Assembly (NCBI RefSeq): GCF_037094685.1
Contig: NZ_CP146614.1
Span: 2,852,001-2,916,000 of the forward strand
From: Massilia sp. METH4
GTDB lineage: Bacteria > Pseudomonadota > Gammaproteobacteria > Burkholderiales > Burkholderiaceae_D
Direction of reading: 5' to 3'
Length of the DNA: 64,000 bases
Position numbers and translations under genes: made by a program. Positions 1-64,000 of this stretch are shown here, piece after piece. Numbering within the stretch: position 1 is the stretch's first letter; each line of letters starts with the position of its first letter. The notes beneath the pieces were generated by a model. That model was given only the letters and a program-made list of their open reading frames with translations, made no database searches and had not been told where the DNA came from.

Positions 1-12
1 CGGTCCGCAAAA

Positions 13-194
13 CCGGTGACAGGCACCGGCACTCGAGAAATGTTTCTTTAAACCCCGTGACAGGCACCGGTCTTCGAGAAATGTTTCTGCAAACCCGGTG
101 CCTGTCACCGGTCTTCAGGAAATGTTTCCGGAAACCCGGTGCCTGTCACCCGCGTTCGGGAAAAGTTTCAAAAAAGCCGGTGCCTGTCACCGGT
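13..194. repeat. Array of five REP-like palindromes (GGTGACAGGCACC type)
   Basis: Five copies of the imperfect palindrome GGTGACAGGCACC lie at about 13-29, 55-70, 95-111, 136-152 and 176-194. The first two are in one orientation and the last three in the other. Centres are about 41 bp apart, and each gap carries a GAAATGTTTC-like spacer that is itself near-palindromic. The array sits just past the stop of the LysR gene, where it could end transcription. It has the look of REP/BIME elements rather than CRISPR, because the spacers are alike. The window edge may cut it. Confidence 0.8.
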
Positions 195-213
195 GTAGCG
201 CCGTCGCCAGGGT

Positions 214-1116
214 TTACACCGTGAACAGCCCCGTGTTCGCTGCCATGATCGCCTCGACCGCGGGGTGCCGGATGCGCCGTTCGCTGGAGATCGCGTAGAA
301 CTGTTCGCGCAGTTCGGTGGCGGCGCCGGCGGGGATGGCGCCGTATTGCGTCTTGATGTCGATTTCCAGGCCGGCGGGGGCGAAGAACAGGCCCAGGCCG
401 TCGCGGGCGAAGGTGGTCAGCATGGCATTGTCCTCGAACTCGCCCACCACGTCGGGCCGCACGTCGTGCTTGAGCAGCCATTCGTCGATACGGCCGCGCA
501 GGGCATTGTTTCGCGTCGGCAGCAGCATCGGCGCATGCTGCAGGTTGCGGGGGAAGTTGCGCCCGTGCTTGCGCACGAGGGCCGGGCTGCCGAACAGCAG
601 CATCTCGCTTTCCCCCAGCAGGTGGTTGTACACGCGCAGGCTGGCCGAGGCGCGCACCGAGCGGTCCGTCAGCACCACGTCCAGCTTGTGCAGCGCCAGG
701 TCGGCGAGCAGCGACTCGAACTCACGCTCCACGCAAACGAGCTTCACGGGCGACTTCATCTCGAAGGCAGTGCGCAGCAGGCGGTAGGCGATCAGCTTCG
801 GCAACGAGTCGGAGATGCCGACGGTGAGGCGCATGCGGCCGGCGTCGGCCTCGTTCAATGCTTCCTGCATGCGGTCGCCCAGCTCGAAGATCTGCTCCGC
901 ATACGTGAGGGCCACGCGGCCCGCTTCCGTCGGCACGAGGCGGCGCCCCTGCTGCGTGAGCAGCTGCTTGCCGACCGATTGTTCCAGTGCCGAGAGCTGC
1001 GCACTGATGGTCTGGATGGCCAGGCCCAGCCTCTCGGCCGCGCGCGTGACACTGCCTTCCGCGGCCACCACGCGGAAGAAGTACAGGTGGCGGAAATTGA
1101 TTCCACTGGTTTTCAT
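214..1116 (-). CDS. LysR-family regulator, NhaR-like
   Basis: This is a 300-residue LysR-type transcription factor. An N-terminal winged helix-turn-helix covers residues about 7-65 (FRHLYFFRVVAAEGSVTRAA), followed by a two-lobed effector domain. The sequence resembles NhaR, the Na+/H+ antiporter activator: the HLYFF start, the GEFEDNAMLTTFARDGLGLFFAP stretch and the IRHPAVEAI tail are typical. No nhaA gene is in the window. It is divergent from the first terD gene across a 193-bp gap that contains a motif repeated upstream of the terC-like gene, so it is the obvious candidate regulator of the Ter locus. That role is inference; LysR proteins commonly control the divergent neighbour. Confidence 0.85.
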   Translation of the reverse strand: MKTSGINFRHLYFFRVVAAEGSVTRAAERLGLAIQTISAQLSALEQSVGKQLLTQQGRRLVPTEAGRVALTYAEQIFELGDRMQEALNEADAGRMRLTVGISDSLPKLIAYRLLRTAFEMKSPVKLVCVEREFESLLADLALHKLDVVLTDRSVRASASLRVYNHLLGESEMLLFGSPALVRKHGRNFPRNLQHAPMLLPTRNNALRGRIDEWLLKHDVRPDVVGEFEDNAMLTTFARDGLGLFFAPAGLEIDIKTQYGAIPAGAATELREQFYAISSERRIRHPAVEAIMAANTGLFTV

Positions 1117-1147
1117 GAGTTCGCTTTTTACGCAGTAATGTTCAAAT

Positions 1148-1185
1148 TATCTTCTATTTTTCAATTGGTGTCTTTTCTATAAACT
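1148..1185 (+). promoter_or_regulatory. Promoter-like motif shared with the terC-like gene
   Basis: A 38-bp stretch aligns without gaps to 7644-7681 at 28 of 38 positions. The conserved parts are TATCTnCTATTTTT and, ten bases on, TTTTCTnTAnACT. A -10-like TAAACT ends it (TACACT in the other copy), while the -35 region is poor. A weak -35 with a conserved upstream block fits an activator-dependent promoter. It lies between the LysR gene and the first terD gene. Confidence 0.55.
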
Positions 1186-1249
1186 GCATGACATTGAACA
1201 AGCAGCCACGCAAAGCGACAGGCTGCCAAGGAATCTCGGCGCGCTACAC

Positions 1250-1284
1250 GACACCAGCCGCGCCGGATGTGCAACAAGGGTGTC
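1250..1284 (+). promoter_or_regulatory. Leader inverted repeat upstream of first terD
   Basis: GACACC at 1250-1255 and GGTGTC at 1279-1284 can pair around a 23-nt loop, ending about 25 nt before the ATG. The same arms, with a different loop, occur at 8823-8855 before the second terD copy. It may be an mRNA leader hairpin near the ribosome binding site or a protein operator. Confidence 0.4.
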
Positions 1285-1309
1285 TTACCAACTGAAGGAG
1301 TAATCGAAC

Positions 1310-1885
1310 ATGGCAATCAGTCTGCAAAAAGGCGGTAACGTCAATCTCTCCAAGGAAGCTCCCGGCCTGACCCAGCTGAAGATCGGCCTGGGCTGGGATG
1401 TGCGCTCCACCGACGGCGCAGCATTCGACATCGACAGCTCGGCATTCATCCTGAAAGCCGACGGCAAGGTGCGCAGCGATGCGGACTTCATCTTCTACAA
1501 CAACCTGAAATCGGCCGACGGCGCCGTGCAGCACTCGGGCGACAACCGCACCGGCGTGGGCGAGGGCGACGACGAGACCGTGAGCGTCGACCTGTCGAAG
1601 GTGCCGGCCGACGTGGACCGCATCGCCGTCTGCGTGACGATCCACGATGCCGACGCCCGCCGCCAGAACTTCGGCCAGGTGCAGAAGGCCTTCGTGCGCT
1701 GCGTGAACAGCGCCAACAACCAGGAAGTGGCGCGCTACGACCTGTCCGAAGACAGCTCGACGGAAACGGCGATGGTGTTCGGCGAACTGTATCGTAACGG
1801 CGCCGACTGGAAGTTCCGCGCCGTGGGCCAGGGCTTTGCCGGCGGCCTGGCCTCCCTGGCAACGAGCTACGGCGTATCGGTGTAA
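1310..1885 (+). CDS. terD: TerD-family stress protein, copy 1
   Basis: This 191-residue protein is a full-length TerD/TerE-type protein. Family signatures are the N-terminal [17 protein letters not shown], then [25 protein letters not shown] and [15 protein letters not shown]. TerD domains are calcium-binding beta-sandwich proteins tied to tellurite, phage and stress resistance and thought to act near the membrane; the acidic GDNxTGxGEGDDE loop is the calcium site. A GAAGGAG ribosome site precedes the ATG. It is followed 47 bp later by a second TerD-domain gene. The protein at 8881-9456 is its near copy, with about 18 substitutions by eye. Confidence 0.95.
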
Positions 1886-1932
1886 GCACGCATGCCGGCG
1901 GCAGGAGCCGCCGGCGAATCTAGGAGTCAGAC

Positions 1933-2514
1933 ATGTCAGTGAATTTGAGCAAGGGCCAGAAGATCTCTCTGGACAAGGAAGCCGGCAGCGCCCTCACGCG
2001 CGTCGCCATGGGCCTGGGCTGGGATGCCGTGAAGAGCAAGGGTTTCCTCGGCTTTGGCGGCAAGAGCGCCGACATCGACCTCGATGCCTCGTGCCTGCTG
2101 TTCGACGAGGCGAACAAGCCGGTCGACGTGGTGTGGTTCCGCCAGCTGAAGAGCCGTGACGGCAGCGTGCAGCACTCGGGCGACAACCGCACGGGCGCCG
2201 GCGACGGCGACGATGAGCAGATCAGCGTGAGCCTGGACCAGGTGCCGGCGAACGTGAAGAGCATCGTGTTCACGGTGAACAGTTTTACGGGCCAGAGCTT
2301 CGCCCAGGTGCAGAATGCCTACTGCCGCCTGATCAATGCCAAGGACGGCAAGGAAGTGGCGCGCTTCGACCTCTCCGTGCAGGGTTCCCACAGCGCCCAG
2401 ATCATGGCCAAGCTGTATCGCCATAACGGCGAATGGAAGATGCACGCGATCGGCGAGAACGGCACCGGCCGCACCTTCGAGGAATTGCTGCCGCAAGTGG
2501 CGCAACACCTGTAA
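1933..2514 (+). CDS. TerD-domain protein, second paralog type, copy 1
   Basis: This 193-residue TerD-domain protein has a longer N-terminal part: KSKGFLGFGGKSADIDLDASCLLFD replaces the short loop of canonical TerD. That form is close to TerZ-like or general-stress (CABP-like) members. The calcium loop [15 protein letters not shown] and the SAQIMAKLYRHNGEWKM strand are intact. It lies 47 bp after the first terD gene with its own ribosome site (TAGGAG), and a strong terminator follows. Only about nine residues differ from the copy at 10196-10777. A paralog-specific name such as terZ is possible but not certain. Confidence 0.93.
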   Translation: MSVNLSKGQKISLDKEAGSALTRVAMGLGWDAVKSKGFLGFGGKSADIDLDASCLLFDEANKPVDVVWFRQLKSRDGSVQHSGDNRTGAGDGDDEQISVSLDQVPANVKSIVFTVNSFTGQSFAQVQNAYCRLINAKDGKEVARFDLSVQGSHSAQIMAKLYRHNGEWKMHAIGENGTGRTFEELLPQVAQHL

Positions 2515-2619
2515 TGCAAGTCGCGGCGGCGCTTGCGCCGCCGCGCAAAGGATGAGCTGTAACGCTGTGTAGTAAGTACTGTGTTTCACCTGCGCCTGCC
2601 CCATGGCGCGCTTCCCTTC

Positions 2620-2653
2620 GCGGTGGTCCGGTCAACCGGCCACCGCTTTTTTT
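2620..2653 (+). terminator. Rho-independent terminator after first terD pair
   Basis: GCGGTGG-T-CCGG pairs with CCGG-CCACCGC around a TCAA loop and is followed by seven T residues. The 73-nt segment 2581-2653 recurs at 10794-10866 with only four differences, so the whole 3' end was duplicated with the gene pair. The ATP-grasp gene starts 27 bp later, so the terminator separates, or partially attenuates, the two units. Confidence 0.9.
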
Positions 2654-2680
2654 GCTGCCGAACTGCCCGAGCGAGGACCC

Positions 2681-3700
2681 ATGCGAGTCTGGTACAACCA
2701 AACCTACTCATCGATCTACAACGCGATGACGCTGATCCGGCAGCATGACGGCGCCGGGCGCTATCACCTCATCTATACGGCAAGCAGCCGGACGGTGGCC
2801 GCCCATGCGGCCCACCAGTTCGAGCTGGAGCCGCCACTCAAGGGCAATGACTACCTGGAATGGTGCCTGGACTTTTGCCGGCGCCAGGATATCGGCATCT
2901 TCGTGCCCCACCGCGAGGCAGCCCTGATCAGCGGGGCGCGCGAGCGCTTCGCCGCGATCGGCGCGCGCGTGCTGGCCGTGGCCAGCCCCGAGGTACTGGC
3001 CCTGCTGCATGACAAGGCGCGTTTCTACGCCACGGTGGACCTGCCCATGGCGGCGCCGCCCGAGACCGTGCCGTTCCACACCGCGGAACAATTCGATGCC
3101 GGCCATGCGGCCTTGCGGGCGAAATACCCGCAGCTGTGCGTGAAGCCGGCCAAGTCCGTGTACGGCCTGGGCTTCGCCCTGCTGGACGAAGCGCGCAGCA
3201 CGGCGCAGATATTGATGTCCGGCGACCAGTACCAGGTGGGCTTGCAGGACTTCCGTGCTGGCCTGGCGGGGCTCGGCGAATTCCGCACCATGCTGCTGAT
3301 GGAGTTTCTTGAAGGACTCGAATACAGTGTCGACTGTGTGGCCGACGATGGCCGCCTGGTATGCGCCGTGCCGCGCCGCAAGCTCGTCAAGCCGGGCATG
3401 GGCCAGCTCATCGACCCGCAACCGGTCATCCTGCAGGCCACCGCGCAACTGGCCGCGGCCTACCGCCTGAACGGCGTGTTCAATGTGCAGTTCCGCGAAA
3501 GCGGCGATCGGGTGCGGCTGCTGGAGATCAACCCGCGCATGTCCGGCGGGATCGGCATGGCCTGCATGGCCGGCCCGGCGCTGCCGTGGCTGGCGCTAGC
3601 CGGCTTCGACCGCGGCTACGGGCGCCTGGAGATCCCCGCCGTGCGTGCCGGCGTACGCGTCGGCGAATGGCAGCATGCCATCGAACTGGGAGAAAGCTGA
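2681..3700 (+). CDS. ATP-grasp enzyme of Ter-linked pathway
   Basis: This is a 339-residue ATP-grasp ligase. It shows a DKARFY segment near residue 111, the nucleotide-binding strand CVKPAKSVYGLGF, the acidic MEFLEGLEYSVD stretch, and the metal-binding tail VRLLEINPRMSGG. These match the ATP-grasp family associated with Ter operons, which should join an acid to an amine or similar group using ATP. The ATG at 2681 has GCGAGGA upstream. An in-frame ATG at 2603 falls inside the preceding terminator stem region and is rejected. The stop overlaps the next ATG as ATGA. The substrate is unknown. Confidence 0.88.
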   Translation: MRVWYNQTYSSIYNAMTLIRQHDGAGRYHLIYTASSRTVAAHAAHQFELEPPLKGNDYLEWCLDFCRRQDIGIFVPHREAALISGARERFAAIGARVLAVASPEVLALLHDKARFYATVDLPMAAPPETVPFHTAEQFDAGHAALRAKYPQLCVKPAKSVYGLGFALLDEARSTAQILMSGDQYQVGLQDFRAGLAGLGEFRTMLLMEFLEGLEYSVDCVADDGRLVCAVPRRKLVKPGMGQLIDPQPVILQATAQLAAAYRLNGVFNVQFRESGDRVRLLEINPRMSGGIGMACMAGPALPWLALAGFDRGYGRLEIPAVRAGVRVGEWQHAIELGES

Positions 3701-4860
3701 TGGGACATCGCGAGATCGACAGCCGCGAGATCGCCATGCCGACGGGTGTGCTGGCGGTTCGCGCCGAGCCTGGCCCGTATGCGATCGACGACCTGGTCGG
3801 CTTCGGCGCCCGCGCCAATGCGAAGCGGGGCTTCCTGTTCGTCAGCAAGGTGCTGGGCAAGCACTGGCCGTCGCGTCCTGCGGCCATGCGTGGCTTGCAC
3901 GATGCGCTCGCCGCGCAATTGCCCGCCGCGCTGCCGGGGCCCGTCGTGTTCATCGCGCTGGCGGAGACGGCGATCGGCCTGGGGCAGGGCGTGTTCGAAG
4001 CATGGCTGCGCCGGGAGCCCCGCAGCGAGGCACTGTTCCTGCACACGACGCGCTACCGCATCGATGGCGCCGAACTCGTCGAATTCGCCGAACCGCACAG
4101 CCACGCGCCACGCCAGTTCCTGCACCTGCCGGAAGATCCCGCGCTGCACGCCCTGTTCATGCGCGCCGGCTCGCTGGTGCTGGTCGACGACGAGGCGAGC
4201 ACCGGCACCACGTTCCGCAATCTGGCCAACGCCTGCCGCGCGCTCAACCCCGCGCTGGCGCACGTGCACCTGGCAACGCTGACCGATTTCATGGGTCCGC
4301 AGGCGAACGACGCGCTGGCCGCCGGCATCGGCCTGCCTGTCACGCATGGTGCGGCGTTGCGCGGCACCTTCTCGTTCGCCGCTGGCGCCAGCTTTCCGGA
4401 AGCGGCGCCGGCCCAGGTGGTCGGCGCGGCCGGTGGCGTGCCGGTAGACGGCGCGTTCGGTCGTACGGGCCTGGCGCGGCCCCTGGCGATACCGCCCGCC
4501 GTGGTGGACGTGCTGGCTGCTCCCATGGCGGCCGGCGAGAGCGCCCTGGTGCTGGGCACGGGCGAATTCATGCATGCGCCATTCCTGCTGGCCTGCGCGC
4601 TGGAGGCGCGCGGCGTCGACGTGCGCGTGCAGTCGACGACCCGCTCGCCGATCCTCGAATGGGGCGCGATCGGCAGCCGGCTGGCGTTCGCCGACAATTA
4701 CGGCGAAGGCATCGCCAATTACCTCTACAACGTGCGGCCAGGCCAGTATGCGCATGTGCTGGTCTGCCATGAAACCCCGGCGAATGCCGCACTGCACGAT
4801 GTGGCGCGCCAGGTCGGCGGCCGGCTCGTGCATTTCCGTTCGGAGGACGACATTGCGTAA
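3700..4860 (+). CDS. Phosphoribosyltransferase with C-terminal TRSP domain
   Basis: This 386-residue protein has two parts. An N-terminal type I phosphoribosyltransferase carries the PRPP loop LVLVDDEASTGTT at about residues 159-171. A C-terminal domain contains the diagnostic TTRSP motif after VLGTGEFMHAPF. This PRTase-TRSP arrangement is known from Ter-associated biosynthetic operons and suggests transfer of a ribose phosphate to a base-like acceptor. The start is the ATG at 3700, which shares its A with the previous stop; longer in-frame starts lie inside the ATP-grasp gene. It overlaps the HAD gene by 8 bp. Confidence 0.88.
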   Translation: MGHREIDSREIAMPTGVLAVRAEPGPYAIDDLVGFGARANAKRGFLFVSKVLGKHWPSRPAAMRGLHDALAAQLPAALPGPVVFIALAETAIGLGQGVFEAWLRREPRSEALFLHTTRYRIDGAELVEFAEPHSHAPRQFLHLPEDPALHALFMRAGSLVLVDDEASTGTTFRNLANACRALNPALAHVHLATLTDFMGPQANDALAAGIGLPVTHGAALRGTFSFAAGASFPEAAPAQVVGAAGGVPVDGAFGRTGLARPLAIPPAVVDVLAAPMAAGESALVLGTGEFMHAPFLLACALEARGVDVRVQSTTRSPILEWGAIGSRLAFADNYGEGIANYLYNVRPGQYAHVLVCHETPANAALHDVARQVGGRLVHFRSEDDIA

Positions 4861-5605
4861 ATTCCTCTTCGTCGACCTGGACGACACGCTGTTCCATTCG
4901 CTGGCCAAGTGCGATCCGCAAGGCGAGCTGCGGCCGATCGCCTTCCTGAAGGATGGCTCGGCCAATTCGTACACGAATGCCCGGCAGCGCGCCTTTCTCG
5001 CCCTGGCAAGCGAAGGGATGACGCTGATCCCGACCACGGCGCGCGACCGCGCGGGACTGGCGCGCGTCGATTACCCGTTCGAACATTACCGCATCATCGA
5101 TTTCGGCGGCATCATCCTGGCGCCGGACGGTACGCCGGACCCGGTGTGGCAAGCACGCATGCAAGACGACATGGCGCAGGCCCTGCCTGGCTTGCAGCGC
5201 GCCCTTGCCGTGGTCGAGGACTATGCCCGGCTGGCCGGCATCCCCGCGCGCGCCCGGCTGGTGGAAGACCTGGGCCTGCCGTTCTACGTGAACGTGAAGG
5301 ACCCGGACAAGGACATGGCGCGGCTCGACGCCATCGAGCGCGAGGCCGTGGCACCCTGGCTTGCCATGGAAGGGCGCGACTTCTGCCTGCACCGTAACGG
5401 CAATAACCTAGCCGTGCTGCCCAAGCGCCTGAACAAGGCGCGCGCGGTCGAGTACGTGCAGGCGCGCCTGCGCGACGAGCATGGCGAGATCATGACCTTC
5501 GGCATGGGCGACAGCCGCACCGATGCCGCGTTCATGGCCGCCTGCGACTACGCGATCATCCCGCGCGGCACCCAGCTCTCGAACCTGGCCCTGGGTGCGC
5601 TATGA
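4853..5605 (+). CDS. HAD-superfamily hydrolase, TTG start
   Basis: This is a 250-residue haloacid-dehalogenase hydrolase, probably a phosphatase in the Ter-linked pathway. Motif I is FVDLDDTLFHS immediately at the N terminus (about residues 5-15), motif II is the TTARDR segment, and motif IV is MGDSRTDAAFM near the end. No ATG precedes motif I at a sensible distance. The TTG at 4853 has GGAGG seven bases upstream and gives MRKFLFVDLDD, so it is the likely start. The gene overlaps the PRTase stop by 8 bp and the next gene by 4 bp, which indicates translational coupling. Confidence 0.85.
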   Translation: MRKFLFVDLDDTLFHSLAKCDPQGELRPIAFLKDGSANSYTNARQRAFLALASEGMTLIPTTARDRAGLARVDYPFEHYRIIDFGGIILAPDGTPDPVWQARMQDDMAQALPGLQRALAVVEDYARLAGIPARARLVEDLGLPFYVNVKDPDKDMARLDAIEREAVAPWLAMEGRDFCLHRNGNNLAVLPKRLNKARAVEYVQARLRDEHGEIMTFGMGDSRTDAAFMAACDYAIIPRGTQLSNLALGAL

Positions 5606-6702
5606 ATAACGCCCTGTCGACCTTCTCGGGCAGCTACGCGCCGGACGACGTGCAATTCCTGCTCAGGCGCCTGCACGGGCAGGCGTTCGTCTCGGTGGAG
5701 GACAAGGAGGCGCTGATCCAGTCCGGGCGCCACCACTACAGCGAGATGCTGTCGGCGGAGGCCTTGCCGTCGGCCCGGCACCTGGAACTGTTCGACGCCG
5801 CGTGCGAGGCCAACCGGGCGCGCATGGCGGCTGACTGCCTGCGCCTTGCCCACCTGCTCGCCGCACGCCGCGCGGGCCAGATCACGCTGGTGTCGCTGGC
5901 CCGGGCCGGCACGCCGGTGGGCGTGATCGTCAAGCGTTTGCTCCAGCGGGTGTTCCACCGCCACGTGGTGCACTACGCGGTATCGATCGTGCGCGACCGC
6001 GGCATCGACGAGGCGGCGCTGCGCGCCATCCTGGCGCATCATGTGCCGGCTTCGATCGCCTTCGTCGACGGCTGGACGGGCAAGGGCGTGATCGCGCGCG
6101 AGCTGGAAATGTCGGTGGAGCGCTTCAATATGCGGCACCATGTGCGGATCGATCCCGGCTTGTTCGTGTTGTCCGACCTGGCCGGCGCCGCCGCGCACGC
6201 CGCCTCCGATGCCGATTACCTGATTCCGTCGAGCATACTGAATGCCACCGTGTCCGGGCTGGTGAGCCGTACCGTGGCCGAGCGCGACATGGGGCCGGAC
6301 GATTTCCACGGCTGCCTCGTGTATGACGAATTCGCCGCGCACGACCGCTCCCGCACCTTTGCGGACGACATCGCCGCCGCCGCGCTGGAACTTGCCGCGG
6401 CCGGCACGCCGGCGCCGGCCGCGATCGACAGGGAGCGCTCCGCGGCTACCTCGCGCGAATGCCTGCGCACGATCGCGCAGCGGTACGGCATTGCCGATGT
6501 CAACCTCATCAAGCCGGGCATCGGCGAGGCCACGCGCGTGCTGCTGCGGCGCGTGCCTCGGCTCCTGCTGCTGCGTGACGCCGACGCGGCCGACGTGGCG
6601 CATTTGCGGCTGCTGGCGCGGGAAAAGGATGTTCCGGTCGTAGTCGATCCCACATTGCCCTACCAGGGCGTTTCTTTGATCAGGAGGAAAGGCGATGCAT
6701 GA
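5602..6702 (+). CDS. StiP/PRTase-like protein with PELOTA-like C-terminal domain
   Basis: This 366-residue protein belongs to the family variously called cysteine protease StiP or Ter-type PRTase_1. Residues about 97-165 contain SLARAGTPVGV and the PRPP-type loop FVDGWTGKG (154-162), supporting a phosphoribosyltransferase fold. The last roughly 80 residues (NLIKPGIGEATRVLLRR to VSLIRRKG) look like the PELOTA/L7Ae-type RNA-binding domain reported fused to this family. The presence of two different PRTases in one operon is typical of this pathway. The protease label in databases is doubtful; I see no clear Cys-His dyad. ATGA overlap upstream and 8-bp overlap downstream. Confidence 0.82.
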   Translation: MNNALSTFSGSYAPDDVQFLLRRLHGQAFVSVEDKEALIQSGRHHYSEMLSAEALPSARHLELFDAACEANRARMAADCLRLAHLLAARRAGQITLVSLARAGTPVGVIVKRLLQRVFHRHVVHYAVSIVRDRGIDEAALRAILAHHVPASIAFVDGWTGKGVIARELEMSVERFNMRHHVRIDPGLFVLSDLAGAAAHAASDADYLIPSSILNATVSGLVSRTVAERDMGPDDFHGCLVYDEFAAHDRSRTFADDIAAAALELAAAGTPAPAAIDRERSAATSRECLRTIAQRYGIADVNLIKPGIGEATRVLLRRVPRLLLLRDADAADVAHLRLLAREKDVPVVVDPTLPYQGVSLIRRKGDA

Positions 6703-7603
6703 CAAACCATTGGGTGCCTCGCTTTACGTGCCCGCGACCCACAAGCACCTGCTTGCCATCGCCAACGGCGAACGGCTCGCCACGCTGCGCTCGGTGATTT
6801 TCTGCACCGAGGACGCGGTGGCCGAGCGCGAGCTGGAAGACGCGCTGGCCAGCCTGGCCGGCACGCTGGCCGCGATGCGGGCCGATGGTCGACTCGACCG
6901 TTTCGTCCGCGTGCGCAATGCCACAGTGCTGGCGCGCGTGCTGGCCATGCGTGGTGCCGACAAGCTGACCGGCTTCGTGATCCCGAAGGCCACGCGCGAG
7001 AACCTCGGCGACTACCTGCGGCCGCTGGCCGGCACGCGGCACCTCCTGATGCCCACGCTGGAAACAACCGAGGTGTTCGATCCGATGGAAATGCGCGCGC
7101 TGCGCCTGCGCCTGCAGGAGCCGGACATCGCGCACCGCATCCTCGCCTTGCGCATCGGCGGCAACGACCTGCTGGCTCTCCTGGGCCTGCGCCGGCCGCG
7201 CGACATGACGATCTACCAGTCGCCGCTCGGCCCCGTGATAGCCAGCCTGGTGACGACCTTCCGGCCGCACGGCTTCCGCCTCACGTCGCCGGTGTTCGAG
7301 CACCTGGATTGCCCGGCGCTGATGGCGCAGGAAGTGCAGCAGGACATTGCCTACGGCATGGTAGGCAAGACCGCCATCCATCCGGCGCAGATCGAACTGA
7401 TCGAACAGCACTTCCGCGTGCAGCCGAAGGAGGTGGCGATGGCGCTGCGCATCCTGGACCGCGATGCGCCGGCCGTGTTCAAGCTCGACGATTCCATGTG
7501 CGAGGTGGCCACCCACCGTGCCTGGGCCAACGCCGTCATTGCCCGTGCCAGCCGCTTCGGCACGCATGCCAGGCCGGGGGCGGGCGACGAAGTACCTGCG
7601 TAA
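6695..7603 (+). CDS. CitE-like HpcH/HpaI-family C-C bond lyase
   Basis: This is a 302-residue TIM-barrel protein of the citrate lyase beta/HpcH-HpaI aldolase type. The features seen are ASLYVPATHKHL at the start, FCTEDAV with acidic metal or substrate residues, LRIGGNDLL, and the late GKTAIHPAQIELIEQ motif. Ter-associated versions form a distinct C-C bond lyase family, so citrate itself is unlikely to be the substrate. AGGAGG lies just upstream of the ATG, inside the preceding gene. It is the last gene of the five-gene overlapped unit; a weak 6-bp hairpin without a T-run follows at 7615-7631. Confidence 0.85.
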   Translation: MHDKPLGASLYVPATHKHLLAIANGERLATLRSVIFCTEDAVAERELEDALASLAGTLAAMRADGRLDRFVRVRNATVLARVLAMRGADKLTGFVIPKATRENLGDYLRPLAGTRHLLMPTLETTEVFDPMEMRALRLRLQEPDIAHRILALRIGGNDLLALLGLRRPRDMTIYQSPLGPVIASLVTTFRPHGFRLTSPVFEHLDCPALMAQEVQQDIAYGMVGKTAIHPAQIELIEQHFRVQPKEVAMALRILDRDAPAVFKLDDSMCEVATHRAWANAVIARASRFGTHARPGAGDEVPA

Positions 7604-7643
7604 ATCCGTCGACGCTTCGGTTTTCCCGAAGTGAGGTTCACAA

Positions 7644-7681
7644 TATCTACTATTTTTACATCGCAATGTTTTCTCTACACT
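7644..7681 (+). promoter_or_regulatory. Promoter-like motif upstream of the terC-like gene
   Basis: This copy of the motif at 1148-1185 keeps TATCTACTATTTTT, a ten-base spacer and GTTTTCTCTACACT. The likely -10 is TACACT (7676-7681). It is 43 bp before the ATG of the terC-like gene. Equal internal spacing in both copies argues that one factor reads both promoters. Confidence 0.55.
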
Positions 7682-7724
7682 ATCGGCACGCATACATAAC
7701 TAAGCAAATAAGGGGAAACATACG

Positions 7725-8771
7725 ATGAAACACTTCAGGATTTCGTTCCTGGTCACGGCCGTCTGCCTGGTGATCGCAGGGTGGTGGGGTTACCGGACCG
7801 GGGGCGTCACGGGCGCCCTGTCGGCGCTGGGCATTGCCATGATTCTGGGCGTGATGGAAGTCTCGCTGTCGTTCGACAACGCGGTGGTCAACGCCTCGGT
7901 GCTGAAGACATGGGACGACTTCTGGCGCAAGCTGTTCCTCGGGCTGGGCATCATCATCGCGGTATTCGGCATGCGGCTGCTGTTCCCGCTGGTGATCGTG
8001 GCCGTGGCGGCCGATATCGGCCTGACCGACGTCTGGACGCTGGCGCTGAACAATCCCGATGAATATTCGCGCCACCTGACCGACCACCATGCCGAAGTGG
8101 CGGCGTTCGGCGGCATCTTCCTGCTGATGGTGTTCCTGAACTTTATCCTGGACCCGGAAAAGGAAACGCACTGGCTGGGCAATTTCGAGCAGAAACTGGG
8201 CTCGCTGGGCAAGATTTCTTCGATCTCGATCATCGTTGCCCTGGGCACGCTGCTGGGCTGCATGTCGCTGGTCGGCGAAGGCCAGAAGCTGGCGGTGCTG
8301 CTCTCCGGGCTGTGGGGCCTGCTGATCTACGTGGGCGTGGATGCGCTGTCGAACTTCCTGGAGAAGGAAGAAGAGGGCGACAGCGGCGTGGGCGAACTGG
8401 TCAAGCGCGGCGGTATCGGCGGCTTCCTGTACCTGGAAGTGCTGGACGCATCGTTCAGCTTCGACGGCGTGATCGGCGCGTTCGCCATCACCAAGGACGT
8501 GGTGATCATCATGGTGGGCCTGGCGATCGGCGCGATGTTCGTGCGTTCGATGACGGTGTACCTGGTGGAAAAAGGCACGCTGGACGCTTACGTGTACCTG
8601 GAACATGGCGCACACTATGCGATCGGTATCCTGGCGGCGATCATGCTGGCAAGCATGAAGTTCCACGTGCCCGAAATCTTCACCGGCCTGATCGGCGTGG
8701 CATTCATCGCGGCTTCCGTGTGGTCTTCCGTGCGGTACCGGAAGCGCCAGGAAGCACTTGCGATGGCTTGA
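7725..8771 (+). CDS. TerC-superfamily (DUF475-like) integral membrane protein
   Basis: This 348-residue polytopic membrane protein has about eight hydrophobic segments. The TerC-superfamily hallmarks are acidic residues inside two repeat-related membrane stretches: EVSLSFDNAVVNASV near residue 45 and EVLDASFSFDGVIGAF near residue 240. The length and these motifs fit DUF475, a TerC relative, rather than the shorter classical TerC. TerC proteins are linked to metal ion handling and to anchoring TerD proteins at the membrane. It has its own promoter-like motif and an AAGGGGA ribosome site, and precedes the second terD pair by 109 bp. Confidence 0.88.
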   Translation: MKHFRISFLVTAVCLVIAGWWGYRTGGVTGALSALGIAMILGVMEVSLSFDNAVVNASVLKTWDDFWRKLFLGLGIIIAVFGMRLLFPLVIVAVAADIGLTDVWTLALNNPDEYSRHLTDHHAEVAAFGGIFLLMVFLNFILDPEKETHWLGNFEQKLGSLGKISSISIIVALGTLLGCMSLVGEGQKLAVLLSGLWGLLIYVGVDALSNFLEKEEEGDSGVGELVKRGGIGGFLYLEVLDASFSFDGVIGAFAITKDVVIIMVGLAIGAMFVRSMTVYLVEKGTLDAYVYLEHGAHYAIGILAAIMLASMKFHVPEIFTGLIGVAFIAASVWSSVRYRKRQEALAMA

Positions 8772-8822
8772 GGAAATCTTAAGAATCGTTGGTAAAAATA
8801 AGAAGAACATGGCGCGCCACAC

Positions 8823-8855
8823 GACACCGGCGCGCCGTGATGGAAGCAAGGTGTC
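8823..8855 (+). promoter_or_regulatory. Leader inverted repeat upstream of second terD
   Basis: GACACC (8823-8828) and GGTGTC (8850-8855) flank a 21-nt loop, matching the arms at 1250-1284. The loop here contains GGCGCGCC. Downstream, both leaders carry TTGAAGGAGTAATCGA or a near match before the ATG. The surviving pairing in diverged leaders suggests function. Confidence 0.4.
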
Positions 8856-8880
8856 TCAACCATTGAAGGAGTAATCGATC

Positions 8881-9456
8881 ATGGCAATCAGTCTGCAAAA
8901 AGGCGGTAACGTCAACCTCTCCAAGGAAGCCCCCGGCCTGTCGCAATTGACGGTGGGCCTGGGCTGGGATGTGCGCTCCACCGACGGCGCCGCCTTCGAC
9001 ATCGACAGCTCGGCCTTCCTGCTGAAGACGGACGGCAAGGTACGCGGCGACCTGGACTTCATCTTCTACAACAATTTGAAATCGGCCGACGGCGCGGTGC
9101 AGCACTCGGGCGACAACCGCACCGGCGCGGGCGAGGGCGATGACGAAACCGTCAAGATCGACCTTGCCAAGGTACCGGCCGACGTGGACAAGATCGCCGT
9201 CTGCGTGACGATCCACGATGCCGACGCGCGCCGCCAGAATTTCGGCCAGGTGCAGAAGGCCTTCGTGCGCTGCGTGAACAGCGCCAACAACCAGGAAATC
9301 GCCCGCTACGACCTGTCCGAGGACAGCTCGACGGAAACGGCGATGGTGTTCGGCGAAATCTATCGCAACGGCGCCGACTGGAAATTCCGCGCCGTGGGCC
9401 AGGGTTACGCCGGCGGCCTGGCCGCGCTGGCCAAGAACTACGGCGTGTCGGTGTAA
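8881..9456 (+). CDS. terD: TerD-family stress protein, copy 2
   Basis: This 191-residue near-duplicate of the protein at 1310-1885 differs at about 18 positions, mostly conservative. All calcium-loop residues ([15 protein letters not shown]) are kept. The first 40 bp of coding sequence are almost identical to copy 1. The next gene (AIM24-like) begins only 3 bp after its stop, so in this copy the terD pair has been opened by an extra gene. Its role is expected to equal copy 1: a calcium-binding TerD protein working with the TerC-like membrane protein upstream. Confidence 0.95.
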
Positions 9457-9459
9457 GCC

Positions 9460-10158
9460 ATGCCAGTCTTTACGATTACCGGGGAAGAAGATCCCTTCCT
9501 GCACGTAACGCTGCGCCATGGCGAAAAGATCTATTGCGAAGCGAACGCCATGGTCATGATGGAGTCCAACCTCGAGCTGAAGGGCAAGATGAACGGTGGC
9601 TTGGGCGCGGCGCTGATGCGCACGTTCGCCAACGGCGAGTCGTTCTTCCAGCAGCACATCGAGGCGGTCAAGGGCGATGGCGACTGCCTGCTGTCGCCCA
9701 CGCTGCCGGGCGCCATGCAGGTGCTGGACGTGGGGCAGCGCCAGTACATGATCAGCGATGGCGCCTTTGTGGCGGCATCGTCGAGCGTGAACCTGAACGT
9801 GCGCACGCAGAACGTGGGCACGGCGCTGTTCGGCCAGACGGGCGGCTTCTTCATCACCGAAACGTCGGGAAGCGGCCAGTTGGTGGTATCGGGCTTCGGC
9901 TCGGTGGCCACGCTGGACGTGGAAGCGGGCAAGGATATCGTCATCGACAATTCCCACGTGGTGTGCTGGGACAGCTCGCTGCGCTACGAGATGTCGGTGT
10001 CGACGAGCCGCAGCAGCGGCTTCCTCGGCAACCTGGTCAACAGCGTGACGAGCGGCGAAGGGATGGTGTTGCGTTTCTCCGGGACCGGCAAGGTGGTGGT
10101 CTGCTCGCGCAGCCGCGCGGCATTCCTGTCCTGGCTGTCGAGTACCAAGCCGCAGTAA
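9460..10158 (+). CDS. AIM24/TIGR00266-family protein
   Basis: This is a 232-residue protein of the AIM24 (TIGR00266) family, a beta-rich fold related to the C-terminal part of some TerD-linked proteins. Recognisable parts are the early LRHGEKIYCEANAMVMMESN, the central SGSGQLVVSGFGSV, and the late SGEGMVLRFSGTGKVV. Family members are often found beside terD genes, but no biochemical activity is settled. It sits between the two TerD-domain genes of the second cassette, with 3 bp before and 37 bp after, and is absent from the first cassette. Confidence 0.88.
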   Translation: MPVFTITGEEDPFLHVTLRHGEKIYCEANAMVMMESNLELKGKMNGGLGAALMRTFANGESFFQQHIEAVKGDGDCLLSPTLPGAMQVLDVGQRQYMISDGAFVAASSSVNLNVRTQNVGTALFGQTGGFFITETSGSGQLVVSGFGSVATLDVEAGKDIVIDNSHVVCWDSSLRYEMSVSTSRSSGFLGNLVNSVTSGEGMVLRFSGTGKVVVCSRSRAAFLSWLSSTKPQ

Positions 10159-10195
10159 TCGCGCTGCGGTCATCGCGTAACCTGAGGAGGATGTC

Positions 10196-10777
10196 ATGTC
10201 AGTGAATTTGACGAAGGGCCAGAAGATCTCGCTGGACAAGGAAGCGGGCAGCGCGCTCACGCACGTGTCGATGGGCCTGGGCTGGGATGCCGTCAAGAGC
10301 AAGGGCTTCCTCGGCTTCGGCGGCAAGAGCGCCGACATCGACCTTGATGCCTCGTGCCTGCTGTTCGACGATGCCAACAAGCCCGTCGACGTGGTGTGGT
10401 TCCGGCAGCTGAAGAGCCGCGACGGCAGCGTGATGCACTCCGGCGACAACCGCACGGGCGCGGGCGATGGCGATGACGAGCAGATCAGCGTGAGCCTGAA
10501 CCAGGTGCCGGCCAATGTGAAGAGCATCGTCTTTACCGTGAACAGCTTCACGGGCCAGAGCTTCGCCCAGGTGCAGAACGCCTACTGCCGGCTGATCAAC
10601 GCCAACAACGGCAAGGAAGTGGCGCGCTTCGACCTTTCCGTGCAGGGCTCGCACAGCGCCCAGATCATGGCCAAGCTGTACCGCCACAACGGCGAATGGA
10701 AGATGCACGCGATCGGCGAGAACGGCACCGGCCGCACCTTCGAGGAACTGCTGCCGCAGATCGCGCAGCATCTATAA
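10196..10777 (+). CDS. TerD-domain protein, second paralog type, copy 2
   Basis: This 193-residue protein differs from that at 1933-2514 by about nine residues. The GFLGFGGKSADIDLDASCLLFD insert and [15 protein letters not shown] calcium loop are unchanged. GAGGAGG precedes the ATG. It closes the Ter locus: a terminator copied from the first cassette follows at 10833-10866 and a REP pair follows that. Coding DNA between the two copies has drifted mostly at third positions, so the duplication is not very recent or the copies are held alike by selection or conversion. Confidence 0.94.
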   Translation: MSVNLTKGQKISLDKEAGSALTHVSMGLGWDAVKSKGFLGFGGKSADIDLDASCLLFDDANKPVDVVWFRQLKSRDGSVMHSGDNRTGAGDGDDEQISVSLNQVPANVKSIVFTVNSFTGQSFAQVQNAYCRLINANNGKEVARFDLSVQGSHSAQIMAKLYRHNGEWKMHAIGENGTGRTFEELLPQIAQHL

Positions 10778-10832
10778 GACCAGCAGACGTACCGTGTTTC
10801 ACCAGCGCCAGCCCCATGGCGCGCTTCCCTTC

Positions 10833-10866
10833 GCGGTGGTCCGGTCTCCCGGCCACCGCTTTTTTT
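10833..10866 (+). terminator. Rho-independent terminator after second terD pair
   Basis: This has the same GCGGTGG-T-CCGG / CCGG-CCACCGC stem as 2620-2653 with a TCTC loop, followed by seven T residues. Only four of 73 bases differ between 2581-2653 and 10794-10866. Confidence 0.9.
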
Positions 10867-10876
10867 GTTGTTCGCC

Positions 10877-10947
10877 CACCACGGGGACAGTCCCCGATTT
10901 TTTACAACACCAGGTGTTGTTTTTTTTCGGGGACAGTCCCCGTGGTG
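10877..10947. repeat. Composite inverted REP pair (GGGGACAGTCCCC type)
   Basis: Two CGGGGACAGTCCCCG palindromes (10882-10896, 10928-10942) are extended outward by CACCA/TGGTG into a 71-bp inverted repeat. A third palindrome, ACAACACCAGGTGTTGT, lies at the centre. T-runs on both sides of the central hairpin could make it a two-way terminator. It separates the Ter locus from the next gene. Confidence 0.75.
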
Positions 10948-11007
10948 AAAGCACAACAGAGTTGGCCTTTGCGGTATGCTGGCCGCCTCATAGTGGAATG
11001 AATACCG

Positions 11008-11301
11008 ATGCGCATCCTGCAATTGATCCTGTTCGTCGCCGTTTTCCTTGCCGTGCTGTGCGGGCCGGTGGTGCTTGCCGCGCGCAAGCTCAATCGGCGC
11101 GGGTATCCGGGCGCGCTGCGCTGGCTGCGCGTCATCGTGCCGGCGCAGTTGATCGTTTCGCTGGGGACCATCGTGCTGGCCGATGAGTATGGCCAACACG
11201 CGCTGCCGACGCTGATCGTGATAACGACGATCGCCACCAGCGCGCTCGGCGCGGCGGTGTTGTGGGTAATGCGCGCGCTCTGCCCGGCGCGGCTGCTCTG
11301 A
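11008..11301 (+). CDS. Small membrane protein of unknown function
   Basis: This 97-residue protein has three hydrophobic segments at about residues 5-24, 42-60 and 68-88. A short basic stretch (ARKLNRRGYPG) follows the first. I do not recognise the family. The ribosome site is weak. It lies alone between the REP pair and a convergent esterase gene, 27 bp from the latter's end. It could be a real small inner-membrane protein; the regular helix pattern supports coding, but confidence is moderate. Confidence 0.6.
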   Translation: MRILQLILFVAVFLAVLCGPVVLAARKLNRRGYPGALRWLRVIVPAQLIVSLGTIVLADEYGQHALPTLIVITTIATSALGAAVLWVMRALCPARLL

Positions 11302-11328
11302 TCAGCGCAGTAACGACACATTCACGCC

Positions 11329-12258
11329 TCACGGCGAGGAAATATTTTTCAGGAAGAATTCCATGCCCCGCGCCATGGCGGGGAAGGCGGCGGAGCCGTG
11401 ATTTTCCCTTGCGAACAGCATGAAGTCCGCCCGCGATACAGCGCCGTTCATCGCCGCCAGTTTCACCGACAGCTCGCGCGCCTCGTCGATCATCCGCCGC
11501 TGCGCCGCGATCGCTTCCCGCGAACCTGGAGCGGCACCAACGCCAGACGGCTGTTCCAGTTCCCCGGCCGAGAGCAGCACGGACGGCTTCACGGCCAGCG
11601 CGCCAGCGCGCCTGTCGAAGCCGGCCAGGCCCGTGAGCACGGCACGCTCGCCGTACCAGATCGACGGGCTGGCGGCGATATACGTGTGGAACATCGCCGG
11701 CCGCGTGAACAGCGCGTGCAGCGCGCACAGGCCGCCGTACGAGTGGCCGTACAAGGCCTGCCGCCGCGGATCGATGGGCGCCAGCGAGCGTACCAGCGGC
11801 TTCAATTCCTGCTCGATGAAATCGAGGAAGCGGTCGGCGCCGCCTTCCGTCGCCGGTGCACCGGCGGTCGGCGGCGTGTAGTCGCGCCCGCGGGCCGGGT
11901 GGTAATCGTCGTCCGTCACATAGCCGATGCCCACGATGACGGGCGCTGCCTGCCCCGTCGCCTTGCCGCGCCGCGCTGCCGTGCGGGCCATCTGCGCCAG
12001 CATCGGGAACGACGCGTTGCCATCGAGCGCATACAGCACGGGGTGGCCTGCGGCGGGCGCCGGCACGTCCGGCACGCTGGTGAATATCCGGTAACGCTGC
12101 CCCGTGGTCGTGGAAGCCAGCTCGCGCTGGCGCGCCTGTGGCAGCGCGACGGGCTGCCATGCATCGGCGGCACGGGCCAGGCTTGGTACGAAGGTGGAAC
12201 CGAGGAGAGCGCCACCGGCAGCCAGCAGGCAGCGGCGCGAAGGGTAAGCAGACGTCAT
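11329..12258 (-). CDS. Tat-exported alpha/beta hydrolase, siderophore-esterase-like
   Basis: This is a 309-residue hydrolase of the Fes/IroE/BesA-type esterase group. A twin-arginine signal (SRRCLLAAGG) with an ARA-AD cleavage site predicts export to the periplasm. The nucleophile is the Ser in YGHSYGG, an acidic residue follows the FHTYIAASPSIWYG strand, and the catalytic His is likely in ARENHGSAAF. Members cleave siderophore esters to free iron. A palindromic Fur box lies 11 bp upstream of the ATG, which strongly supports an iron role. No siderophore synthesis genes are nearby, so it probably processes a foreign or distally made siderophore. Confidence 0.82.
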   Translation of the reverse strand: MTSAYPSRRCLLAAGGALLGSTFVPSLARAADAWQPVALPQARQRELASTTTGQRYRIFTSVPDVPAPAAGHPVLYALDGNASFPMLAQMARTAARRGKATGQAAPVIVGIGYVTDDDYHPARGRDYTPPTAGAPATEGGADRFLDFIEQELKPLVRSLAPIDPRRQALYGHSYGGLCALHALFTRPAMFHTYIAASPSIWYGERAVLTGLAGFDRRAGALAVKPSVLLSAGELEQPSGVGAAPGSREAIAAQRRMIDEARELSVKLAAMNGAVSRADFMLFARENHGSAAFPAMARGMEFFLKNISSP

Positions 12259-12269
12259 GGTCGAATCAG

Positions 12270-12286
12270 ATGAGAATAATTCTCAT
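12270..12286 (-). promoter_or_regulatory. Fur box upstream of esterase
   Basis: ATGAGAAT-A-ATTCTCAT is a perfect 8-1-8 inverted repeat. Its TGAGAATAATTCTCA core differs at two places from the 7-1-7 Fur consensus TGATAATnATTATCA. It is immediately upstream of the esterase start, a normal place for iron-dependent repression. Confidence 0.85.
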
Positions 12287-12305
12287 TCTAACTCAGCGAC
12301 CGGGA

Positions 12306-14621
12306 TCACGCCTGGATCATGACCATTGCCCCGTTATACACCGCGTGCGTGATCACCGGCGCCAGCAGGCTGCCGTTGCGCGCATACGCGCATGCCGTGC
12401 AAAGCCCCAGCACGAACACCGGCATCATCGACAGCGGCGGGTGCACCACGGCGAACAGCGCCGCGCTGACGGCGATGGCCGGCGCGGCGGCCAGCGAGCG
12501 CCGCAGCCCGCCGAACAGCAGGCCGCGGAAGATGAATTCCTCCGACAGCGGCGCGGCCACGCACGCCAGCGCGAGCAGCAATGGCAGCGCGATCGCGCCT
12601 TCCGGGCGCGGCAGGGCGATGCCGAAGTGCCGCATCGCCATCAGCCACAGCACGCCGGCCGCGATGGCGGGCAGGGCCCAGGCGGCGCCCGCCAGCACGG
12701 CGGGCAGCGCGGGCCCCTGTCGCAGCCGCGGCACGCCGCTGGTGCGCATGCGCCAGTACACGAAGCGCGCCAGGGCCCAGACAATGGCGCCGCCGATCGC
12801 CAGCGCGAGCGCCAGCTCGGCCAGTGCGGGAGGTTTCTCGCCCTCGTGGATGATGGCCAGCGCGATCGCCTGCGCGGCGAAGAACAGCAGCGCGGCCACC
12901 ATGCCGTCCGCAGCGGACACGCGCGGCGGCGGTGTAGCCGCCGGGTCGAGCAGGTAGGGCAGGTGGTCGCGCGCCTTCTGCCACAACGCCAGCGCCAGCG
13001 CGGCCAGCAGCACCACGACGGCCACGCGGTGCGCCCACGTGTCCGTGTACAGCGCGAAGCCATACAGCGCGGCGAGGATCGAATACAGGTACACATAGGT
13101 GGGCCGGATGCGCGCCGCCGCTTCCTGCGCCAGCGGGTCGGATGCCCATACCCCCAGCGCCACGGCGATCAGCGCGAACACGGGGATGCCGAGCGCCACC
13201 AGGACGATGCGCGCGAGCAGGTGCTCGTCGACCTGCGGCGCGAAGCCAATGCCGATCGCGAACACGGCGGCCGGGTAGACGAGCGCCAGCACCGCCCACA
13301 GCCGCGCCTTTTCCAGCAGCATGCGCTCCAGCGTGCCGGGGAAGGTGTACAGCAGCCACAGCGCCTGGCCTTCGGTATTGATGGTCTGGAAGGCCGACAG
13401 CAACAGCACATAGCTGCCCAGGCCGAAGGCGATGGAGGCGAGCAGCGCCTGGTCCGTTCCCAGCTGCGCCATCGCGTCGATGCGGCCCGTGAAGAACATC
13501 TGGCTGCCGATGATCACCAGCGGCACGACCAGGCTTTGCACGAGGAAGGTGCGGTCGCGGCCAAGCAGGCGCAGCTCGCGGCGCTGCAGGGCGGTGCCGG
13601 GCAGCTCCTTCAGCGCCGCCGCCGGCGGGCGGTGGGTACGTGCCGTTTCGCGTGAGCTGGCCGCGACCACGCCGGCGGCCAGCTGCCGCGCCAGCAGCGC
13701 GATGCCGGCCCACAGCAGCAGGGCCACCTGCAGCGCCAGCAACGCGGCAAGGCCCAGGGCAGCGGGCATGGAACGGGCATCTAGCCATTGCGCGACGAGG
13801 CCGGGCGGCGTCCACAGCGTCCATGCCGGCCACGCGCGCGCCCAGTCCATCGTGATGCCGCCGCGGCCCGTGGAGAGGGCGATGACGAGATAGATCAGCG
13901 GCATCGCCGCCACCGAGATCGCCGCCTGCAGGTTGCGCAACTGCGAGGGCGGCATGGACAGCCGCAACCCCGTATCGGCCAGCGTGCGCACAACGGCGGC
14001 CAGCGCCAGCAGGGCCAGTGCGGCGGCCGTGGCGGCCAGGGGCGCCGACCAGCGCAGCCCCGCATGCCAGCCAGTCATCAATGCGGCCGGCCACAGCACG
14101 AGCCAGCCGGTGGGGTTGGCGACCGTGCGTTCCAGCACGCGTGCCCACAACAGGCCCGTGCGCGCGACCGGGAGCGTGACGAGCCATTCCAGGTCCCAGT
14201 CCGGCTGCGCCAGTTCGCGGCTGCCGAGCGGCACGAGCAGCGCCACGAGCCACAGCAGCCACAGTTGCATCGCCAGGCCGCGCAGCAGCGGCGGGCTGAA
14301 TGGCCCGTCGCGCAATTCCCCGGCCGCCGCATCGAGGCGGGCGTCGGGGCTGGCCTGGCCGGCGCAGGCGTTATGCGGCGTCAGCTCGCAATGCAGGTTC
14401 ACCACCACCTGGTGCGCCATGTGGGAAAACGCCAGCGTCATCAGCAGTCCCATCACGAGCGGCACCAGCCAGCGCCCGCGGCGCTTGCCGGCGGTGGCGG
14501 CCCGGCCGGTGGCCCGCTTGCGCCACATCGACAGGGTGGCCATGTTCAGCAGGCGGCGCAGCCGCAGCCGCGCCAGCAGCCAGCCGGCGCGTGCCGTGCC
14601 GATATGCGATGCGCCGTTCAT
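12306..14621 (-). CDS. ABC-2-type permease fused to CPBP/CAAX membrane protease
   Basis: This 771-residue membrane protein joins two functions. Residues 1 to about 520 form an ABC-transporter permease with many helices and a large loop (HCELTPHNACAG) after the first helix. The final roughly 200 residues are a CPBP (Abi/Rce1-like) intramembrane protease: the EEFIFRGLLFGGLRR motif has paired glutamates and arginine, and HP and THAVYNG supply later histidines. The ATG at 14621 overlaps the upstream ATPase stop as ATGA, so it is the partner permease; a longer in-frame start inside the ATPase is rejected. It may couple export with proteolysis of the exported substrate. Confidence 0.85.
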   Translation of the reverse strand: MNGASHIGTARAGWLLARLRLRRLLNMATLSMWRKRATGRAATAGKRRGRWLVPLVMGLLMTLAFSHMAHQVVVNLHCELTPHNACAGQASPDARLDAAAGELRDGPFSPPLLRGLAMQLWLLWLVALLVPLGSRELAQPDWDLEWLVTLPVARTGLLWARVLERTVANPTGWLVLWPAALMTGWHAGLRWSAPLAATAAALALLALAAVVRTLADTGLRLSMPPSQLRNLQAAISVAAMPLIYLVIALSTGRGGITMDWARAWPAWTLWTPPGLVAQWLDARSMPAALGLAALLALQVALLLWAGIALLARQLAAGVVAASSRETARTHRPPAAALKELPGTALQRRELRLLGRDRTFLVQSLVVPLVIIGSQMFFTGRIDAMAQLGTDQALLASIAFGLGSYVLLLSAFQTINTEGQALWLLYTFPGTLERMLLEKARLWAVLALVYPAAVFAIGIGFAPQVDEHLLARIVLVALGIPVFALIAVALGVWASDPLAQEAAARIRPTYVYLYSILAALYGFALYTDTWAHRVAVVVLLAALALALWQKARDHLPYLLDPAATPPPRVSAADGMVAALLFFAAQAIALAIIHEGEKPPALAELALALAIGGAIVWALARFVYWRMRTSGVPRLRQGPALPAVLAGAAWALPAIAAGVLWLMAMRHFGIALPRPEGAIALPLLLALACVAAPLSEEFIFRGLLFGGLRRSLAAAPAIAVSAALFAVVHPPLSMMPVFVLGLCTACAYARNGSLLAPVITHAVYNGAMVMIQA

Positions 14622-15358
14622 CCTGGCGCCACGCTGTCCCTGGCCGTCTCGTCCGTGAGGCGCAGGAACACTTCCTCGAGCGACGTGCCGGCATCGTCGC
14701 GCAGCTCGTCCAGCGCTCCCGTGGCGACCAGGGCACCGCGGTGGATGATGCCCACGCGGTCGCACATGCGTTGCGCCATGTCCAGCAGGTGGGTGGAGAC
14801 GAAGATGGTCTTGCCGGCGGCCGCGCGGCCCACCAGCAATTCCTGCACGTCGCGGGCGGCGCGCGGATCGAGCCCGTTGATCGGCTCGTCCAGGATTAGC
14901 ACGGCCGGGTCGTGCACCAGCGCGCAGGCCAGGCCCAGCTTCTTTTTCATGCCCATCGAATAGTTGACGGCGAATTCCTCGGACACATCATCGAGCCCGA
15001 ATTCGGCCAGCAGCGTGTCGGCGCGGGCCGCCGCGGCACGGCGCGACAGGCCATGCATCTCGCCCACGAATTGCAGGATCTCGCGCCCGCGCAGGTAGTC
15101 GTAGAAGATCGGGTTGTCGGGCAGGTAGCCCACGTGGCGCTTCACCTCGGCCGCTTGGGCGTGGCAATCGAGGCCGTCGACCAGCACGCGGCCGGCGCTG
15201 GGCACGAGAATGCCCATCATCATGCGGATCGTGGTCGTCTTGCCGGCGCCGTTCGGGCCCAGGAAGCCGAACACCTCGCCGCGCCGCACGGCCAGGTTCA
15301 GGGGGCTTACCGCCTGATAGTCGCCATAGCGCTTGGCCAGGCCGTCGAATTCGATCAT
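14618..15358 (-). CDS. ABC transporter ATP-binding protein
   Basis: This is a 246-residue ABC ATPase. The Walker A is GPNGAGKTT near residue 34, the signature is YSMGMKKKLGL (a variant of LSGGQ common in ABC-2 exporters), and Walker B is AVLILDEPINGLDP. The switch His is in STHLL. It is translationally coupled to the permease-protease fusion downstream. The signature and pairing fit the CcmA/NatA-type exporter class. Substrate unknown. Confidence 0.93.
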   Translation of the reverse strand: MIEFDGLAKRYGDYQAVSPLNLAVRRGEVFGFLGPNGAGKTTTIRMMMGILVPSAGRVLVDGLDCHAQAAEVKRHVGYLPDNPIFYDYLRGREILQFVGEMHGLSRRAAAARADTLLAEFGLDDVSEEFAVNYSMGMKKKLGLACALVHDPAVLILDEPINGLDPRAARDVQELLVGRAAAGKTIFVSTHLLDMAQRMCDRVGIIHRGALVATGALDELRDDAGTSLEEVFLRLTDETARDSVAPG

Positions 15359-15392
15359 GGCGCTCCGGTTCGGATGGGGAGCGCCGATCTTA

Positions 15393-16073
15393 TCACTGCG
15401 CGGTGCCGCGCAGGTTCATGCCGATGCGCTCCGTGCGCGGCATCCAGTCGCCCTGGATGTCGGCGGAGACGAGAATGCGTTCGGCGCGGCCGATCAGCAG
15501 CGCGCGCGGCACGGTGCCGAACACGCGCGAGTCGCCGCTGTTGTCGCGGTTATCGCCCAGCATCAGGTAACTGTCCCGCGGCACCGTCACGGGCCCGAAG
15601 TCGCGCATCGCCCGTACCTGGGGCAGTACCTGAATGCGGTAGTCGGCGTCGCCGCTGTGTTCGCGCAGGTGCAGCGCCGTGAGCTCGCCCAGCGGTTCCA
15701 CCCGTTCCACGCCATTGCCCAGCACCGTGTAGTCGGCCTGCCGGCCATTGATCAGCAGCCGCTCGCCGCGCATCTCGACGGTATCGCCGGGCAGCGCGGC
15801 GATGCGCTTGATCAGGCGCGTGCCATCCTTGGGCGAGGAGAATGTGACGATGTCGCCGCGGCGCGGCTCGCCGGTACGGGCCAGCGAGATGTCGGTGAGC
15901 GGGATCTTCACGTCGTAGGCGAGGCGGTTGACGAAGACCACGTCGCCTTCGAGCAGGTTCGGGCGCATCGACGCCGAAGGAATCGGGTTCCAGTCCGCCA
16001 CGGCGGTGCGGAAGATCCCGAACAGCAGCAGGAAGGCGATGAAACCCTTGTTGGCGCGGATGGCTTCTTTCAT
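15393..16073 (-). CDS. lepB: Signal peptidase I
   Basis: This 226-residue type I signal peptidase has a single N-terminal membrane anchor (FIAFLLLFGIF). The catalytic Ser35 is in IPSASMRPNL and the general-base Lys89 in GTRLIKRIAALPGD. The conserved late box is LMLGDNRDNSGDSR. It cleaves Sec and Tat signal peptides on the periplasmic face. It is shorter than E. coli LepB and lacks the second anchor, so it may be a second signal peptidase beside a main lepB elsewhere. It is upstream of, but 34 bp from, the ABC exporter genes in the same direction. Confidence 0.93.
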   Translation of the reverse strand: MKEAIRANKGFIAFLLLFGIFRTAVADWNPIPSASMRPNLLEGDVVFVNRLAYDVKIPLTDISLARTGEPRRGDIVTFSSPKDGTRLIKRIAALPGDTVEMRGERLLINGRQADYTVLGNGVERVEPLGELTALHLREHSGDADYRIQVLPQVRAMRDFGPVTVPRDSYLMLGDNRDNSGDSRVFGTVPRALLIGRAERILVSADIQGDWMPRTERIGMNLRGTAQ

Positions 16074-16122
16074 GCGGATCTCCCGATAAGTGTTGGTAAA
16101 ACCTCATCATCGGGCGGGTACC

Positions 16123-16863
16123 TTAATCCAGACTTATTCCCAGCGCGGCCGCCATGCGCCGTCGGCCTTGCGGCGAAGCGGCAAGCGCGCGGCTGTCCAG
16201 GTCTTGCTCGACCCAGCCCTTTTGCAAGGCCAGCCGCAGCAGCGCCGCGCCCAGCGCGCCGCCCAGGTGGGGCCGCCGTTCGCTCCAGTCCAGGCAGGGG
16301 CAGGCAAAGCGGCGGCGCTGCGCGCGCAGCGCGGCAAGGTCGAGCCCCAGCGCGGCGAAGCGGTGTTCGCCTTCGCCCGTCAATGCGTACCCGTCGCCGG
16401 CCTGCGCAAGCCAGCCGGCCCCGATGAAATGCTCGTGGAGGGTGACGGCGAGGGCGCCCGCCATGTGGTCGTAGCAGGTGCGCGCCGCGCGCAGGCGGCT
16501 CGGCGTGGCCGGCACGAAGGGCGCGCGCTGCACACCGGCCACGACGAGCAGCGCTTCCAGCGCGGCGGCCACGTCGCCGCCGGCCAGGCTGTAGTAGCGG
16601 TGCCGGCCCTGCGCGAGTTGCCGCAGCAGGCCGTCTTCCTGCAGGCGGGCCAGGTGCGCGCTGGCGGTCGACGGACTCACGCCGCCGACGACGGACAGCT
16701 CGGTGCTGGTGCGCGCGTGACCGTCCAGCAGGCTGCACAACATGCGCGCGCGGGCCGGTTCGGCGATGGCGGCGGCGATGCGGGCCAGCCTGCCGTCGGC
16801 ATCGGCTGGCGTATCCGCCGAAGCTGCATCCGTTGAAGCCGCATTCCCTGAAGCTGCATCCAT
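16123..16863 (-). CDS. ArsR-family transcriptional regulator
   Basis: This 246-residue repressor has its winged helix at residues about 25-100 (EPARARMLCSLLDG, SPSTASAHLARLQEDGLL, GRHRYYSL) and a C-terminal domain with RRFACPCLDWSERRPHLGGALGAALL. That C-terminal form occurs in larger ArsR proteins not known to bind metal in the classical way. The first 20 residues are Ala/Ser/Asp-rich, encoded by a 15-bp repeat present three times. GGAGG precedes the ATG. It is divergent from the P450 gene with 74 bp between, so it probably controls that gene and itself. Confidence 0.88.
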   Translation of the reverse strand: MDAASGNAASTDAASADTPADADGRLARIAAAIAEPARARMLCSLLDGHARTSTELSVVGGVSPSTASAHLARLQEDGLLRQLAQGRHRYYSLAGGDVAAALEALLVVAGVQRAPFVPATPSRLRAARTCYDHMAGALAVTLHEHFIGAGWLAQAGDGYALTGEGEHRFAALGLDLAALRAQRRRFACPCLDWSERRPHLGGALGAALLRLALQKGWVEQDLDSRALAASPQGRRRMAAALGISLD

Positions 16864-16897
16864 GGTTCGTCCTCCATCGAAGTGTTGAAGCGCGCTT

Positions 16898-16911
16898 TGC
16901 AGAATACTGCA
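16898..16911. promoter_or_regulatory. Candidate ArsR operator
   Basis: TGCAG-AATA-CTGCA is a perfect 5-4-5 inverted repeat in the 74-bp gap between the divergent ArsR and P450 genes. CATCGAA occurs on both sides (16875 and 16910 areas). Position and symmetry suit an operator, but the link is inference. Confidence 0.4.
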
Positions 16912-16937
16912 TCGAACCCCTCACGCAAAGGAGCAGC

Positions 16938-17993
16938 ATGCACACCGATCACTGGCCCGCCGACGCGGTGGCCGCCGTCACGCACGACGATCCCTATCCT
17001 TACTATGCGGCGCTGGCGGCGCAGCGCGCACCCCGGCACGATGAACGGCTGCGGCTGTGGATCGTGGCCCATCCCGCCACGGTGCGCGACGTGCTGGCGC
17101 ACCCGGACTGCCGCGTGCGGCCGGTGCATGAACCGGTTCCGGTGGCGCTTGCCGGTCCCGCAGGGCACTTGTTCGGCGCCCTCGTGCGGATGAACGATGG
17201 CGAGCGGCACGCAGCGCCGAAGGCGGCGTTGCAACAGGCGCTTGCCGCGTTGCCGCCGGCGCGCGTGTCGGAGCGTGCGGCCTCGGTCGCGGCACGGCTG
17301 GCAGCCGCCGTTCGCGACGCCGCCACGCTGAATGCCTTTGCCAGCGGCGTTCCGATGCAGTCGGTCGCCAGCCTGCTGGGCTTCGCGGACGAAGCGTTGC
17401 CCCAGGTGGCGGCACTGGTTGCACGCTACGTGGCATGCCTGTCGCCGCTGGCTTCCCCGGGCGAGATCGCGCAGGCGCACGAGGCGGCCGATGCGCTGCG
17501 GGACGCCCTGCGCGGCCTCGTGCGGCAGGCACCGGAGCGGGGCTTGCTTGCCGACGTCGTGGCGGCCGCGTGGCCGGACGAGCACACGCTGCTGGCCAAC
17601 CTGGCCGGCCTCATGACTCAGACGTTCGAAGCCACGGCGGGCCTGCTCGGCAATTGCATCGTGGCCCGGCTGCTCGGCGATGGGAGCGCGCCCGTGGGCC
17701 TGGTCGCCCGCGTGATGGAGCACGATCCGGCGATCCACAACACGCGTCGGTTCACGGCGGCGGAGATCGAAGTGGGCGGCACGCGCGTGCCGGCGGGACA
17801 GGTGCTGTTGCTGGTATTGGCCGGCACGGCCGGGTTCGGGCACGGCCGGCATGCCTGCCCGGGGCAGGCCATGGCGCAGTGCATCGTGACGGAGGCATTG
17901 GCCGCGTTGGGGCCGCTGCCGGGCGTCGGCTGGCGCTATCGGCCATCCGTGAATGCCCGCCTGCCCATTTTCATGAAGGAGAGTGAAGAATGA
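16938..17993 (+). CDS. Aberrant short cytochrome P450
   Basis: This 351-residue P450-like protein is about 50 residues shorter than usual bacterial P450s. The heme loop is good: F300-GHGRHA-C307-PG. The I-helix has FEAT (230-233) instead of the usual AGxET order. The K-helix ExxR is not found; the aligned stretch before HDPAIHNTRRF reads R258-V-M-E261, a charge swap. About 20-25 residues between the PAGQVLLLVLAG strand and the heme loop (normally ANRDP and the meander) are missing. It starts at ATG 16938 after AAAGGAG. It is coupled (ATGA) to the ABM protein, and may be a specialised or heme-binding non-oxygenase member. Confidence 0.8.
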   Translation: MHTDHWPADAVAAVTHDDPYPYYAALAAQRAPRHDERLRLWIVAHPATVRDVLAHPDCRVRPVHEPVPVALAGPAGHLFGALVRMNDGERHAAPKAALQQALAALPPARVSERAASVAARLAAAVRDAATLNAFASGVPMQSVASLLGFADEALPQVAALVARYVACLSPLASPGEIAQAHEAADALRDALRGLVRQAPERGLLADVVAAAWPDEHTLLANLAGLMTQTFEATAGLLGNCIVARLLGDGSAPVGLVARVMEHDPAIHNTRRFTAAEIEVGGTRVPAGQVLLLVLAGTAGFGHGRHACPGQAMAQCIVTEALAALGPLPGVGWRYRPSVNARLPIFMKESEE

Positions 17994-18334
17994 TTGCCGT
18001 GATCTTCGAAGTGATTCCCCATCCGGACCACAAGCAGGCTTATCTCGACCACGCCGCCGCGCTGCGCCCGCTGCTGGAAACGATCGACGGCTTCATCTCC
18101 GTCGAGCGCTTCCAGAGCCTGGCGAACCCGGGCAAGCTGCTGTCGCTGTCCATGTTCCGCGATGAAGCGGCGGTGCTGCAATGGCGCAGCCGCGAGGCGC
18201 ACCGCGCTGCCCAGCAGGCCGGGCGCGGCGGCCTGTTCGCGGATTACCGGTTGCGCGTGGCGACGGTGATCCGCGACTATGGCTTGCTCGATCGCGAGGA
18301 AGCGCCCGCCGACCTGCGGGCGCACAACGGTTGA
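17990..18334 (+). CDS. ABM-family (antibiotic biosynthesis monooxygenase) protein
   Basis: This 114-residue dimeric alpha-beta barrel protein of the ABM fold shows VIFEVIPHPDHKQAYLDHAAALRPLL, the DGFISVERFQSL strand and an SMFRDEAAVLQWR segment. Such small cofactor-free monooxygenases or heme-degrading relatives often work beside oxidative enzymes. Its ATG overlaps the P450 stop, so the two are made together. It is convergent with the TonB receptor gene, with an 8-bp gap. The heme-handling versus quinone-forming role cannot be told from sequence alone. Confidence 0.88.
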   Translation: MIAVIFEVIPHPDHKQAYLDHAAALRPLLETIDGFISVERFQSLANPGKLLSLSMFRDEAAVLQWRSREAHRAAQQAGRGGLFADYRLRVATVIRDYGLLDREEAPADLRAHNG

Positions 18335-18342
18335 GCGGGCGG

Positions 18343-20469
18343 TCAGTACTTCCAGTTCAGCGTCACGCTCGCATTGCGCGGCGCCGCGTAGTAGCTCTGG
18401 CTCCAGTACAGGCTCGTGAGGTACTTCTTGTCCGTCACGTTGTTGACGTTGACGGCGACAGAGAGCTGCTGGTTGATGTCGTAGCGGCCCATCAGGCCGA
18501 GCGTGGCGTAGGAAGGCTGGCGGATCACGACCCCGCCGCCTTCGTTGCGGTAGATATCGTCCTGCCAGTTGGCGGTGGCGCCCACGCGCAATTGCGGCAG
18601 GGACGGTAGCTGGTAGGTGGCGGAGAGGCGCAGCAGGCGGCGCGGCATATAGGTCTTGGCCGCGTTGCCCTGTTCGTCTTCCAGGTTCATCACCGTGAAG
18701 CCGGCGCTGGCCTGCAAGCCTTTCGCCAGCTCGCCGGACAGGTCCAATTCCACGCCCTTGGATTCCGCGTCGATGCCGCGATAGTAAGCCTTGGTGGCGT
18801 TCATGCCGGCCTGCTCGGCGGTGTTGAGCTGCTTCGTCTTGTAGACCGACGCGGCGGCGTTCAGCCTGCCGCCGAACCATTCGCCCTTGATGCCCGCTTC
18901 CGTGGTCTTGCCTTCGATCGGATCGAGCGTGACGCCGTTGAAGTCCGTCTCGCTCTGCGGGTTGAAGATTTCCGTGTAGCTCGTATAGGCGGTCAGCGAC
19001 GGCGTGAGGTCATACGTCAGGCCCACGTAGGGCGTCGTTTTCGACGCCGACTTGAAGCGCGTGACGCCGTAGGCGGTGCCGGTGCTGTCGGCCTTGGTGT
19101 GCGTGACGCCGGTGATCAGGTGCAGCGGGTCGGTGATCGAAAAGCGCGCCGCGACGTAGGCGGACTTGCGCTTGTCGACATAGGCGCTGCCATCCGTCGC
19201 GAAATCGAACGTCGGTTCCGGATAGGCGCCGGTCCACTGTTCGAGCGCCACCAGCGCGGTGTCGATGCCCTGGCCGTAGTGCGAGATATCGCCCAAGGTC
19301 GAGCGCGACCAGTTGGCGCCGAACGTGAGGTCGTGCTTGCGGCTACCCAGCGTGAACTGGCCGGTGGCGGAAGCGTCGACGAGGTTCTGCTTCAGGTCCG
19401 ATGCGTACAGCGACGGGTAGGCTCGCAAGCCCAGGCCCGTTTCGCGGACCGGCGTGCCGTAGGTGTAGAACAGCTTGCCGTTCGTTTCGGTGGTGGTGCG
19501 CGTGGCCGTCAGCTGCGCCTTCCAGCCGTTGCCGAGCTGGTGGACGAGTTCCGCGAACGTGCGCTGGTCGCTCACGTGGTTGCGCGTCCAGTCGGCGGCG
19601 GTCGAGTAACCGGTCGGCAGGTCGGTCGGCGTGTTGTCCGTGTAGTACAGCGGCAGCGCGCCCCACATGGCGCCCTTGGTATCGGTGATCTGGCTGGAGT
19701 GGCCGACGGTGAGCGTGGTGTCGTTCGTCAGCTTCGCTTCCACCACGCCATAGAACACCTTCTTTTCCTTCGAATAACGGTCGAGGTAAGAATCCCCATC
19801 CTCGTACGCGGCGACGACGCGGCCGGAGACCGTGCCGGCGTCGTTCAGGGCGCCGGAAATGTCGGCTTCCACGCGCTTCTTTTCCCAGGAGCCGAGCGTC
19901 ACATTGGCCGAGGCCTGGAACGGAATCGTCGGGCGCTTGCGGATGAAGTTCACGGTGGCCGACGGATTACCGGTGGCGGACGTCAGGCCGTTGGCGCCGC
20001 GCACCACGTCGATGCGGTCGTACAACACCGTGTCCATGTCGCCCATCACCAGGCCGAACACGAACGGGGTGCCGACGCCGTCGTACTGGAAGTTGGTGAT
20101 GTCGAAGCCGCGCGACGTGTAGTACGTGCGGTCGTTTTCCACGCGCTCGACGGAGACGCCGGTGACGGTTTCCAGCATGTCGTTGACGGAATCGAGCTGG
20201 AAGTCGTCCAGCTTGGCGCGCGTGACTACCGACACGGATTGCGGCGTCTCGCGCAGCGGCAGCTCGAGGCGGGCGGAGCCGGCGCTGGTTTTCGCCGTAT
20301 AGCTTTCCTGCGCGGCCGTGCCCTGCACGACCACCGTCTGCATCTGTTGCTCGGCTTCCTCGGGCGCCGGAGCGTCTGGAGCGGCATGGGCCGCGCCGCA
20401 GAGGAGGGCGGCGGCAAGGGCGGAGGGCGTGGGGCGCAGCGTGAAAGTGGACGGCAGCATGTTTGACAT
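18343..20469 (-). CDS. TonB-dependent siderophore receptor
   Basis: This 708-residue outer-membrane receptor has a signal peptide ending AAHA, a plug domain (ETPQSVSVVTRAKLDDF, GFDITNFQYDGVGTPF, VVRGANGLTSATGNPSATVNFIRKRP) and a 22-strand barrel ending NASVTLNWKY. The plug motifs and layout fit the FhuE/FoxA/FpvA ferric-siderophore class without an N-terminal signalling domain. The start at 20469 is preferred; longer in-frame starts read through the Fur box. Uptake needs TonB-ExbBD elsewhere. The Fur-controlled esterase at 11329 is a plausible partner. Confidence 0.93.
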   Translation of the reverse strand: MSNMLPSTFTLRPTPSALAAALLCGAAHAAPDAPAPEEAEQQMQTVVVQGTAAQESYTAKTSAGSARLELPLRETPQSVSVVTRAKLDDFQLDSVNDMLETVTGVSVERVENDRTYYTSRGFDITNFQYDGVGTPFVFGLVMGDMDTVLYDRIDVVRGANGLTSATGNPSATVNFIRKRPTIPFQASANVTLGSWEKKRVEADISGALNDAGTVSGRVVAAYEDGDSYLDRYSKEKKVFYGVVEAKLTNDTTLTVGHSSQITDTKGAMWGALPLYYTDNTPTDLPTGYSTAADWTRNHVSDQRTFAELVHQLGNGWKAQLTATRTTTETNGKLFYTYGTPVRETGLGLRAYPSLYASDLKQNLVDASATGQFTLGSRKHDLTFGANWSRSTLGDISHYGQGIDTALVALEQWTGAYPEPTFDFATDGSAYVDKRKSAYVAARFSITDPLHLITGVTHTKADSTGTAYGVTRFKSASKTTPYVGLTYDLTPSLTAYTSYTEIFNPQSETDFNGVTLDPIEGKTTEAGIKGEWFGGRLNAAASVYKTKQLNTAEQAGMNATKAYYRGIDAESKGVELDLSGELAKGLQASAGFTVMNLEDEQGNAAKTYMPRRLLRLSATYQLPSLPQLRVGATANWQDDIYRNEGGGVVIRQPSYATLGLMGRYDINQQLSVAVNVNNVTDKKYLTSLYWSQSYYAAPRNASVTLNWKY

Positions 20470-20478
20470 TGGAATTTG

Positions 20479-20497
20479 AATGAGAATGATTCGCATT
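20479..20497 (-). promoter_or_regulatory. Fur box upstream of TonB receptor
   Basis: AATGAGAATGATTCGCATT contains TGAGAAT-G-ATTCGCA, a 7-1-7 match to the Fur consensus with three mismatches. It lies 10 bp upstream of the receptor ATG on the same side. The esterase box at 12270-12286 shares TGAGAAT. Confidence 0.8.
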
Positions 20498-20574
20498 ATA
20501 TCCAATGTCAAGCCTGGGCCACCTATCCGGCCGCGCCGGATAGGTAAAAGCATGTTAAGAGCTGTGTCCTGCCG

Positions 20575-22320
20575 TTAATGCCCGCGCCGCTGCACCAGGG
20601 CGCTGCCGACACCGTGGCGGCGGCTCTCGCTAACGGCAGTCACCGTGCCGTCGGGATTGAACACGAGCGCATTGGCCGCGCCGATTTCCTCCGGCTTGTC
20701 GGACCAGCGCTGGCCGAACGGTTTGAGCGCCACGGCTTGCCCGCTGGCGGGAAAGCCCGGTTCCACGTCCGTGGCCGCGCCGTTGCGCTCGGAGAGACGG
20801 GGCGCGGCGACCGCCTGGTCCATCGGCATGCCCAGGTCGACGTGGTTGACGATCGTCTGCAAGACCGTAGTGATGATCGTGGCGCCGCCCGGGCTGCCGA
20901 TCGTGAAGGCGGGCTTGCCATCCTTCAGCGCGATGGTGGGTGCCATGCTGCTGCGCGGGCGCTTGCCCGCTTCCGGCACGTTCGGCGCCGGGCCCGTGAA
21001 GTCGAAGTCCGTCATCTCGTTATTGAGCAGGAAGCCGTAGCCGGGCACCACGATGCCGCTGCCACCCCACGACTCGATCGTGAAGGTGTAGGACACCACG
21101 TTGCCATCCTTGTCCGAGACGGTGAGGTGGGTCGTGTGCGCGCTTTCCTGCCGCAGCTTTGCCGACGCGGCGGGGCGCAGCGGCACGCTGGCATCCTGCT
21201 GGAACGGGTAAGGATCGCCGGCGGGGACGGGGCCGGCGGCGGCGCGGCGCATGTCGACCAGCTGGCGGCGCTGCGCCGCGTATTCCTTGCTGAGCAAGCC
21301 GGCCACGGGCGCGTCGATGTATTCCGGGTCGGCCAGGTAGGCGTTGCGGTCGGCGAAGGCGAGGCGGCTCGCTTCCAGGTACAGGTGCTCGGCTTGCGGC
21401 CGCGGCAGCGCCTTCAGGTCCCAGCCTTCGAGGATGTTCAAGGCTTCGAAGACGGTCACGCCGCCGCTGCTGGGCAGTGGCATGCCATACAGCTCGTAGC
21501 CGCGGTAGGTGGTGCGCACGGGCTGGCGGATGCGCGCTTCGTAGTTTGCCAGGTCGGCCAGGGTCATGGAGCCGCCGCGCGCGGAAACGCCGGGCGCGGT
21601 GGCGGGGCGGTTGACGGCATCCACGATCGCGCGCGCCATCGGGCCTTCGTAAAAGGCCTTCACACCGCCCTGGGCCAAGGTGCGATAGGCGCGCGCGAGG
21701 TCGGGGTTCTTCAGGCGCGCGCCGGCCGGCAGCGCCTTGCCATCCTTCAGGTACAGCGCGGCCGTGGCGGGGAAGCGGCGGAATTTTTCGGTGTTCTCGC
21801 CGACCAGGCGGGAAAAATTGTCGTTGACGGGGAAGCCCTTGCTGGCCACGTCGATCGCCGGCGCCAGCACCTGCTTGAAGGACATGGTGCCGTAGCGGCG
21901 CAGCGCCTCGTCCCAGCCGCGCACGGTGCCGGGCACGCCGACCGACTGGCCGCTGGCCACCACCGTCTCGAAATCCATCTCCTTGCCGTTGTCGAGGAAT
22001 ACGGCGGGGGTGAACGCGGCCGGTGCCGTTTCGCGGTGGTCGATCGTAATCACGCGTTTGTCCTTGGCCAGGTACACGACCATGAAGCCGCCCCCGCCGA
22101 TGCCGCAGCTGAACGGGTCCGTCACGCCCAAGGTGGCCGCCGCCGCCACGGCCGCGTCAACCGCGTTGCCACCCCGGTCCAGGATTGCCAGCGCCGATTG
22201 CGAAGCCTGTTCGCTGATCGTCGCCACCGCGCCGCCGGTTCCGGTGGCAACGGGCGTCTTGGCGATGGCGACCGTGCCGATGGCGGTCAGGATGATGGTG
22301 GCGACGAGGCGTGTGGTCAT
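20575..22320 (-). CDS. ggt: Gamma-glutamyltranspeptidase
   Basis: This 581-residue periplasmic enzyme cleaves gamma-glutamyl bonds of glutathione and related compounds. A signal peptide (to TVAIA) is followed by ISEQASQSALAILDRGGNAVDAAVA, the substrate-binding HRETAP, and the autoprocessing/nucleophile site SAHTTHLTVSD, where the second Thr is catalytic. Later NNEMTDFDF and GSPGGATIITT are typical. Its ATG overlaps the stop of an upstream lipoprotein gene as ATGA. The gene downstream is the Fur-regulated receptor, 105 bp away, probably a separate unit. Confidence 0.95.
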   Translation of the reverse strand: MTTRLVATIILTAIGTVAIAKTPVATGTGGAVATISEQASQSALAILDRGGNAVDAAVAAAATLGVTDPFSCGIGGGGFMVVYLAKDKRVITIDHRETAPAAFTPAVFLDNGKEMDFETVVASGQSVGVPGTVRGWDEALRRYGTMSFKQVLAPAIDVASKGFPVNDNFSRLVGENTEKFRRFPATAALYLKDGKALPAGARLKNPDLARAYRTLAQGGVKAFYEGPMARAIVDAVNRPATAPGVSARGGSMTLADLANYEARIRQPVRTTYRGYELYGMPLPSSGGVTVFEALNILEGWDLKALPRPQAEHLYLEASRLAFADRNAYLADPEYIDAPVAGLLSKEYAAQRRQLVDMRRAAAGPVPAGDPYPFQQDASVPLRPAASAKLRQESAHTTHLTVSDKDGNVVSYTFTIESWGGSGIVVPGYGFLLNNEMTDFDFTGPAPNVPEAGKRPRSSMAPTIALKDGKPAFTIGSPGGATIITTVLQTIVNHVDLGMPMDQAVAAPRLSERNGAATDVEPGFPASGQAVALKPFGQRWSDKPEEIGAANALVFNPDGTVTAVSESRRHGVGSALVQRRGH

Positions 22321-22775
22321 GTCTTGGCGGGCTGGGCGCGCTGTTGATTGATCGTTACCCGCAAGCTTACCTTATAGTCGGGCGCCGGCGCGTGCAGCGG
22401 CGGCGGTTCGGGCGGCTCCAGTTTTTCGAGGGCAAACGTCAGGCCATCCTGCGTGATGGCCGGCTGCGCGTTCGGCATGTTCTCGGCCAGCACGAAACTG
22501 CGCGTGCCGAGGCGGCTGGTCAGCGCGAAGGAATAGCTGATATAGCCTGCCCACACGCACACGGCGCCCTTGCGGCAGCGGCTGTCATTGATGCGCTCGA
22601 GCTTCAACGTGGTGCCGGGCGCCAGCATCACGCTCTCCCCCTGGCGCAGCGCATAGCTGGCGCTGGTCTTGCGGGGCTTGTCGTTGTTTTCCGCCTGCGT
22701 GCTGTCGATCGAGCACGCGGCCACGACGCCGGCCGTCAGAAGACAGCCGATCGTTCCGATGAGCCTGGCTTGCAT
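22317..22775 (-). CDS. Small lipoprotein of unknown function
   Basis: This 152-residue protein starts MQARLIGTIGCLLTAGVVAAC, a clear lipoprotein signal with its Cys at about residue 21. A conserved-looking core reads NDSRCRKGAVCVWAGYISYSF, with two Cys flanking a short loop, and a beta-rich end. I recall this RxxDSRC...CVWAG pattern from uncharacterised lipoproteins but know no function. TGGAGGAG precedes the ATG at 22775; an earlier ATG six codons upstream lacks this spacing. It is coupled to ggt. Confidence 0.75.
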   Translation of the reverse strand: MQARLIGTIGCLLTAGVVAACSIDSTQAENNDKPRKTSASYALRQGESVMLAPGTTLKLERINDSRCRKGAVCVWAGYISYSFALTSRLGTRSFVLAENMPNAQPAITQDGLTFALEKLEPPEPPPLHAPAPDYKVSLRVTINQQRAQPAKT

Positions 22776-22891
22776 AACTCCTCCATGCGGCAAAGGCTGA
22801 AGGGCGATGTTATCAATATGCTACGAATGCTGGCGCACTGCTGAGCAGTAGATGCCAGGAAATCAACCATTCGGGAAATAAAGTTGCCAAG

Positions 22892-22992
22892 AAAATGGGG
22901 ACAGACCCCATTTTCCAAGCAATGTTTCCTCAAAGATGGGACAGATCCCATCTACACGGCAATCTTTCCTGGAATATGGGGTACGTCCCCAT
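22892..22992. repeat. Three REP-like palindromes (GGGGACAGACCCC type)
   Basis: ATGGGGACAGACCCCAT (22895-22911), GATGGGACAGATCCCATC (22935-22952) and ATGGGGTACGTCCCCAT (22976-22992) repeat about every 40 bp. AATGTTTCCT or AATCTTTCCT lies in the gaps. Each copy has compensatory changes that keep the stem. The array lies in the 275-bp gap between the lipoprotein start and the histidine kinase end. Confidence 0.75.
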
Positions 22993-23050
22993 TTTTCTTT
23001 TGGCGAAACGTTGCCGGCGAGAAGGCGCTGTGGTACTGACATTGCCTCCG

Positions 23051-25420
23051 TCAGGCGCGATCGGCTGCGCGTGCGTTGGCAATGGCTGTGATCGGCACGG
23101 TAACATGGACGGTGGTGCCGTCGGGCGTGCTGTCGATGTCGAGGCTGCCACCGGCGAGCTGGGCACGCTCGCGCATGCCGGGCAAGCCCCAGTGCCCCGC
23201 GCGAGCGCCGCGCGCGAGGATCTCGCGCGGGATGCCGCGGCCGTTGTCGGCCACGGCCAGGCGAAGCACGCCGGCACGGTAGTCGAGCCGCAGCGCGACC
23301 TCGGTGGCACCGGCGTGGCGGAAGGCGTTGGAAAGCGCCTCGCGGCCGATGGTGAACAGCTCGTCCTCGACATCGGGCGGCAGCTCCGGCGGTATCCCAT
23401 TGTCGTGCACGGCGAAATCGACGTTGGAGGACAGCGCCAGCTCGCGGCCGGCTTCCGCCAATGCCTGGGCCAGCCTTCCCTCGGGCATCGCCGGTTCCCG
23501 CAACTGCCGCACCCGGTCGCGGCCTTCGTCCATCACACTCTCGGCGCGCGCCAGCACACCTTCGATTTCCGCGCGCATGCCGCTATCGCCCGGCAGCTTG
23601 TGCATCATGACGTGCATGCGCATGATCAGCGCCTGCACGCTCTGCAGGAAGGTGTCGTGCAGCGTGCGGGCGATGCGTTCCCGTTCGAGCAGGCGTACCC
23701 TGAGGTCCTTGTGCAGCCCCGCCGCCACGAGGGCCAGCCGCCAGCGGTGCAGCAGCCAGGCGGCTGCTAGGGCGACGACGGCGCACGCCAGCTTGAACCA
23801 CCATGTCTGGGTAAAGGCGGCCTGGATGGACAGGGCCAGCCGCGCGGGCCGCGGGCTCCATACGCCGTCCTCGTCGGCGGCACTGACCTCGAAGATGTAG
23901 GCTCCCGGCCCGAGATTCGTATAGACCGCCTGGCGCGCGCCACCGGAATCGCGCCAGCCGCTGTCCTGGCCGGCGAGGCGATAGCGGAATCGCACCCGCT
24001 CGGGCATCGACAGCGCCGTGGCGGTGAATTCGATCTCCAGCCTCGATGTGCGCGCCGGCAGTACCAGGCCGGGCTGGGCGGGATAAACGCGTTCGTCCGT
24101 GCGGATGGCGCCGATCAATACTGTCGGTGGGCGCGGGTTGCGGCGGATCGCGGCCGGGTCGATATGCCCCACGCTGTTCGAGGTCGCGTACCACAGGCGC
24201 CCATCCGTGGCCTGGATCAGGGACGGCAGCGGCCTGATCTGGGCAGGCATCCCCTGGTGGCCATCGAGGTGGTCGAACCGCTCGGCGACGACGTCGGGCA
24301 GGCGGGCGCCCGCCGCGGTGGCGATTGCCGCGGCCTCCATTCGCGCCAGCCCGCTGGTATCGTGCAGCCAGAGTTCGCCATCCTGCCGCTCGACGATGCC
24401 CGAGACGCCGTAGAAAGCTCCGCGCCCGCGTTCGCCGAGCGGGAGGAAACGCTTGCCATCGAACCAGGCCAGACCGCGGTCGCCGCCGATCCACATGCGG
24501 TCGCGTCCCTCCACGATCGCCAGCGTATTGCCGACACCCAGGCCGTCCTTCTCGCCGAACTCGCGGATGACGCCTTTTTCCAGCATGGCGATACGGTTGT
24601 CCGGATAACCGAACCAGGTCCGCCCCGCGCGGTCCGTTGACAGGGAAATGGCGGTCGGCATGGCCAGTTCCGGGTAGCCGCCGCCGGCGCTCCAGACGCC
24701 ATCCTTCAACGCATGGATGCCCTTGCCCAATACCGAGATCCAGAGCACGCCGTCCGGGCCGATGGTCATTGCCTGCACGGTGCGGTCGGCCAGCCCGGAC
24801 GGTAGCGCGAATCGCGTCGTCTTGCCCTCGTGCACGCGCCGCAAGCCGCCATCGCCGGCGAACCAGACGGTGCCGTCTGGCTGGCGGTGGCTGGCGCTGA
24901 CCCGGTGGATGTCGGTGTCGTGGCGCCTGCCGTGGCGGTCGGCGATGAAGGTCGGCACCTTGTAGGCATTCGCATGATGGAAATTGATGACCCACACCGC
25001 GCCATCGTCGCCGGCGACGACGCCTGGCGGACCGGTAAGGCCCGGGGGCAGGGCGATCGTCGCCAGCCGCGGTTCGCGCACGCGGTTGACGCCGTTTTCG
25101 GTAGAGAACCAGAGATTGCCCTCACGGTCGGTGAGGGAAGTGGTCATGTACTTGCCGGAAAAACCGTTGGCCGGCATGAACTGTTGCAGGGGCTTGCGCG
25201 CGTCGTCGAGCAACTGCAGCGCATCCCCGGTGTTGATCCACAGGCGGCCGCGATGATCGACCGTGTAGGTATTCATCGGCAAGCCGCCGATGTCCAGTTC
25301 GAATTCGGCCATGGTGCCGCTGGCCGCGTCGAACAGCTGCAGGCCATGTGCCGCGCTGTTGATCAGCACCCGGCCATCCGGCCACAGTTCGCCGCCGTCG
25401 ACGTCCGGCTGGTCGAGCAC
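23051..25420 (-). CDS. Beta-propeller sensor histidine kinase (N terminus probably frameshifted)
   Basis: This 789-residue reading starts at GTG. It has a series of two-component-regulator propeller repeats (GRLWINTGD, GNLWFSTENGVNRVREP, GTVWFAGDGGLRR, GRTWFGYPDN, GELWLHDTSG, GRLWYATSN), then a Y_Y_Y domain (FRYRLAGQDSGWRD to YIFEVSAADEDGVW). One membrane helix (LACAVVALAAAWLLH) is followed by a HisKA_3 box (RERIARTLHDTFLQ) and an ATPase (EALSNAFRHAG, VADNGRGI, GLPGMRERA). Such NarL/LuxR-partnered kinases need a periplasmic propeller, but this reading lacks a signal peptide; one lies upstream in another frame. No response regulator is adjacent. Confidence 0.85.
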   Translation of the reverse strand: MLDQPDVDGGELWPDGRVLINSAAHGLQLFDAASGTMAEFELDIGGLPMNTYTVDHRGRLWINTGDALQLLDDARKPLQQFMPANGFSGKYMTTSLTDREGNLWFSTENGVNRVREPRLATIALPPGLTGPPGVVAGDDGAVWVINFHHANAYKVPTFIADRHGRRHDTDIHRVSASHRQPDGTVWFAGDGGLRRVHEGKTTRFALPSGLADRTVQAMTIGPDGVLWISVLGKGIHALKDGVWSAGGGYPELAMPTAISLSTDRAGRTWFGYPDNRIAMLEKGVIREFGEKDGLGVGNTLAIVEGRDRMWIGGDRGLAWFDGKRFLPLGERGRGAFYGVSGIVERQDGELWLHDTSGLARMEAAAIATAAGARLPDVVAERFDHLDGHQGMPAQIRPLPSLIQATDGRLWYATSNSVGHIDPAAIRRNPRPPTVLIGAIRTDERVYPAQPGLVLPARTSRLEIEFTATALSMPERVRFRYRLAGQDSGWRDSGGARQAVYTNLGPGAYIFEVSAADEDGVWSPRPARLALSIQAAFTQTWWFKLACAVVALAAAWLLHRWRLALVAAGLHKDLRVRLLERERIARTLHDTFLQSVQALIMRMHVMMHKLPGDSGMRAEIEGVLARAESVMDEGRDRVRQLREPAMPEGRLAQALAEAGRELALSSNVDFAVHDNGIPPELPPDVEDELFTIGREALSNAFRHAGATEVALRLDYRAGVLRLAVADNGRGIPREILARGARAGHWGLPGMRERAQLAGGSLDIDSTPDGTTVHVTVPITAIANARAADRA

Positions 25421-25454
25421 CCTGGTAAACGAGTACGCACCGGAGCCGGCCCGG

Positions 25455-25574
25455 CGCGAGCGTCGCGGCGGCCACGGCGAGCGCGCCGGTCGCGCCTGTC
25501 GCCAGCAGGCAGAGCGAAAGGCACAGGCGAAGCACGAACGTGCCAGTCACCACCAATCCCTTCAGGAGCCGCAT
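25455..25574 (-). other. Signal-peptide coding segment out of frame with the kinase
   Basis: From ATG 25574 this frame reads MRLLKGLVVTGTFVLRLCLS followed by a hydrophobic run and AAATLAPG, a convincing signal peptide. The kinase frame, read upstream of its GTG, gives GSGAYSFTRVLDQPDV, a natural mature start. The two frames are offset by one base, and a single-base change in the GC-rich stretch near 25455-25470 would join them. Either the gene is broken here or the base call is wrong. Confidence 0.6.
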
Positions 25575-25733
25575 GGCAGGCGAGACCCGTGGCTTTGGCG
25601 ACGGAAAGACCCGGGCGGCGCCGGCGGTCGTGGTCCTGCGATCGTGTGGGAGGCGGAGATGATGATGCTTCCTTGTTCGTTGCTGTCGACGGCATTCTCC
25701 TTCATACGCTATTGCTCGTCCACAATACCGAAA

Positions 25734-25832
25734 ACTCGGTGACAGGCACCGATGCCTGGGAAATGTTGCAGAAAGCCGGTGCCGGTGTGCTTTTAAGGAA
25801 ATGTCCCAAAAAACGCGGTGCCTGTCACCGGT
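25734..25832. repeat. Degenerate array of GGTGACAGGCACC-type palindromes
   Basis: CGGTGACAGGCACCG (about 25737-25751) and CGGTGCCTGTCACCG (about 25816-25830) flank a decayed middle unit GCCGGTGCCGGTGTGC near 25775-25790. Spacing is about 40 bp. GGAAATGTTGC and GGAAATGTCCC fill the gaps. It lies between rpoH and the kinase, upstream of the latter. Confidence 0.7.
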
Positions 25833-25845
25833 GTGGTTTCAGGAA

Positions 25846-25870
25846 ACAAAAAACCCGGCGCGGGGCCGGG
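25846..25870 (-). terminator. Rho-independent terminator of rpoH
   Basis: On the minus strand CCCGGC and GCCGGG pair around a 5-nt loop, followed by six U residues. It begins about 25 bp after the rpoH stop. Confidence 0.8.
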
Positions 25871-25894
25871 TTCTTATTGGAGCGGTGGACGGCG

Positions 25895-26800
25895 TTACAC
25901 GTACGCGGCCAGGGCGCCTTTCATTTTCTTCAGCGCGGCGGCTTCGATCTGGCGGATGCGCTCGGCGGAGACGCCGAACTCGTCGGCGAGCGTGTGCAGC
26001 GTGGCACCGGAGCCGTCGTCGTTGGCGAGCCAGCGCGCTTCGACGATGCGGCGCGAGCGCGGGTCCAGCTTGCCCAGGGCCGTTTCCAGGCCTTCCGATT
26101 GCAGGCGCGTCACCTGTTCCGCTTCGAGCACCTTGGTCGGTTCCGACAGGTCGGAAGACAGGTAGGCGATCGGCGAGAACTTGTCGTCTTCGTCGTCGGT
26201 CGGCGCTTCGAGCGCGATGTCGCGGCCGGACAGGCGGGTTTCCATCTCGATCACTTCCTCGCGCTTCACGTCCAGCGTCTTGGCCAGCTGGTCGATCTGG
26301 TCGGGCGTCATCGCATCCAGGCCTTGCTTGTGGCTGCGCAGGTTGAAGAACAGCTTGCGCTGTGCCTTCGTCGTCGCCACTTTCACCAGGCGCCAGTTCT
26401 TCAGGATGTACTCGTGCATCTCGGCCTTGATCCAGTGCATCGCGTACGACACGAGACGCACGTTCTGGTCAGGGTCGAAGCGCTTCACGGCCTTCATCAG
26501 GCCGATATTGCCTTCCTGGATCAGGTCGGCGTGCGGCAAGCCATAGCCCAGGTAGCCTCGGGCGATCGACACCACCAGGCGCAGGTGGGACAGCACCAGC
26601 TTTTCCGCCGCTTTCAGGTCATTCTTTTCCTTCAGGCGGCGGCCCAGCGATACCTCTTCCTCGTGCGTCAGCATCGGCAGGCGGTTCACAGCGGAAATGT
26701 AGGCGTCCAGGTTACCCAGGTTGCCGCTGAACCCGAGTCCCAGTGCACTGCTGCCGGTCGGAACCAGGGCGGAAGGTGCGGACATCATATTCATTTTCAT
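25895..26800 (-). CDS. rpoH: RNA polymerase heat-shock sigma factor
   Basis: This 301-residue sigma-32 family protein has region 2 HLRLVVSIARGYLGYGLPHADLIQEGNIGLMKAVKRFDPD, the RpoH box QRKLFFNLRSHKQG, and region 4 TLHTLADEFGVSAERIRQIEAAALKKMK. It directs heat-shock gene transcription. The ATG at 26800 has GCGAGGA upstream; the longer in-frame ATG at 26965 lies inside the promoter. The gene follows ftsX, the usual order in beta- and gammaproteobacteria. The promoter is overlapped by a CIRCE element, implying HrcA repression. Confidence 0.95.
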   Translation of the reverse strand: MKMNMMSAPSALVPTGSSALGLGFSGNLGNLDAYISAVNRLPMLTHEEEVSLGRRLKEKNDLKAAEKLVLSHLRLVVSIARGYLGYGLPHADLIQEGNIGLMKAVKRFDPDQNVRLVSYAMHWIKAEMHEYILKNWRLVKVATTKAQRKLFFNLRSHKQGLDAMTPDQIDQLAKTLDVKREEVIEMETRLSGRDIALEAPTDDEDDKFSPIAYLSSDLSEPTKVLEAEQVTRLQSEGLETALGKLDPRSRRIVEARWLANDDGSGATLHTLADEFGVSAERIRQIEAAALKKMKGALAAYV

Positions 26801-26948
26801 TCCTCGCTTGAAGGGTATTGCATGGTCACGCCGCGGGATTGCGGCACGACGTTTGCTTACAGCATGCAGTGTCGAACTTAATCCGGTCTTAACCACTGAC
26901 AAGTGTTCTGTGTCAAGATTTTTACAGTTCAACGTTGCGTTTGAACAT

Positions 26949-26978
26949 ATATTAGCACTCTCCATCGGCGAGTGCCAA
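26949..26978 (-). promoter_or_regulatory. rpoH promoter with embedded CIRCE (HrcA) operator
   Basis: TTAGCACTC, nine bases, then GAGTGCCAA (26952-26978) matches the CIRCE consensus TTAGCACTC-N9-GAGTGCTAA with one mismatch. On the minus strand TTGGCA (26978-26973) and TAATAT (26954-26949), 18 bp apart, form a good -35/-10 pair that the CIRCE covers exactly. HrcA bound here should block rpoH transcription. A second -35-like TTGACA sits at 26916-26911, with a poor -10 (GTTAAG, 26893-26888). Confidence 0.85.
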
Positions 26979-27224
26979 TCACCCCAATTCTATGGCTCCG
27001 ATAGCCTAATTACTATGGCTCGATACTAACCGTTAGCCCTGGGACACGGCTCGCCCGCCAGTTGTTACTGGCCAGAATTTGAGCTGGATCAAAGGATTTA
27101 GAACAAGATTATCGGTGGGGCATGCGGCGCTCTGTGCGTGAACGCACGATCGTTCGGGCAGGCATGTAGGAGTGCAGCCAACGATTTTGTACGCCGGCAG
27201 GAGGGTGTGAACAAACAGATAAGG

Positions 27225-27254
27225 GCGGCGCGCCGGATTGCAAGGGCGCGCCGC
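27225..27254 (-). terminator. GC-rich hairpin after ftsX
   Basis: GCGGCGCGCC and GGCGCGCCGC form a perfect 10-bp stem with a 10-nt loop, ending 11 bp past the ftsX stop. The following minus-strand bases are only modestly U-rich (CCUUAUCUGUUU), so it could attenuate rather than fully stop read-through to rpoH. Confidence 0.55.
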
Positions 27255-27265
27255 TCGGAAAAAGC

Positions 27266-28180
27266 TCAGTTCAGGCGCTTGAGCTGCCGGCGTACCGACA
27301 GCGCGGCACCCATCAGGCCGAGCCCGGCGGACAGCGCCAGCAACAGCGCCATCGCCGTCGGGGCGAGCGGGGCCAGTTGGAACTCCGAGGCATACAGCCG
27401 CGCGAACTCGGCGATCGCTTCGTTCAGCGGCCGCAGCGACAGGGCCACGGCGCCCAGTGCGACGGCGCCGGCGCACAGCCCCAGCAGGGCTCCCGTGTAG
27501 TAGAACGGCCGCTGGATGTACGTATCGGTGGCGCCGATCAGCCGCGAGACGAGGATTTCCTCGCGCTGCGTGAGCACCTGCAAGCGGATCGTATTGAACA
27601 CGACCGCCACCACGACGGTGCCCAGCGTGGCCGCCAGCAGCAGTAGGCCCACGCGCAGCACGCCGAGCAGCGCACCCAGCCGCTTCACCCATTCCGAGTC
27701 GACCTGCACGGATTCCACGCCGGGAATCGCGCGGAGGCGCTCGGCGATCTCGTCCACGTGGGCGCTTTCGGCCGCGCTCTGGAAGGCGTTCAGCCGCACG
27801 ATATAGCTGTCCGGCAGCGGGTTCTCGCCCAGCGTGTCGATCACGCCTGCCACGCCATTCTTTTCCTGCAAGTCCTCGAGCGCCGTTTCGCGCGGCACGA
27901 ACACGATTTTCGCGTCCTTCGCCACGGCGCGCAGCGAGCCGGCCATGCCTTGCGTGTGTTCGCGCGGCAGGTCTTGCTTCAGGAATACGGAAAGCTCGGG
28001 GTCGACGGCCAACTGTTCCGACATCGGCCGGATATTGTCCAGCACCGTCACGCCCGCGAACGGCAGGGCCAGCGCGATCGCCACTACCAATATATTGAAG
28101 AAGAAGGATCCGGGCGCACGGCGCAAGTGCACCAGCGCCGAGCCCAGCGCATAACCATGCTGACGCAGCCACGCGCTCAT
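27266..28180 (-). CDS. ftsX: Cell division protein FtsX
   Basis: This is the 304-residue permease-like partner of FtsE, with four membrane helices. The first is at about 26-50 (FFFNILVVAIALALPFAGVTVL), a periplasmic loop follows up to about 165, and three helices occupy the C-terminal half (LLLLAATLGTVVVAVVFNTIRL, GALLGLCAGAVALGAVAL, LLLALSAGLGLMGAAL). FtsEX at the septum controls peptidoglycan hydrolases. The start overlaps the ftsE stop as ATGA. The FtsX signature REEILVSRLIGATDTYIQRPF is clear. Confidence 0.95.
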   Translation of the reverse strand: MSAWLRQHGYALGSALVHLRRAPGSFFFNILVVAIALALPFAGVTVLDNIRPMSEQLAVDPELSVFLKQDLPREHTQGMAGSLRAVAKDAKIVFVPRETALEDLQEKNGVAGVIDTLGENPLPDSYIVRLNAFQSAAESAHVDEIAERLRAIPGVESVQVDSEWVKRLGALLGVLRVGLLLLAATLGTVVVAVVFNTIRLQVLTQREEILVSRLIGATDTYIQRPFYYTGALLGLCAGAVALGAVALSLRPLNEAIAEFARLYASEFQLAPLAPTAMALLLALSAGLGLMGAALSVRRQLKRLN

Positions 28181-28836
28181 GCGGCCTCCGTCATCAGTTC
28201 ACCCTGCTTCAGGTGGATCACGCGGCTGGCGCTGTCCAGCACCAGTTCGTCGTGGGTGGAAATCAGGCACGTCACGCCCGCCTTGTTGAAGGCGCGCAGC
28301 GCGTCGAACACCTTGTTGGCGCTGGCGCGGTCCAGGTTCGCCGTCGGTTCGTCCGCCAGGATGATCTGCGGGCGGTTGACGATCGCGCGGGCGATCGACA
28401 CGCGCTGCTGCTCGCCGCCGGACAGCGCGAGCGGGCTGGCGGACGCGCGCTCGAGCAGGCCCACCTTGTCCAGCGCCGCGCGGGCGCGTTCTTCCGCCTG
28501 GCCGCGCGGCAGGCCGGTAACGAGCATCGGCATCATCACATTGGCCAGCACGGTGCGGTCGGTCAGCAGCCGCTGCTGCTGGAAGATCAGCCCGAGGTTA
28601 CGGCGCAGGAACGGTACGCCCGCGCTCTTCAGCCGGCCGATATCGGTGCCGTTCACGGTCACCTTGCCGGACGTGGGTCTCTCCATCGCCGCAATCAGCT
28701 TGAGCAGCGTGGACTTGCCGGCACCGGACGGGCCCGCCAGATAGACGAGCTCGCCCTTCGCGATGGTCAGCGTGACCCCGCGCAGGGCGGTGGTGTCGGA
28801 CGTGTATTGTTTGGTGACGTTGGCGAATTCGATCAT
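28177..28836 (-). CDS. ftsE: Cell division ATP-binding protein FtsE
   Basis: This is the 219-residue ABC ATPase of the FtsEX complex. Walker A is GPSGAGKSTLLKL, the Q-loop is IFQQQRLL, the signature is LSGGEQQRVSIARA, and Walker B is IILADEPTANLD. FtsE ATP cycles drive FtsX changes that activate septal amidases. It lies 15 bp after ftsY and is coupled to ftsX. Confidence 0.96.
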   Translation of the reverse strand: MIEFANVTKQYTSDTTALRGVTLTIAKGELVYLAGPSGAGKSTLLKLIAAMERPTSGKVTVNGTDIGRLKSAGVPFLRRNLGLIFQQQRLLTDRTVLANVMMPMLVTGLPRGQAEERARAALDKVGLLERASASPLALSGGEQQRVSIARAIVNRPQIILADEPTANLDRASANKVFDALRAFNKAGVTCLISTHDELVLDSASRVIHLKQGELMTEAA

Positions 28837-28851
28837 GGCCGCTGTTCAGCC

Positions 28852-29910
28852 TCAAGCGAGCAGGGCTTCGACGAATTCCTCGGCGTCGAACGGTTGCAGG
28901 TCTTCGATCTTTTCGCCGATGCCGATGAAGTACACCGGTACCGGGCGCACACGCGCGATCGCGGCCAGCACGCCACCCTTGGCAGTACCGTCGAGCTTGG
29001 TGATGATCAGGCCGGAAAGTTGCAAGGCATCGTCGAAGGCCTTCACCTGCGTCAGCGCGTTCTGCCCCGTGTTGCCGTCGATGACGAGCAGCGTTTCATG
29101 CGGCGCGCCATCCATGCCCTTGCCGATCACGCGCTTGATCTTCTGCAGCTCGTTCATCAGGTGCAGCTGGGTGGGCAGGCGGCCGGCCGTGTCGATCATC
29201 ACCACATTGGTGCCTTTCGCCTTGCCGGACTGCACCGCGTCGTACGACACGGCGGCCGGATCGCCCGATTCCTGGGAGATCACCGTCACGTTGTTGCGCT
29301 GGCCCCAGATCATCAGCTGTTCGCGGGCGGCGGCGCGGAACGTGTCGCCGGCGGCCAGCAGCACGGATTGGCCGTGCGCCTGCATGTGCTTGGCAAGCTT
29401 GCCGATCGTGGTGGTCTTGCCGGCGCCATTGACGCCGGAAATCATCATCACGGTAGGTTGGTGGCGGCCCAGCACGAAGGGTTTCTCGAGCGGGCGCAGG
29501 AGGTCGATCATCAATTCCTTGAGCGCCGTCTTCACGTCCGCCGCGTCGGTCAGCTTGTCGTCCTTGACCTTGCGCTTCAAGGCATCGAGCAGGTAGCTGG
29601 TGGCTTCGATGCCGGCGTCGGACATCAGGAGCGCCGCTTCCAGCTCGTCGTACAGGTCGTCGTCGATGCGCGCGCCGACGAACAGCAGCGACAGGTTCGC
29701 CGATGTTTTCGACAGCCCGGCTTTCAGCCGGCTCATCCAGGATTGTTTTGGTTCCGGGCGCGGCGCCGTCTCGACTTCGAAAGCGAGCGGCTCGGCGGCC
29801 TGGTTCTCGGGGGCCACGGCGGGGGTGGCTGATGCCACGACGGCCTGCTCGGCAGGCGCGGCAGGCGGCACGTCGGGCGTGACGGTTTTTTTCTTGAAGA
29901 AGCTGAACAT
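28852..29910 (-). CDS. ftsY: Signal recognition particle receptor FtsY
   Basis: This 352-residue SRP GTPase receptor delivers ribosome-nascent-chain complexes to the translocon. A short charged/Ala-rich A domain (MFSFFKKKTVTPDV onward) is followed by the N domain. The G domain has GVNGAGKTTTIGKLA (G1), DTAGRLPTQ (G3), TKLDGTAKGG (G4) and a closing GIGEKIEDLQPFDAEEFVEALL. The ATG at 29910 matches the usual N terminus; an ATG 16 codons earlier gives an atypical extension. It is first in the ftsY-ftsE-ftsX unit. Confidence 0.95.
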   Translation of the reverse strand: MFSFFKKKTVTPDVPPAAPAEQAVVASATPAVAPENQAAEPLAFEVETAPRPEPKQSWMSRLKAGLSKTSANLSLLFVGARIDDDLYDELEAALLMSDAGIEATSYLLDALKRKVKDDKLTDAADVKTALKELMIDLLRPLEKPFVLGRHQPTVMMISGVNGAGKTTTIGKLAKHMQAHGQSVLLAAGDTFRAAAREQLMIWGQRNNVTVISQESGDPAAVSYDAVQSGKAKGTNVVMIDTAGRLPTQLHLMNELQKIKRVIGKGMDGAPHETLLVIDGNTGQNALTQVKAFDDALQLSGLIITKLDGTAKGGVLAAIARVRPVPVYFIGIGEKIEDLQPFDAEEFVEALLA

Positions 29911-30075
29911 GTGTCGTGGAGGATGCGGCCCAGGCAGGCTCACCAGGGCCGGTAACACGCTAAGAATGGTTTCTTGCGCCCGCTATTCTACCAGAGCGGT
30001 CCCCCGAACCTTGGGAAGTGCTAATTTATTCAGGGCGGCGATCTTGGCCCTGAGAAAACGCGCCCAGCTGCGGCA

Positions 30076-30126
30076 CAAATGGCCCGCCATATCGGCGGCC
30101 GTGCCCCCAGTATGACGGGCCATTTG
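30076..30126. repeat. Inverted repeat between the MerR-type gene and ftsY
   Basis: CAAATGGCCCG (30076-30086) and CGGGCCATTTG (30116-30126) are perfect 11-bp arms around 29 bp. The 314-bp gap 29911-30224 shows no convincing gene; it holds this stem and another (CCCGTGT-TGGC-ACACGGG, 30206-30223) starting just past the regulator stop. Neither has a good U-run. They may shape the 3' end of the regulator transcript. Confidence 0.5.
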
Positions 30127-30224
30127 CGTCTTGCTGGACACGTTTTTCAGGACCAATCTCATCCACCAGCAATAAATCAGCACTTCCCTTGCTGGAAAGG
30201 TATTTCCCGTGTTGGCACACGGGT

Positions 30225-31199
30225 TCAGGCCACGTTGATCGTCCGCTGCGCGCGGCGCCAGTCGGCCAGCGCCCGGCCCACGTCCGGCAGGGTGAGCACC
30301 TGCACATAAGGAGGCGAGCGCCGGCGCAGGGCGGGATTGCCGCCGCCCGCCCACAATGCGACCGGCTCCGGCAGGCGCGCCCGCAATTCCTTCAGCGCGT
30401 CCAGCACGTGGCGGGTGTTCATCGACGTGGAGAACGACAGCGTCACCACGTCCACCTGCAAGGCGGCGGCGGCGTCGACGATGTCCGGCAGCGGCGTTTG
30501 CGGGCCCAGCGAGTAACAGCAGGCCCCTTCGGCCACCATCAGCGCCTCGGACATCAGGAGGCCCAGCCCATGCCTTTCCTGCGGCGTGGTCGTGAGCAGG
30601 ATGCGCGGCTGCCGCGTACCGTTCAGGGAAGTGGCCGGCGGCATCGAGAAGATCGCGCTGCGCAGCACCGTCTGCAGCGTTTCCGTGATCAGGTGTTCCT
30701 GCCACACGCCCAGGTCGCCGCAAGCCCAGGCGTCGCCGATGGCTGCCGTCAGCGGCGCCATCAGGTCGATGACGAAATTGCGCAAGCCCATCACCAGCAG
30801 CGCCTGCGACAGCATGCGGCGCAGGCCCTCGCTGTCGGGGGCACGGCACAGGTCGATATAAAGTTGCAGATCGGTTTCCGCGCTGCGCGCGCGCGGCCGG
30901 TTGCCGGCGGCGGTTTTCTCGGCCAGCGCCTGCAATTCCTGCGCCGAAAAGCCGATGACCTTGCCGGGCCGGAAGCCCAGGTCGATCAGCCGCTTGACCA
31001 GGCGCAGCTTGTGCACCTGCTCGATCGGGTAAAGGCGCTCGCCGAACGGATCGCGCTCCGGCCGCGGGAACGCATAGCGCCGTTCCCAGACACGCAGCGT
31101 TTCCTTGGCCACGCCGGTATCACGCTCGACGTCGCTGATCGTGCATGGCATGGGCGTGAAAGGCATCGGGTTGTTCATCTGCGCGGGGTACTCCTGCAT
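30225..31199 (-). CDS. B12-dependent photoreceptor-type MerR regulator (CarH/LitR-like)
   Basis: This 324-residue protein has a MerR helix-turn-helix (TISDVERDTGVAKETLRVWERRYAFPRP, about 20-47), a helical B12-binding cap and a C-terminal Rossmann B12-binding domain. The cap carries W158-x9-E168-H169, the arrangement that shields adenosylcobalamin in CarH. The Rossmann part has E208-x-H210-x-x-G, whose His is the lower cobalt ligand. CarH/LitR proteins repress DNA in the dark and release it after light breaks the Co-C bond. Likely targets are nearby or self; no carotenoid or photolyase gene is in the window. The start could be 31178 instead. Confidence 0.88.
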   Translation of the reverse strand: MQEYPAQMNNPMPFTPMPCTISDVERDTGVAKETLRVWERRYAFPRPERDPFGERLYPIEQVHKLRLVKRLIDLGFRPGKVIGFSAQELQALAEKTAAGNRPRARSAETDLQLYIDLCRAPDSEGLRRMLSQALLVMGLRNFVIDLMAPLTAAIGDAWACGDLGVWQEHLITETLQTVLRSAIFSMPPATSLNGTRQPRILLTTTPQERHGLGLLMSEALMVAEGACCYSLGPQTPLPDIVDAAAALQVDVVTLSFSTSMNTRHVLDALKELRARLPEPVALWAGGGNPALRRRSPPYVQVLTLPDVGRALADWRRAQRTINVA

Positions 31200-31282
31200 T
31201 GTGCGTGCAGCATTCTAATGCCTTTTATTGCGGGAGAATGACTGCTCTTCCCGCAAGGACAAGGGTGAAAAAACGGCCTGCC

Positions 31283-31354
31283 CGACTTGTCCATGACATG
31301 TACCGGCAGGTTGCATCGATGCATTTTATTTACCGTCTTCCGCGCGACTTGTCC
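31283..31354. promoter_or_regulatory. Repeated CGACTTGTCC upstream of CarH/LitR-like gene
   Basis: CGACTTGTCC occurs at 31283-31292 and again at 31345-31354, 62 bp apart, in the 210-bp gap between the regulator start and the AEC transporter stop. Repeated short sites are typical of MerR/CarH operators, but no dyad as clear as known CarH sites is seen. The gap otherwise holds no gene. Confidence 0.3.
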
Positions 31355-31409
31355 TGGGCAAACGCTCTGAAAAAAATATTTACAACTATTAGTGCTGTAA
31401 ATGCCGCTG

Positions 31410-32327
31410 TCAGGCGCCCAGCCAGGGCATGAACTGGCGGCTCAGCGGCACGGTGACCACGGCAAGCAAGGTCTGCAAGGTGATCAGCGATGCCATCAGG
31501 CGGGCATCGCCCCCCAGTTGTTTCGCCATGATATAGGCGTTCGGTGCGGTGGGTAGCGCGCAATAGAAGCAGGCTGCCAGCGCCGCCTCCGTCGAGACGT
31601 TCAGTTGCAGGCACACCCAGGCGGCCAGCAGGGGCATCACAAGCAGTTTCAGCACGGATGTCACCGTCAATGCCGCCGGGCGCGCGCCTTCCAGCGAGAA
31701 CACCAGGCCACCGCCCACACACAGCAGGCCCAGGGCGGTGGCGGCCTTGCCGAGGATGTCCAGTGTGTTCATCAGCTCTTTCGGCAGCGAAATGCCGAGC
31801 ACGCTGACGACCACGCCGGCAAGCGTGGCCTGGATGATCGGATTGCGTGCCAGCGTCTTGCCAACGGTCCCCATGTTCGGCTTGTTGCCGCTCCACCACG
31901 CCAGCGCCACCACGGACAGTGCGTTCACCACCGGCAGGCAAAGCGCCAGCGCCAGCATCACCAGCGACGCCGTTTCCGAAGGAAAGAACAGCGCGGCCAC
32001 GGCCAGGCCGAAGTAGGTGTTCGGGCGCATCGCACCCTGCATCACGGACGAGCGGCTGGCACCGGGCAGCGCCGGCAGCAGCAGCAGCGCGCCCAGGGTG
32101 AGCACCACCACGGCGAACGTGGGGAGCAGCGTGGCCAGCGCCAGTTCGCCGACCTGGCCTCCCTGGAACGACAGCCGCGCGGTGCCGGCGAACAGCATGG
32201 CGGGAAACGCGACGTTGTACGAGAACTTCTCGATCGACGGGAAGAACTCGGCCGGCATCCAGCCGAAGCGGCGGATCGCCACGCCCAGCAGGATGATCAG
32301 GAAGACGGGAATGATGGAAGCAAGCAT
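31410..32327 (-). CDS. AEC-family transporter (auxin-efflux-carrier type permease)
   Basis: This 305-residue membrane protein has ten predicted helices in two five-helix halves. Typical features are the start IIPVFLIILLGVAIRRFGWMP, the mid-chain NPIIQATLAGVVVSVLGISLP, and the last half CALPTAPNAYIMAKQLGGDARLMASLITLQTLLAVVTVPL. AEC members export or import organic acids and related compounds. It starts 22 bp after the dioxygenase stop, so the two are probably one unit. Substrate unknown. Confidence 0.92.
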   Translation of the reverse strand: MLASIIPVFLIILLGVAIRRFGWMPAEFFPSIEKFSYNVAFPAMLFAGTARLSFQGGQVGELALATLLPTFAVVVLTLGALLLLPALPGASRSSVMQGAMRPNTYFGLAVAALFFPSETASLVMLALALCLPVVNALSVVALAWWSGNKPNMGTVGKTLARNPIIQATLAGVVVSVLGISLPKELMNTLDILGKAATALGLLCVGGGLVFSLEGARPAALTVTSVLKLLVMPLLAAWVCLQLNVSTEAALAACFYCALPTAPNAYIMAKQLGGDARLMASLITLQTLLAVVTVPLSRQFMPWLGA

Positions 32328-32349
32328 GGTGCGATTCTAATAAATAGGC

Positions 32350-33324
32350 TCAGTCCGCGGAAATTCCCGACGGGCCGATTCGCTGCGCGTTCGGCGTGGA
32401 GGAAATACGGATGCGGATCAGGTGGCGGCCCGGGTCCGTGTACATGGCACGGCCGTGCAGCGTGCGGTGGTTGTCGGCCCACAGCAGCGTGTCGTCCGGC
32501 AACTGACGCACGAAGCGGGGCGCGTGCTCCTCGATGATTTCGTTCAACAGGCGCAGGGCGGTCACGAGTTCCGGCGTGGCCAGATCCGGCCGGGCTGCAA
32601 GCCCTTTTTCAATCGAATCGTAGCGCCACCGCATCGCCAGGCCGTCGGCATGGAATACCGGTGCGTAGAATAATTCAATCTGATCGTCGCCGGCGGCATA
32701 CACGGACGGCACGCGAAACGGCACTTGCGCCGTGCGCAGCAGCGCGTAGGCGGCACGGCCTTCCGGGGTCTTGTCCAGCTCGGCCACGATGTCTTCGACG
32801 TCGATCAGCAGCGATTCGCCGCCATTGCAGCGAGCCGAGGCGACAACGTACAGCAAGAACTGTTCTTCCGGCATCGGGTAGAACGACGAATCCGTGTGCA
32901 TGTCGGCATTGCCCGTGCGCTCGGAGAACGTGACGAACTTGGACTGGCTGCCGGGGCGGGCGCGCACATCCCATGCCACGCGCTTGGTGCGCTGGTCCGT
33001 GGACGTGGGGAAGCCTTGCGTCAGCGCGATCGCGTACAGCACCGCGTTGCGGTGCGCCTCGGACAGGCCCGCCAGGCCCAGGCCCGTGATGGCCAGGCCG
33101 CGTGCCTTGCGGCTGGCGATGTGCGCGGCGAAATCGCGCAGCGTCGGCACGTCGAGCAGCTCGCGCTGCAGCGCCTGCTCGTCGGGATGCGGATAGAAAC
33201 CATTGCCGTTGAAGTCATCGAAATGACGTTCGACGATGGCGATGATGCGGGGCAGGTCATCGCCCCAGGAAAAATTGGTTTGGACGACAGCGATGTTGCC
33301 AGATTGCTCGATAGACGAAAACAT
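32350..33324 (-). CDS. TauD/TfdA-family Fe(II)/2-oxoglutarate dioxygenase
   Basis: This 324-residue double-stranded beta-helix oxygenase binds iron through H143-x-D145 (NADMHTDSSFY) and a distal His about residue 290 (NHRTLHGRAMY), with Arg near 300-304 (RHLIRIRIS) for 2-oxoglutarate. The layout resembles the clavaminate-synthase/TauD family that acts on amino-acid or sulfonate-like substrates. The ATG at 33324 has AGGAG upstream; longer in-frame starts cross the palindromic site at 33344. It is followed by an AEC transporter, which may move its substrate or product. Confidence 0.9.
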   Translation of the reverse strand: MFSSIEQSGNIAVVQTNFSWGDDLPRIIAIVERHFDDFNGNGFYPHPDEQALQRELLDVPTLRDFAAHIASRKARGLAITGLGLAGLSEAHRNAVLYAIALTQGFPTSTDQRTKRVAWDVRARPGSQSKFVTFSERTGNADMHTDSSFYPMPEEQFLLYVVASARCNGGESLLIDVEDIVAELDKTPEGRAAYALLRTAQVPFRVPSVYAAGDDQIELFYAPVFHADGLAMRWRYDSIEKGLAARPDLATPELVTALRLLNEIIEEHAPRFVRQLPDDTLLWADNHRTLHGRAMYTDPGRHLIRIRISSTPNAQRIGPSGISAD

Positions 33325-33343
33325 GGGAGCTCCTGAATTGAAC

Positions 33344-33357
33344 TTGCCGTACGGCAA
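33344..33357. promoter_or_regulatory. Palindrome TTGCCGTACGGCAA
   Basis: A perfect 14-bp palindrome sits 20 bp upstream of the dioxygenase ATG. Its TTGCC-N4-GGCAA layout equals the half-site spacing of CRP/FNR-family operators (such as TTGAT-N4-ATCAA) but with different bases. A near copy lies at 33623-33636. Confidence 0.5.
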
Positions 33358-33622
33358 TATGAACGGCATTGTGAGCAACTTCAGCAGAATGTTCAAGCAT
33401 CTTTTTGTGCGGCGCATCATGACTTGCCAACCAAAAGTTACTTTATCCGTAAAAGATTCAGGCATGAACCCCTAGAGTGGCGGCGTAGTTATCTATTCCG
33501 TAAGGAGTAACTGCCAGTCGTCCTTGTGACTTTTTTACTGACGGAAAAACGACACATCGCATATTTGTTCTGGACGTTCATATAACGGTTGCAGGCAAGC
33601 CCCGTGACATTGGGATAGAATT

Positions 33623-33636
33623 TTGCCACACGGCAA
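33623..33636. promoter_or_regulatory. Palindrome TTGCCACACGGCAA
   Basis: This second TTGCC-N4-GGCAA site in the same divergent gap is 29 bp upstream of the chemoreceptor ATG. Only the central four bases differ from 33344-33357. The rest of the 341-bp gap shows no gene. Confidence 0.5.
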
Positions 33637-33665
33637 TTCGCCTATCTTACGCACAAGGGAAACAC

Positions 33666-35306
33666 ATGAATTGGCTTACCGAGCGCAAGCTCTCCACCAA
33701 GTTGGGACTGGCTTTTGCGTCAGTTCTTTTGCTGACGGCCATCGTCGGCATTTTCTCGATCAATCAACTGGCCAAGGTGAACGAAACGGCCAGCGGCTTG
33801 TCGACACGCTGGATGCCCGCCATGCGCGTGATCCAGGACATCAAGGCCCAGATCGCCCGCGTGCGCACGCGTGAACTGCAATACATCATCTCGGAGCAGG
33901 TCTCCGAGCTGGACAAGTACGACAAGGTAATCGCCAACGACCTGGTCGACCTGAAGAAGATGCAGGACGAATACGTAACGTTGATCAAGACCCCGGAAGA
34001 GCAGGCGCTGTACGACGAATTCCTGGCACTGTGGGATCGCTACATGGCCGAGGATGCCAAGTTGCGCGCCGCCGTGCGTGCCGGCGACATGCCGCTGGCC
34101 AAGCAACTGATCCGGGGCGAATCGAATAAATTGATCGTTGCCTTGCGCGGTCAGGTGGACAAGTTGGTTAAATACTACGGTGAAGGTGGCAAGCAGGCGG
34201 CAGATTTTGGTGATCAGGTATACAATGCTTCGCGCGCCTGGATCATGAGCTTGCTTGTCATCTCCGTGGCCCTTGGCGCACTGGGTGCGTTGCTGATTAC
34301 CCGCTGGCTCGTGAAGACGCTGGGCGGCGAGCCGCAATACGCGGTGGAGCTGGCCAACCGGATCGCGGCGGGCGAGTTGAATGTGGAAGTGCGCACCCGT
34401 CCGGGCGACAATGGCAGCCTGCTGTTCGCGATGAAGTCGATGCGCGACAGCCTGGCCAATATCGTCGGCCAGGTACGCCATGCAACCGACACGATCGCGA
34501 GCGCGGCCCAGCAGGTGGTGGCCGGTAATCTGGATCTGTCGTCCCGTACCGAATCGCAGGCGAGCTCGCTGGAGGAAACGGCGGCGTCGATGGATGAGCT
34601 GACGTCGGCAGTGCGCCACAATTCCGACAGCGCGCGCCAGGCGAACGAGCTGGCCGTGAACGCATCGGCGATTGCGGAGCAGGGCGGCCAGGTGGTGTCG
34701 CAGGTGGTGGACAAGATGGGTTCGATCAACGAGTCGGCAAAGAAGATTTCCGACATCACCGGGGTGATCGACGGCATCGCGTTCCAGACCAATATCCTGG
34801 CATTGAACGCGGCAGTGGAAGCTGCCCGTGCCGGCGAACAGGGCCGCGGCTTTGCCGTGGTTGCGTCGGAAGTGCGTAACCTGGCACAGCGTTCCGCCGC
34901 GGCGGCGCGCGAGATCAAGGAATTGATCGGCGACTCTGTCGACCAGGTGGAAGCGGGTACGCGCCTGGTCAACCAGGCCGGCAGCACGATGGAAGAAGTG
35001 GTGGTGAGCGTGCGCCGCGTGACCGACATCATGGGCGAGATCACTGTTGCGGGACAACAACAGAGTGCCGGCATTGTGCAGGTGAACGAAGCCATCGCAC
35101 AGATGGACGCTGTAACGCAGCAGAATGCGGCACTGGTGGAAGAAGCGACCGCCGCGTCGCACAGCATGCAGGATCAGGCCGCAGGCCTGGCCCAGCTCGT
35201 GAGCATCTTTACACTTGATGGATTACCAAACCATCAGTATAGTGCCGCCTCCAGTGCCCAGCGCACTGATAACAAGACGGCGCGATTGAATCGGCCGCGA
35301 CAATAA
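33666..35306 (+). CDS. Methyl-accepting chemotaxis protein
   Basis: This 546-residue chemoreceptor has a first membrane helix at about 13-31 ([19 protein letters not shown]), a periplasmic four-helix-bundle sensor to about 188, a second helix ([19 protein letters not shown]), then HAMP and the cytoplasmic signalling rod. The hairpin tip is [27 protein letters not shown]. Methylation-type segments ([25 protein letters not shown]) are present. It lacks the C-terminal NWETF pentapeptide used to tether CheR/CheB. No che genes are adjacent, so it signals to a distant array. Ligand unknown. Confidence 0.94.
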
Positions 35307-35474
35307 AGTGAACGCCGCACCTTTACCGAAGGTCGCGGCACAGTGGCAAATCGGGGTTTGCCCTCACCATAAGCGATCCGGAGCATCGGGGCCATGACTC
35401 CACTCCAGGCATCGCAAGACCGAATTTAGCCGTTGCCTTACTTTTTTAGATGCAACACAACTGAAGGAAATGTA

Positions 35475-36557
35475 ATGAAAAAAACTCTAATCTCCGTTGC
35501 AGTCCTGGGCGCCGTGAGCAGCGCCGCTTTTGCACAGTCGAATGTAACGATCTACGGTATCGTTGACGCCAGCATCGTCAACGAGCGCGGCGGCAAGGCC
35601 GGCAACGTGACCAAGGTCTCCTCCGGCACCGCCAATGCGTCGCGCATCGGCTTCCGCGGCACGGAAGACCTGGGTGGCGGCCTGTCCGCGATCTTCACCC
35701 TGGAAACCGGCTACAAGGTCGACGACGGCACGCTGGACAACACCAGCAACGCGCTGTTCAACCGCCAGGCCTTCGTTGGCCTGCGTTCGAAAGAAGCGGG
35801 CACGCTGACCGTCGGTCGTCAGTACACCCCGTGGTACAACGCCCTGGCACAAGTGGGTGACCCGTTCGCCGCCGGCCTGGCTGGCTCGGCGAAGAACCTG
35901 TTCCCGGCAGGCGGCGTTAACGTGCGTAACAGCAACGCTGTCGTGTACCAGACCCCGGTGTTCAACGGCTTCTCCGGTGAAGTGTTCTACGGCTTCGGCG
36001 AGCAGTCCGAGTCCGACGCTGGCCGCCAAGTCAGCGCCGCCCTGTCGTACACCAACGGCCCGCTGAACGCGCGCGTTGCGTACAACAACCGCAACAACGA
36101 CCAGGCAACCGGCATTGCTCCGACCATCGAGCGTGGCATCGGCCGCAACAGCCTGCTGGCCGTGAACTATGACTTCACCGTTGCCAAGGCGTTCTTCTCG
36201 TATGGCCGCAACAAGGGCCTGAACAGCGTCGCTTACCCGAACGCGACCGCGTACACGACGGTTGCCGTGCCGGCGTCGCAAGACAGCCGCGACGGCCTGG
36301 TCGGCGTGCAAGTGCCGGTGGCTGGCGCTGGCAAGGTGATCGCTTCCTTCATCTACAAGGATGACCGCGAAGCCGTCAACCGCGACGCCAAGCAGTGGGC
36401 GATCGGCTACATGCACGACATCTCCAAGCGCACGACCGGCTACGTGTCGTACGCTCGCATCGACAACAAGAACGGCGCTTCGTACACCGTTGGTGGCAAC
36501 ACCGAAGTCGGTACGGGCGACAGCGCGTTCAACGTGGGTGTGCGTCACTCCTTCTAA
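35475..36557 (+). CDS. Gram-negative porin
   Basis: This 360-residue outer-membrane porin is of the Burkholderiales type. A signal peptide ends AAFA, followed by QSNVTIYGIVDASIV, then alternating beta strands (SRIGFRGTEDLGGGLSAIFTLETGY, RQAFVGLRSKEAGTLTVGRQYTPW) and a C-terminal Phe in FNVGVRHSF. It allows diffusion of small solutes as a trimer. Codon use is more biased and less GC-rich at third positions than its neighbours, as expected for high expression. The ATG at 35475 follows GAAGGAAA. A strong terminator follows. Confidence 0.95.
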   Translation: MKKTLISVAVLGAVSSAAFAQSNVTIYGIVDASIVNERGGKAGNVTKVSSGTANASRIGFRGTEDLGGGLSAIFTLETGYKVDDGTLDNTSNALFNRQAFVGLRSKEAGTLTVGRQYTPWYNALAQVGDPFAAGLAGSAKNLFPAGGVNVRNSNAVVYQTPVFNGFSGEVFYGFGEQSESDAGRQVSAALSYTNGPLNARVAYNNRNNDQATGIAPTIERGIGRNSLLAVNYDFTVAKAFFSYGRNKGLNSVAYPNATAYTTVAVPASQDSRDGLVGVQVPVAGAGKVIASFIYKDDREAVNRDAKQWAIGYMHDISKRTTGYVSYARIDNKNGASYTVGGNTEVGTGDSAFNVGVRHSF

Positions 36558-36583
36558 GCTTTACGCTTAGCAGTGCATGCAAG

Positions 36584-36611
36584 ACCGGCCCGCAAGGGCC
36601 GGTTTTTTTTC
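36584..36611 (+). terminator. Rho-independent terminator of porin
   Basis: ACCGGCCC pairs with GGGCCGGT around GCAA, followed by eight T residues, starting 26 bp past the porin stop. The remaining gap up to 36802 shows no gene. Confidence 0.92.
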
Positions 36612-36802
36612 GCCCCCCCTGATTGCTCCAAGCCGGGTCAGCAAGCAGCGTTCGCGTTGGTGTCCGACACTGGTTTTCGCCAGATCTTGCCGGCTTCGGC
36701 CGAGAAAACGGACGCCAACGCCGGCCCTCGCGGACCCGCCTCGCGAGCCCGATTTTTTGCCTGCGTTAGAATGACGCCAATTTCACTTTGCCGACCCGCC
36801 CA

Positions 36803-37339
36803 ATGGAAACAAGAGCCCGTGTCGCTATTGCCTTGCTGTTCGCCTGTGCCACCGCCGTGGCGGCTCCGCAGGGGGCGAAGAAATCCGCAGCCGACAAAGG
36901 CGGTTTGCCGCGCTACGGCATGGCCGTGTATTCCGACCTGTGCGTGCAGCCCGGCGGCGAGTTCGGCGGCCAGCGCATCACGTTCCAGCGCTTTGCCGAA
37001 GTCGATACGGTGATCTATGAATACACGGCGGGCGGCCTGTCCTGGCCCGTGGTGGCCAGCGACGTCAACATCGACCCGCGCGGCAGGATGATGTATTTCA
37101 CGGTGCAGCCGCCGGATGAGGCGGAGCGCACGATCAGCGGCAAGTTTTCCAATGATGGCGCGACGCTGACGCTGGAAGGCGGCTACTGCGCCGACGAGTC
37201 GCAGTCGATGACCTTGCAGAAGGTGCGCGACTTCGCCCAGAAGCCGAAGGCCTGTCGCGCCTGCCCGGCCCCGAAGAAGGCGCCGGACGCCGAGCCGGCG
37301 GCGCCGAAGTGGGAACCAGCGCCGCCATCGCAGGGCTGA
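36803..37339 (+). CDS. Exported protein of unknown function
   Basis: This 178-residue protein has a signal peptide METRARVAIALLFACATAVA. The mature part is mostly beta strands (YGMAVYSDLCVQPGGEFGGQRITFQRF, DVNIDPRGRMMYFTVQPP) with four Cys, two in the late ACRACPAP, and a Pro/Ala-rich tail. I do not recognise the family. The ATG at 36803 is preferred over a TTG five codons earlier. It is convergent with the ThDP enzyme, with a 3-bp gap. Confidence 0.7.
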   Translation: METRARVAIALLFACATAVAAPQGAKKSAADKGGLPRYGMAVYSDLCVQPGGEFGGQRITFQRFAEVDTVIYEYTAGGLSWPVVASDVNIDPRGRMMYFTVQPPDEAERTISGKFSNDGATLTLEGGYCADESQSMTLQKVRDFAQKPKACRACPAPKKAPDAEPAAPKWEPAPPSQG

Positions 37340-37342
37340 CTT

Positions 37343-39043
37343 CTACCTTGCCTTCGCCGCCTGCGCGTTCGAGCGAATGGCCTCGAGCGTCGCCCCAGGC
37401 GTGATCAGGTTGCCGTCGTAGCGCAGCTCGATTACCGCCGGCAGGTTCTTCTCGCGCGTGAAGGCGAGGGCGCGCTGCAGCGCGGGCACGAACTCTCCGG
37501 TGCGCTCCACCGTTTCGCCATGACCGCCATAGGCTTGCGCCAGCGCGGCGAAATCGGGATTCTCCAGGTCCGTGCCGGACACCCGGCCCGGATACTCGCG
37601 TTCCTGGTGCATGCGGATCGTGCCGAACATGCGGTTGTTGAACACGATGACGACCACGCCCGCGCCATACTGCACGGCCGTCGCCAGTTCCTGGCCGTTC
37701 ATCATGAATTCACCGTCGCCGGCAAAGGTGATCACCGTGCGACCCGGATCGACGATCTTGGCCGCCACGCCCGCCGGCACGCTGTAGCCCATCGCGCCGC
37801 TGGTGGGCGCGAGCTGCGTGCGCATGCCGCCGTAACGGTGGAAGCGGTGCGCCCACGTGGCATAGTTGCCGGCGCCATTCGTGATGATCACGTCGTGCGG
37901 CGCCAGCGTGTCGATCTCCTGCACCACCTGCCACAGGTCCAGCGGCGCCTGGCCGTCCTGGAAGATGGCCGGCCTTTGCTGCCATGCGCGCAGCTCTGCC
38001 TTCGCTTCGGCCACGCTGCCCGCCCATGCTGGCGCCTCGACCGGGGCCATCGCCGCCAGCATGGCCGCCGCCTGCGGCATGCCGCTGGCGATCATCAGCT
38101 CGGCCTGGTACACGCTGCCCAGTTCCTCCATGCTGGCGTGGATGTGCACGAGCCGCTGGCGCGGCACCGGCGCCTCGATGACGGTGTAGCCGCCGGTCGT
38201 CATCTCGCCCAGGCGCGGCCCCAGCGCGATCAGCACGTCCGCCTCGCGCACGCGCGTGGCCAGCTTCGGGTTGATGCCGATGCCCACGTCGCCGATGTAG
38301 TGCGGGTGGTCGTTGTCGAGCAGATCCTGGAAGCGGAACGCGCAGGCCACCGGCAGATGGTTCGCCTCGGCGAAGCGGGCGATGTCCGCGCAGGCCTGCT
38401 CCGTCCAGCCGCTGCCGCCCAGCAGCAGCAACGGGCGCCGCGCGTCGGCCAGCATGGCGCGCAGCGTGTCGATCTGCGCCTGCGAAGGGCTGGCCTGTAC
38501 AGGCTGGTAGCGGCGCGTGTCCGCCACGGCAGCCTGCGTCACCAGCATGTCTTCCGGCAGCGCCAGCACCACGGGACCCTGGCGCCCGCTGGTGGCGACC
38601 TGGAAAGCCCGCGCGATATATTCGGGAATGCGCTCGGCGCGGTCGATCTGCGCCACCCACTTCGCCATCTGCCCGTACATGCGGCGGTAGTCCACTTCCT
38701 GGAACGCTTCGCGGTCCATGAAATCGCCGCCCACCTGACCGATGAACAGGATCATGGGCGTGGAATCCTGGTAGGCCGTGTGCACGCCGATCGAGGCATT
38801 GGTGGCGCCCGGTCCGCGCGTAACGAAACAGATGCCGGGCTTGCCCGTCATCTTGCCGTAGGCATCGGCCATGAAGGCTGCGCCGCCTTCCTGGCGGTTG
38901 ATGACGAAGCGAATGCCCGATTCGTGCAGCGCGTCGAGCACGTCGAGGTAGCTTTCGCCGGGCACGCCGAAGGCGGTGTCGACACCGTGGATCTTCAATG
39001 CATCGACCAGGATCTGGCCGCCGGAACGGGAAGGATGGGTCAT
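37343..39043 (-). CDS. Thiamine-diphosphate-dependent enzyme, acetolactate-synthase-like
   Basis: This 566-residue ThDP enzyme has the three usual domains. The catalytic Glu is in NRQEGGAAFMADAYGK; GPGATNASIGVHTAYQDSTPM and the QVGGDFMDREAFQEVD loop follow. The ThDP/Mg motif is GDGEFMMNGQELATAVQYGAGVVVIVFNN. It resembles the large subunit of acetolactate synthase and related decarboxylases, but no small regulatory subunit is nearby, so a catabolic or specialised role is likely. The start is placed at 39043; an ATG eight codons earlier is possible. Confidence 0.87.
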   Translation of the reverse strand: MTHPSRSGGQILVDALKIHGVDTAFGVPGESYLDVLDALHESGIRFVINRQEGGAAFMADAYGKMTGKPGICFVTRGPGATNASIGVHTAYQDSTPMILFIGQVGGDFMDREAFQEVDYRRMYGQMAKWVAQIDRAERIPEYIARAFQVATSGRQGPVVLALPEDMLVTQAAVADTRRYQPVQASPSQAQIDTLRAMLADARRPLLLLGGSGWTEQACADIARFAEANHLPVACAFRFQDLLDNDHPHYIGDVGIGINPKLATRVREADVLIALGPRLGEMTTGGYTVIEAPVPRQRLVHIHASMEELGSVYQAELMIASGMPQAAAMLAAMAPVEAPAWAGSVAEAKAELRAWQQRPAIFQDGQAPLDLWQVVQEIDTLAPHDVIITNGAGNYATWAHRFHRYGGMRTQLAPTSGAMGYSVPAGVAAKIVDPGRTVITFAGDGEFMMNGQELATAVQYGAGVVVIVFNNRMFGTIRMHQEREYPGRVSGTDLENPDFAALAQAYGGHGETVERTGEFVPALQRALAFTREKNLPAVIELRYDGNLITPGATLEAIRSNAQAAKAR

Positions 39044-39172
39044 GTGGGTCTCTTGTGCATCTCTCATGTGGGATGCGGCATTCTAGAGCGAGGCATGGTG
39101 GCGGGCTTTTGAAATGGCGACATCGATTTCCGTTTTGCGGCGGCACCACTCAGTCATCCATGCGCGATCGGT

Positions 39173-39178
39173 TACAAT
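39173..39178 (+). promoter_or_regulatory. -10 element of rnpB
   Basis: TACAAT lies 7 bp before the inferred RNase P RNA 5' end, a normal distance. The -35 region is weak. Confidence 0.5.
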
Positions 39179-39185
39179 AGCGCCC

Positions 39186-39541
39186 GAAGCAAGCCAGACA
39201 GCCGCTGGCCGGCGCAGCAATGCGTTGGCGGGAGGAAGGTCCGGACTCCACAGAGCGGGGTGACGGTTAACGGCCGTCCGCCGAAAGCCCCCCTCCAGCG
39301 TACTTGTACACTGGAGGGGGGTATAAGGCGAGGAATAGGGCCACAGAGACGAGCGTATTAAGTTACGGTGAAACGCGGTAACCTCCACCTGGTGCAATTT
39401 CAAATAGGCACGCGATGATGTTGCTCGCGGAGCGTGCGGGTAGAAAGCTTGAGCGGCGGAGTAATCCGTCGCCTAGAGGAATGGCTGTCATAGCGCCGGC
39501 TTGCCGGCGCCGTAACAGAATCCGGCCTATCGGCTTGCTTC
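39186..39541 (+). ncRNA. rnpB: RNase P RNA component, bacterial class A
   Basis: The hallmark GAGGAAGGTCCGGACTCCAC of the P4/J region is at about 39230-39249. The matching downstream block AGAGGAATGGCTGTCATAGC, and ACAGAATCCGGCCTAT near the 3' end, are present. The outermost stem forms between GAAGCAAGCC at the 5' end and GGCTTGCTTC at the 3' end, which sets the limits. The RNA cleaves tRNA precursors with the RnpA protein. A long CCCCCTCCAG/CTGGAGGGGG hairpin lies near 39286-39320. glpK starts only 13 bp after the 3' end. Confidence 0.95.
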
Positions 39542-39554
39542 ACTTTATTCGGTC

Positions 39555-41042
39555 ATGAAGAACTACATTCTCGCCCTCGACCAGGGCACCACCAGTTCCC
39601 GCGCCATCCTGTTCGATCACGAGGGCCGGCTGTGCGGCTGCGCCGCGCAGGAATTCCCCCAGCACTTCCCCCGGCCCGGCTGGGTCGAGCACGACGCGAA
39701 CGATATCTGGAGCAGCCAGCTCGCCGTCGCCCGCCAGGTGCTGCGCGAGGCGAACGTGCGCCCCGCCCAGGTGCGCGCAATCGGCATCGCCAACCAGCGC
39801 GAGACGACCGTGCTGTGGGAGCGCGCCACCGGCCGCCCCGTGGCGCCCGCCATCGTGTGGCAGGACCGCCGCACGGCGGACCACTGCGACGCGCTGCGCG
39901 CGGCGGGCAAGGCGGAAGCGATCCGCGACCGCACCGGCCTGGAACTGGACGCCTATTTTTCCGCCACCAAGCTGGCCTGGCTGCTCGAGCACGTGCCCGG
40001 CGCGCGCGAACGGGCCGAGCGCGGTGAACTGTGCTTCGGCACCGTCGACAGCTGGCTCGTGTTCCAGCTGTGCGGCGCCCACGTGACGGACGTGAGCAAC
40101 GCCTCGCGCACGATGCTGTTCAATATCCACCTGATGCGGTGGGATGCCGACCTGCTGGCGCTGTTCGGCATCCCGGAGGCGGTGCTGCCGGAGATCGTGT
40201 CGTCCAGCGGCGAGATCCGTACCACGCGCCCTGATCTTTTCGGCAGCCCGATCCCGGTAGCGGGCATCGCCGGCGACCAGCAGGCCGCCACGTTCGGCCA
40301 GGCCTGCCACCAGCCCGGCATGGTCAAGAATACCTACGGCACCGGTTGCTTCATGCTGATGCATGCGGGCAGCCACCCGGCCGTGTCGCACCAGCGCCTC
40401 TTGTCGACGGTCGGCTGGCGCCTGAATGACGGCCCTTGCTACCTGCTCGAAGGCAGCGTGTTCATGGGCGGCGCCACCGTGCAATGGCTGCGCGACGGCC
40501 TGGGCATCATCAAGGCTTCGGCCGACGTGGAAGCGCTGGCGTCATCCGTGCCCGACAGCGGCGGCGTGCTGCTGGTTCCCGCCTTCGTCGGCCTCGGCGC
40601 GCCGCACTGGGACCAGTACGCGCGCGGCACCATCGTGGGCCTCACGCGCGGCAGCACCGCCGCGCACATCGCGCGCGCCGCCGTCGAGGCGATCGCCTAC
40701 CAGAGCGCCGAGCTGCTGGCCGCCATGCAGCGCGACGCCGCGCACCCGGTGGTCGAAGTGCGTGCCGATGGCGGCGCCGCGCGCAACGACATGCTGATGC
40801 AGTTCCAGGCCGACCTGCTCGGCGTGCCTGTGGTGCGTCCGCGCGTGACGGAGACCACGGCGCTGGGGGCCGCCTACCTGGCCGGCCTGGCCGTGCACTT
40901 CTGGGCGTCGAAGGAGGAAATCGCCGCGCAGTGGCAGTGCGAGCGGCGCTTCGAGCCGGGGATGTCGGAAGACCGGCGCGGCGCCTTGCTGGCCCGGTGG
41001 GGAAGGGCGGTCGAGCGCTCGCGCGGGTGGGAGGTGGACTGA
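39555..41042 (+). CDS. glpK: Glycerol kinase
   Basis: This 495-residue FGGY-family kinase makes glycerol 3-phosphate from glycerol and ATP. Motifs are [56 protein letters not shown] and [22 protein letters not shown]. It is full length and canonical. It is unusual in standing directly behind the RNase P RNA gene with no evident ribosome binding site in the 13-bp gap and no glpF, glpD or glpR beside it. It converges with the PAAR gene. Confidence 0.96.
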
Positions 41043-41057
41043 CGGGCTTTTCGCTGA

Positions 41058-41321
41058 TCAGCCTTTGCCGCTCTTCGGCACGGTGCTGATCAGCGAGGCA
41101 CCGCAGGTCGTCTTGTGGCCTTCGAACGCGACCGGCACGCCGTCGATCAGCACCTTCGGATCGCCTTCCGCGATCACGCACACGGTGTGGCCCTGGATCG
41201 GGCACATGCAGCGGTCGCCCTTGCGGGCGACCGCCTTGCCCATCACCTTCGTTTTCGGCGCAGCGGCGATGACGCGGCCGCCGTGGCTCGTGGGGTCGTT
41301 CAGACGGATGACAGCTTTCAT
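41058..41321 (-). CDS. PAAR-domain T6SS spike tip protein
   Basis: This 87-residue protein consists only of a PAAR domain. It has IRLNDPTSHGGRVI, KGDRCMCPIQGHTVCVIAEGDPKVLIDGVPVAFEGHKTTCGASL, with zinc ligands expected among the His and Cys of SHGG, CMCP, GHK and TCG. It caps the VgrG trimer to make the sharp tip of the type VI secretion spike. It is the last gene of the vgrG-tle3-DUF2875 unit, 9 bp beyond the lipoprotein gene, and has no attached toxin domain. Confidence 0.92.
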   Translation of the reverse strand: MKAVIRLNDPTSHGGRVIAAAPKTKVMGKAVARKGDRCMCPIQGHTVCVIAEGDPKVLIDGVPVAFEGHKTTCGASLISTVPKSGKG

Positions 41322-41330
41322 GATCGCTCC

Positions 41331-42677
41331 TTACTTTGAGTACCCTTGCATGCCCGGCTTGGCATCGTGGCGCAGGCCCCACCACATCAGGTAGGCGTTG
41401 TTTTCGCCACGCGCGCGGAACCAGGGCTTGTCGTGGTCGATCGGGCGTACCTTTGCGGGTGGCACAACGACGACCGCTGTCGGCTTGTCGAGCTCGGTTG
41501 TCCCCGCAACCAGTACGTTCTTGCCCATGTGGTTGGCATATGCAATGCCGAGCGCGACATTGGTCAGCGCCGTGCCGGCGCCCATTTCGCCCAGCAGCGC
41601 CGAGGTGTTGAACGACTGCTTCATGAAGTCGAACTCGGCGATCTCCGTCGACGTGATGTGCGCAAGGTTGCCAATGCGTTCTGATGAGTCCGCATGCGTA
41701 TTGTTGGCGTCGTGGATGACGTAGCCGATGTCGATGGGTAGCTTTCCGGCGTTCCTGGCTGCCTTGTCGAGTGTTGCTTTCCACGCTTGCATTACGCGGG
41801 GTGGTTGATCTGACTTTTTTTCGAAGTCGGCAACGCTGTGGCTGGCGGGGTAGCCGATCCAGGCAAGCGGTTCGCGCTCGGTCTTGTAATCGGGGCCAGC
41901 AAGGACGAGCAGCACCATGTTCTCATTCATCTGCCTGTCCTTGGGAGGATAGCTCGGCGCATCCCAGTTCATCGCCCAGACGGTTTCGCTCGGATGGGTC
42001 TGGAGGTGGGCGAGCGCTGCTGACAGCGACGTGAAGCCGGCGTTGGGGCCGCCCATCGTCACGCGCACATCGGGTGGAGTACTCCGAGTCCAAGCGGTCG
42101 GAAAGTAAGTGTTTCCGATTGCGAAAACTCGTCGAATGCAATTGCTTGCAAAGCTTGAGGCCTCGGCTGTCTCTAATTTATAGTCTGGTAATGCGTATTC
42201 GACGTGAATTCCGGCCAGCTCCCGCCAATTCTTCTTGTCTTTTGGCGAATGTGCGTTATAGAAATACGTCGAATAGGAGAAATAGCTATGATGAAATGGT
42301 ACTATCAAAGATTCAAAGTATCTATGGTGATAACCTTTAAAAGTTTCCTTTCCATTAACACTGCTTGCAATAGAGCTTACGACCTTTAGCGTTGAAAAGC
42401 CTTCGGGGTCCGTGCGCACCATATCGTCATCTATGTTCGGTTTTGCCTGGCCCAGTGTCCACAGCAATTGCCATTCTGTCGGATAATCCCGGCGCTGCAG
42501 TGGATTCAACCATTGCACGCCAACAACCTGTGCAATATACGGCCTAGCCGACTTTGAAGTGGCAGGGGACGTTTGTAGGCTTGCACTAGTGTCCGGTTTG
42601 GGGGTGCTTGTACATCCCGTGAGCAGGCTCAATGTCGCGGCAGCGGCGAGTACGGGAAAAATCACAAAGTGTTTCAT
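41331..42677 (-). CDS. DUF2875/Tla3-type T6SS lipase-partner lipoprotein
   Basis: This 448-residue protein starts MKHFVIFPVLAAAATLSLLTGC, a good lipobox. The core YIAQVVGVQWLNPLQRRDYPTEWQLLWTLGQAKPN is the DUF2875 signature found in Tla3, the adaptor for the Tle3 lipase in Pseudomonas aeruginosa. Since this copy is a predicted lipoprotein and is the only protein paired with the effector, it could be adaptor, periplasmic immunity, or both. Another in-frame ATG at 42815, with GGAG seven bases before it, would add 46 residues and an extra hydrophobic helix. The segment about 42050-42450 is much more AT-rich than its neighbours. Confidence 0.8.
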   Translation of the reverse strand: MKHFVIFPVLAAAATLSLLTGCTSTPKPDTSASLQTSPATSKSARPYIAQVVGVQWLNPLQRRDYPTEWQLLWTLGQAKPNIDDDMVRTDPEGFSTLKVVSSIASSVNGKETFKGYHHRYFESLIVPFHHSYFSYSTYFYNAHSPKDKKNWRELAGIHVEYALPDYKLETAEASSFASNCIRRVFAIGNTYFPTAWTRSTPPDVRVTMGGPNAGFTSLSAALAHLQTHPSETVWAMNWDAPSYPPKDRQMNENMVLLVLAGPDYKTEREPLAWIGYPASHSVADFEKKSDQPPRVMQAWKATLDKAARNAGKLPIDIGYVIHDANNTHADSSERIGNLAHITSTEIAEFDFMKQSFNTSALLGEMGAGTALTNVALGIAYANHMGKNVLVAGTTELDKPTAVVVVPPAKVRPIDHDKPWFRARGENNAYLMWWGLRHDAKPGMQGYSK

Positions 42678-42817
42678 CACATCTCCGTTTGTCAAACCGT
42701 CGTTTGGGTCAGTTATCGTTAGCTCTGAAGAAAATATTGTCGCTGCCGCGACGGTTATAAAAACCAGTGCAGACCAGCACAGCCTACGAGTACGCGTTGC
42801 GATTAGTACATGCATAG

Positions 42818-45040
42818 TTAATCTCCGGGAGGGCGGTATGGTGGAGGAGGCGGGTATTCACGGCGGTCTTCAATTTTCTCTGGCATGTTGCCCGCACTGC
42901 TTTTTTCATTCGCCCAAGTGAAAACGGTCTTTCCATCCATCTGCCCGGTTTGAAAATATTCCGCAAGAGCCTTTTGCGGACTAGCATCCTCCATGCTGTT
43001 CCATAGGCGCCAATCCGCGGCGATTCTCAGATCTTGCAGGTCGGTAGCCCGAATACGGCACATCCCGACAGCCACGTCATACGCGAGCGCCTTCTCCGCA
43101 TGCATCGGATTGGTCATGATGGTCGAATGATCGGTGGCATTGCTGTCGATGTTCTCGGACAGGTAGCGCTTGATTTCCTTGGTACGCCAGATTTTGTATT
43201 CGTCGTCGGCTGCCTCCGGCTTGTCCTCGCCCGTTACGGGTTCGCCCGGTTTCACCATCTTTTCGCGTCTGGCCAGCATGCGCAGACGGGCATGGTCCTC
43301 ATAGCGTCGCGACGCTTCGCTGTCGCGATTGCCCTTGCCGGCGTCGGTACGATCGCGCTCAGGTTCGCCCGCACGTTGCTTGATGGGCCGGTCCCCCGTA
43401 TAGGGATCGTCTGGAGCGCGAACGCGGCCGGGGTCGCGGTCTTGTCCCGGCGCGTCGTAGTACTCGTCGAATTCACCGGTCTTGCCGAAGCGCAGGCCCT
43501 GCGGTTCGAACGGCACCGGCAATTCAGGAGCGTCGATCGGAATCGACCAATTCTTGTCGGGTTCTGCATTGATGCGGGCGCCAGCCATGCCGGCCACTTC
43601 GGTGACAGGGACAATGACCGGCGTGGTAACAAAGGTCATAACCTTCCCGAACCAGTCCTTGTTTGAACTGACGCCCTGGGAGACCGAATATTTCACCTTC
43701 GGCGACTCCGGCACCCAGAAACTCCTGCTGCCCGACTTCGCGGTCTTGTTATGGCGATCGTTCCAGTAGTGATAGCTCTTTTTGATTCCGACCATAAAGC
43801 CTTGGGCAAAGACTCGCTGACTGAACACTCCCGTGCCACCGCTGGCGGTAATCTCTTCCTGGCTCATCCCCCGCCATCCGATGCCTTGTATCGACGTGGC
43901 CGAGATGACCTGGTCATGCGGGTTACAGTACAAAGTGACACGACCGCATGAACTCTGGCGTGGGCCGTACCCGCATGCCTTGCGGTCGGTTTCGGCATCG
44001 AATCCCTGCGCGCGATTGGCCATGTATTTGTCGATGGTTTCGACGCTCTGTTGCGGTGATGCCGGAGTGCGAATGATGTCGAAGAACGCTCGCAGCGTTT
44101 GTATCCGTGCCTGCTCGGTTTGCCTCCCGGTACCGCCATGGCGGTCCTTCATGTGCAATTCGCTCCAGGTCTGCAGGAAATTCGACTTGAGCACGCTGTA
44201 GGGTGGGTTGCACAACACATAGGTATCGGCCACACAGCGGCCCTCCACACCAGCACTGTTCTTAACAGCTGGCATACGGTCGCCGAGGAACGCGGCTGCC
44301 ATGCCGATCATATTGCCCTGGCTATGGCAGACGATCGTGATTGGGACGTCAACTTGAAGTTCGCGAATCGATTTGATCAGCTTTGCCAGCCGCAGAGCGG
44401 CCACGACAAAGTAGGGGCGGGGAGGGCACGCAAACACGTGTCGGCCGCGCACGGGATTGATGTGCTGGACGTTCATCCACAGGAACAGGGCATCCGACAA
44501 GCCCTGGCTCCACAGATCGGGCAGGGCCGTGCAACCGTTGGCGAACGGGCCGCCGCCCCAGTAATCGCGTTCGTTGAGGTAGATGCCATCGCCGAATTCC
44601 TGCAGTTCGTTGAGGCTGGCCTTGTACCCCCAACGGAAGCGGATCACCGGACTGAAATGGTTGGCGTCCCGAATGAACGTGGTCTCATCTCGCTTGGGAT
44701 TGATAAAGCCGTCATCCGTGAGTTCCGGAGTATAAACGGCCGGTGTCAGCTGCCCTCCCGCCGGCGTCGGATGAGCCAGGTGCTCGTCGCAGCGCTTCAA
44801 GCGTTGATTCAGGCCAGCACAGAGGCCCGCTTCTGTCTGGTCATACCATTCCCCATCCGAATTCACGCCGTGGACAAAGATCACGATCCCCGGCAGCGGC
44901 ATTTGCATGAGCACATCGAGGTAAGAGTCGCGCAGCACGGTAACGCCACTGACACCCTCGATGGCGGATAGACGGCTGACATCGGACTCGCGAAAACGCG
45001 CTTGAGCGGAACTTGCATTGCGCTTGGCATTACTTGTCAT
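42818..45040 (-). CDS. tle3: Tle3-type T6SS phospholipase effector
   Basis: This 740-residue alpha/beta hydrolase starts with an oxyanion region GIVIFVHGVNSDGEWYDQTEAG near residue 51 and has its nucleophile in C238-H-S240-Q-G, a GxSxG variant with Cys in the first place. A conserved NPMHAEKALAYDVAVGMCRIRATDLQDLRIAADW block near the C terminus is the DUF3274 region of Tle3 toxins. Tle enzymes are injected to degrade membrane lipids of rival cells. It lies 22 bp after vgrG and before the DUF2875 gene, as in vgrG2b-type clusters. The ATG at 45040 has GAAAGGAGA. Confidence 0.87.
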   Translation of the reverse strand: MTSNAKRNASSAQARFRESDVSRLSAIEGVSGVTVLRDSYLDVLMQMPLPGIVIFVHGVNSDGEWYDQTEAGLCAGLNQRLKRCDEHLAHPTPAGGQLTPAVYTPELTDDGFINPKRDETTFIRDANHFSPVIRFRWGYKASLNELQEFGDGIYLNERDYWGGGPFANGCTALPDLWSQGLSDALFLWMNVQHINPVRGRHVFACPPRPYFVVAALRLAKLIKSIRELQVDVPITIVCHSQGNMIGMAAAFLGDRMPAVKNSAGVEGRCVADTYVLCNPPYSVLKSNFLQTWSELHMKDRHGGTGRQTEQARIQTLRAFFDIIRTPASPQQSVETIDKYMANRAQGFDAETDRKACGYGPRQSSCGRVTLYCNPHDQVISATSIQGIGWRGMSQEEITASGGTGVFSQRVFAQGFMVGIKKSYHYWNDRHNKTAKSGSRSFWVPESPKVKYSVSQGVSSNKDWFGKVMTFVTTPVIVPVTEVAGMAGARINAEPDKNWSIPIDAPELPVPFEPQGLRFGKTGEFDEYYDAPGQDRDPGRVRAPDDPYTGDRPIKQRAGEPERDRTDAGKGNRDSEASRRYEDHARLRMLARREKMVKPGEPVTGEDKPEAADDEYKIWRTKEIKRYLSENIDSNATDHSTIMTNPMHAEKALAYDVAVGMCRIRATDLQDLRIAADWRLWNSMEDASPQKALAEYFQTGQMDGKTVFTWANEKSSAGNMPEKIEDRREYPPPPPYRPPGD

Positions 45041-45062
45041 CTGTATCTCCTTTCGAGCGTGT

Positions 45063-47816
45063 TCATGCCTCGTCGTCACCAAGGTAGGCATGCAGCCATT
45101 GAACGGTGTCACCCGTGATCTTTCCGCCCTCGCCGGCGCTGTCGGTCGTGATGGCAATCGGGGTGCCGCCATCCACCTCCAAGTTCAGCTTCACCCCCTC
45201 GACGGGCTCGCCGTCGCTTGGCCGGATTGCACGCGGCGTCCGACAAAATTCGCCCTCTGCGAACTTCGGCAACTCCGCCTTCTGACTGGCCGGCCCATTC
45301 CAGTGATGCCCATCCGTCTTGATCGTCATCGTCCCTGGCCCGCCGATCTCCGGCCCGCCACCCTTCAAGGCGAGGTACGCCCCGGCCGTGTTCACCAGCA
45401 CGATCTCCTCGGCCATGATGATCACGCGCCCCTTGGCGCTGATCTTCACGTCCTTGCCCGAATCGATCTGGGTGGTGTCGTGCTGGCTCTGCATCAGCAG
45501 CGGCCCATGATGCGCGACGGCGTGCAGGCCGTTCGCGTGCGAGAACAGCGAGATGCCCTTGCCGGCGTTGACGTTGAAGCGCTGGCCGGCCGTCAGTTGC
45601 AGGTGCTGTTGCGCCACCGTGTCGACGTTGGTGGCGGCATAGGTGACGACGGCCTTCGATGTGGCGAAGCTGATGCCGTCCGGCGCGGTCATGCCGATGG
45701 CGGCGGCGCCGGCCTTGTCCCAGTCCTTGACGCCGGATTGCAGTTCGCCCTGGGCCGCATCGTCGACCGGCAAGCCTTCGTGCGTGGCGGCATATTCGCC
45801 CAGCGACCGGAACAACTCCACGCATTCCTGCATCAGCGCCAGGTATTCCGTGCGGTCGAGCTGCTTGCCGCCGCTGCCCAGCCGCTGCCAAGTAGAGAGC
45901 AGCATGCCCTTAGCGCCGCGCAGCGCGAGGTGCTTGTCGGTGGTCAGCTCGGCGCCTTCGCCGCGCGGCGCGCCGGTGCCGTTGGTGCGCGGCTGCGTCA
46001 GCGCGCCCAGATTCAGTTCGCTGCGGCCATGGTCGCTGGCCAGTTGCGCGCTGATCTGGCCGGGCGTGTCGTCGAGGCGCAGCTGGTTCACGCGCGTGCC
46101 CTTGATCTCGCGGCTCCGGATGCCCGAGACGTAGCGGTTGCCGGGCAGGCCGTCAGTGCCCAGGTGGGGAGGGCGGGCGGCGGTGTTGTAGAGCTGCCCG
46201 ATCACCACGGGCTTGTCCGGGTCGCCACCCAGGAAGGCGATCAGGACTTCGGTGCCGGCGCGTGGCAGCGAGAGTGCGCCGAAGTGGGACCCCGGACCGG
46301 CCGCGGTGCCGGCCCAGTTGGTGGCGACACGCACCCAGGCCGAGTCGGCATCGGTGCCGGAAGCGCCTCCATCGGCGTGGTCGCGTTCGCGCATGGCGCC
46401 GAAGCGCACCTTGATGCGGCCGTGCGTGTCGCAGTGCACTTCCTCGCCGGCGGGGCCGACGACGATGGCGCTCTGCATCCCGGCACGCGGCTGGTCGGTG
46501 CGCGGGTCCCAGGCCGGCACGAAGCGGGTGTCGCGCCGCACGCAAGTCATGCGCATGAAGAAGCGCATTTCGCCAGCGTCGAACCAGTTGCGGGCAGCCA
46601 GTGGGATGTCGGCCATGTCGGCCGTCCAGCGGTTGCGCGCGAACAGGCGTTCCACGCGCGCATCGAATGCCTTCGGCAGGTTGCTCTGGGCGATGAATTG
46701 CAGCGACAGGATGACGAAATCGCGCTCCTCTTCCGTGTGCTCGGCCAGGTCCGGGTGGCCGTCCAGCCTGAAATACTCCCCGGCGGCGCAGGAGCGCAGG
46801 CCGCCTTCGGCGTGGTAGCACTTCGATTCGAAATCGGAGCGGGCCATCGCCTGCTGTGCCAGCGCCCCCAGGTCTTCGGCGTTGTCTCGCACATGGGGCG
46901 CCTCGACGAGGTAGCGGTCGAGCTGCGCGGCCAGCTTGTTGCCCTTCGCGCCCTGGTCGGCCATGGTGTCGGCATGCGCAGTCATGAAGCCGGTGCCGCG
47001 CGGGTTGGCGTAATCCCAGCTGAAGTGCGTCACGCTGCCGGGCCGCAGGGTACGAACGCCGCTCCAGGCCGTGATGGTGTCGCGCTGCTCGGTGGCGCTG
47101 TTGCGGTGAAAGCGCACGCACCCGGCGGGGGCTTGCTTGAGCCGCTTGGTATCGCGAAACAGCACCAGCGTGTGCACGGGGGCTGCCGCCCGGCTGTCTT
47201 CGTCGCGGGGCTTGGGCCGGAAGAACCAGCTGATGCCGCGCCGCCGCAGGAGGCGCTTCACGAAGGCGCCGGTGCCTTCATTGTATTGAACGATCTGCTT
47301 GCGGGGCGGGTAGCGCCGCATGCCGAGCGCGGCGTCCACCTCGAATTCGAATGCCGCCGCGAGCGCGGGGTTGTTGCGGCGGGCCTCGGTGAGGACCGCC
47401 TGCACTACTTCCAGTTCCGTCTTGTCGAGGAATACGCGCGTGTTGACGGCAAGGTCGAGGATCGCCAGGGCGTCGCGCACCACGAGCTGGTAGGTGGCCA
47501 GGCCACCGTCGCTTTCGCCCTGCGCCGCTTCGGCCACGATGCCGCAGAGGCTGCGCAATTTGCCTTCATCGGTGACGATTTGCACCTCGGCCGCCACGCC
47601 GATCAGTTCTTTCAAGGGCAGGTGTACGTCCAGCGACACGCAATACACGCGCAGCTCGATGCCGACGCAGATCGCTTCCGTGCCCGAAACGCGCTGCGGC
47701 AGCAGCACGGTGTCCGACAGGCCGTCCGCGAGGACGAGCCGCATCTGGATCGGCCGGTTGCGCGCCGTGAGGTACTGTTCCAGCGGGTCGGTATCGTCGA
47801 ATTGGTCGTGATCCAT
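45063..47816 (-). CDS. vgrG: T6SS spike protein VgrG
   Basis: This 917-residue VgrG (TssI) has the phage gp27-like base (residues about 30-400), the OB-fold and gp5-like needle, then a DUF2345 region (KAVVTYAATNVDTVAQQHLQLTAGQRFNVNAGKGISLFS). A roughly 60-residue tail after GGPGTMTIKTDGHHWNGP may recruit the effector. The typical HCDTHGRIKVRF motif is present (EVHCDTHGRIKVRFG). The ATG at 47816 gives a standard start; longer in-frame readings run into tssG. It is 14 bp from tssG. Confidence 0.94.
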   Translation of the reverse strand: MDHDQFDDTDPLEQYLTARNRPIQMRLVLADGLSDTVLLPQRVSGTEAICVGIELRVYCVSLDVHLPLKELIGVAAEVQIVTDEGKLRSLCGIVAEAAQGESDGGLATYQLVVRDALAILDLAVNTRVFLDKTELEVVQAVLTEARRNNPALAAAFEFEVDAALGMRRYPPRKQIVQYNEGTGAFVKRLLRRRGISWFFRPKPRDEDSRAAAPVHTLVLFRDTKRLKQAPAGCVRFHRNSATEQRDTITAWSGVRTLRPGSVTHFSWDYANPRGTGFMTAHADTMADQGAKGNKLAAQLDRYLVEAPHVRDNAEDLGALAQQAMARSDFESKCYHAEGGLRSCAAGEYFRLDGHPDLAEHTEEERDFVILSLQFIAQSNLPKAFDARVERLFARNRWTADMADIPLAARNWFDAGEMRFFMRMTCVRRDTRFVPAWDPRTDQPRAGMQSAIVVGPAGEEVHCDTHGRIKVRFGAMRERDHADGGASGTDADSAWVRVATNWAGTAAGPGSHFGALSLPRAGTEVLIAFLGGDPDKPVVIGQLYNTAARPPHLGTDGLPGNRYVSGIRSREIKGTRVNQLRLDDTPGQISAQLASDHGRSELNLGALTQPRTNGTGAPRGEGAELTTDKHLALRGAKGMLLSTWQRLGSGGKQLDRTEYLALMQECVELFRSLGEYAATHEGLPVDDAAQGELQSGVKDWDKAGAAAIGMTAPDGISFATSKAVVTYAATNVDTVAQQHLQLTAGQRFNVNAGKGISLFSHANGLHAVAHHGPLLMQSQHDTTQIDSGKDVKISAKGRVIIMAEEIVLVNTAGAYLALKGGGPEIGGPGTMTIKTDGHHWNGPASQKAELPKFAEGEFCRTPRAIRPSDGEPVEGVKLNLEVDGGTPIAITTDSAGEGGKITGDTVQWLHAYLGDDEA

Positions 47817-47830
47817 GTGGGCTCCGTTTT

Positions 47831-48817
47831 TCAGAAGGGCTCGATCAGGTAGCGGGTTTTGTCGTGATCGCGGGTGGCCGGTCGCCTGGACAGGATGGCT
47901 GCCCGCCCCAGGCGGGCCTTGCCCAGGATGAAAGGTTTCACATCCTGCGCACGCAGGATCGGCCGCACTTCGAAGCGCAGTTCGGGAATGGCGAACAACG
48001 CCAGCATGGCTTTCAGTGCCTTGCCCCCTTCGCCATCGCGCAGGAAATGATCGTATTGCTGCTCGGTGAGAGGCCCGATCCACAGGCGTACCCAGGTAGT
48101 GCGGGTGCGATAGCGCCGGCCGACGATCATCGTGCCGAGCCGGCATTGCTGGGGCTTGCCGAGTACCGACAGCTCGTCCGGCCGCAGTATCTCCCACGCG
48201 GCCACGAACGGTTCGATCCGGATCGGCACGCCAAAGTAATCGTTCAGCACGGCGGACAGCAGCGCCGCCGAGACCGGCCGCTGGCGCAGCAGGGCCGCGT
48301 AGTGCGCGACCGCCTCGGCCGGAATGATGGCTTCCTTGTTGCGCCCCGCATGGCCGGCCAATGCCAGCTGCATGTCGAGGAAATCATCCCTGCCGTCGCG
48401 CCTGAACCGGTATTCGACGCGGCATTTTTCCCAGGCGCGGTAGAACAGCAAGACGGCGCGCTGCGAAAAGCAGTCCAGGAAGGCACGCCCGCTGTCATCC
48501 TTGTCGCCATGTACCTGCGCGGCGATGGTCTCGGTATAGCAATAGGGCAGCGCGCCCTTCACGCCGAGGAAACCGATGAATGCGGGCGTGATGTGCACGC
48601 GGCCCTCGCTCACGGCCAGGGCTTCGACCTGGCTGGGCGGGAAGGCCAGTGAAATGCTGTTCCTGAAGCGCAGCGTGCTGTCGAGCGTGTGCTGGCCCGG
48701 CTGGCCCTGCAGCCACCGGTCCAGCAGATGCACGGCCTGGAAAAAGTCGTAGCGGTGCGGCTGGTCGAGCACTTGCCGGATCAGGCCAGTTCGATCTCGC
48801 CATGTCGTGGTTTGCAT
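47831..48817 (-). CDS. tssG: T6SS baseplate protein TssG
   Basis: This 328-residue TssG baseplate wedge protein shows YDFFQAVHLLDRWL near the start, RFRNSISLAFPPSQVEAL, FIGFLGVKGALPYCYTE and a C-terminal VNLGL-like LAIPELRFEVRPILRAQDV. TssG sits with TssF, TssE and TssK under the VgrG hub. The ATG at 48817 lies 37 bp inside the end of tssF, a normal coupled overlap. Confidence 0.93.
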   Translation of the reverse strand: MQTTTWRDRTGLIRQVLDQPHRYDFFQAVHLLDRWLQGQPGQHTLDSTLRFRNSISLAFPPSQVEALAVSEGRVHITPAFIGFLGVKGALPYCYTETIAAQVHGDKDDSGRAFLDCFSQRAVLLFYRAWEKCRVEYRFRRDGRDDFLDMQLALAGHAGRNKEAIIPAEAVAHYAALLRQRPVSAALLSAVLNDYFGVPIRIEPFVAAWEILRPDELSVLGKPQQCRLGTMIVGRRYRTRTTWVRLWIGPLTEQQYDHFLRDGEGGKALKAMLALFAIPELRFEVRPILRAQDVKPFILGKARLGRAAILSRRPATRDHDKTRYLIEPF

Positions 48818-50616
48818 CGCAGGAGTTCCTTTCCATTCGCGAGAGAGATGATGGTCAGCTGGCTGAAGCTGTTGATGTGCACGCACAAGCCAAAGAAGTG
48901 ATCCAGTACCTGGGCGAACAGGTGCAGGCCGGTGCCGACGAACGCCTCTTCGTCGACCGTGAGCCGGATTTCAATGCCGTATACCGGTGTGCGGCCCTTT
49001 TCGTCGCGAAACCAGGTGCGTGCCTGGCGCCGCTCCAGCGCCGCGATGGCGCGGATCTGGTGCTGGGTCACGGCCGACTGGCGCAGGTCGTAGAGCGCCA
49101 GGGCTTCGCGCAGGCCATCTACCCCTTGCTGCACCAGCGCCGTGTGGCTGAGTGCCAGTTGCGAGACCAGGCGCCACTGGATGTCGCCGCTGAAGCGGTA
49201 TTGCGGGGCGGGGCGGTTTAGGAAGCGCAGCGTCCAGTCCGCGCCCGCCTGTTCCAGTTGCAGATCGCCGTCCGGCGCGCCATGGCGCAATCGGGCCGGC
49301 AGGTCGCGGTTGGTGCACGTCAGGTCGATGGAGACGCTGGCATTCGGCATGTCGAGCGGATCGAGTCCCCGGTCGATGAGGGAGATGCGCGTCTCGTGGC
49401 CCGGCTGCGTGATGGCGCGTTCCGCATCGCGCCTCAGCAGGTAATAGGCGCCCTTGCCGTGCTGCTCGCCGTGCCGCAGCGAGTAATAGGGGCGGAATTC
49501 CGTCAGCTCCTGCTTGCGCGCTTCGCCGTGCGCGGGTCCGCGAAGTGCGCAAACCTTGTCCACGCTGTAGATGTCGTACGCTGCGGCCGGGCTCCCTTCC
49601 GGCAGCAAAGGGTAGTCAGGCTGCGCATAATCCAGGTCGATCGGGCAGGCACTGTGCGGGAACAGGTTGACCACCGGCGTGCAGTTCAGCAGCAGGTTGG
49701 CGGGCGACAGCGCCGCCAGGCGGCGCGCGGCCGGGGCGTCATGCCGGATGTCGAGGCCAAGGTGCAACGTCAGGCGGGTGCACTCCGGCTTGATGTGCCG
49801 CGCCAGGGGTGGCCAGGCGATATCGATGAAATTGAAGCGCTCCGGGAATGCGAAATACTCGGTGAGCAGCCTGAATGCGGGGTGGGACGTGGGCGGGCAG
49901 GGCAGCACCGCGTCGGCGGCGTCGAAGCCGGCTGCTGCCAGCGGAACCCCGTCGAGCGCATGCCACTGGCTCCCGGGCAGCTCCACATAGGCGGCCTTCG
50001 TGTGCAGGAACAGCGCGTCGCGCAAAGTCGCGCACAGCGATGGCTCGCCGGCGATCATGGTGCGCACGGCAGCGAGATCGATGCCGGCCGCGTGCGGCGC
50101 AAGACATTCGATGCCGATGCTGATCGCCGTGAGTACTTCCACGGGGCGGGCCAGCGCCTGCGGCGCGTGGAACACGGAGCGGAAAGCCACGTCCGTGATG
50201 ACGATCGGAGCGATGTACACGTCCTGCACGGTGCGGAACCGGCATGTCACCCCGTCGTCCGACCGGCTGTTCAGCATGGCGCCGCGCGGCAGACGCGTGG
50301 CGTCGCTCATGCCGTGGATTGCCTGGCCGGGGTCGACGTGCACGATCGCGGTGGAAGGGAACGGCAGCAGGTACTGCCGGTAATTCACGCTCAGGATCGC
50401 TTCGGTGACCTTGTTGTCGTTCTCCTCGATCATCTGCTCGATGCGGCCCGTCAGGAAGGCAGTACCCTGGAGCAGCCGCTCGATGTGCGGGTCGTCGCTG
50501 GCGCCGTTTGCCATTCCCAGTCGCATTGCCTGGGCCGGGTATTCGGCGGCGAATTCATGCGCATAACCTTGCAGGGTGCCCAGTGCGCGTTCGAAGTATT
50601 CGCGTCGTTTCTTCAT
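48781..50616 (-). CDS. tssF: T6SS baseplate protein TssF
   Basis: This 611-residue TssF (VasA) begins with the usual YFERALGTLQGYAHEFAAEYP and DPHIERLLQGTAFLTGRIEQMIEENDNKVTEAIL, and has the C-terminal VYGIEIRLTVDEEAFVGTGLHLFAQVLDHFFGLCVHINSFSQL block typical of the family. It forms the main wedge of the baseplate. It is 11 bp after tssE and overlaps tssG. Confidence 0.95.
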   Translation of the reverse strand: MKKRREYFERALGTLQGYAHEFAAEYPAQAMRLGMANGASDDPHIERLLQGTAFLTGRIEQMIEENDNKVTEAILSVNYRQYLLPFPSTAIVHVDPGQAIHGMSDATRLPRGAMLNSRSDDGVTCRFRTVQDVYIAPIVITDVAFRSVFHAPQALARPVEVLTAISIGIECLAPHAAGIDLAAVRTMIAGEPSLCATLRDALFLHTKAAYVELPGSQWHALDGVPLAAAGFDAADAVLPCPPTSHPAFRLLTEYFAFPERFNFIDIAWPPLARHIKPECTRLTLHLGLDIRHDAPAARRLAALSPANLLLNCTPVVNLFPHSACPIDLDYAQPDYPLLPEGSPAAAYDIYSVDKVCALRGPAHGEARKQELTEFRPYYSLRHGEQHGKGAYYLLRRDAERAITQPGHETRISLIDRGLDPLDMPNASVSIDLTCTNRDLPARLRHGAPDGDLQLEQAGADWTLRFLNRPAPQYRFSGDIQWRLVSQLALSHTALVQQGVDGLREALALYDLRQSAVTQHQIRAIAALERRQARTWFRDEKGRTPVYGIEIRLTVDEEAFVGTGLHLFAQVLDHFFGLCVHINSFSQLTIISLANGKELLRCKPRHGEIELA

Positions 50617-50627
50617 CCGGTCCTCCG

Positions 50628-51080
50628 TCAGCGAATCGAGTAATGCAGGGTGGAAGGCTCCAGCATCACGTCGAAGCGCACACGCTCACCGGCATCCTGC
50701 ATGCGCAACTGGGCGGTGACCACGAAACTGAGCCGGTTGACGACACCCGGTTCGTGCACCAGGTGCACACGCGCGCCGCAAAGGCGAGGTTCATGCCGGG
50801 CGATGGCCGTTTCGAGCTGGTCGCACACATCCTTGCGGTCGGCGCTGCTGGAAAGGGACAACTGCGCAAAGTCGGCCAGGCCGAAGTTCAAGATCGAGCG
50901 ACGGCACAGGGGCCGGCCGAGCAGGTCGTCTTCCGGAATGGCGGTGCGGGTATTGAGCAGGTTTTCGAGATCGCGCGTGATGGCACGCTTGTGCTGGTCC
51001 AGCGTCAGCGTGGCGGCAGTGGCCGGCGCGGTGAGGCGCTGCCATACGCTGGGGGTAAAAGTACTGCCCGCTTGTCTCAT
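50628..51080 (-). CDS. tssE: T6SS baseplate protein TssE (gp25-like)
   Basis: This 150-residue gp25-like protein has the RDLENLLNTR motif with its conserved acidic EnLLnTR element, followed by SILNFGLADFAQLSLSS and the C-terminal VRFDVMLEPSTLHYSIR. TssE starts sheath polymerisation on the baseplate. The ATG at 51080 has AGGAGG upstream. It is the first gene of the island: nothing further of the T6SS (tssA, B, C, H, J-M, hcp) is present upstream. Confidence 0.93.
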   Translation of the reverse strand: MRQAGSTFTPSVWQRLTAPATAATLTLDQHKRAITRDLENLLNTRTAIPEDDLLGRPLCRRSILNFGLADFAQLSLSSSADRKDVCDQLETAIARHEPRLCGARVHLVHEPGVVNRLSFVVTAQLRMQDAGERVRFDVMLEPSTLHYSIR

Positions 51081-51745
51081 CGATTCCTCCTGGGAGAGCT
51101 GGAAGGAGATTGTCGGGGGAGGGATGGGAAAGGGAGTTGCGTTATCGCAATTCGTTGAACGCCGGGTCTTCGGCAGTGACGCGCTACTTTGCAGGATGTT
51201 ATGTAGATGAGTACTCGCTCCGTCTGCAAGCCGCACGGATGTGTATTGGAGACTTATCAGTCAATTTCATATTGCAAGTAAAGACCTGCGTATAATCCCA
51301 CCCTGATCCACACCAAAAATTCCCGCAAAGTTGTATATACATGTCGTTTCCGCAAGGAATTATTCAGAGCACTCCGGTTACCGAATGCTCACCAAAAGTG
51401 TTGCCCCTTCGCTAGCGCCCCCGGAAGCGCTCACTGCGTCTACAACGGTGTACTGATGCGGTGACAGTGTCGGGAAACGGCGACACACCCATCCATTTCC
51501 GGCCCTCCGGCAGCGTTGTCCCGCCGCTACTCAGCCGTTGTACTTGGGCAACATTATATTTTTCTCAAATTTTAATTTTTGCTTAATAGAAGCCTTTGGT
51601 ACCTCGCCGTAGATGAGGTAGCACATGCATTAAATTGCCTAGGTACCTGATTTTGCGACGTTTTCTGTCTTGAGGCTGCTTGAACGATACGCGCTAAGTC
51701 CTTAATTTCATTAGTAAAAATGGCCATTTGCCGCTCGGAAATCGC
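51081..51745. other. Gene-free AT-richer interval between T6SS island and dcw cluster
   Basis: No convincing reading frame is seen in these 665 bp. The composition is clearly more AT-rich than both flanks, especially 51230-51340 and 51550-51720. A consensus TATAAT on the plus strand lies at 51290-51295 without a good -35. A 6-bp inverted pair, TACCTC/GAGGTA, is near 51599-51620. The T6SS promoter (minus strand) should also be here. Confidence 0.6.
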
Positions 51746-51774
51746 TTGACCACTGTCGTGTCGCCCTTTAAAGT
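51746..51774 (+). promoter_or_regulatory. Promoter of the dcw cluster
   Basis: TTGACC (51746-51751), a 17-bp spacer and TAAAGT (51769-51774) form a sigma-70-type promoter 112 bp before the mraZ start. The MraZ operator array starts at its -10 element. Confidence 0.65.
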
Positions 51775-51822
51775 GGGCACCTGTGTCAAAAAGTGTCGTT
51801 TTGTGGGATTCCGGGGCGGAGA
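51773..51822 (+). promoter_or_regulatory. MraZ operator: five 10-bp repeats
   Basis: Five contiguous 10-bp units start with GTGGG, GTGTC, GTGTC, GTGGG and GGGGC at 51773, 51783, 51793, 51803 and 51813. MraZ binds short tandem GTGGG-type boxes on one DNA face, usually three or four per promoter in proteobacteria. Being downstream of the -10 suits repression of the cluster by its own first product. Confidence 0.7.
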
Positions 51823-51885
51823 CGGCGCCACCCAAAATCAACAACAGATTTTCCAAAACTCAGGTTCTAAAGAGAAAGTACAGCC

Positions 51886-52314
51886 GTGTTCCAGGGCGCT
51901 TCCGCGATCAATCTCGATGCGAAAGGCAGGATGTCCATTCCCGCCAAGCATCGTGACGCGCTGATGATCCAGTGCGAAGGTCGCCTCACGCTGACCAAGC
52001 ACCCGGACGGCTGCCTGCTGATGTACCCGCGCCCTGTATGGGAAGCAAAGCGCGACCAGATCGCTTCGTGGCCCATGTCGGCCCGCGGCTGGCAGCGCAT
52101 CCTGCTGGGCAATGCCAGCGATGTGGAAATGGATTCGGCGGGCCGGATCCTGGTGGCGCCGGAATTGCGCGCCGCTGCCGGGCTTGGCCGCGAAGTCGTG
52201 CTGTCGGGCATGGTGACGCATTTCGAAATCTGGGATCCGGTCAAACGCGCCGAAAACGAGCAAGCCACGATCGACGTCGGCATGCCGGACACCTTGTCCG
52301 ATTTCTCCTTCTGA
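51886..52314 (+). CDS. mraZ: Transcriptional regulator MraZ
   Basis: This 142-residue protein has two SpoVT-AbrB-like halves. The DxKGR motif is present in the first ([19 protein letters not shown]) and as [13 protein letters not shown] in the second. MraZ forms a ring-shaped oligomer and represses the dcw operon. It starts with GTG at 51886 (mature-like [11 protein letters not shown]); no ATG fits. AGAGAAAG is a moderate ribosome site. It is the first gene of the cluster. Confidence 0.96.
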
Positions 52315-52325
52315 GGTCCCGCCCC

Positions 52326-53303
52326 ATGACGAACACAGCGGTGCCAGAATTCCAGCATCGTACGGTGCTGCTAGACGAAGCGGTCGACGCGCTCGCCATC
52401 GCCGGCGCGCGCGCCGACGGCATCTACGTCGACGGCACCTTCGGCCGCGGCGGCCACAGCCGCCTGCTGCTCTCGCGCCTGGGCGCCAATGGCCGCCTGG
52501 TCGCCTTCGACAAGGATCCGCAGGCGATCGCCACCGCCCTGCAGATCGCCGATCCGCGCTTTGCGATCGTGCACGACAGTTTTGCCACGATGGCATCCGC
52601 CCTGGCCGAGCGCGGCATCGGACAGGTCGATGGCGTGCTGCTCGACCTGGGCATCTCCTCGCCGCAGGTCGACGATGCCGCGCGCGGCTTCTCATTCCGC
52701 AACGACGGTCCGCTCGACATGCGGATGGACACGACACGCGGCATCTCCGCGGCCGAATGGCTGGCCACGGAATCGGAACAGACTCTTGAAAAGGTGATCA
52801 GGGATTATGGGGAAGAACGGTTTGCTTTTCAGATTGCAAAGGCGATTGTTGCTCGCCGGGCAGTCGAGCCAATTTCAAGCACACGACAGCTTGCCGGCAT
52901 CGTGGCAGGCGCGGTCAAAACCCGGGAGAAGGGCAAGGATCCGGCCACACGCACCTTTCAGGCTATCCGGATTTTCATCAATCAAGAGCTTGAGGACCTC
53001 GAGGCAGGACTGAGGCAAGCCTACGACGCGCTGGCGCCGGGCGGCATCATGGCCGTGATCAGCTTCCACTCGCTGGAAGACCGCATGGTCAAGCGCTTCT
53101 TCGCCGAGCGCGCCAACGTGCCGCAGCCGGACCGCCGCCTGCCGATCCGCGCGGCCGACCTGCCGCAGCCCGAGGTCAAGCTGCTGGCCAAGATCAAGCC
53201 TTCCGATCGCGAAGTGGACGAGAACCCGCGCGCCCGCTCCGCCGTGCTGCGCGTGGCGATGCGCCTGCCGCGCAGTGGCAATCCCGTGGAGAAGCCGGCA
53301 TGA
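52326..53303 (+). CDS. rsmH: 16S rRNA m4C1402 methyltransferase RsmH
   Basis: This 325-residue SAM-dependent methyltransferase modifies C1402 of 16S rRNA. Motif I is [16 protein letters not shown], then [32 protein letters not shown], and the late [15 protein letters not shown]. It is full length; the start at ATG 52326 gives the usual [15 protein letters not shown]. It overlaps ftsL by 4 bp. Confidence 0.97.
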
Positions 53304-53572
53304 GCGGCAAGCTCGCCGCCGTGCTGGCCGCGCTGCTCGTGGGCTGCGCGCTGTCGCTCGTTAACGCGCAATACCGGGCGCGCCACCTGTTCATCGAACT
53401 GGAACGGGCGCAGGCCAAGTCGCGCCAGCTCGACATCGAATGGTCGCAGCTCCAGCTGGACCAGTCCACGCTGGGCAAGCACGCCCGCATCGAGGAAATC
53501 GCGCACAAGGACCTGGGCATGACGCAGCTGACGCCGGCGCGCACCCAGTACCTGACGGAGGGCGAGGAATGA
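53300..53572 (+). CDS. ftsL: Cell division protein FtsL
   Basis: This 90-residue bitopic protein has one N-terminal helix ([20 protein letters not shown]) and a periplasmic coiled coil ([43 protein letters not shown]) ending in [12 protein letters not shown]. FtsL with FtsB and FtsQ activates septal synthesis by FtsW-FtsI. It overlaps both neighbours by 4 bp. Confidence 0.95.
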
Positions 53573-55347
53573 GCCGCTCGAACGCCGCCGGCTCGCGCGT
53601 GGCCGCCTCGAAGGGCGTGTCGTTCTCGAAGAGCCCCGTGCTCGCCGTGCGCCTGCCCACCTGGCGCTCGCGCGTGGTGCTGTTCGTGCTGTTCGCGGCC
53701 TTCACGGCCCTGGCCGTGCGCGCCGTATGGCTGCAAGGCCTGTCCACCCAGTTCCTGCAGAAGCAGGGCGAGATCCGCTACGCCCGCACGATCGAACTGC
53801 CGGCCACGCGCGGCAAGATCATGGACCGCAACGGCCAGGTGCTGGCGTCGTCGATTCCCGTGAAAGCCATCTGGGCGATCCCGGACGACGTGCTGCAGGC
53901 GCCGCCGGAAAAACTGCGCGCCCTGGCGGGCCTGCTGGACATGAGCGAGGCCGAGCTGCGCAAGAAGCTCGACTCGGACCGCAATTTCGTCTACCTGAAA
54001 CGCCAGGTCGAGCAGGACGTCTCCGACAAGATCGCCGCGCTGAAGATCGACGGCATCGACACTCGCAAGGAATACAAGCGCTTCTACCCGCAGGGCGAAG
54101 TGATGACACACGTGGTGGGCTTCACCAACGTGGAAGACGTCGGCCAGGAATCGATGGAGCTGGCGCACCAGAAGACGCTGGTCGGCCAGACCGGCACGCG
54201 CCGCGTCATCAAGGACCGGCTGGGCCATATCGTCGAGGACATCGGCGCCAAGCACGAACCGCACGACGGCAAGGACCTGGTGCTGTCGGTCGATTCGAAG
54301 ATCCAGTACATCGCCTTCACCCAGCTGAAGGCCGCGGTCGAGAAGTTCTCCGCCAAGGCCGGCGCGGCCGTGGTGCTGGACGTGCACACGGGCGAGGTGC
54401 TGGCGCTGGCCAACTACCCCAGCTACGACCCGAACGATCGCCGCAAGCTCACCGGCGCCCAGCTGCGCAACCGCGTGATGACCGATTCCTTCGAGCCGGG
54501 TTCCACGCTCAAGCCCATCACCGTGGCGCTGGCGCTGGACAAGGGCATCGTCAAGCCGCACACCAACATCGATACCGGCAACGGCCGCTACACGATCAAG
54601 GACCGCACGATCAGCGACACCAAGGCGCACCACGTGATCAATGTGCAGCAGATCGTCGAGATGTCGTCGAACATCGGCACCTCCAAGATCGCCCTGTCGA
54701 TGCAGCCGCAGGAGATGTGGGAGATGTTCACCAAGGTTGGCTTCGGCCAGCAGCCGAAGTGGGGCTTCCCCGGCGCCGTGGCCGGTCGCGTGCGCCCGTA
54801 CAAGAACTGGCGCCCGGTCGAGCAGGCCACCATGAGCTACGGTAACGGCATTTCGGTATCGCTGATCCAGCTGGCTCGTTCCTACCTGATGTTCGCGCGC
54901 GACGGCGACCTGATTCCGCTCACCTTCGAAAAGAGCCACGACATGCCGCAGGGCCAGCAGGTCATCAAGCCGGAAACCGCGCGGCAGATGCGCGAAATGC
55001 TGGAAATGGTCGTCTCCGGCAAGGACGGCACCGCCAAGCAGGCCCAGATCCCGGGCTATCGCGTGGGCGGCAAGACGGGCACCGCCTACAAGGTGGAAAA
55101 CGGCCGCTATGCGATCCCGCGCAAGTACATCGGCTCCTTCGTGGGCATTGTGCCGTTGTCGGCACCGCGCTTCGTGATCGCGGTGATGATCGACGAGCCC
55201 ACGCAGGGCGGCCACTACGGCGGCCAGGTGGCCGCCCCCACTTTCGCCAAAGTCGCAGAGAACGCGCTGCGCGCCATGAACGTGCCTCCCGACTCCACCG
55301 TCACGGAAATCGTGGCGCCGACGGGCAACGAAGGGGAGGCCATGTAA
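53569..55347 (+). CDS. ftsI: Septal peptidoglycan transpeptidase FtsI (PBP3)
   Basis: This 592-residue class B penicillin-binding protein has a membrane anchor at about 36-56 (VVLFVLFAAFTALAVRAVWL), a pedestal domain, then the transpeptidase with S312-TLK, S366-SN and K502-TG motifs. It cross-links septal peptidoglycan with FtsW. The ATG overlaps the ftsL stop (ATGA). Length and motifs are normal. Confidence 0.97.
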   Translation: MSRSNAAGSRVAASKGVSFSKSPVLAVRLPTWRSRVVLFVLFAAFTALAVRAVWLQGLSTQFLQKQGEIRYARTIELPATRGKIMDRNGQVLASSIPVKAIWAIPDDVLQAPPEKLRALAGLLDMSEAELRKKLDSDRNFVYLKRQVEQDVSDKIAALKIDGIDTRKEYKRFYPQGEVMTHVVGFTNVEDVGQESMELAHQKTLVGQTGTRRVIKDRLGHIVEDIGAKHEPHDGKDLVLSVDSKIQYIAFTQLKAAVEKFSAKAGAAVVLDVHTGEVLALANYPSYDPNDRRKLTGAQLRNRVMTDSFEPGSTLKPITVALALDKGIVKPHTNIDTGNGRYTIKDRTISDTKAHHVINVQQIVEMSSNIGTSKIALSMQPQEMWEMFTKVGFGQQPKWGFPGAVAGRVRPYKNWRPVEQATMSYGNGISVSLIQLARSYLMFARDGDLIPLTFEKSHDMPQGQQVIKPETARQMREMLEMVVSGKDGTAKQAQIPGYRVGGKTGTAYKVENGRYAIPRKYIGSFVGIVPLSAPRFVIAVMIDEPTQGGHYGGQVAAPTFAKVAENALRAMNVPPDSTVTEIVAPTGNEGEAM

Positions 55348-56901
55348 ATGACGAACATGAATAATAACGACGACATCAACACCATTGCTGCCTGGATCAG
55401 GCAGGCCGCGCCGGGCGGCCAGCTGGCATCCGACTCGCGCCGGATCAAGTCCGGCGATGTATTTTTCGCATATCCCAACAACAGCGCGGGCGACGCCGGC
55501 GACGGCCGCAACTATATAGAACGGGCCATCGAGCAGGGCGCCGCCGCCGTGCTGTACGACCCGCAGGATTTCCAGTGGAAAGCCGAATGGCAGGTGGCCG
55601 GCCGGGCCGTGCCGGACCTGAAGCGCACCGCGGGCCCGATCGCGCACGCCGTGTACGGCATGCCGGATGCCGGCATGTTCACGGTCGGCATCACGGGCAC
55701 GAACGGCAAGACCTCGTCCGCCGTGTGGCTGGGGCACGCGCTGTCGCGCGCCGGCGAGACCGCCGCCGTGATCGGCACGCTGGGCGTCGGCCTGTTTCAC
55801 AGCTCCACCTACGGCCGCACCGAACCCGAATTCACCTCCACCGGCTACACCACGCCGGACCAGGTGCTGCTGGCCCGCACGCTGGACGAATGCCGCGCCG
55901 CCGGCGCGCGCTCGCTGGCGATCGAAGTTTCGTCCATCGGCCTGGAACAGGGCCGCGTGTCGGGCATGCACTTCGACGTGGCGCTGTTTACCAACCTCAC
56001 GCGCGACCACCTCGATTTCCACGGCTCGATGCAAGCCTACGAGGCGGCCAAGCAGAAGCTGTTCGCGTGGCCCGGCCTGAAGGCGGCCGTGATCAACCTG
56101 GACGATCCGGCCGGCGTGCGCATCGCCGCCCTGGTGAATGGCGCCCAGGTGATCGGCTACACGCTCAAGCCTGACAGCGACGTGCCGGCCATGCCGGGCA
56201 TGGCCGTGCTGCGCGCCAGCCAGGTCAAGAGCCGCAGCGCGGGCACCGAATTCCACCTCGACTCGCCCTACGGTTCGGCACAGGTGAAGACGCGCCTGGT
56301 CGGCGCGTTCAACGTCAGCAATGCGCTCGGCGTGCTGGGCGCCCTGCTGGCGAAAGGCATGCCCCTGCGCGCCGCCGTCGACGCGATCGAGGCGCTCACG
56401 CCCGCGCCGGGCCGCATGCAGCTGGTGGGCGGCAACGATGCGCCGATGGTCGTGATCGACTACGCGCACACGCCCGATGCGCTGGAAAAAACGCTGGAAG
56501 CGCTGCGCCCCGTGGCCACTGACCGGGGCGGCCAGCTGTGGTGCGTGTTCGGCTGCGGCGGCGACCGCGATCCGGGCAAGCGCCCGCAGATGGGCCGCAT
56601 CGCCCAGGCGGCGGACCACGTGCTCGTCACCAGCGACAACCCGCGCAGCGAAGACCCGCACGCGATCATCGCGCAGATCGTGGCCGGCATGGATGCCGGC
56701 CGCCCCGCGCAGACCATCGAGGACCGGGCCGCCGCGATCCTCTCCGCCGTCAAGCACGCCGCGAAGAACGACGTGATCCTGGTGGCCGGCAAGGGCCACG
56801 AACCCTACCAGGAGATCAAGGGCAAGAAACTGCCGTTCTCCGATGCCGACCACGCCCAACTGGCATTGACAGCTCGACTGACGATGATGAGGCCGAACTG
56901 A
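55348..56901 (+). CDS. murE: UDP-MurNAc-L-Ala-D-Glu:meso-DAP ligase MurE
   Basis: This 517-residue Mur ligase adds the third residue of the peptide stem. The P-loop is [30 protein letters not shown] follows and the DNPR motif (TSDNPRSEDP) specifies meso-diaminopimelate. It begins directly after the ftsI stop and ends overlapping murF by one base. Confidence 0.97.
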   Translation: MTNMNNNDDINTIAAWIRQAAPGGQLASDSRRIKSGDVFFAYPNNSAGDAGDGRNYIERAIEQGAAAVLYDPQDFQWKAEWQVAGRAVPDLKRTAGPIAHAVYGMPDAGMFTVGITGTNGKTSSAVWLGHALSRAGETAAVIGTLGVGLFHSSTYGRTEPEFTSTGYTTPDQVLLARTLDECRAAGARSLAIEVSSIGLEQGRVSGMHFDVALFTNLTRDHLDFHGSMQAYEAAKQKLFAWPGLKAAVINLDDPAGVRIAALVNGAQVIGYTLKPDSDVPAMPGMAVLRASQVKSRSAGTEFHLDSPYGSAQVKTRLVGAFNVSNALGVLGALLAKGMPLRAAVDAIEALTPAPGRMQLVGGNDAPMVVIDYAHTPDALEKTLEALRPVATDRGGQLWCVFGCGGDRDPGKRPQMGRIAQAADHVLVTSDNPRSEDPHAIIAQIVAGMDAGRPAQTIEDRAAAILSAVKHAAKNDVILVAGKGHEPYQEIKGKKLPFSDADHAQLALTARLTMMRPN

Positions 56902-58289
56902 TGCGCGCAACGGTGGACCAGATCCTGGGCGCGCTGACCGGCGCACGCATTGCAGGCAACCTCGGCGGCGATGCGATCGCCTTCGATGGGGTGTCGACCG
57001 ACAGCCGCACCGTGAACCCCGGCGCGCTGTTCGTCGCGCTGCGCGGCGAAACCTTCGATGCGCACGATTTCCTGCCTCAGGTGGTGCAGAAGGCCGCCGC
57101 CGTCGTGGTCGAGAAACTGCCCGATGGCTGCACCTCGCCAGCCATCGTGGTGCCGGACACGCTGGTCGCCCTCGGCGAGATCGCCCGCTGGTGGCGCAAT
57201 CAGTTCGACCTGCCCGTCATCGGCGTCACCGGCAGCAACGGCAAGACGACCGTGAAGGAAATGATCGCGGCCATCCTGGCTGCCGCGCACGGCGAAGAAG
57301 ACCGGCTGGCGACCCGCGGCAACCTGAATAACGAGATCGGCGTGCCGCTCACGCTGTTCCGCCTGGCCCCGCACCATTCCTCCGCCGTCATTGAACTGGG
57401 CATGAACCATCCCGGCGAGATCGGCCGCCTGGCGAAGATCGCCGCGCCCACGATCGGCCTGGTGAACAACGCGCAGCGCGAGCACCAGGAATTCATGCAC
57501 ACGGTGGAAGCGGTGGCACGTGAAAACGGTGCAGTGCTGGCCGCGCTGCCGGCCGATGGCGTGGCGGTATTCCCGTCGCACGACGAGTTCACGCCGATCT
57601 GGCGCGAGCTGGCCGGCGCGCGGCGCACGCTGACCTTCGGCCTGAGCAAGGAAGCGGACGTGAGCTGCTCCTTCCGCCCGGCCGATTTCGGCTCCCAGAT
57701 GTTCGTGTCGATCCGCCGCGCGGACGGCGCGTTCGACCAGTTCTATGCCGGCATGCAGGCCGCCGGCGAACACAATGTGCGCAACGCGCTGGCCGCCGTG
57801 GCCTGCACCTACGCCGCCGGCATTCCGCTCGATCGCATCAAGGCGGGGCTGGACAACTTCGCGCCCGTGAGCGGCCGCCTGCAACGCAAGCAGGCCGCCA
57901 ACGGCGCCGTGGTCATCGACGATACGTACAACGCCAACCCGGATTCGGTGCGCGCCGCGATCGACGTGCTGGCGAACAGCCCGGCGCCGCGCGTGCTGGT
58001 GCTGGGCGATATGGGCGAGGTGGGGGCCCAGGGGAAGGAATTCCACGAAGAGATTGCCGCCTATGCGGCGGGCAAGGGCATCGAACAGGTGCTCGTCACG
58101 GGCGAACTGGCGCAGCATATGTCCGGCCATGCCCACCATTTCAAGGAGTTCGACGCGTTGCTGGCGGCAGTCGATGCCGCCGCGACGCCGCACGCAACAG
58201 TTTTGATCAAGGGCTCCCGTTTCATGAAGATGGAGCGGGTCGTGCAGCATTTGATTGGATCGCAACAAGCTAACAAGGAAAACCACTGA
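56901..58289 (+). CDS. murF: UDP-MurNAc-pentapeptide synthetase MurF
   Basis: This 462-residue ligase adds D-Ala-D-Ala. The P-loop is [19 protein letters not shown], with [39 protein letters not shown] and [18 protein letters not shown]. The start ATG at 56901 shares its A with the murE stop. All catalytic motifs are in place. Confidence 0.97.
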
Positions 58290-58291
58290 TC

Positions 58292-59461
58292 ATGCTGCTC
58301 TGGCTCGCACAGTACCTGCAGGACGATATCGGCGCCTTCCGCGTCTTTAACTTCATTACATTCCGCGCCGTGTTCGCCACGATCACGGCACTCGTGATCG
58401 GCCTTGTCGCCGGTCCCGCCGTCATCCGCAAGCTCACGGCCATGAAGTACGGCCAGGCCGTGCGCACCGACGGCCCGCAAACGCATCTGAAAAAACACGG
58501 CACGCCCACGATGGGCGGCGTGCTGGTCCTGATCGCGATCGGCGTTTCCACGCTGCTGTGGTGCGACTGGTCGAACCGGCTGATCTGGCCGGTCATCGTG
58601 GTAACGATCGGCTTCGGCGCCGTGGGCTGGGTCGACGACTACCGCAAGGTGGTGCGCCAGGACCCCGAAGGCATGCGCTCGGCCGAAAAATACTTCTGGC
58701 AGTCGCTGGTCGGCGTGGCCGCCGCGCTGTACCTGGCGTTCTCCGTGTCGGCACCCACGCCGGCCGAAGTGTTCAAGCTGTTCTTCAACTGGGTGCAGTC
58801 CGGCTTCTCGATGGACCTGCCGCCGAAGGCCGACCTGATCGTGCCGTTCTTCAAGACGATCAGCTACCCGCTGGGCGTGTGGGGCTTCATCGCGCTGACC
58901 TATTGCGTGATCGTCGGTTCCTCGAACGCGGTCAACTTCACGGACGGCCTGGACGGCCTGGCCATCATGCCGACCGTGATGGTCGGTTCGGCCCTGGGCC
59001 TGTTCGCCTATCTCACCGGCAGCGCCACGTACTCGAAGTACCTGTTCATCCCGCATATTCCCGGCGCGGGCGAATTGATCATCTTCGTGGGCGCCATGGC
59101 CGGCGCTGGCCTGGCTTTTCTCTGGTATAACACGCATCCCGCGCAGGTGTTCATGGGCGACGTCGGCGCGCTCGCGCTGGGCGGCGCGCTCGGCACCATC
59201 GCCGTCATCGTGCGCCAGGAAATCGTGCTGTTCATCATGGGCGGCATCTTCGTCGCCGAAACCGTGTCCGTGATCATCCAGGTGGGCTGGTTCAAGTATA
59301 CGAAGAAGCGCTATGGCCAGGGCCGCCGCGTGTTCCTGATGGCGCCGCTGCACCATCATTTCGAACAGAAGGGCTGGAAGGAAACGCAGGTCGTGGTCCG
59401 CTTCTGGATCGTGACGATGATGCTCGTCCTGGTCGGCCTCTCCACCCTGAAACTGCGTTGA
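58292..59461 (+). CDS. mraY: Phospho-MurNAc-pentapeptide transferase MraY
   Basis: This 389-residue polytopic enzyme makes lipid I from undecaprenyl phosphate. Ten helices are expected. Markers are the early [27 protein letters not shown] (DDxxK active site), [14 protein letters not shown], and [23 protein letters not shown] near the end. It starts 2 bp after murF. Confidence 0.97.
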
Positions 59462-59465
59462 TACC

Positions 59466-60980
59466 ATGATCTACACCGGCAAAATCGCGTTGGTACTGGG
59501 CCTCGGCGAATCGGGGCTGGCGATGGCGCAGTGGCTGGCCCGCTGCGGCGCGCTGCTGCGCGTGGCCGACACGCGCGCCGTGCCGGACCGGCTGCCCGCC
59601 CTGCGCGAGGCGGTGCCGGGCACGCAGTTCATTTCCGGCCCGTTCGATGCCGCGCTGCTCGACGGCGTGGACTTCGTCGCCGTCAGCCCGGGCCTGGCAC
59701 CGAACCGCGAACTGGCCGACATCCTGCCGGCCGCGCAGCAGAAGAACATTCCCGTCTGGGGCGAGATCGAACTCTTCGCCCAGGCGCTGGCCTGGCTGAA
59801 GACCGATCGCGCCTATGCGCCGAAGGTCATCGCCATCACGGGAACCAACGGCAAGACCACCGTCACCACGCTGACGGGCCAGCTGTGCGAGCGCGCCGGC
59901 CTGTCCGTGAAGGTGGCCGGCAATATCAGTCCCGCCGCGCTGGACGTGCTGCGCGAAGCGATGGATGCGGCGCAGTCGGAAAACTCGTTGCCGCAGGCCT
60001 GGGTGCTGGAACTGTCCAGCTTCCAGCTGCACACCACGTATTCGCTGCAGGCCGACGCCGCCACGGTGCTGAACCTGACGCAGGACCACCTGGACTGGCA
60101 CGGCTCGATGCAAGCCTATGCGGACGACAAGGCCCGCATCTTCGGCGAGCACACCGTGCGCGTGCTGAACCGCGACGATGCCTGGACCATGCGCATGGCC
60201 AACCCGATCGGCACGAATGCGACCTTCGGCACCGGCGAACCGGAGGGGCTGAACAGCTTCGGCCTCGTGAACGAGCGCGGCATCTGGTGGCTGGCCACGG
60301 CCGAGCCGGCGGACGACGCCGAACCTGCCCGGAAACGCCGCAAGAACGAACCCGTGCCGGCCGTCGAAACCTATGTCAAGAAATTGATGCCGGCCGACGC
60401 GTTGCAGATCCGCGGCACGCACAACGCCACCAACGCGCTGGCCGCGCTGGCACTGTGCCGCGCGATCGGCCTGCCGTTCGCGCCGCTGCTGCACGGGCTG
60501 CGCGACTACAAAGGCCAGCCGCACCGCGTGGAACTGGTGGCGTCGATCAACGGCGTCGACTTCTACGACGACAGCAAGGGCACCAACGTGGGTGCCACCG
60601 TGGCCGCCATCGATGGCCTGGGCAAGAGCTTCGGCGGCGAATCGCAGAAGATCGTGCTGATCGCCGGCGGCGACGGCAAGGGCCAGGAATTCGATCCGCT
60701 CGCCGGCCCGGTGTCGCGCTACGTGCGCGCCGTGGTGCTGATCGGCCGCGATGCGCCGGCCATCCGCGCCGTGCTGGCCGGCACCGGCGTGCAGCTGGAA
60801 GACTTCGCGACGCTGGAAGAAGCGACCAAACGCGCGGCCGCGCTGGCCCATGCCGGTGACGCCGTGCTGCTGTCGCCCGCCTGCGCCAGCCTGGACATGT
60901 TCAAGAACTACGCGCATCGCGCCCAGGTGTTCATCGACACCGTGCGCGAGATCGCGCTGGATGCGGGACAGGAGATCTGA
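59466..60980 (+). CDS. murD: UDP-MurNAc-L-Ala:D-Glu ligase MurD
   Basis: This 504-residue ligase adds D-glutamate. An N-terminal Rossmann part ([16 protein letters not shown]) is followed by the P-loop [40 protein letters not shown] and [11 protein letters not shown]. It is about 65 residues longer than E. coli MurD (438). Part of the excess is a charged, disordered-looking insert [15 protein letters not shown] around residue 280-300. It shares one base with the ftsW start. Confidence 0.96.
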
Positions 60981-62191
60981 TGGCTTTCCAGCTGCCATTC
61001 AAGTTCTCCGGCGGCGGATCGGTCACTCCGATCGATATCCGCGCGCGCCAGTCGCGCATGATGGAGTACGACAAGCCGCTGCTGTGGGTGATCATCCTGC
61101 TGCTGTTGACGGGAATGGTGATGGTGTATTCGGCATCGATCGCCTTGCCCGATTCGCGCAAGTACGCTTCGTACTCGAATTCGTATTTCCTGACGCGGCA
61201 GGCCACCTTCATCGCCATTTCGGCGGTGATGGCGCTGCTGGCGTTCCGCATTCCCATCGCCACCTGGCAGCGCTGGGCGCCTTACCTGTTCATCGGCACC
61301 TTGTTCCTGCTGGTGCTCGTGCTGATTCCCGGCATTGGCGTTGTCGTCAACGGCGGCCGGCGCTGGCTGTCGCTCAAGTTCTACAACCTGCAGCCTTCCG
61401 AGCTGATGAAGCTGTTCATCGTGCTGTACGCGGCCGACTACACGGTGCGCAAGCAGCAGTTCATGCACAAGCTGACAAAGGGCTTCATGCCGATGGCGAT
61501 CGCCGTCAGCGTGGTCGGCCTGCTGCTGCTGCTCGAGCCCGACCTGGGCGCCTTCGGCGTGATCGTCTGTATCGCCATGGGCATCCTGTTCCTGGGCGGC
61601 GTGAACGCGATCTGGTTCGGCGGCATCGCCGGCATGCTGGTCACGATCTTCGTGTCGATCATCGCGCTGTCGAAGTTCCGGCGCGACCGCTTCTTCGCCT
61701 ACCTGAATCCGTGGGAAGAAGAGAATGCCCTGAACAAGGCTTACCAGCTCACGCACTCGCTGATCGCCTTCGGCCGCGGCGAGATCTTCGGCGTGGGCCT
61801 GGGCGGCAGCGTGGAAAAGCTGCACTACCTGCCGGAAGCGCATACCGACTTCCTGCTGGCCGTGATCGGCGAGGAACTGGGCCTGATCGGCGTGCTGGTT
61901 GTCATCGGAATGTTCTACTGGATCGTTAAACGCGCTTTCGAGATCGGCCGCCAGGCGATCGCCATCGACCAGACCTTCGCCGGCCTCGTCGCCAAGGGCA
62001 TCGGTATCTGGATCGGCATCCAGACGTTCATCAACATGGGAGTGAATTTGGGCCTGTTGCCCACCAAGGGATTGACCTTGCCGCTGATGAGCTACGGCGG
62101 CACGGGTGTGCTCGTGAACTGCCTCGGCCTCGCGATCCTGCTGCGGATCGATTACGAGAACCGGGTCCTGATGCGGGGCGGACGAGTATGA
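60980..62191 (+). CDS. ftsW: Septal peptidoglycan glycosyltransferase FtsW
   Basis: This 403-residue SEDS protein has about ten helices and polymerises lipid II at the septum with FtsI. Typical motifs are [69 protein letters not shown] and [17 protein letters not shown]. It overlaps murD by one base and murG by four. Confidence 0.97.
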
Positions 62192-63303
62192 ATATGCAAA
62201 CGACCGCGCAAGCTACCGCGCAAACGGGCGCGAAAATGAAGAGGCTCGTGATCATGGCGGCCGGCACGGGCGGCCACATCTTCCCCGGCCTCGCGATCGC
62301 GCAGACGATGCGCGCGCGCGGCTGGGAAGTGAGCTGGCTGGGCACGTCGCATGGCATGGAAGGCGACCTGGTGCCCAAGGCCGGGGTGATGATGGACGTG
62401 ATCCATTTCTCCGGCATGCGCGGCAAGGGCCTCGGCCACACGATTTCCGGCGCGTTCAAGATGCTCAAGGCGTTCCGGGACTGTTACGGGATACTGAAGC
62501 GCCGCAAGCCCGACGCCGTGCTGGGCATGGGCGGCTACGTGACGGTGCCCGGCGGGATGATGACGAAGCTGCGCAACGTGCCGCTGGTGCTCGTCAATGC
62601 CGACGCGGCGCTGCTGCTGTCGAACAAGACCCTGGCGCCGGTGGCCTCGAAAGTGTGCTTCGGCTTCCCGGCCGACTTCGGCCGCGCCGCCGGCAAGGCT
62701 GTCGTGACCGGCAACCCGGTGCGCAAGGAAATCCTCGACCTGCCGGCACCGGAGCAGCGCTTCGCCGGCCGCGAAGGCCCGCTGCGCGTGCTCGTCGTGG
62801 GTGGCAGCCTGGGTGCCAAGGCGCTGAACGATGCGCTGCCGGCCGCGCTGGCCCTGCTCCCGGCTGCCGAACGCCCCCTGGTGACGCACCAGTCGGGCAA
62901 GAAGAACATCGATGCCCTGCGCGCCGGCTACGCGCAGGCGGGCGTGCAGGCGAACGTGGTCGACTTCATCGACGACATGGCGGGCGCCTACGCGCAGGCC
63001 GACGTGGTGATCTGCCGCGCCGGCGCGATCACGGTTTCCGAACTGACGGCGGCCGGCGTTGCCAGCGTGCTGGTGCCGCTGGTGGCATCGACGACGAGCC
63101 ACCAGCGCGACAACGCGCAATGGATGGCGAAACAGAACGCGGCGATCCACCTGCCGCAGAGCGAACTGAGCGCGCAGAGCATGGCGGCGCTGCTGCAAAC
63201 GCTCACGCGCGAGCGCTGCCGTTCGATGGCGGTGGCGGCGCACGCGGTGGGCAAGCGCGACGCGAACGACGCGATCGCACAAGTACTCGAACAACTGGCA
63301 TAG
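62188..63303 (+). CDS. murG: Lipid II GlcNAc transferase MurG
   Basis: This 371-residue GT-B enzyme converts lipid I to lipid II. It shows [51 protein letters not shown] and the acceptor/UDP-GlcNAc site [23 protein letters not shown]. The ATG at 62188 is coupled to ftsW and gives a 16-residue Thr/Gln/Ala extension; the in-frame ATG at 62236 just before KRLVIMAAG is an alternative. Confidence 0.96.
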
Positions 63304-63319
63304 ACGAACCAATATAACA

Positions 63320-64000
63320 ATGCAACACAAGGTAAAGAACATTCACTTCGTCGGCATCGGCGGCAGCGGCATGAGCGGCATCGCCGAGGTGCTGGTCACG
63401 CTCGGCTACAACGTCAGCGGCTCCGACCTGGGCAGCAATGCGGTCACCCAGCGCCTGGCGGACATGGGCGCAAAGGTATTCCAGGGCCACGCGGCCGAAT
63501 ACATCGGCGAAGCCGACGCGGTGGTCACGTCCACCGCTGTCGCCGCCGACAACCCGGAAGTGCTGGCCGCCCGCGCGAAAAAGATCCCGATCGTGCCGCG
63601 CGCCGTCATGCTGGGTGAGCTGATGCGCCTGAAGCGCGGCATCGCCATCGCCGGCACGCACGGCAAGACCACGACCACGTCGCTGGTCGCTTCCGTGCTG
63701 TACCAGGGCGGCCTCGATCCCACGTTCGTGATCGGCGGCCGGCTCACCGCGGCCGGCGCCAACGCCAAGCTGGGCTCGGGCGAGTACCTGGTGGCCGAGG
63801 CGGATGAATCGGACGCGTCGTTCCTGAACCTGGCGCCGATGATCGAGGTGATCACGAACATCGATGCCGACCACATGGACACCTACGAGCACGATTTCGA
63901 AAAGCTGAAACAGGCATTCGTGCACTTCACGCACCGCCTGCCGTTCTATGGCCGCGCCATGCTGTGCATCGACGATCCGCACGTGCGCAGCATCCTGCCG
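63320..64000 (+). CDS. murC: UDP-MurNAc:L-alanine ligase MurC, 5' part
   Basis: The gene starts at ATG 63320 and is open to the window end, so only about 227 residues are seen. [31 protein letters not shown] is the MurC N-terminal Rossmann domain, and [21 protein letters not shown] is the P-loop. [15 protein letters not shown] [18 protein letters not shown] also fits. MurC adds L-Ala first to UDP-MurNAc. The rest, and probably ddl, ftsQ, ftsA and ftsZ, lie beyond the window. Confidence 0.95.

Follow-up and report, generated by a model that had tools for sequence, protein, structure and literature searches.

A ter locus of Massilia sp. METH4 carries its terD cassette twice, and the reading we favour (roughly 60% probable as a whole) is that a resident cassette was duplicated, its control region and RNA leader being copied along with it, with an enzyme unit lying between the copies and with the regulation and chemistry proposed below. 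The leader in front of terDa looks like a covarying H-type pseudoknot that is seemingly undescribed before, and it is the new part of the finding. The five-enzyme set is already known and was earlier predicted to yield a nucleoside-like product.

In the window (the whole stretch of 64,000 nucleotides analysed), a LysR-family regulator on the reverse strand (214..1116; Pfam LysR_substrate/HTH_1) is the divergent neighbour of the ter operon; all further features lie on the forward strand. Cassette 1 contains terDa1 (1310..1885; Pfam TerD, 291 bits) and terDb1 (1933..2514; TerD, 190 bits) and ends in a terminator-like hairpin with a T-run (2620..2653), recognized from the sequence and by script. 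Downstream of the enzyme genes follow a DUF475/TerC-family membrane protein (7725..8771; PF04332, 370 bits), assigned to the resident core operon from the genus loci, then terDa2 (8881..9456), AIM24 (9460..10158; PF01987, 196 bits), terDb2 (10196..10777) and a second terminator-like hairpin with a T-run (10833..10866; again sequence and script). Sequence and genus loci identify terDa2 and terDb2 as resident. Open reading frames and Pfam searches reproduced the gene content and positions that an initial annotation had given for 1310..10777, including the AIM24 gene in the second cassette (PF01987) and a TerC-superfamily gene (DUF475 and TerC matches). The two cassettes, described there as copies of each other, are genuine repeats, with 300-nt direct repeats at 88% and 90% identity and an 82-nt 3' element at 93%; DNA identity is 89.9% between terDa1 and terDa2 and 91.4% between terDb1 and terDb2. 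Leader and terminator are common to both cassettes and were duplicated along with the genes.

Comparison across the genus shows which copy belongs to the core operon. We read 42 genus loci, 37 unbracketed and 5 bracketed. A single-copy core operon, with LysR divergent from TerC-terDa-AIM24-terDb, was present in 34 of the 42; the remaining loci comprised the five brackets and three with LysR-TerC-AIM24 but without terD. The position of LysR is unchanged in the 37 unbracketed and the 5 bracketed loci, and core-type loci were also found in genera g4, g6, g12 and g19 (n = 18). These comparisons show that Oxalobacteraceae carry a core operon of this layout, in which a conserved block stands ahead of TerC. 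Given the single-copy operon in 34 of 42 loci, the second cassette of the window is the resident one, and by the same comparisons the first is a lineage-specific duplicate, with the enzyme unit between the copies. Only five of the 60 genus genomes show the bracketed layout, which rules it out as a conserved, general design. In the five bracketed genomes, copy 1 lacks TerC and usually AIM24; AIM24 is found once per genome (5/5) at a shifting position, and at L021 it lies in the first cassette. The rarity of the bracket and the single, wandering AIM24 would suit an ordinary duplication followed by neutral homogenisation, with no selected effect. We regard that as a rather doubtful account, as both terD pairs and both leaders are retained in all five species.

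Trees of terDa and terDb upheld the view that the terD pairs are true duplicates and not unrelated insertions. All ten terDa genes of the bracketed genomes fall on one side of a 97/93 branch and all ten terDb genes group together (100/99), in each case adjoining the resident copies. Neither gene sorts by cassette position; the clustering of the copies, unsorted, points to one duplication followed by exchange. An incoming five-gene module could instead have carried its own terDa-terDb pair, with later gene conversion against resident sequence mimicking a duplicate. Module-linked terDa genes do occur at other loci, both in the genus (L022, L025, L027, L030) and in other genera (L092, L106, L119 and more), and the unsorted copies indicate that exchange did happen. 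However, these genes form a separate group (95/83), no leader was detected with R1 at module-linked terDa loci, and cassette 1 has a block, a leader and a terminator that are all of the resident type. The trees and the missing leader lead us to disfavour the idea that the module brought the first terD pair with it, and we consider this origin unlikely. Duplication of the resident cassette in one lineage, as the unit block-(TerC)-leader-terDa-(AIM24)-terDb-terminator, is what the comparison shows.

In addition to the features annotated initially, the LysR-side intergenic block, a putative operator/promoter, has one copy before terDa1 and a decayed copy before TerC. Copy 1 lies between LysR and terDa1 (1117..1190), where alignment with LysR-TerC intergenic regions reveals an exact 16/16 core, ATTATCTTCTATTTTT; copy 2, between the CitE-like gene and TerC (7615..7700), aligns at 14/16 positions of this conserved core. 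Each of the five bracketed genomes keeps an exact 16-nt core ahead of terDa1, while before TerC it has decayed to 9-14/16 matched positions in 5/5 of them; 35 of 37 unbracketed loci have the exact core. Local alignment of the block copies with core regions exceeds 200 shuffles for 10/10 copies. The decay on the TerC side counts against identical control of the two cassettes, and we withdrew the idea of same regulation once it became evident. The initial annotation had proposed that the doubled TerD pairs allow dosage or separate regulation. Under separate regulation, both cassettes would be kept since they now answer different cues. The unequal cores speak for this, and we hold it only tentatively: leader and terminator are still alike in both copies, the -10-like CTACACTGC is retained at 7-9/9 in all ten block copies, and LysR's own promoter may hold the block near LysR.

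Upstream of terDa1 the leader spans 1233..1312 (R1, 68.9 bits; covariation), with helix S1 at 1237-1243/1259-1265, helix S2 at 1250-1255/1279-1284 and a Shine-Dalgarno sequence at 1295-1300. The copy before terDa2 spans 8806..8883 (R1, 76.7 bits; covariation), with S1 at 8811-8818/8829-8836, S2 at 8823-8828/8850-8855 and the Shine-Dalgarno sequence at 8866-8871. In the genus alignment 86.3% of cells are paired and 13 of 18 pairs show double changes (0/500 shuffles), with further pair types reached in 24/500 shuffles; in a wider set, double changes affect 14 of 18 pairs (0/500 shuffles). Along the terDa tree, pair 24:72 changed at least 8 times, with pairing kept in 32/34. Taken alone, S2 fails to beat shuffling on two of five measures (double-change pairs, 134/500; further pair types, 479/500). 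No clear pseudoknot was found at L064 and L128, and L100 and L102 have the hairpin only. The distance from S2 to the Shine-Dalgarno sequence ranges from 6 to 58 nt (31 rows measured), a spread that argues against simple sequestration. S1 is palindrome-like in several species (e.g., GGCGCGCC in the window), as might be expected if the leader were a DNA operator, in which a regulator would bind overlapping inverted repeats, and not an RNA pseudoknot. We judge this quite improbable, because both helices show compensatory changes in a crossed topology immediately upstream of the terDa start, and a separate conserved block is already present further upstream. An RNA pseudoknot remains our reading: its covarying structure keeps a constant position upstream of a single gene family, which makes the leader a putative cis-regulatory structured RNA.

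At least four Oxalobacteraceae genera have the leader upstream of terDa in their core ter operons. In the genus, 43 of 44 core terDa upstream regions score as pseudoknot at a threshold of 22 that was picked post hoc, with earlier scores already known. With R2, the two terDa leaders of the window's own genome scored 71.3 and 64.8 bits, and the next best match 20.7. Out of hundreds to thousands of first-look candidates, the genome-wide RNA searches scored just 14-150, so that cases are missed. They gave with R1 across the family 19 matches in 18 of 195 genomes, 16 adjoining terDa and three (24-26 bits) not, and with R2 across the order 36 matches in 33 of 300 genomes. All five of the latter that fall within the family map to core ter operons, two of them in the window itself. 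Among the 31 outside it, 26 yielded loci, in which tblastn with 14 window proteins gave no match, and the other five were weak; at eight extra-family TerD loci (f15, f21), R2 gave a single match (10.5 bits, E 0.33). The leader is rare at terDa genes other than those of core ter operons. Together, the searches and alignments show a conserved predicted H-type pseudoknot leader before terDa in most Oxalobacteraceae core operons. The PELOTA domain of StiP is disfavoured as its general binder, because StiP occurs in 14 of 60 genus genomes as against pseudoknots at nearly all core terDa upstreams.

Small H-type pseudoknot riboswitches include preQ1-I and SAM-II, and the Rfam 'terC' RNA motif is associated with ter genes. 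SAM-V and SAM/SAH riboswitches are also described as H-type pseudoknots. The terDa leader shares with the small riboswitches a short 5' position, a hairpin loop pairing downstream and proximity to the ribosome-binding site, but differs in having another sequence, no Rfam match and a Shine-Dalgarno sequence outside S2. Unlike the 'terC' motif, it precedes terDa and not TerC, and no such match arose in Rfam searches, which returned nothing at the leaders in window positions 1-13000 (E<=5), at 10 loci (gathering scores) or at 9 loci (E<=1). The leader might represent a new class of pseudoknot riboswitch, belonging to the core ter operons of Oxalobacteraceae, whose ligand is a metal ion or a stress metabolite of nucleotide-like kind. 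Its duplication with the cassette would then keep both TerD pairs responsive to one ligand while their promoters drift apart; we offer this as a speculative proposal, with the odds against it.

Between the cassettes lie genes for an ATP-grasp ligase (ATPgrasp_Ter, 2681..3700; PF15632, 140 bits), PRTase_2-TRSP (3700..4860, scanned from 3697; PF15609, 203 bits; PF12500, 82 bits), a HAD-superfamily phosphatase (4853..5605, from frame and start), StiP-PELOTA with PRTase-like and L7Ae/Pelota-like domains (5602..6702; PF11202, 334 bits; PF15608, 106 bits; predicted fold) and a CitE/HpcH-like C-C bond lyase (6695..7603; PF15617, 300 bits). They overlap by 1, 8, 4 and 8 bp, as annotated, the overlapping genes starting with ATG (3700), TTG (4853), ATG (5602) and ATG (6695). 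The HAD assignment is weak (PF08282, Hydrolase_3, 22.5 bits against a cut-off of 20.9). Pfam places ATPgrasp_Ter, PRTase_2 with TRSP, HAD, StiP with PELOTA_1 and C-C_Bond_Lyase side by side, in agreement with their description as the Ter biosynthetic set. All five occur in the same order in every one of the 14 genomes that carry StiP among the 60 of the genus, the window's own being counted; at L029 the CitE-like gene is in two pieces in different frames. The expected co-occurrence across genomes was also seen in the class, where StiP and PRTase_2, the two enzymes this count covers, occur in the identical 8 of 229 genomes, 0.5-1.4 kb apart. The predicted fold of PRTase_2-TRSP resembles APRT/XPRT, and those of PRTase_2-TRSP and StiP are compatible with phosphoribosyltransferases. 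Aminotransferases heading the Foldseek plain list for StiP had an rmsd near 20 and were taken as spurious. The Pfam name of StiP is cysteine protease. PADLOC anti-phage defence models had no matches among nine proteins submitted.

Anantharaman, Iyer and Aravind reportedly described, in 2012, a Ter-dependent stress response system with a nucleoside-like metabolite pathway. The window resembles it in having ATPgrasp_Ter, PRTase_2-TRSP, HAD, StiP-PELOTA and C-C_Bond_Lyase beside TerD and TerC; it differs in its DUF475-type TerC, in the duplicated resident cassette as bracket, in the pseudoknot leader and in that TelA, TerB and TerF-vWA had no Pfam match among 10 window proteins scanned. The 2012 work is cited in PMC7824862 and PMC8115787. 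The Klebsiella ter locus consists of two operons, terZABCDEF and a putative biosynthetic operon (PMC8115787); the window is alike in its TerD/TerC genes and putative biosynthetic cluster and differs in gene order, the LysR neighbour and AIM24. The TerC of Klebsiella probably belongs to another TerC subfamily.

We propose that the conserved block is a binding site of the LysR protein, bound strongly in copy 1 and perhaps only weakly in copy 2, and that the pseudoknot determines how both terDa messages are translated or how stable they are. The additional terD pair would supply more TerD under LysR-side control, and TerC with the resident cassette would have drifted toward partly different control. 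The cassette-1 hairpin, 27 nt upstream of the ATP-grasp start, has a bulged stem and is absent from the list of a simple terminator scan; its T-run is intact in four of five bracketed genomes, so enzyme expression from upstream would be limited. The enzyme unit may be transcribed by read-through of this terminator or from a promoter just before it. The PRTases, ATP-grasp, HAD and C-C lyase enzymes would produce a small molecule that is phosphoribosylated, ligated and dephosphorylated, and that may work via the TerD/TerC/AIM24 machinery or in parallel with it.

In the accessible literature we found no signal reported for Ter systems and no product. A conserved RNA leader before terDa would give a direct and cheap handle on what the Ter system senses, through a ligand or a pseudoknot-binding protein. 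The presence or absence of the enzyme unit beside one conserved core operon would likewise allow metabolites to be compared between closely related species that form natural pairs.

Gene scanning and Pfam searches returned the same coordinates, frames and families as the initial annotation. In the window (G000:C1:2852001-2916000 of a 6.88 Mb, one-contig genome), a first cassette of terDa1 (1310-1885) and terDb1 (1933-2514) is followed by five enzyme genes, namely ATPgrasp_Ter (2681-3700), PRTase_2-TRSP (3700-4860), HAD (4853-5605, TTG start), StiP-PELOTA_1 (5602-6702) and C-C_Bond_Lyase (6695-7603), which overlap consecutively by 1, 8, 4 and 8 bp. DUF475/TerC (7725-8771) and the resident cassette of terDa2 (8881-9456), AIM24 (9460-10158) and terDb2 (10196-10777) come next, all assigned by Pfam and reading frame. 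The two cassettes are direct repeats with 88-93% identity across the repeat blocks. PADLOC gave no match for the nine window proteins queried. Clusters of short inverted repeats of the GGTGCCTGTCACC / GGGGACAGTCCCC type lie on both sides of the locus (4-208, with a spacing of 41 nt, and 10866-10958), and similar units come after terDb in several relatives. Elsewhere in this genome, a fifth, divergent TerD domain is encoded at 766205-766615 on the minus strand (4203-4613 of locus L033), within a longer open frame.

Among 60 genus genomes, including this one, TerD was found in 55, DUF475/TerC in 60, AIM24 in 59 and StiP in 14. LysR-TerC loci from 42 of the 60 (window included) were compared with the window proteins. 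A search of relatives for the bracketed layout described in the initial annotation bore it out in part: a first cassette and the five enzymes lie between LysR and TerC in 5/42 loci (window, L021, L026, L028 and L029), and 34/42 carry a single core operon in the order LysR< TerC> terDa> AIM24> terDb>. Three more (L048-L050) have LysR< TerC> AIM24> and lack terD. L021 has its AIM24 in the first cassette, unlike the other four bracketed genomes, where it belongs to the second. One of the 34 loci, L023 of genome G045, has its enzyme unit across LysR from the core operon, accompanied by a terDa and a longer TerD protein; upstream of that unit are CNNM/CorC-type and AI-2E transporter genes. In the other eight StiP-bearing genomes the unit is separate from an intact core operon; in six of these it is preceded by a terDa and followed by a divergent TerD, and in the remaining two, L031 and L032, neither was found within the stretch fetched. 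We also observed that the CitE-like gene of L029 (8252-9147) is apparently in two pieces in different frames, that a 414-aa TerD protein comes after the CitE-like gene in L020 and L027, and that genome G021, which has the enzyme unit and a core operon, holds a second ter locus (L066) encoding a TerD-vWA (TerF-like) protein (6906-8252) with terDa on one side and AIM24 on the other.

The proposal that the terD pairs are duplicates was upheld by phylogeny. We built an unrooted tree from the DNA of 55 terDa genes. All ten bracketed-genome copies cluster in it (97/93) and adjoin resident copies (L035 and the L023 core); a separate group (95/83) consists of seven genes beside enzyme units elsewhere together with the L066 and L067 genes, which belong to other ter loci, and L020_a1 and L024_a1 fall outside both. 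The terDb tree (46 rows) has the same pattern, with the bracketed copies at 100/99. Neither first- nor second-position copies form a group in either tree: starred branches force at least two (first) and three (second) position changes for terDa, and at least three for each position for terDb. Within one bracketed genome, identity is 89.2-92.0% between the terDa copies and 90.3-96.0% between the terDb copies; between species it spans 85.0-96.4%. The simplest reading of these sequences would be a single duplication followed by exchange between the copies.

Both cassettes are preceded by a putative LysR operator block (window 1117-1190 before terDa1, 7615-7700 before TerC) and closed by the same bulged terminator-like hairpin; thus the copied unit would comprise block, TerC, leader, terDa, AIM24, terDb and terminator. 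On this reconstruction, TerC is dropped from copy 1 after duplication. The 16-nt core of the block, ATTATCTTCTATTTTT, is exact in 35/37 unbracketed loci (15/16 in L039 and L040) and before terDa1 in all five bracketed genomes; before TerC it matches at 14 (window), 13 (L021), 11 (L026), 12 (L028) and 9 (L029) of 16 positions. For each of the ten block copies in bracketed genomes, alignment to core regions outscored all 200 of its shuffles. The copy-1 terminator T-run is intact in four of the five and eroded in L021; in the window it ends only 27 nt from the ATP-grasp start codon. With the core decayed before TerC, the two cassettes may be under separate regulation, as suggested earlier, or the duplication may act through dosage.

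Genus core terDa genes are preceded by a GC-rich hairpin (S1); its loop pairs with a downstream segment (S2), giving a putative H-type pseudoknot leader. S2 in most lineages reads GACACC/GGTGTC, GAACACC/GGTGTTC or CGGAC/GTCCG. The Shine-Dalgarno lies 7-17 nt beyond alignment column 74 in 13 of the 17 genus rows for which this spacing was determined, and the full set of 31 rows spans 6-58 nt. In an alignment of 43 genus leaders, of which 42 are distinct and from which L064 was omitted, 86.3% of cells were paired, a figure that leans in favor of the structure since it was derived from the same sequences; sliding the partner by 1-3 columns lowered pairing to 29-45%. Both sides changed at 13/18 pairs (shuffled mean 6.9; 13 reached in 0/500 shuffles), and further pair types were equalled by 24/500. 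A second alignment consisted of 34 matches (E<=0.05) to a covariance model of S1 only, and so was fitted to S1 and not to S2. There, double changes occurred at 14/18 pairs, and each of the five measures exceeded 500 shuffles. When S2 was taken by itself, three measures exceeded all 500 shuffles: the share of cells paired (79.6 versus 73.6%), double-change cells (21 versus 11.5) and the covariation score. The other two did not, with 134/500 for double-change pairs and 479/500 for further pair types. Pair 24:72, which is paired in 32/34 rows, requires at least eight changes across the terDa phylogeny.

The S1 model, run on 56 loci, matched 32 of 34 core-type loci (missing L110, where the motif is present by eye, and L128). 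It gave no match at the 22 loci whose terDa is module-linked or otherwise outside the core type, including four TerC-linked ones having no LysR in the fetched stretch (L091, L105, L116, L117); nor did it match at the three loci lacking terD. A pseudoknot score in a 100-nt frame, its threshold fixed only after the genus upstreams had been inspected, was reached by 43/44 genus core leaders, 12/18 core leaders of other genera, 2/35 other terDa upstreams and 6/248 shuffles. By eye, the misses in other genera comprised a motif beyond the frame (L093, L096), an imperfect S2 (L112), a hairpin alone (L100, L102) and no motif (L128). A second covariance model scored the two terDa leaders of this genome at 71.3 and 64.8 bits, with the next match at 20.7. 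Family-wide, 16/19 rows lay beside terDa; outside the family, no leader was seen beside TerD among the rows checked in an order-wide search or in a scan of TerD loci. Rfam 15 had no match at the leaders, and literature searches on the leader or motif and on the Ter system listed no report of it, a result that does not extend to the 2012 paper on Ter systems or the 2017 survey of motifs.

A published account of Ter systems assigns nucleotide-derivative synthesis, TerD/TerB sensing and a TerC membrane response to different components, and the part consulted names no metabolic product (PMC7824862). The division of tasks that we propose for this locus is similar. Judging from its anatomy, LysR would sense a cue and act at the conserved block, and the pseudoknot would add a second layer of control on each terDa message. 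The resident response would consist of the TerD pairs, AIM24 and TerC, and the enzyme unit would probably supply a small phosphoribosylated molecule, which would signal to this response or cooperate with it.
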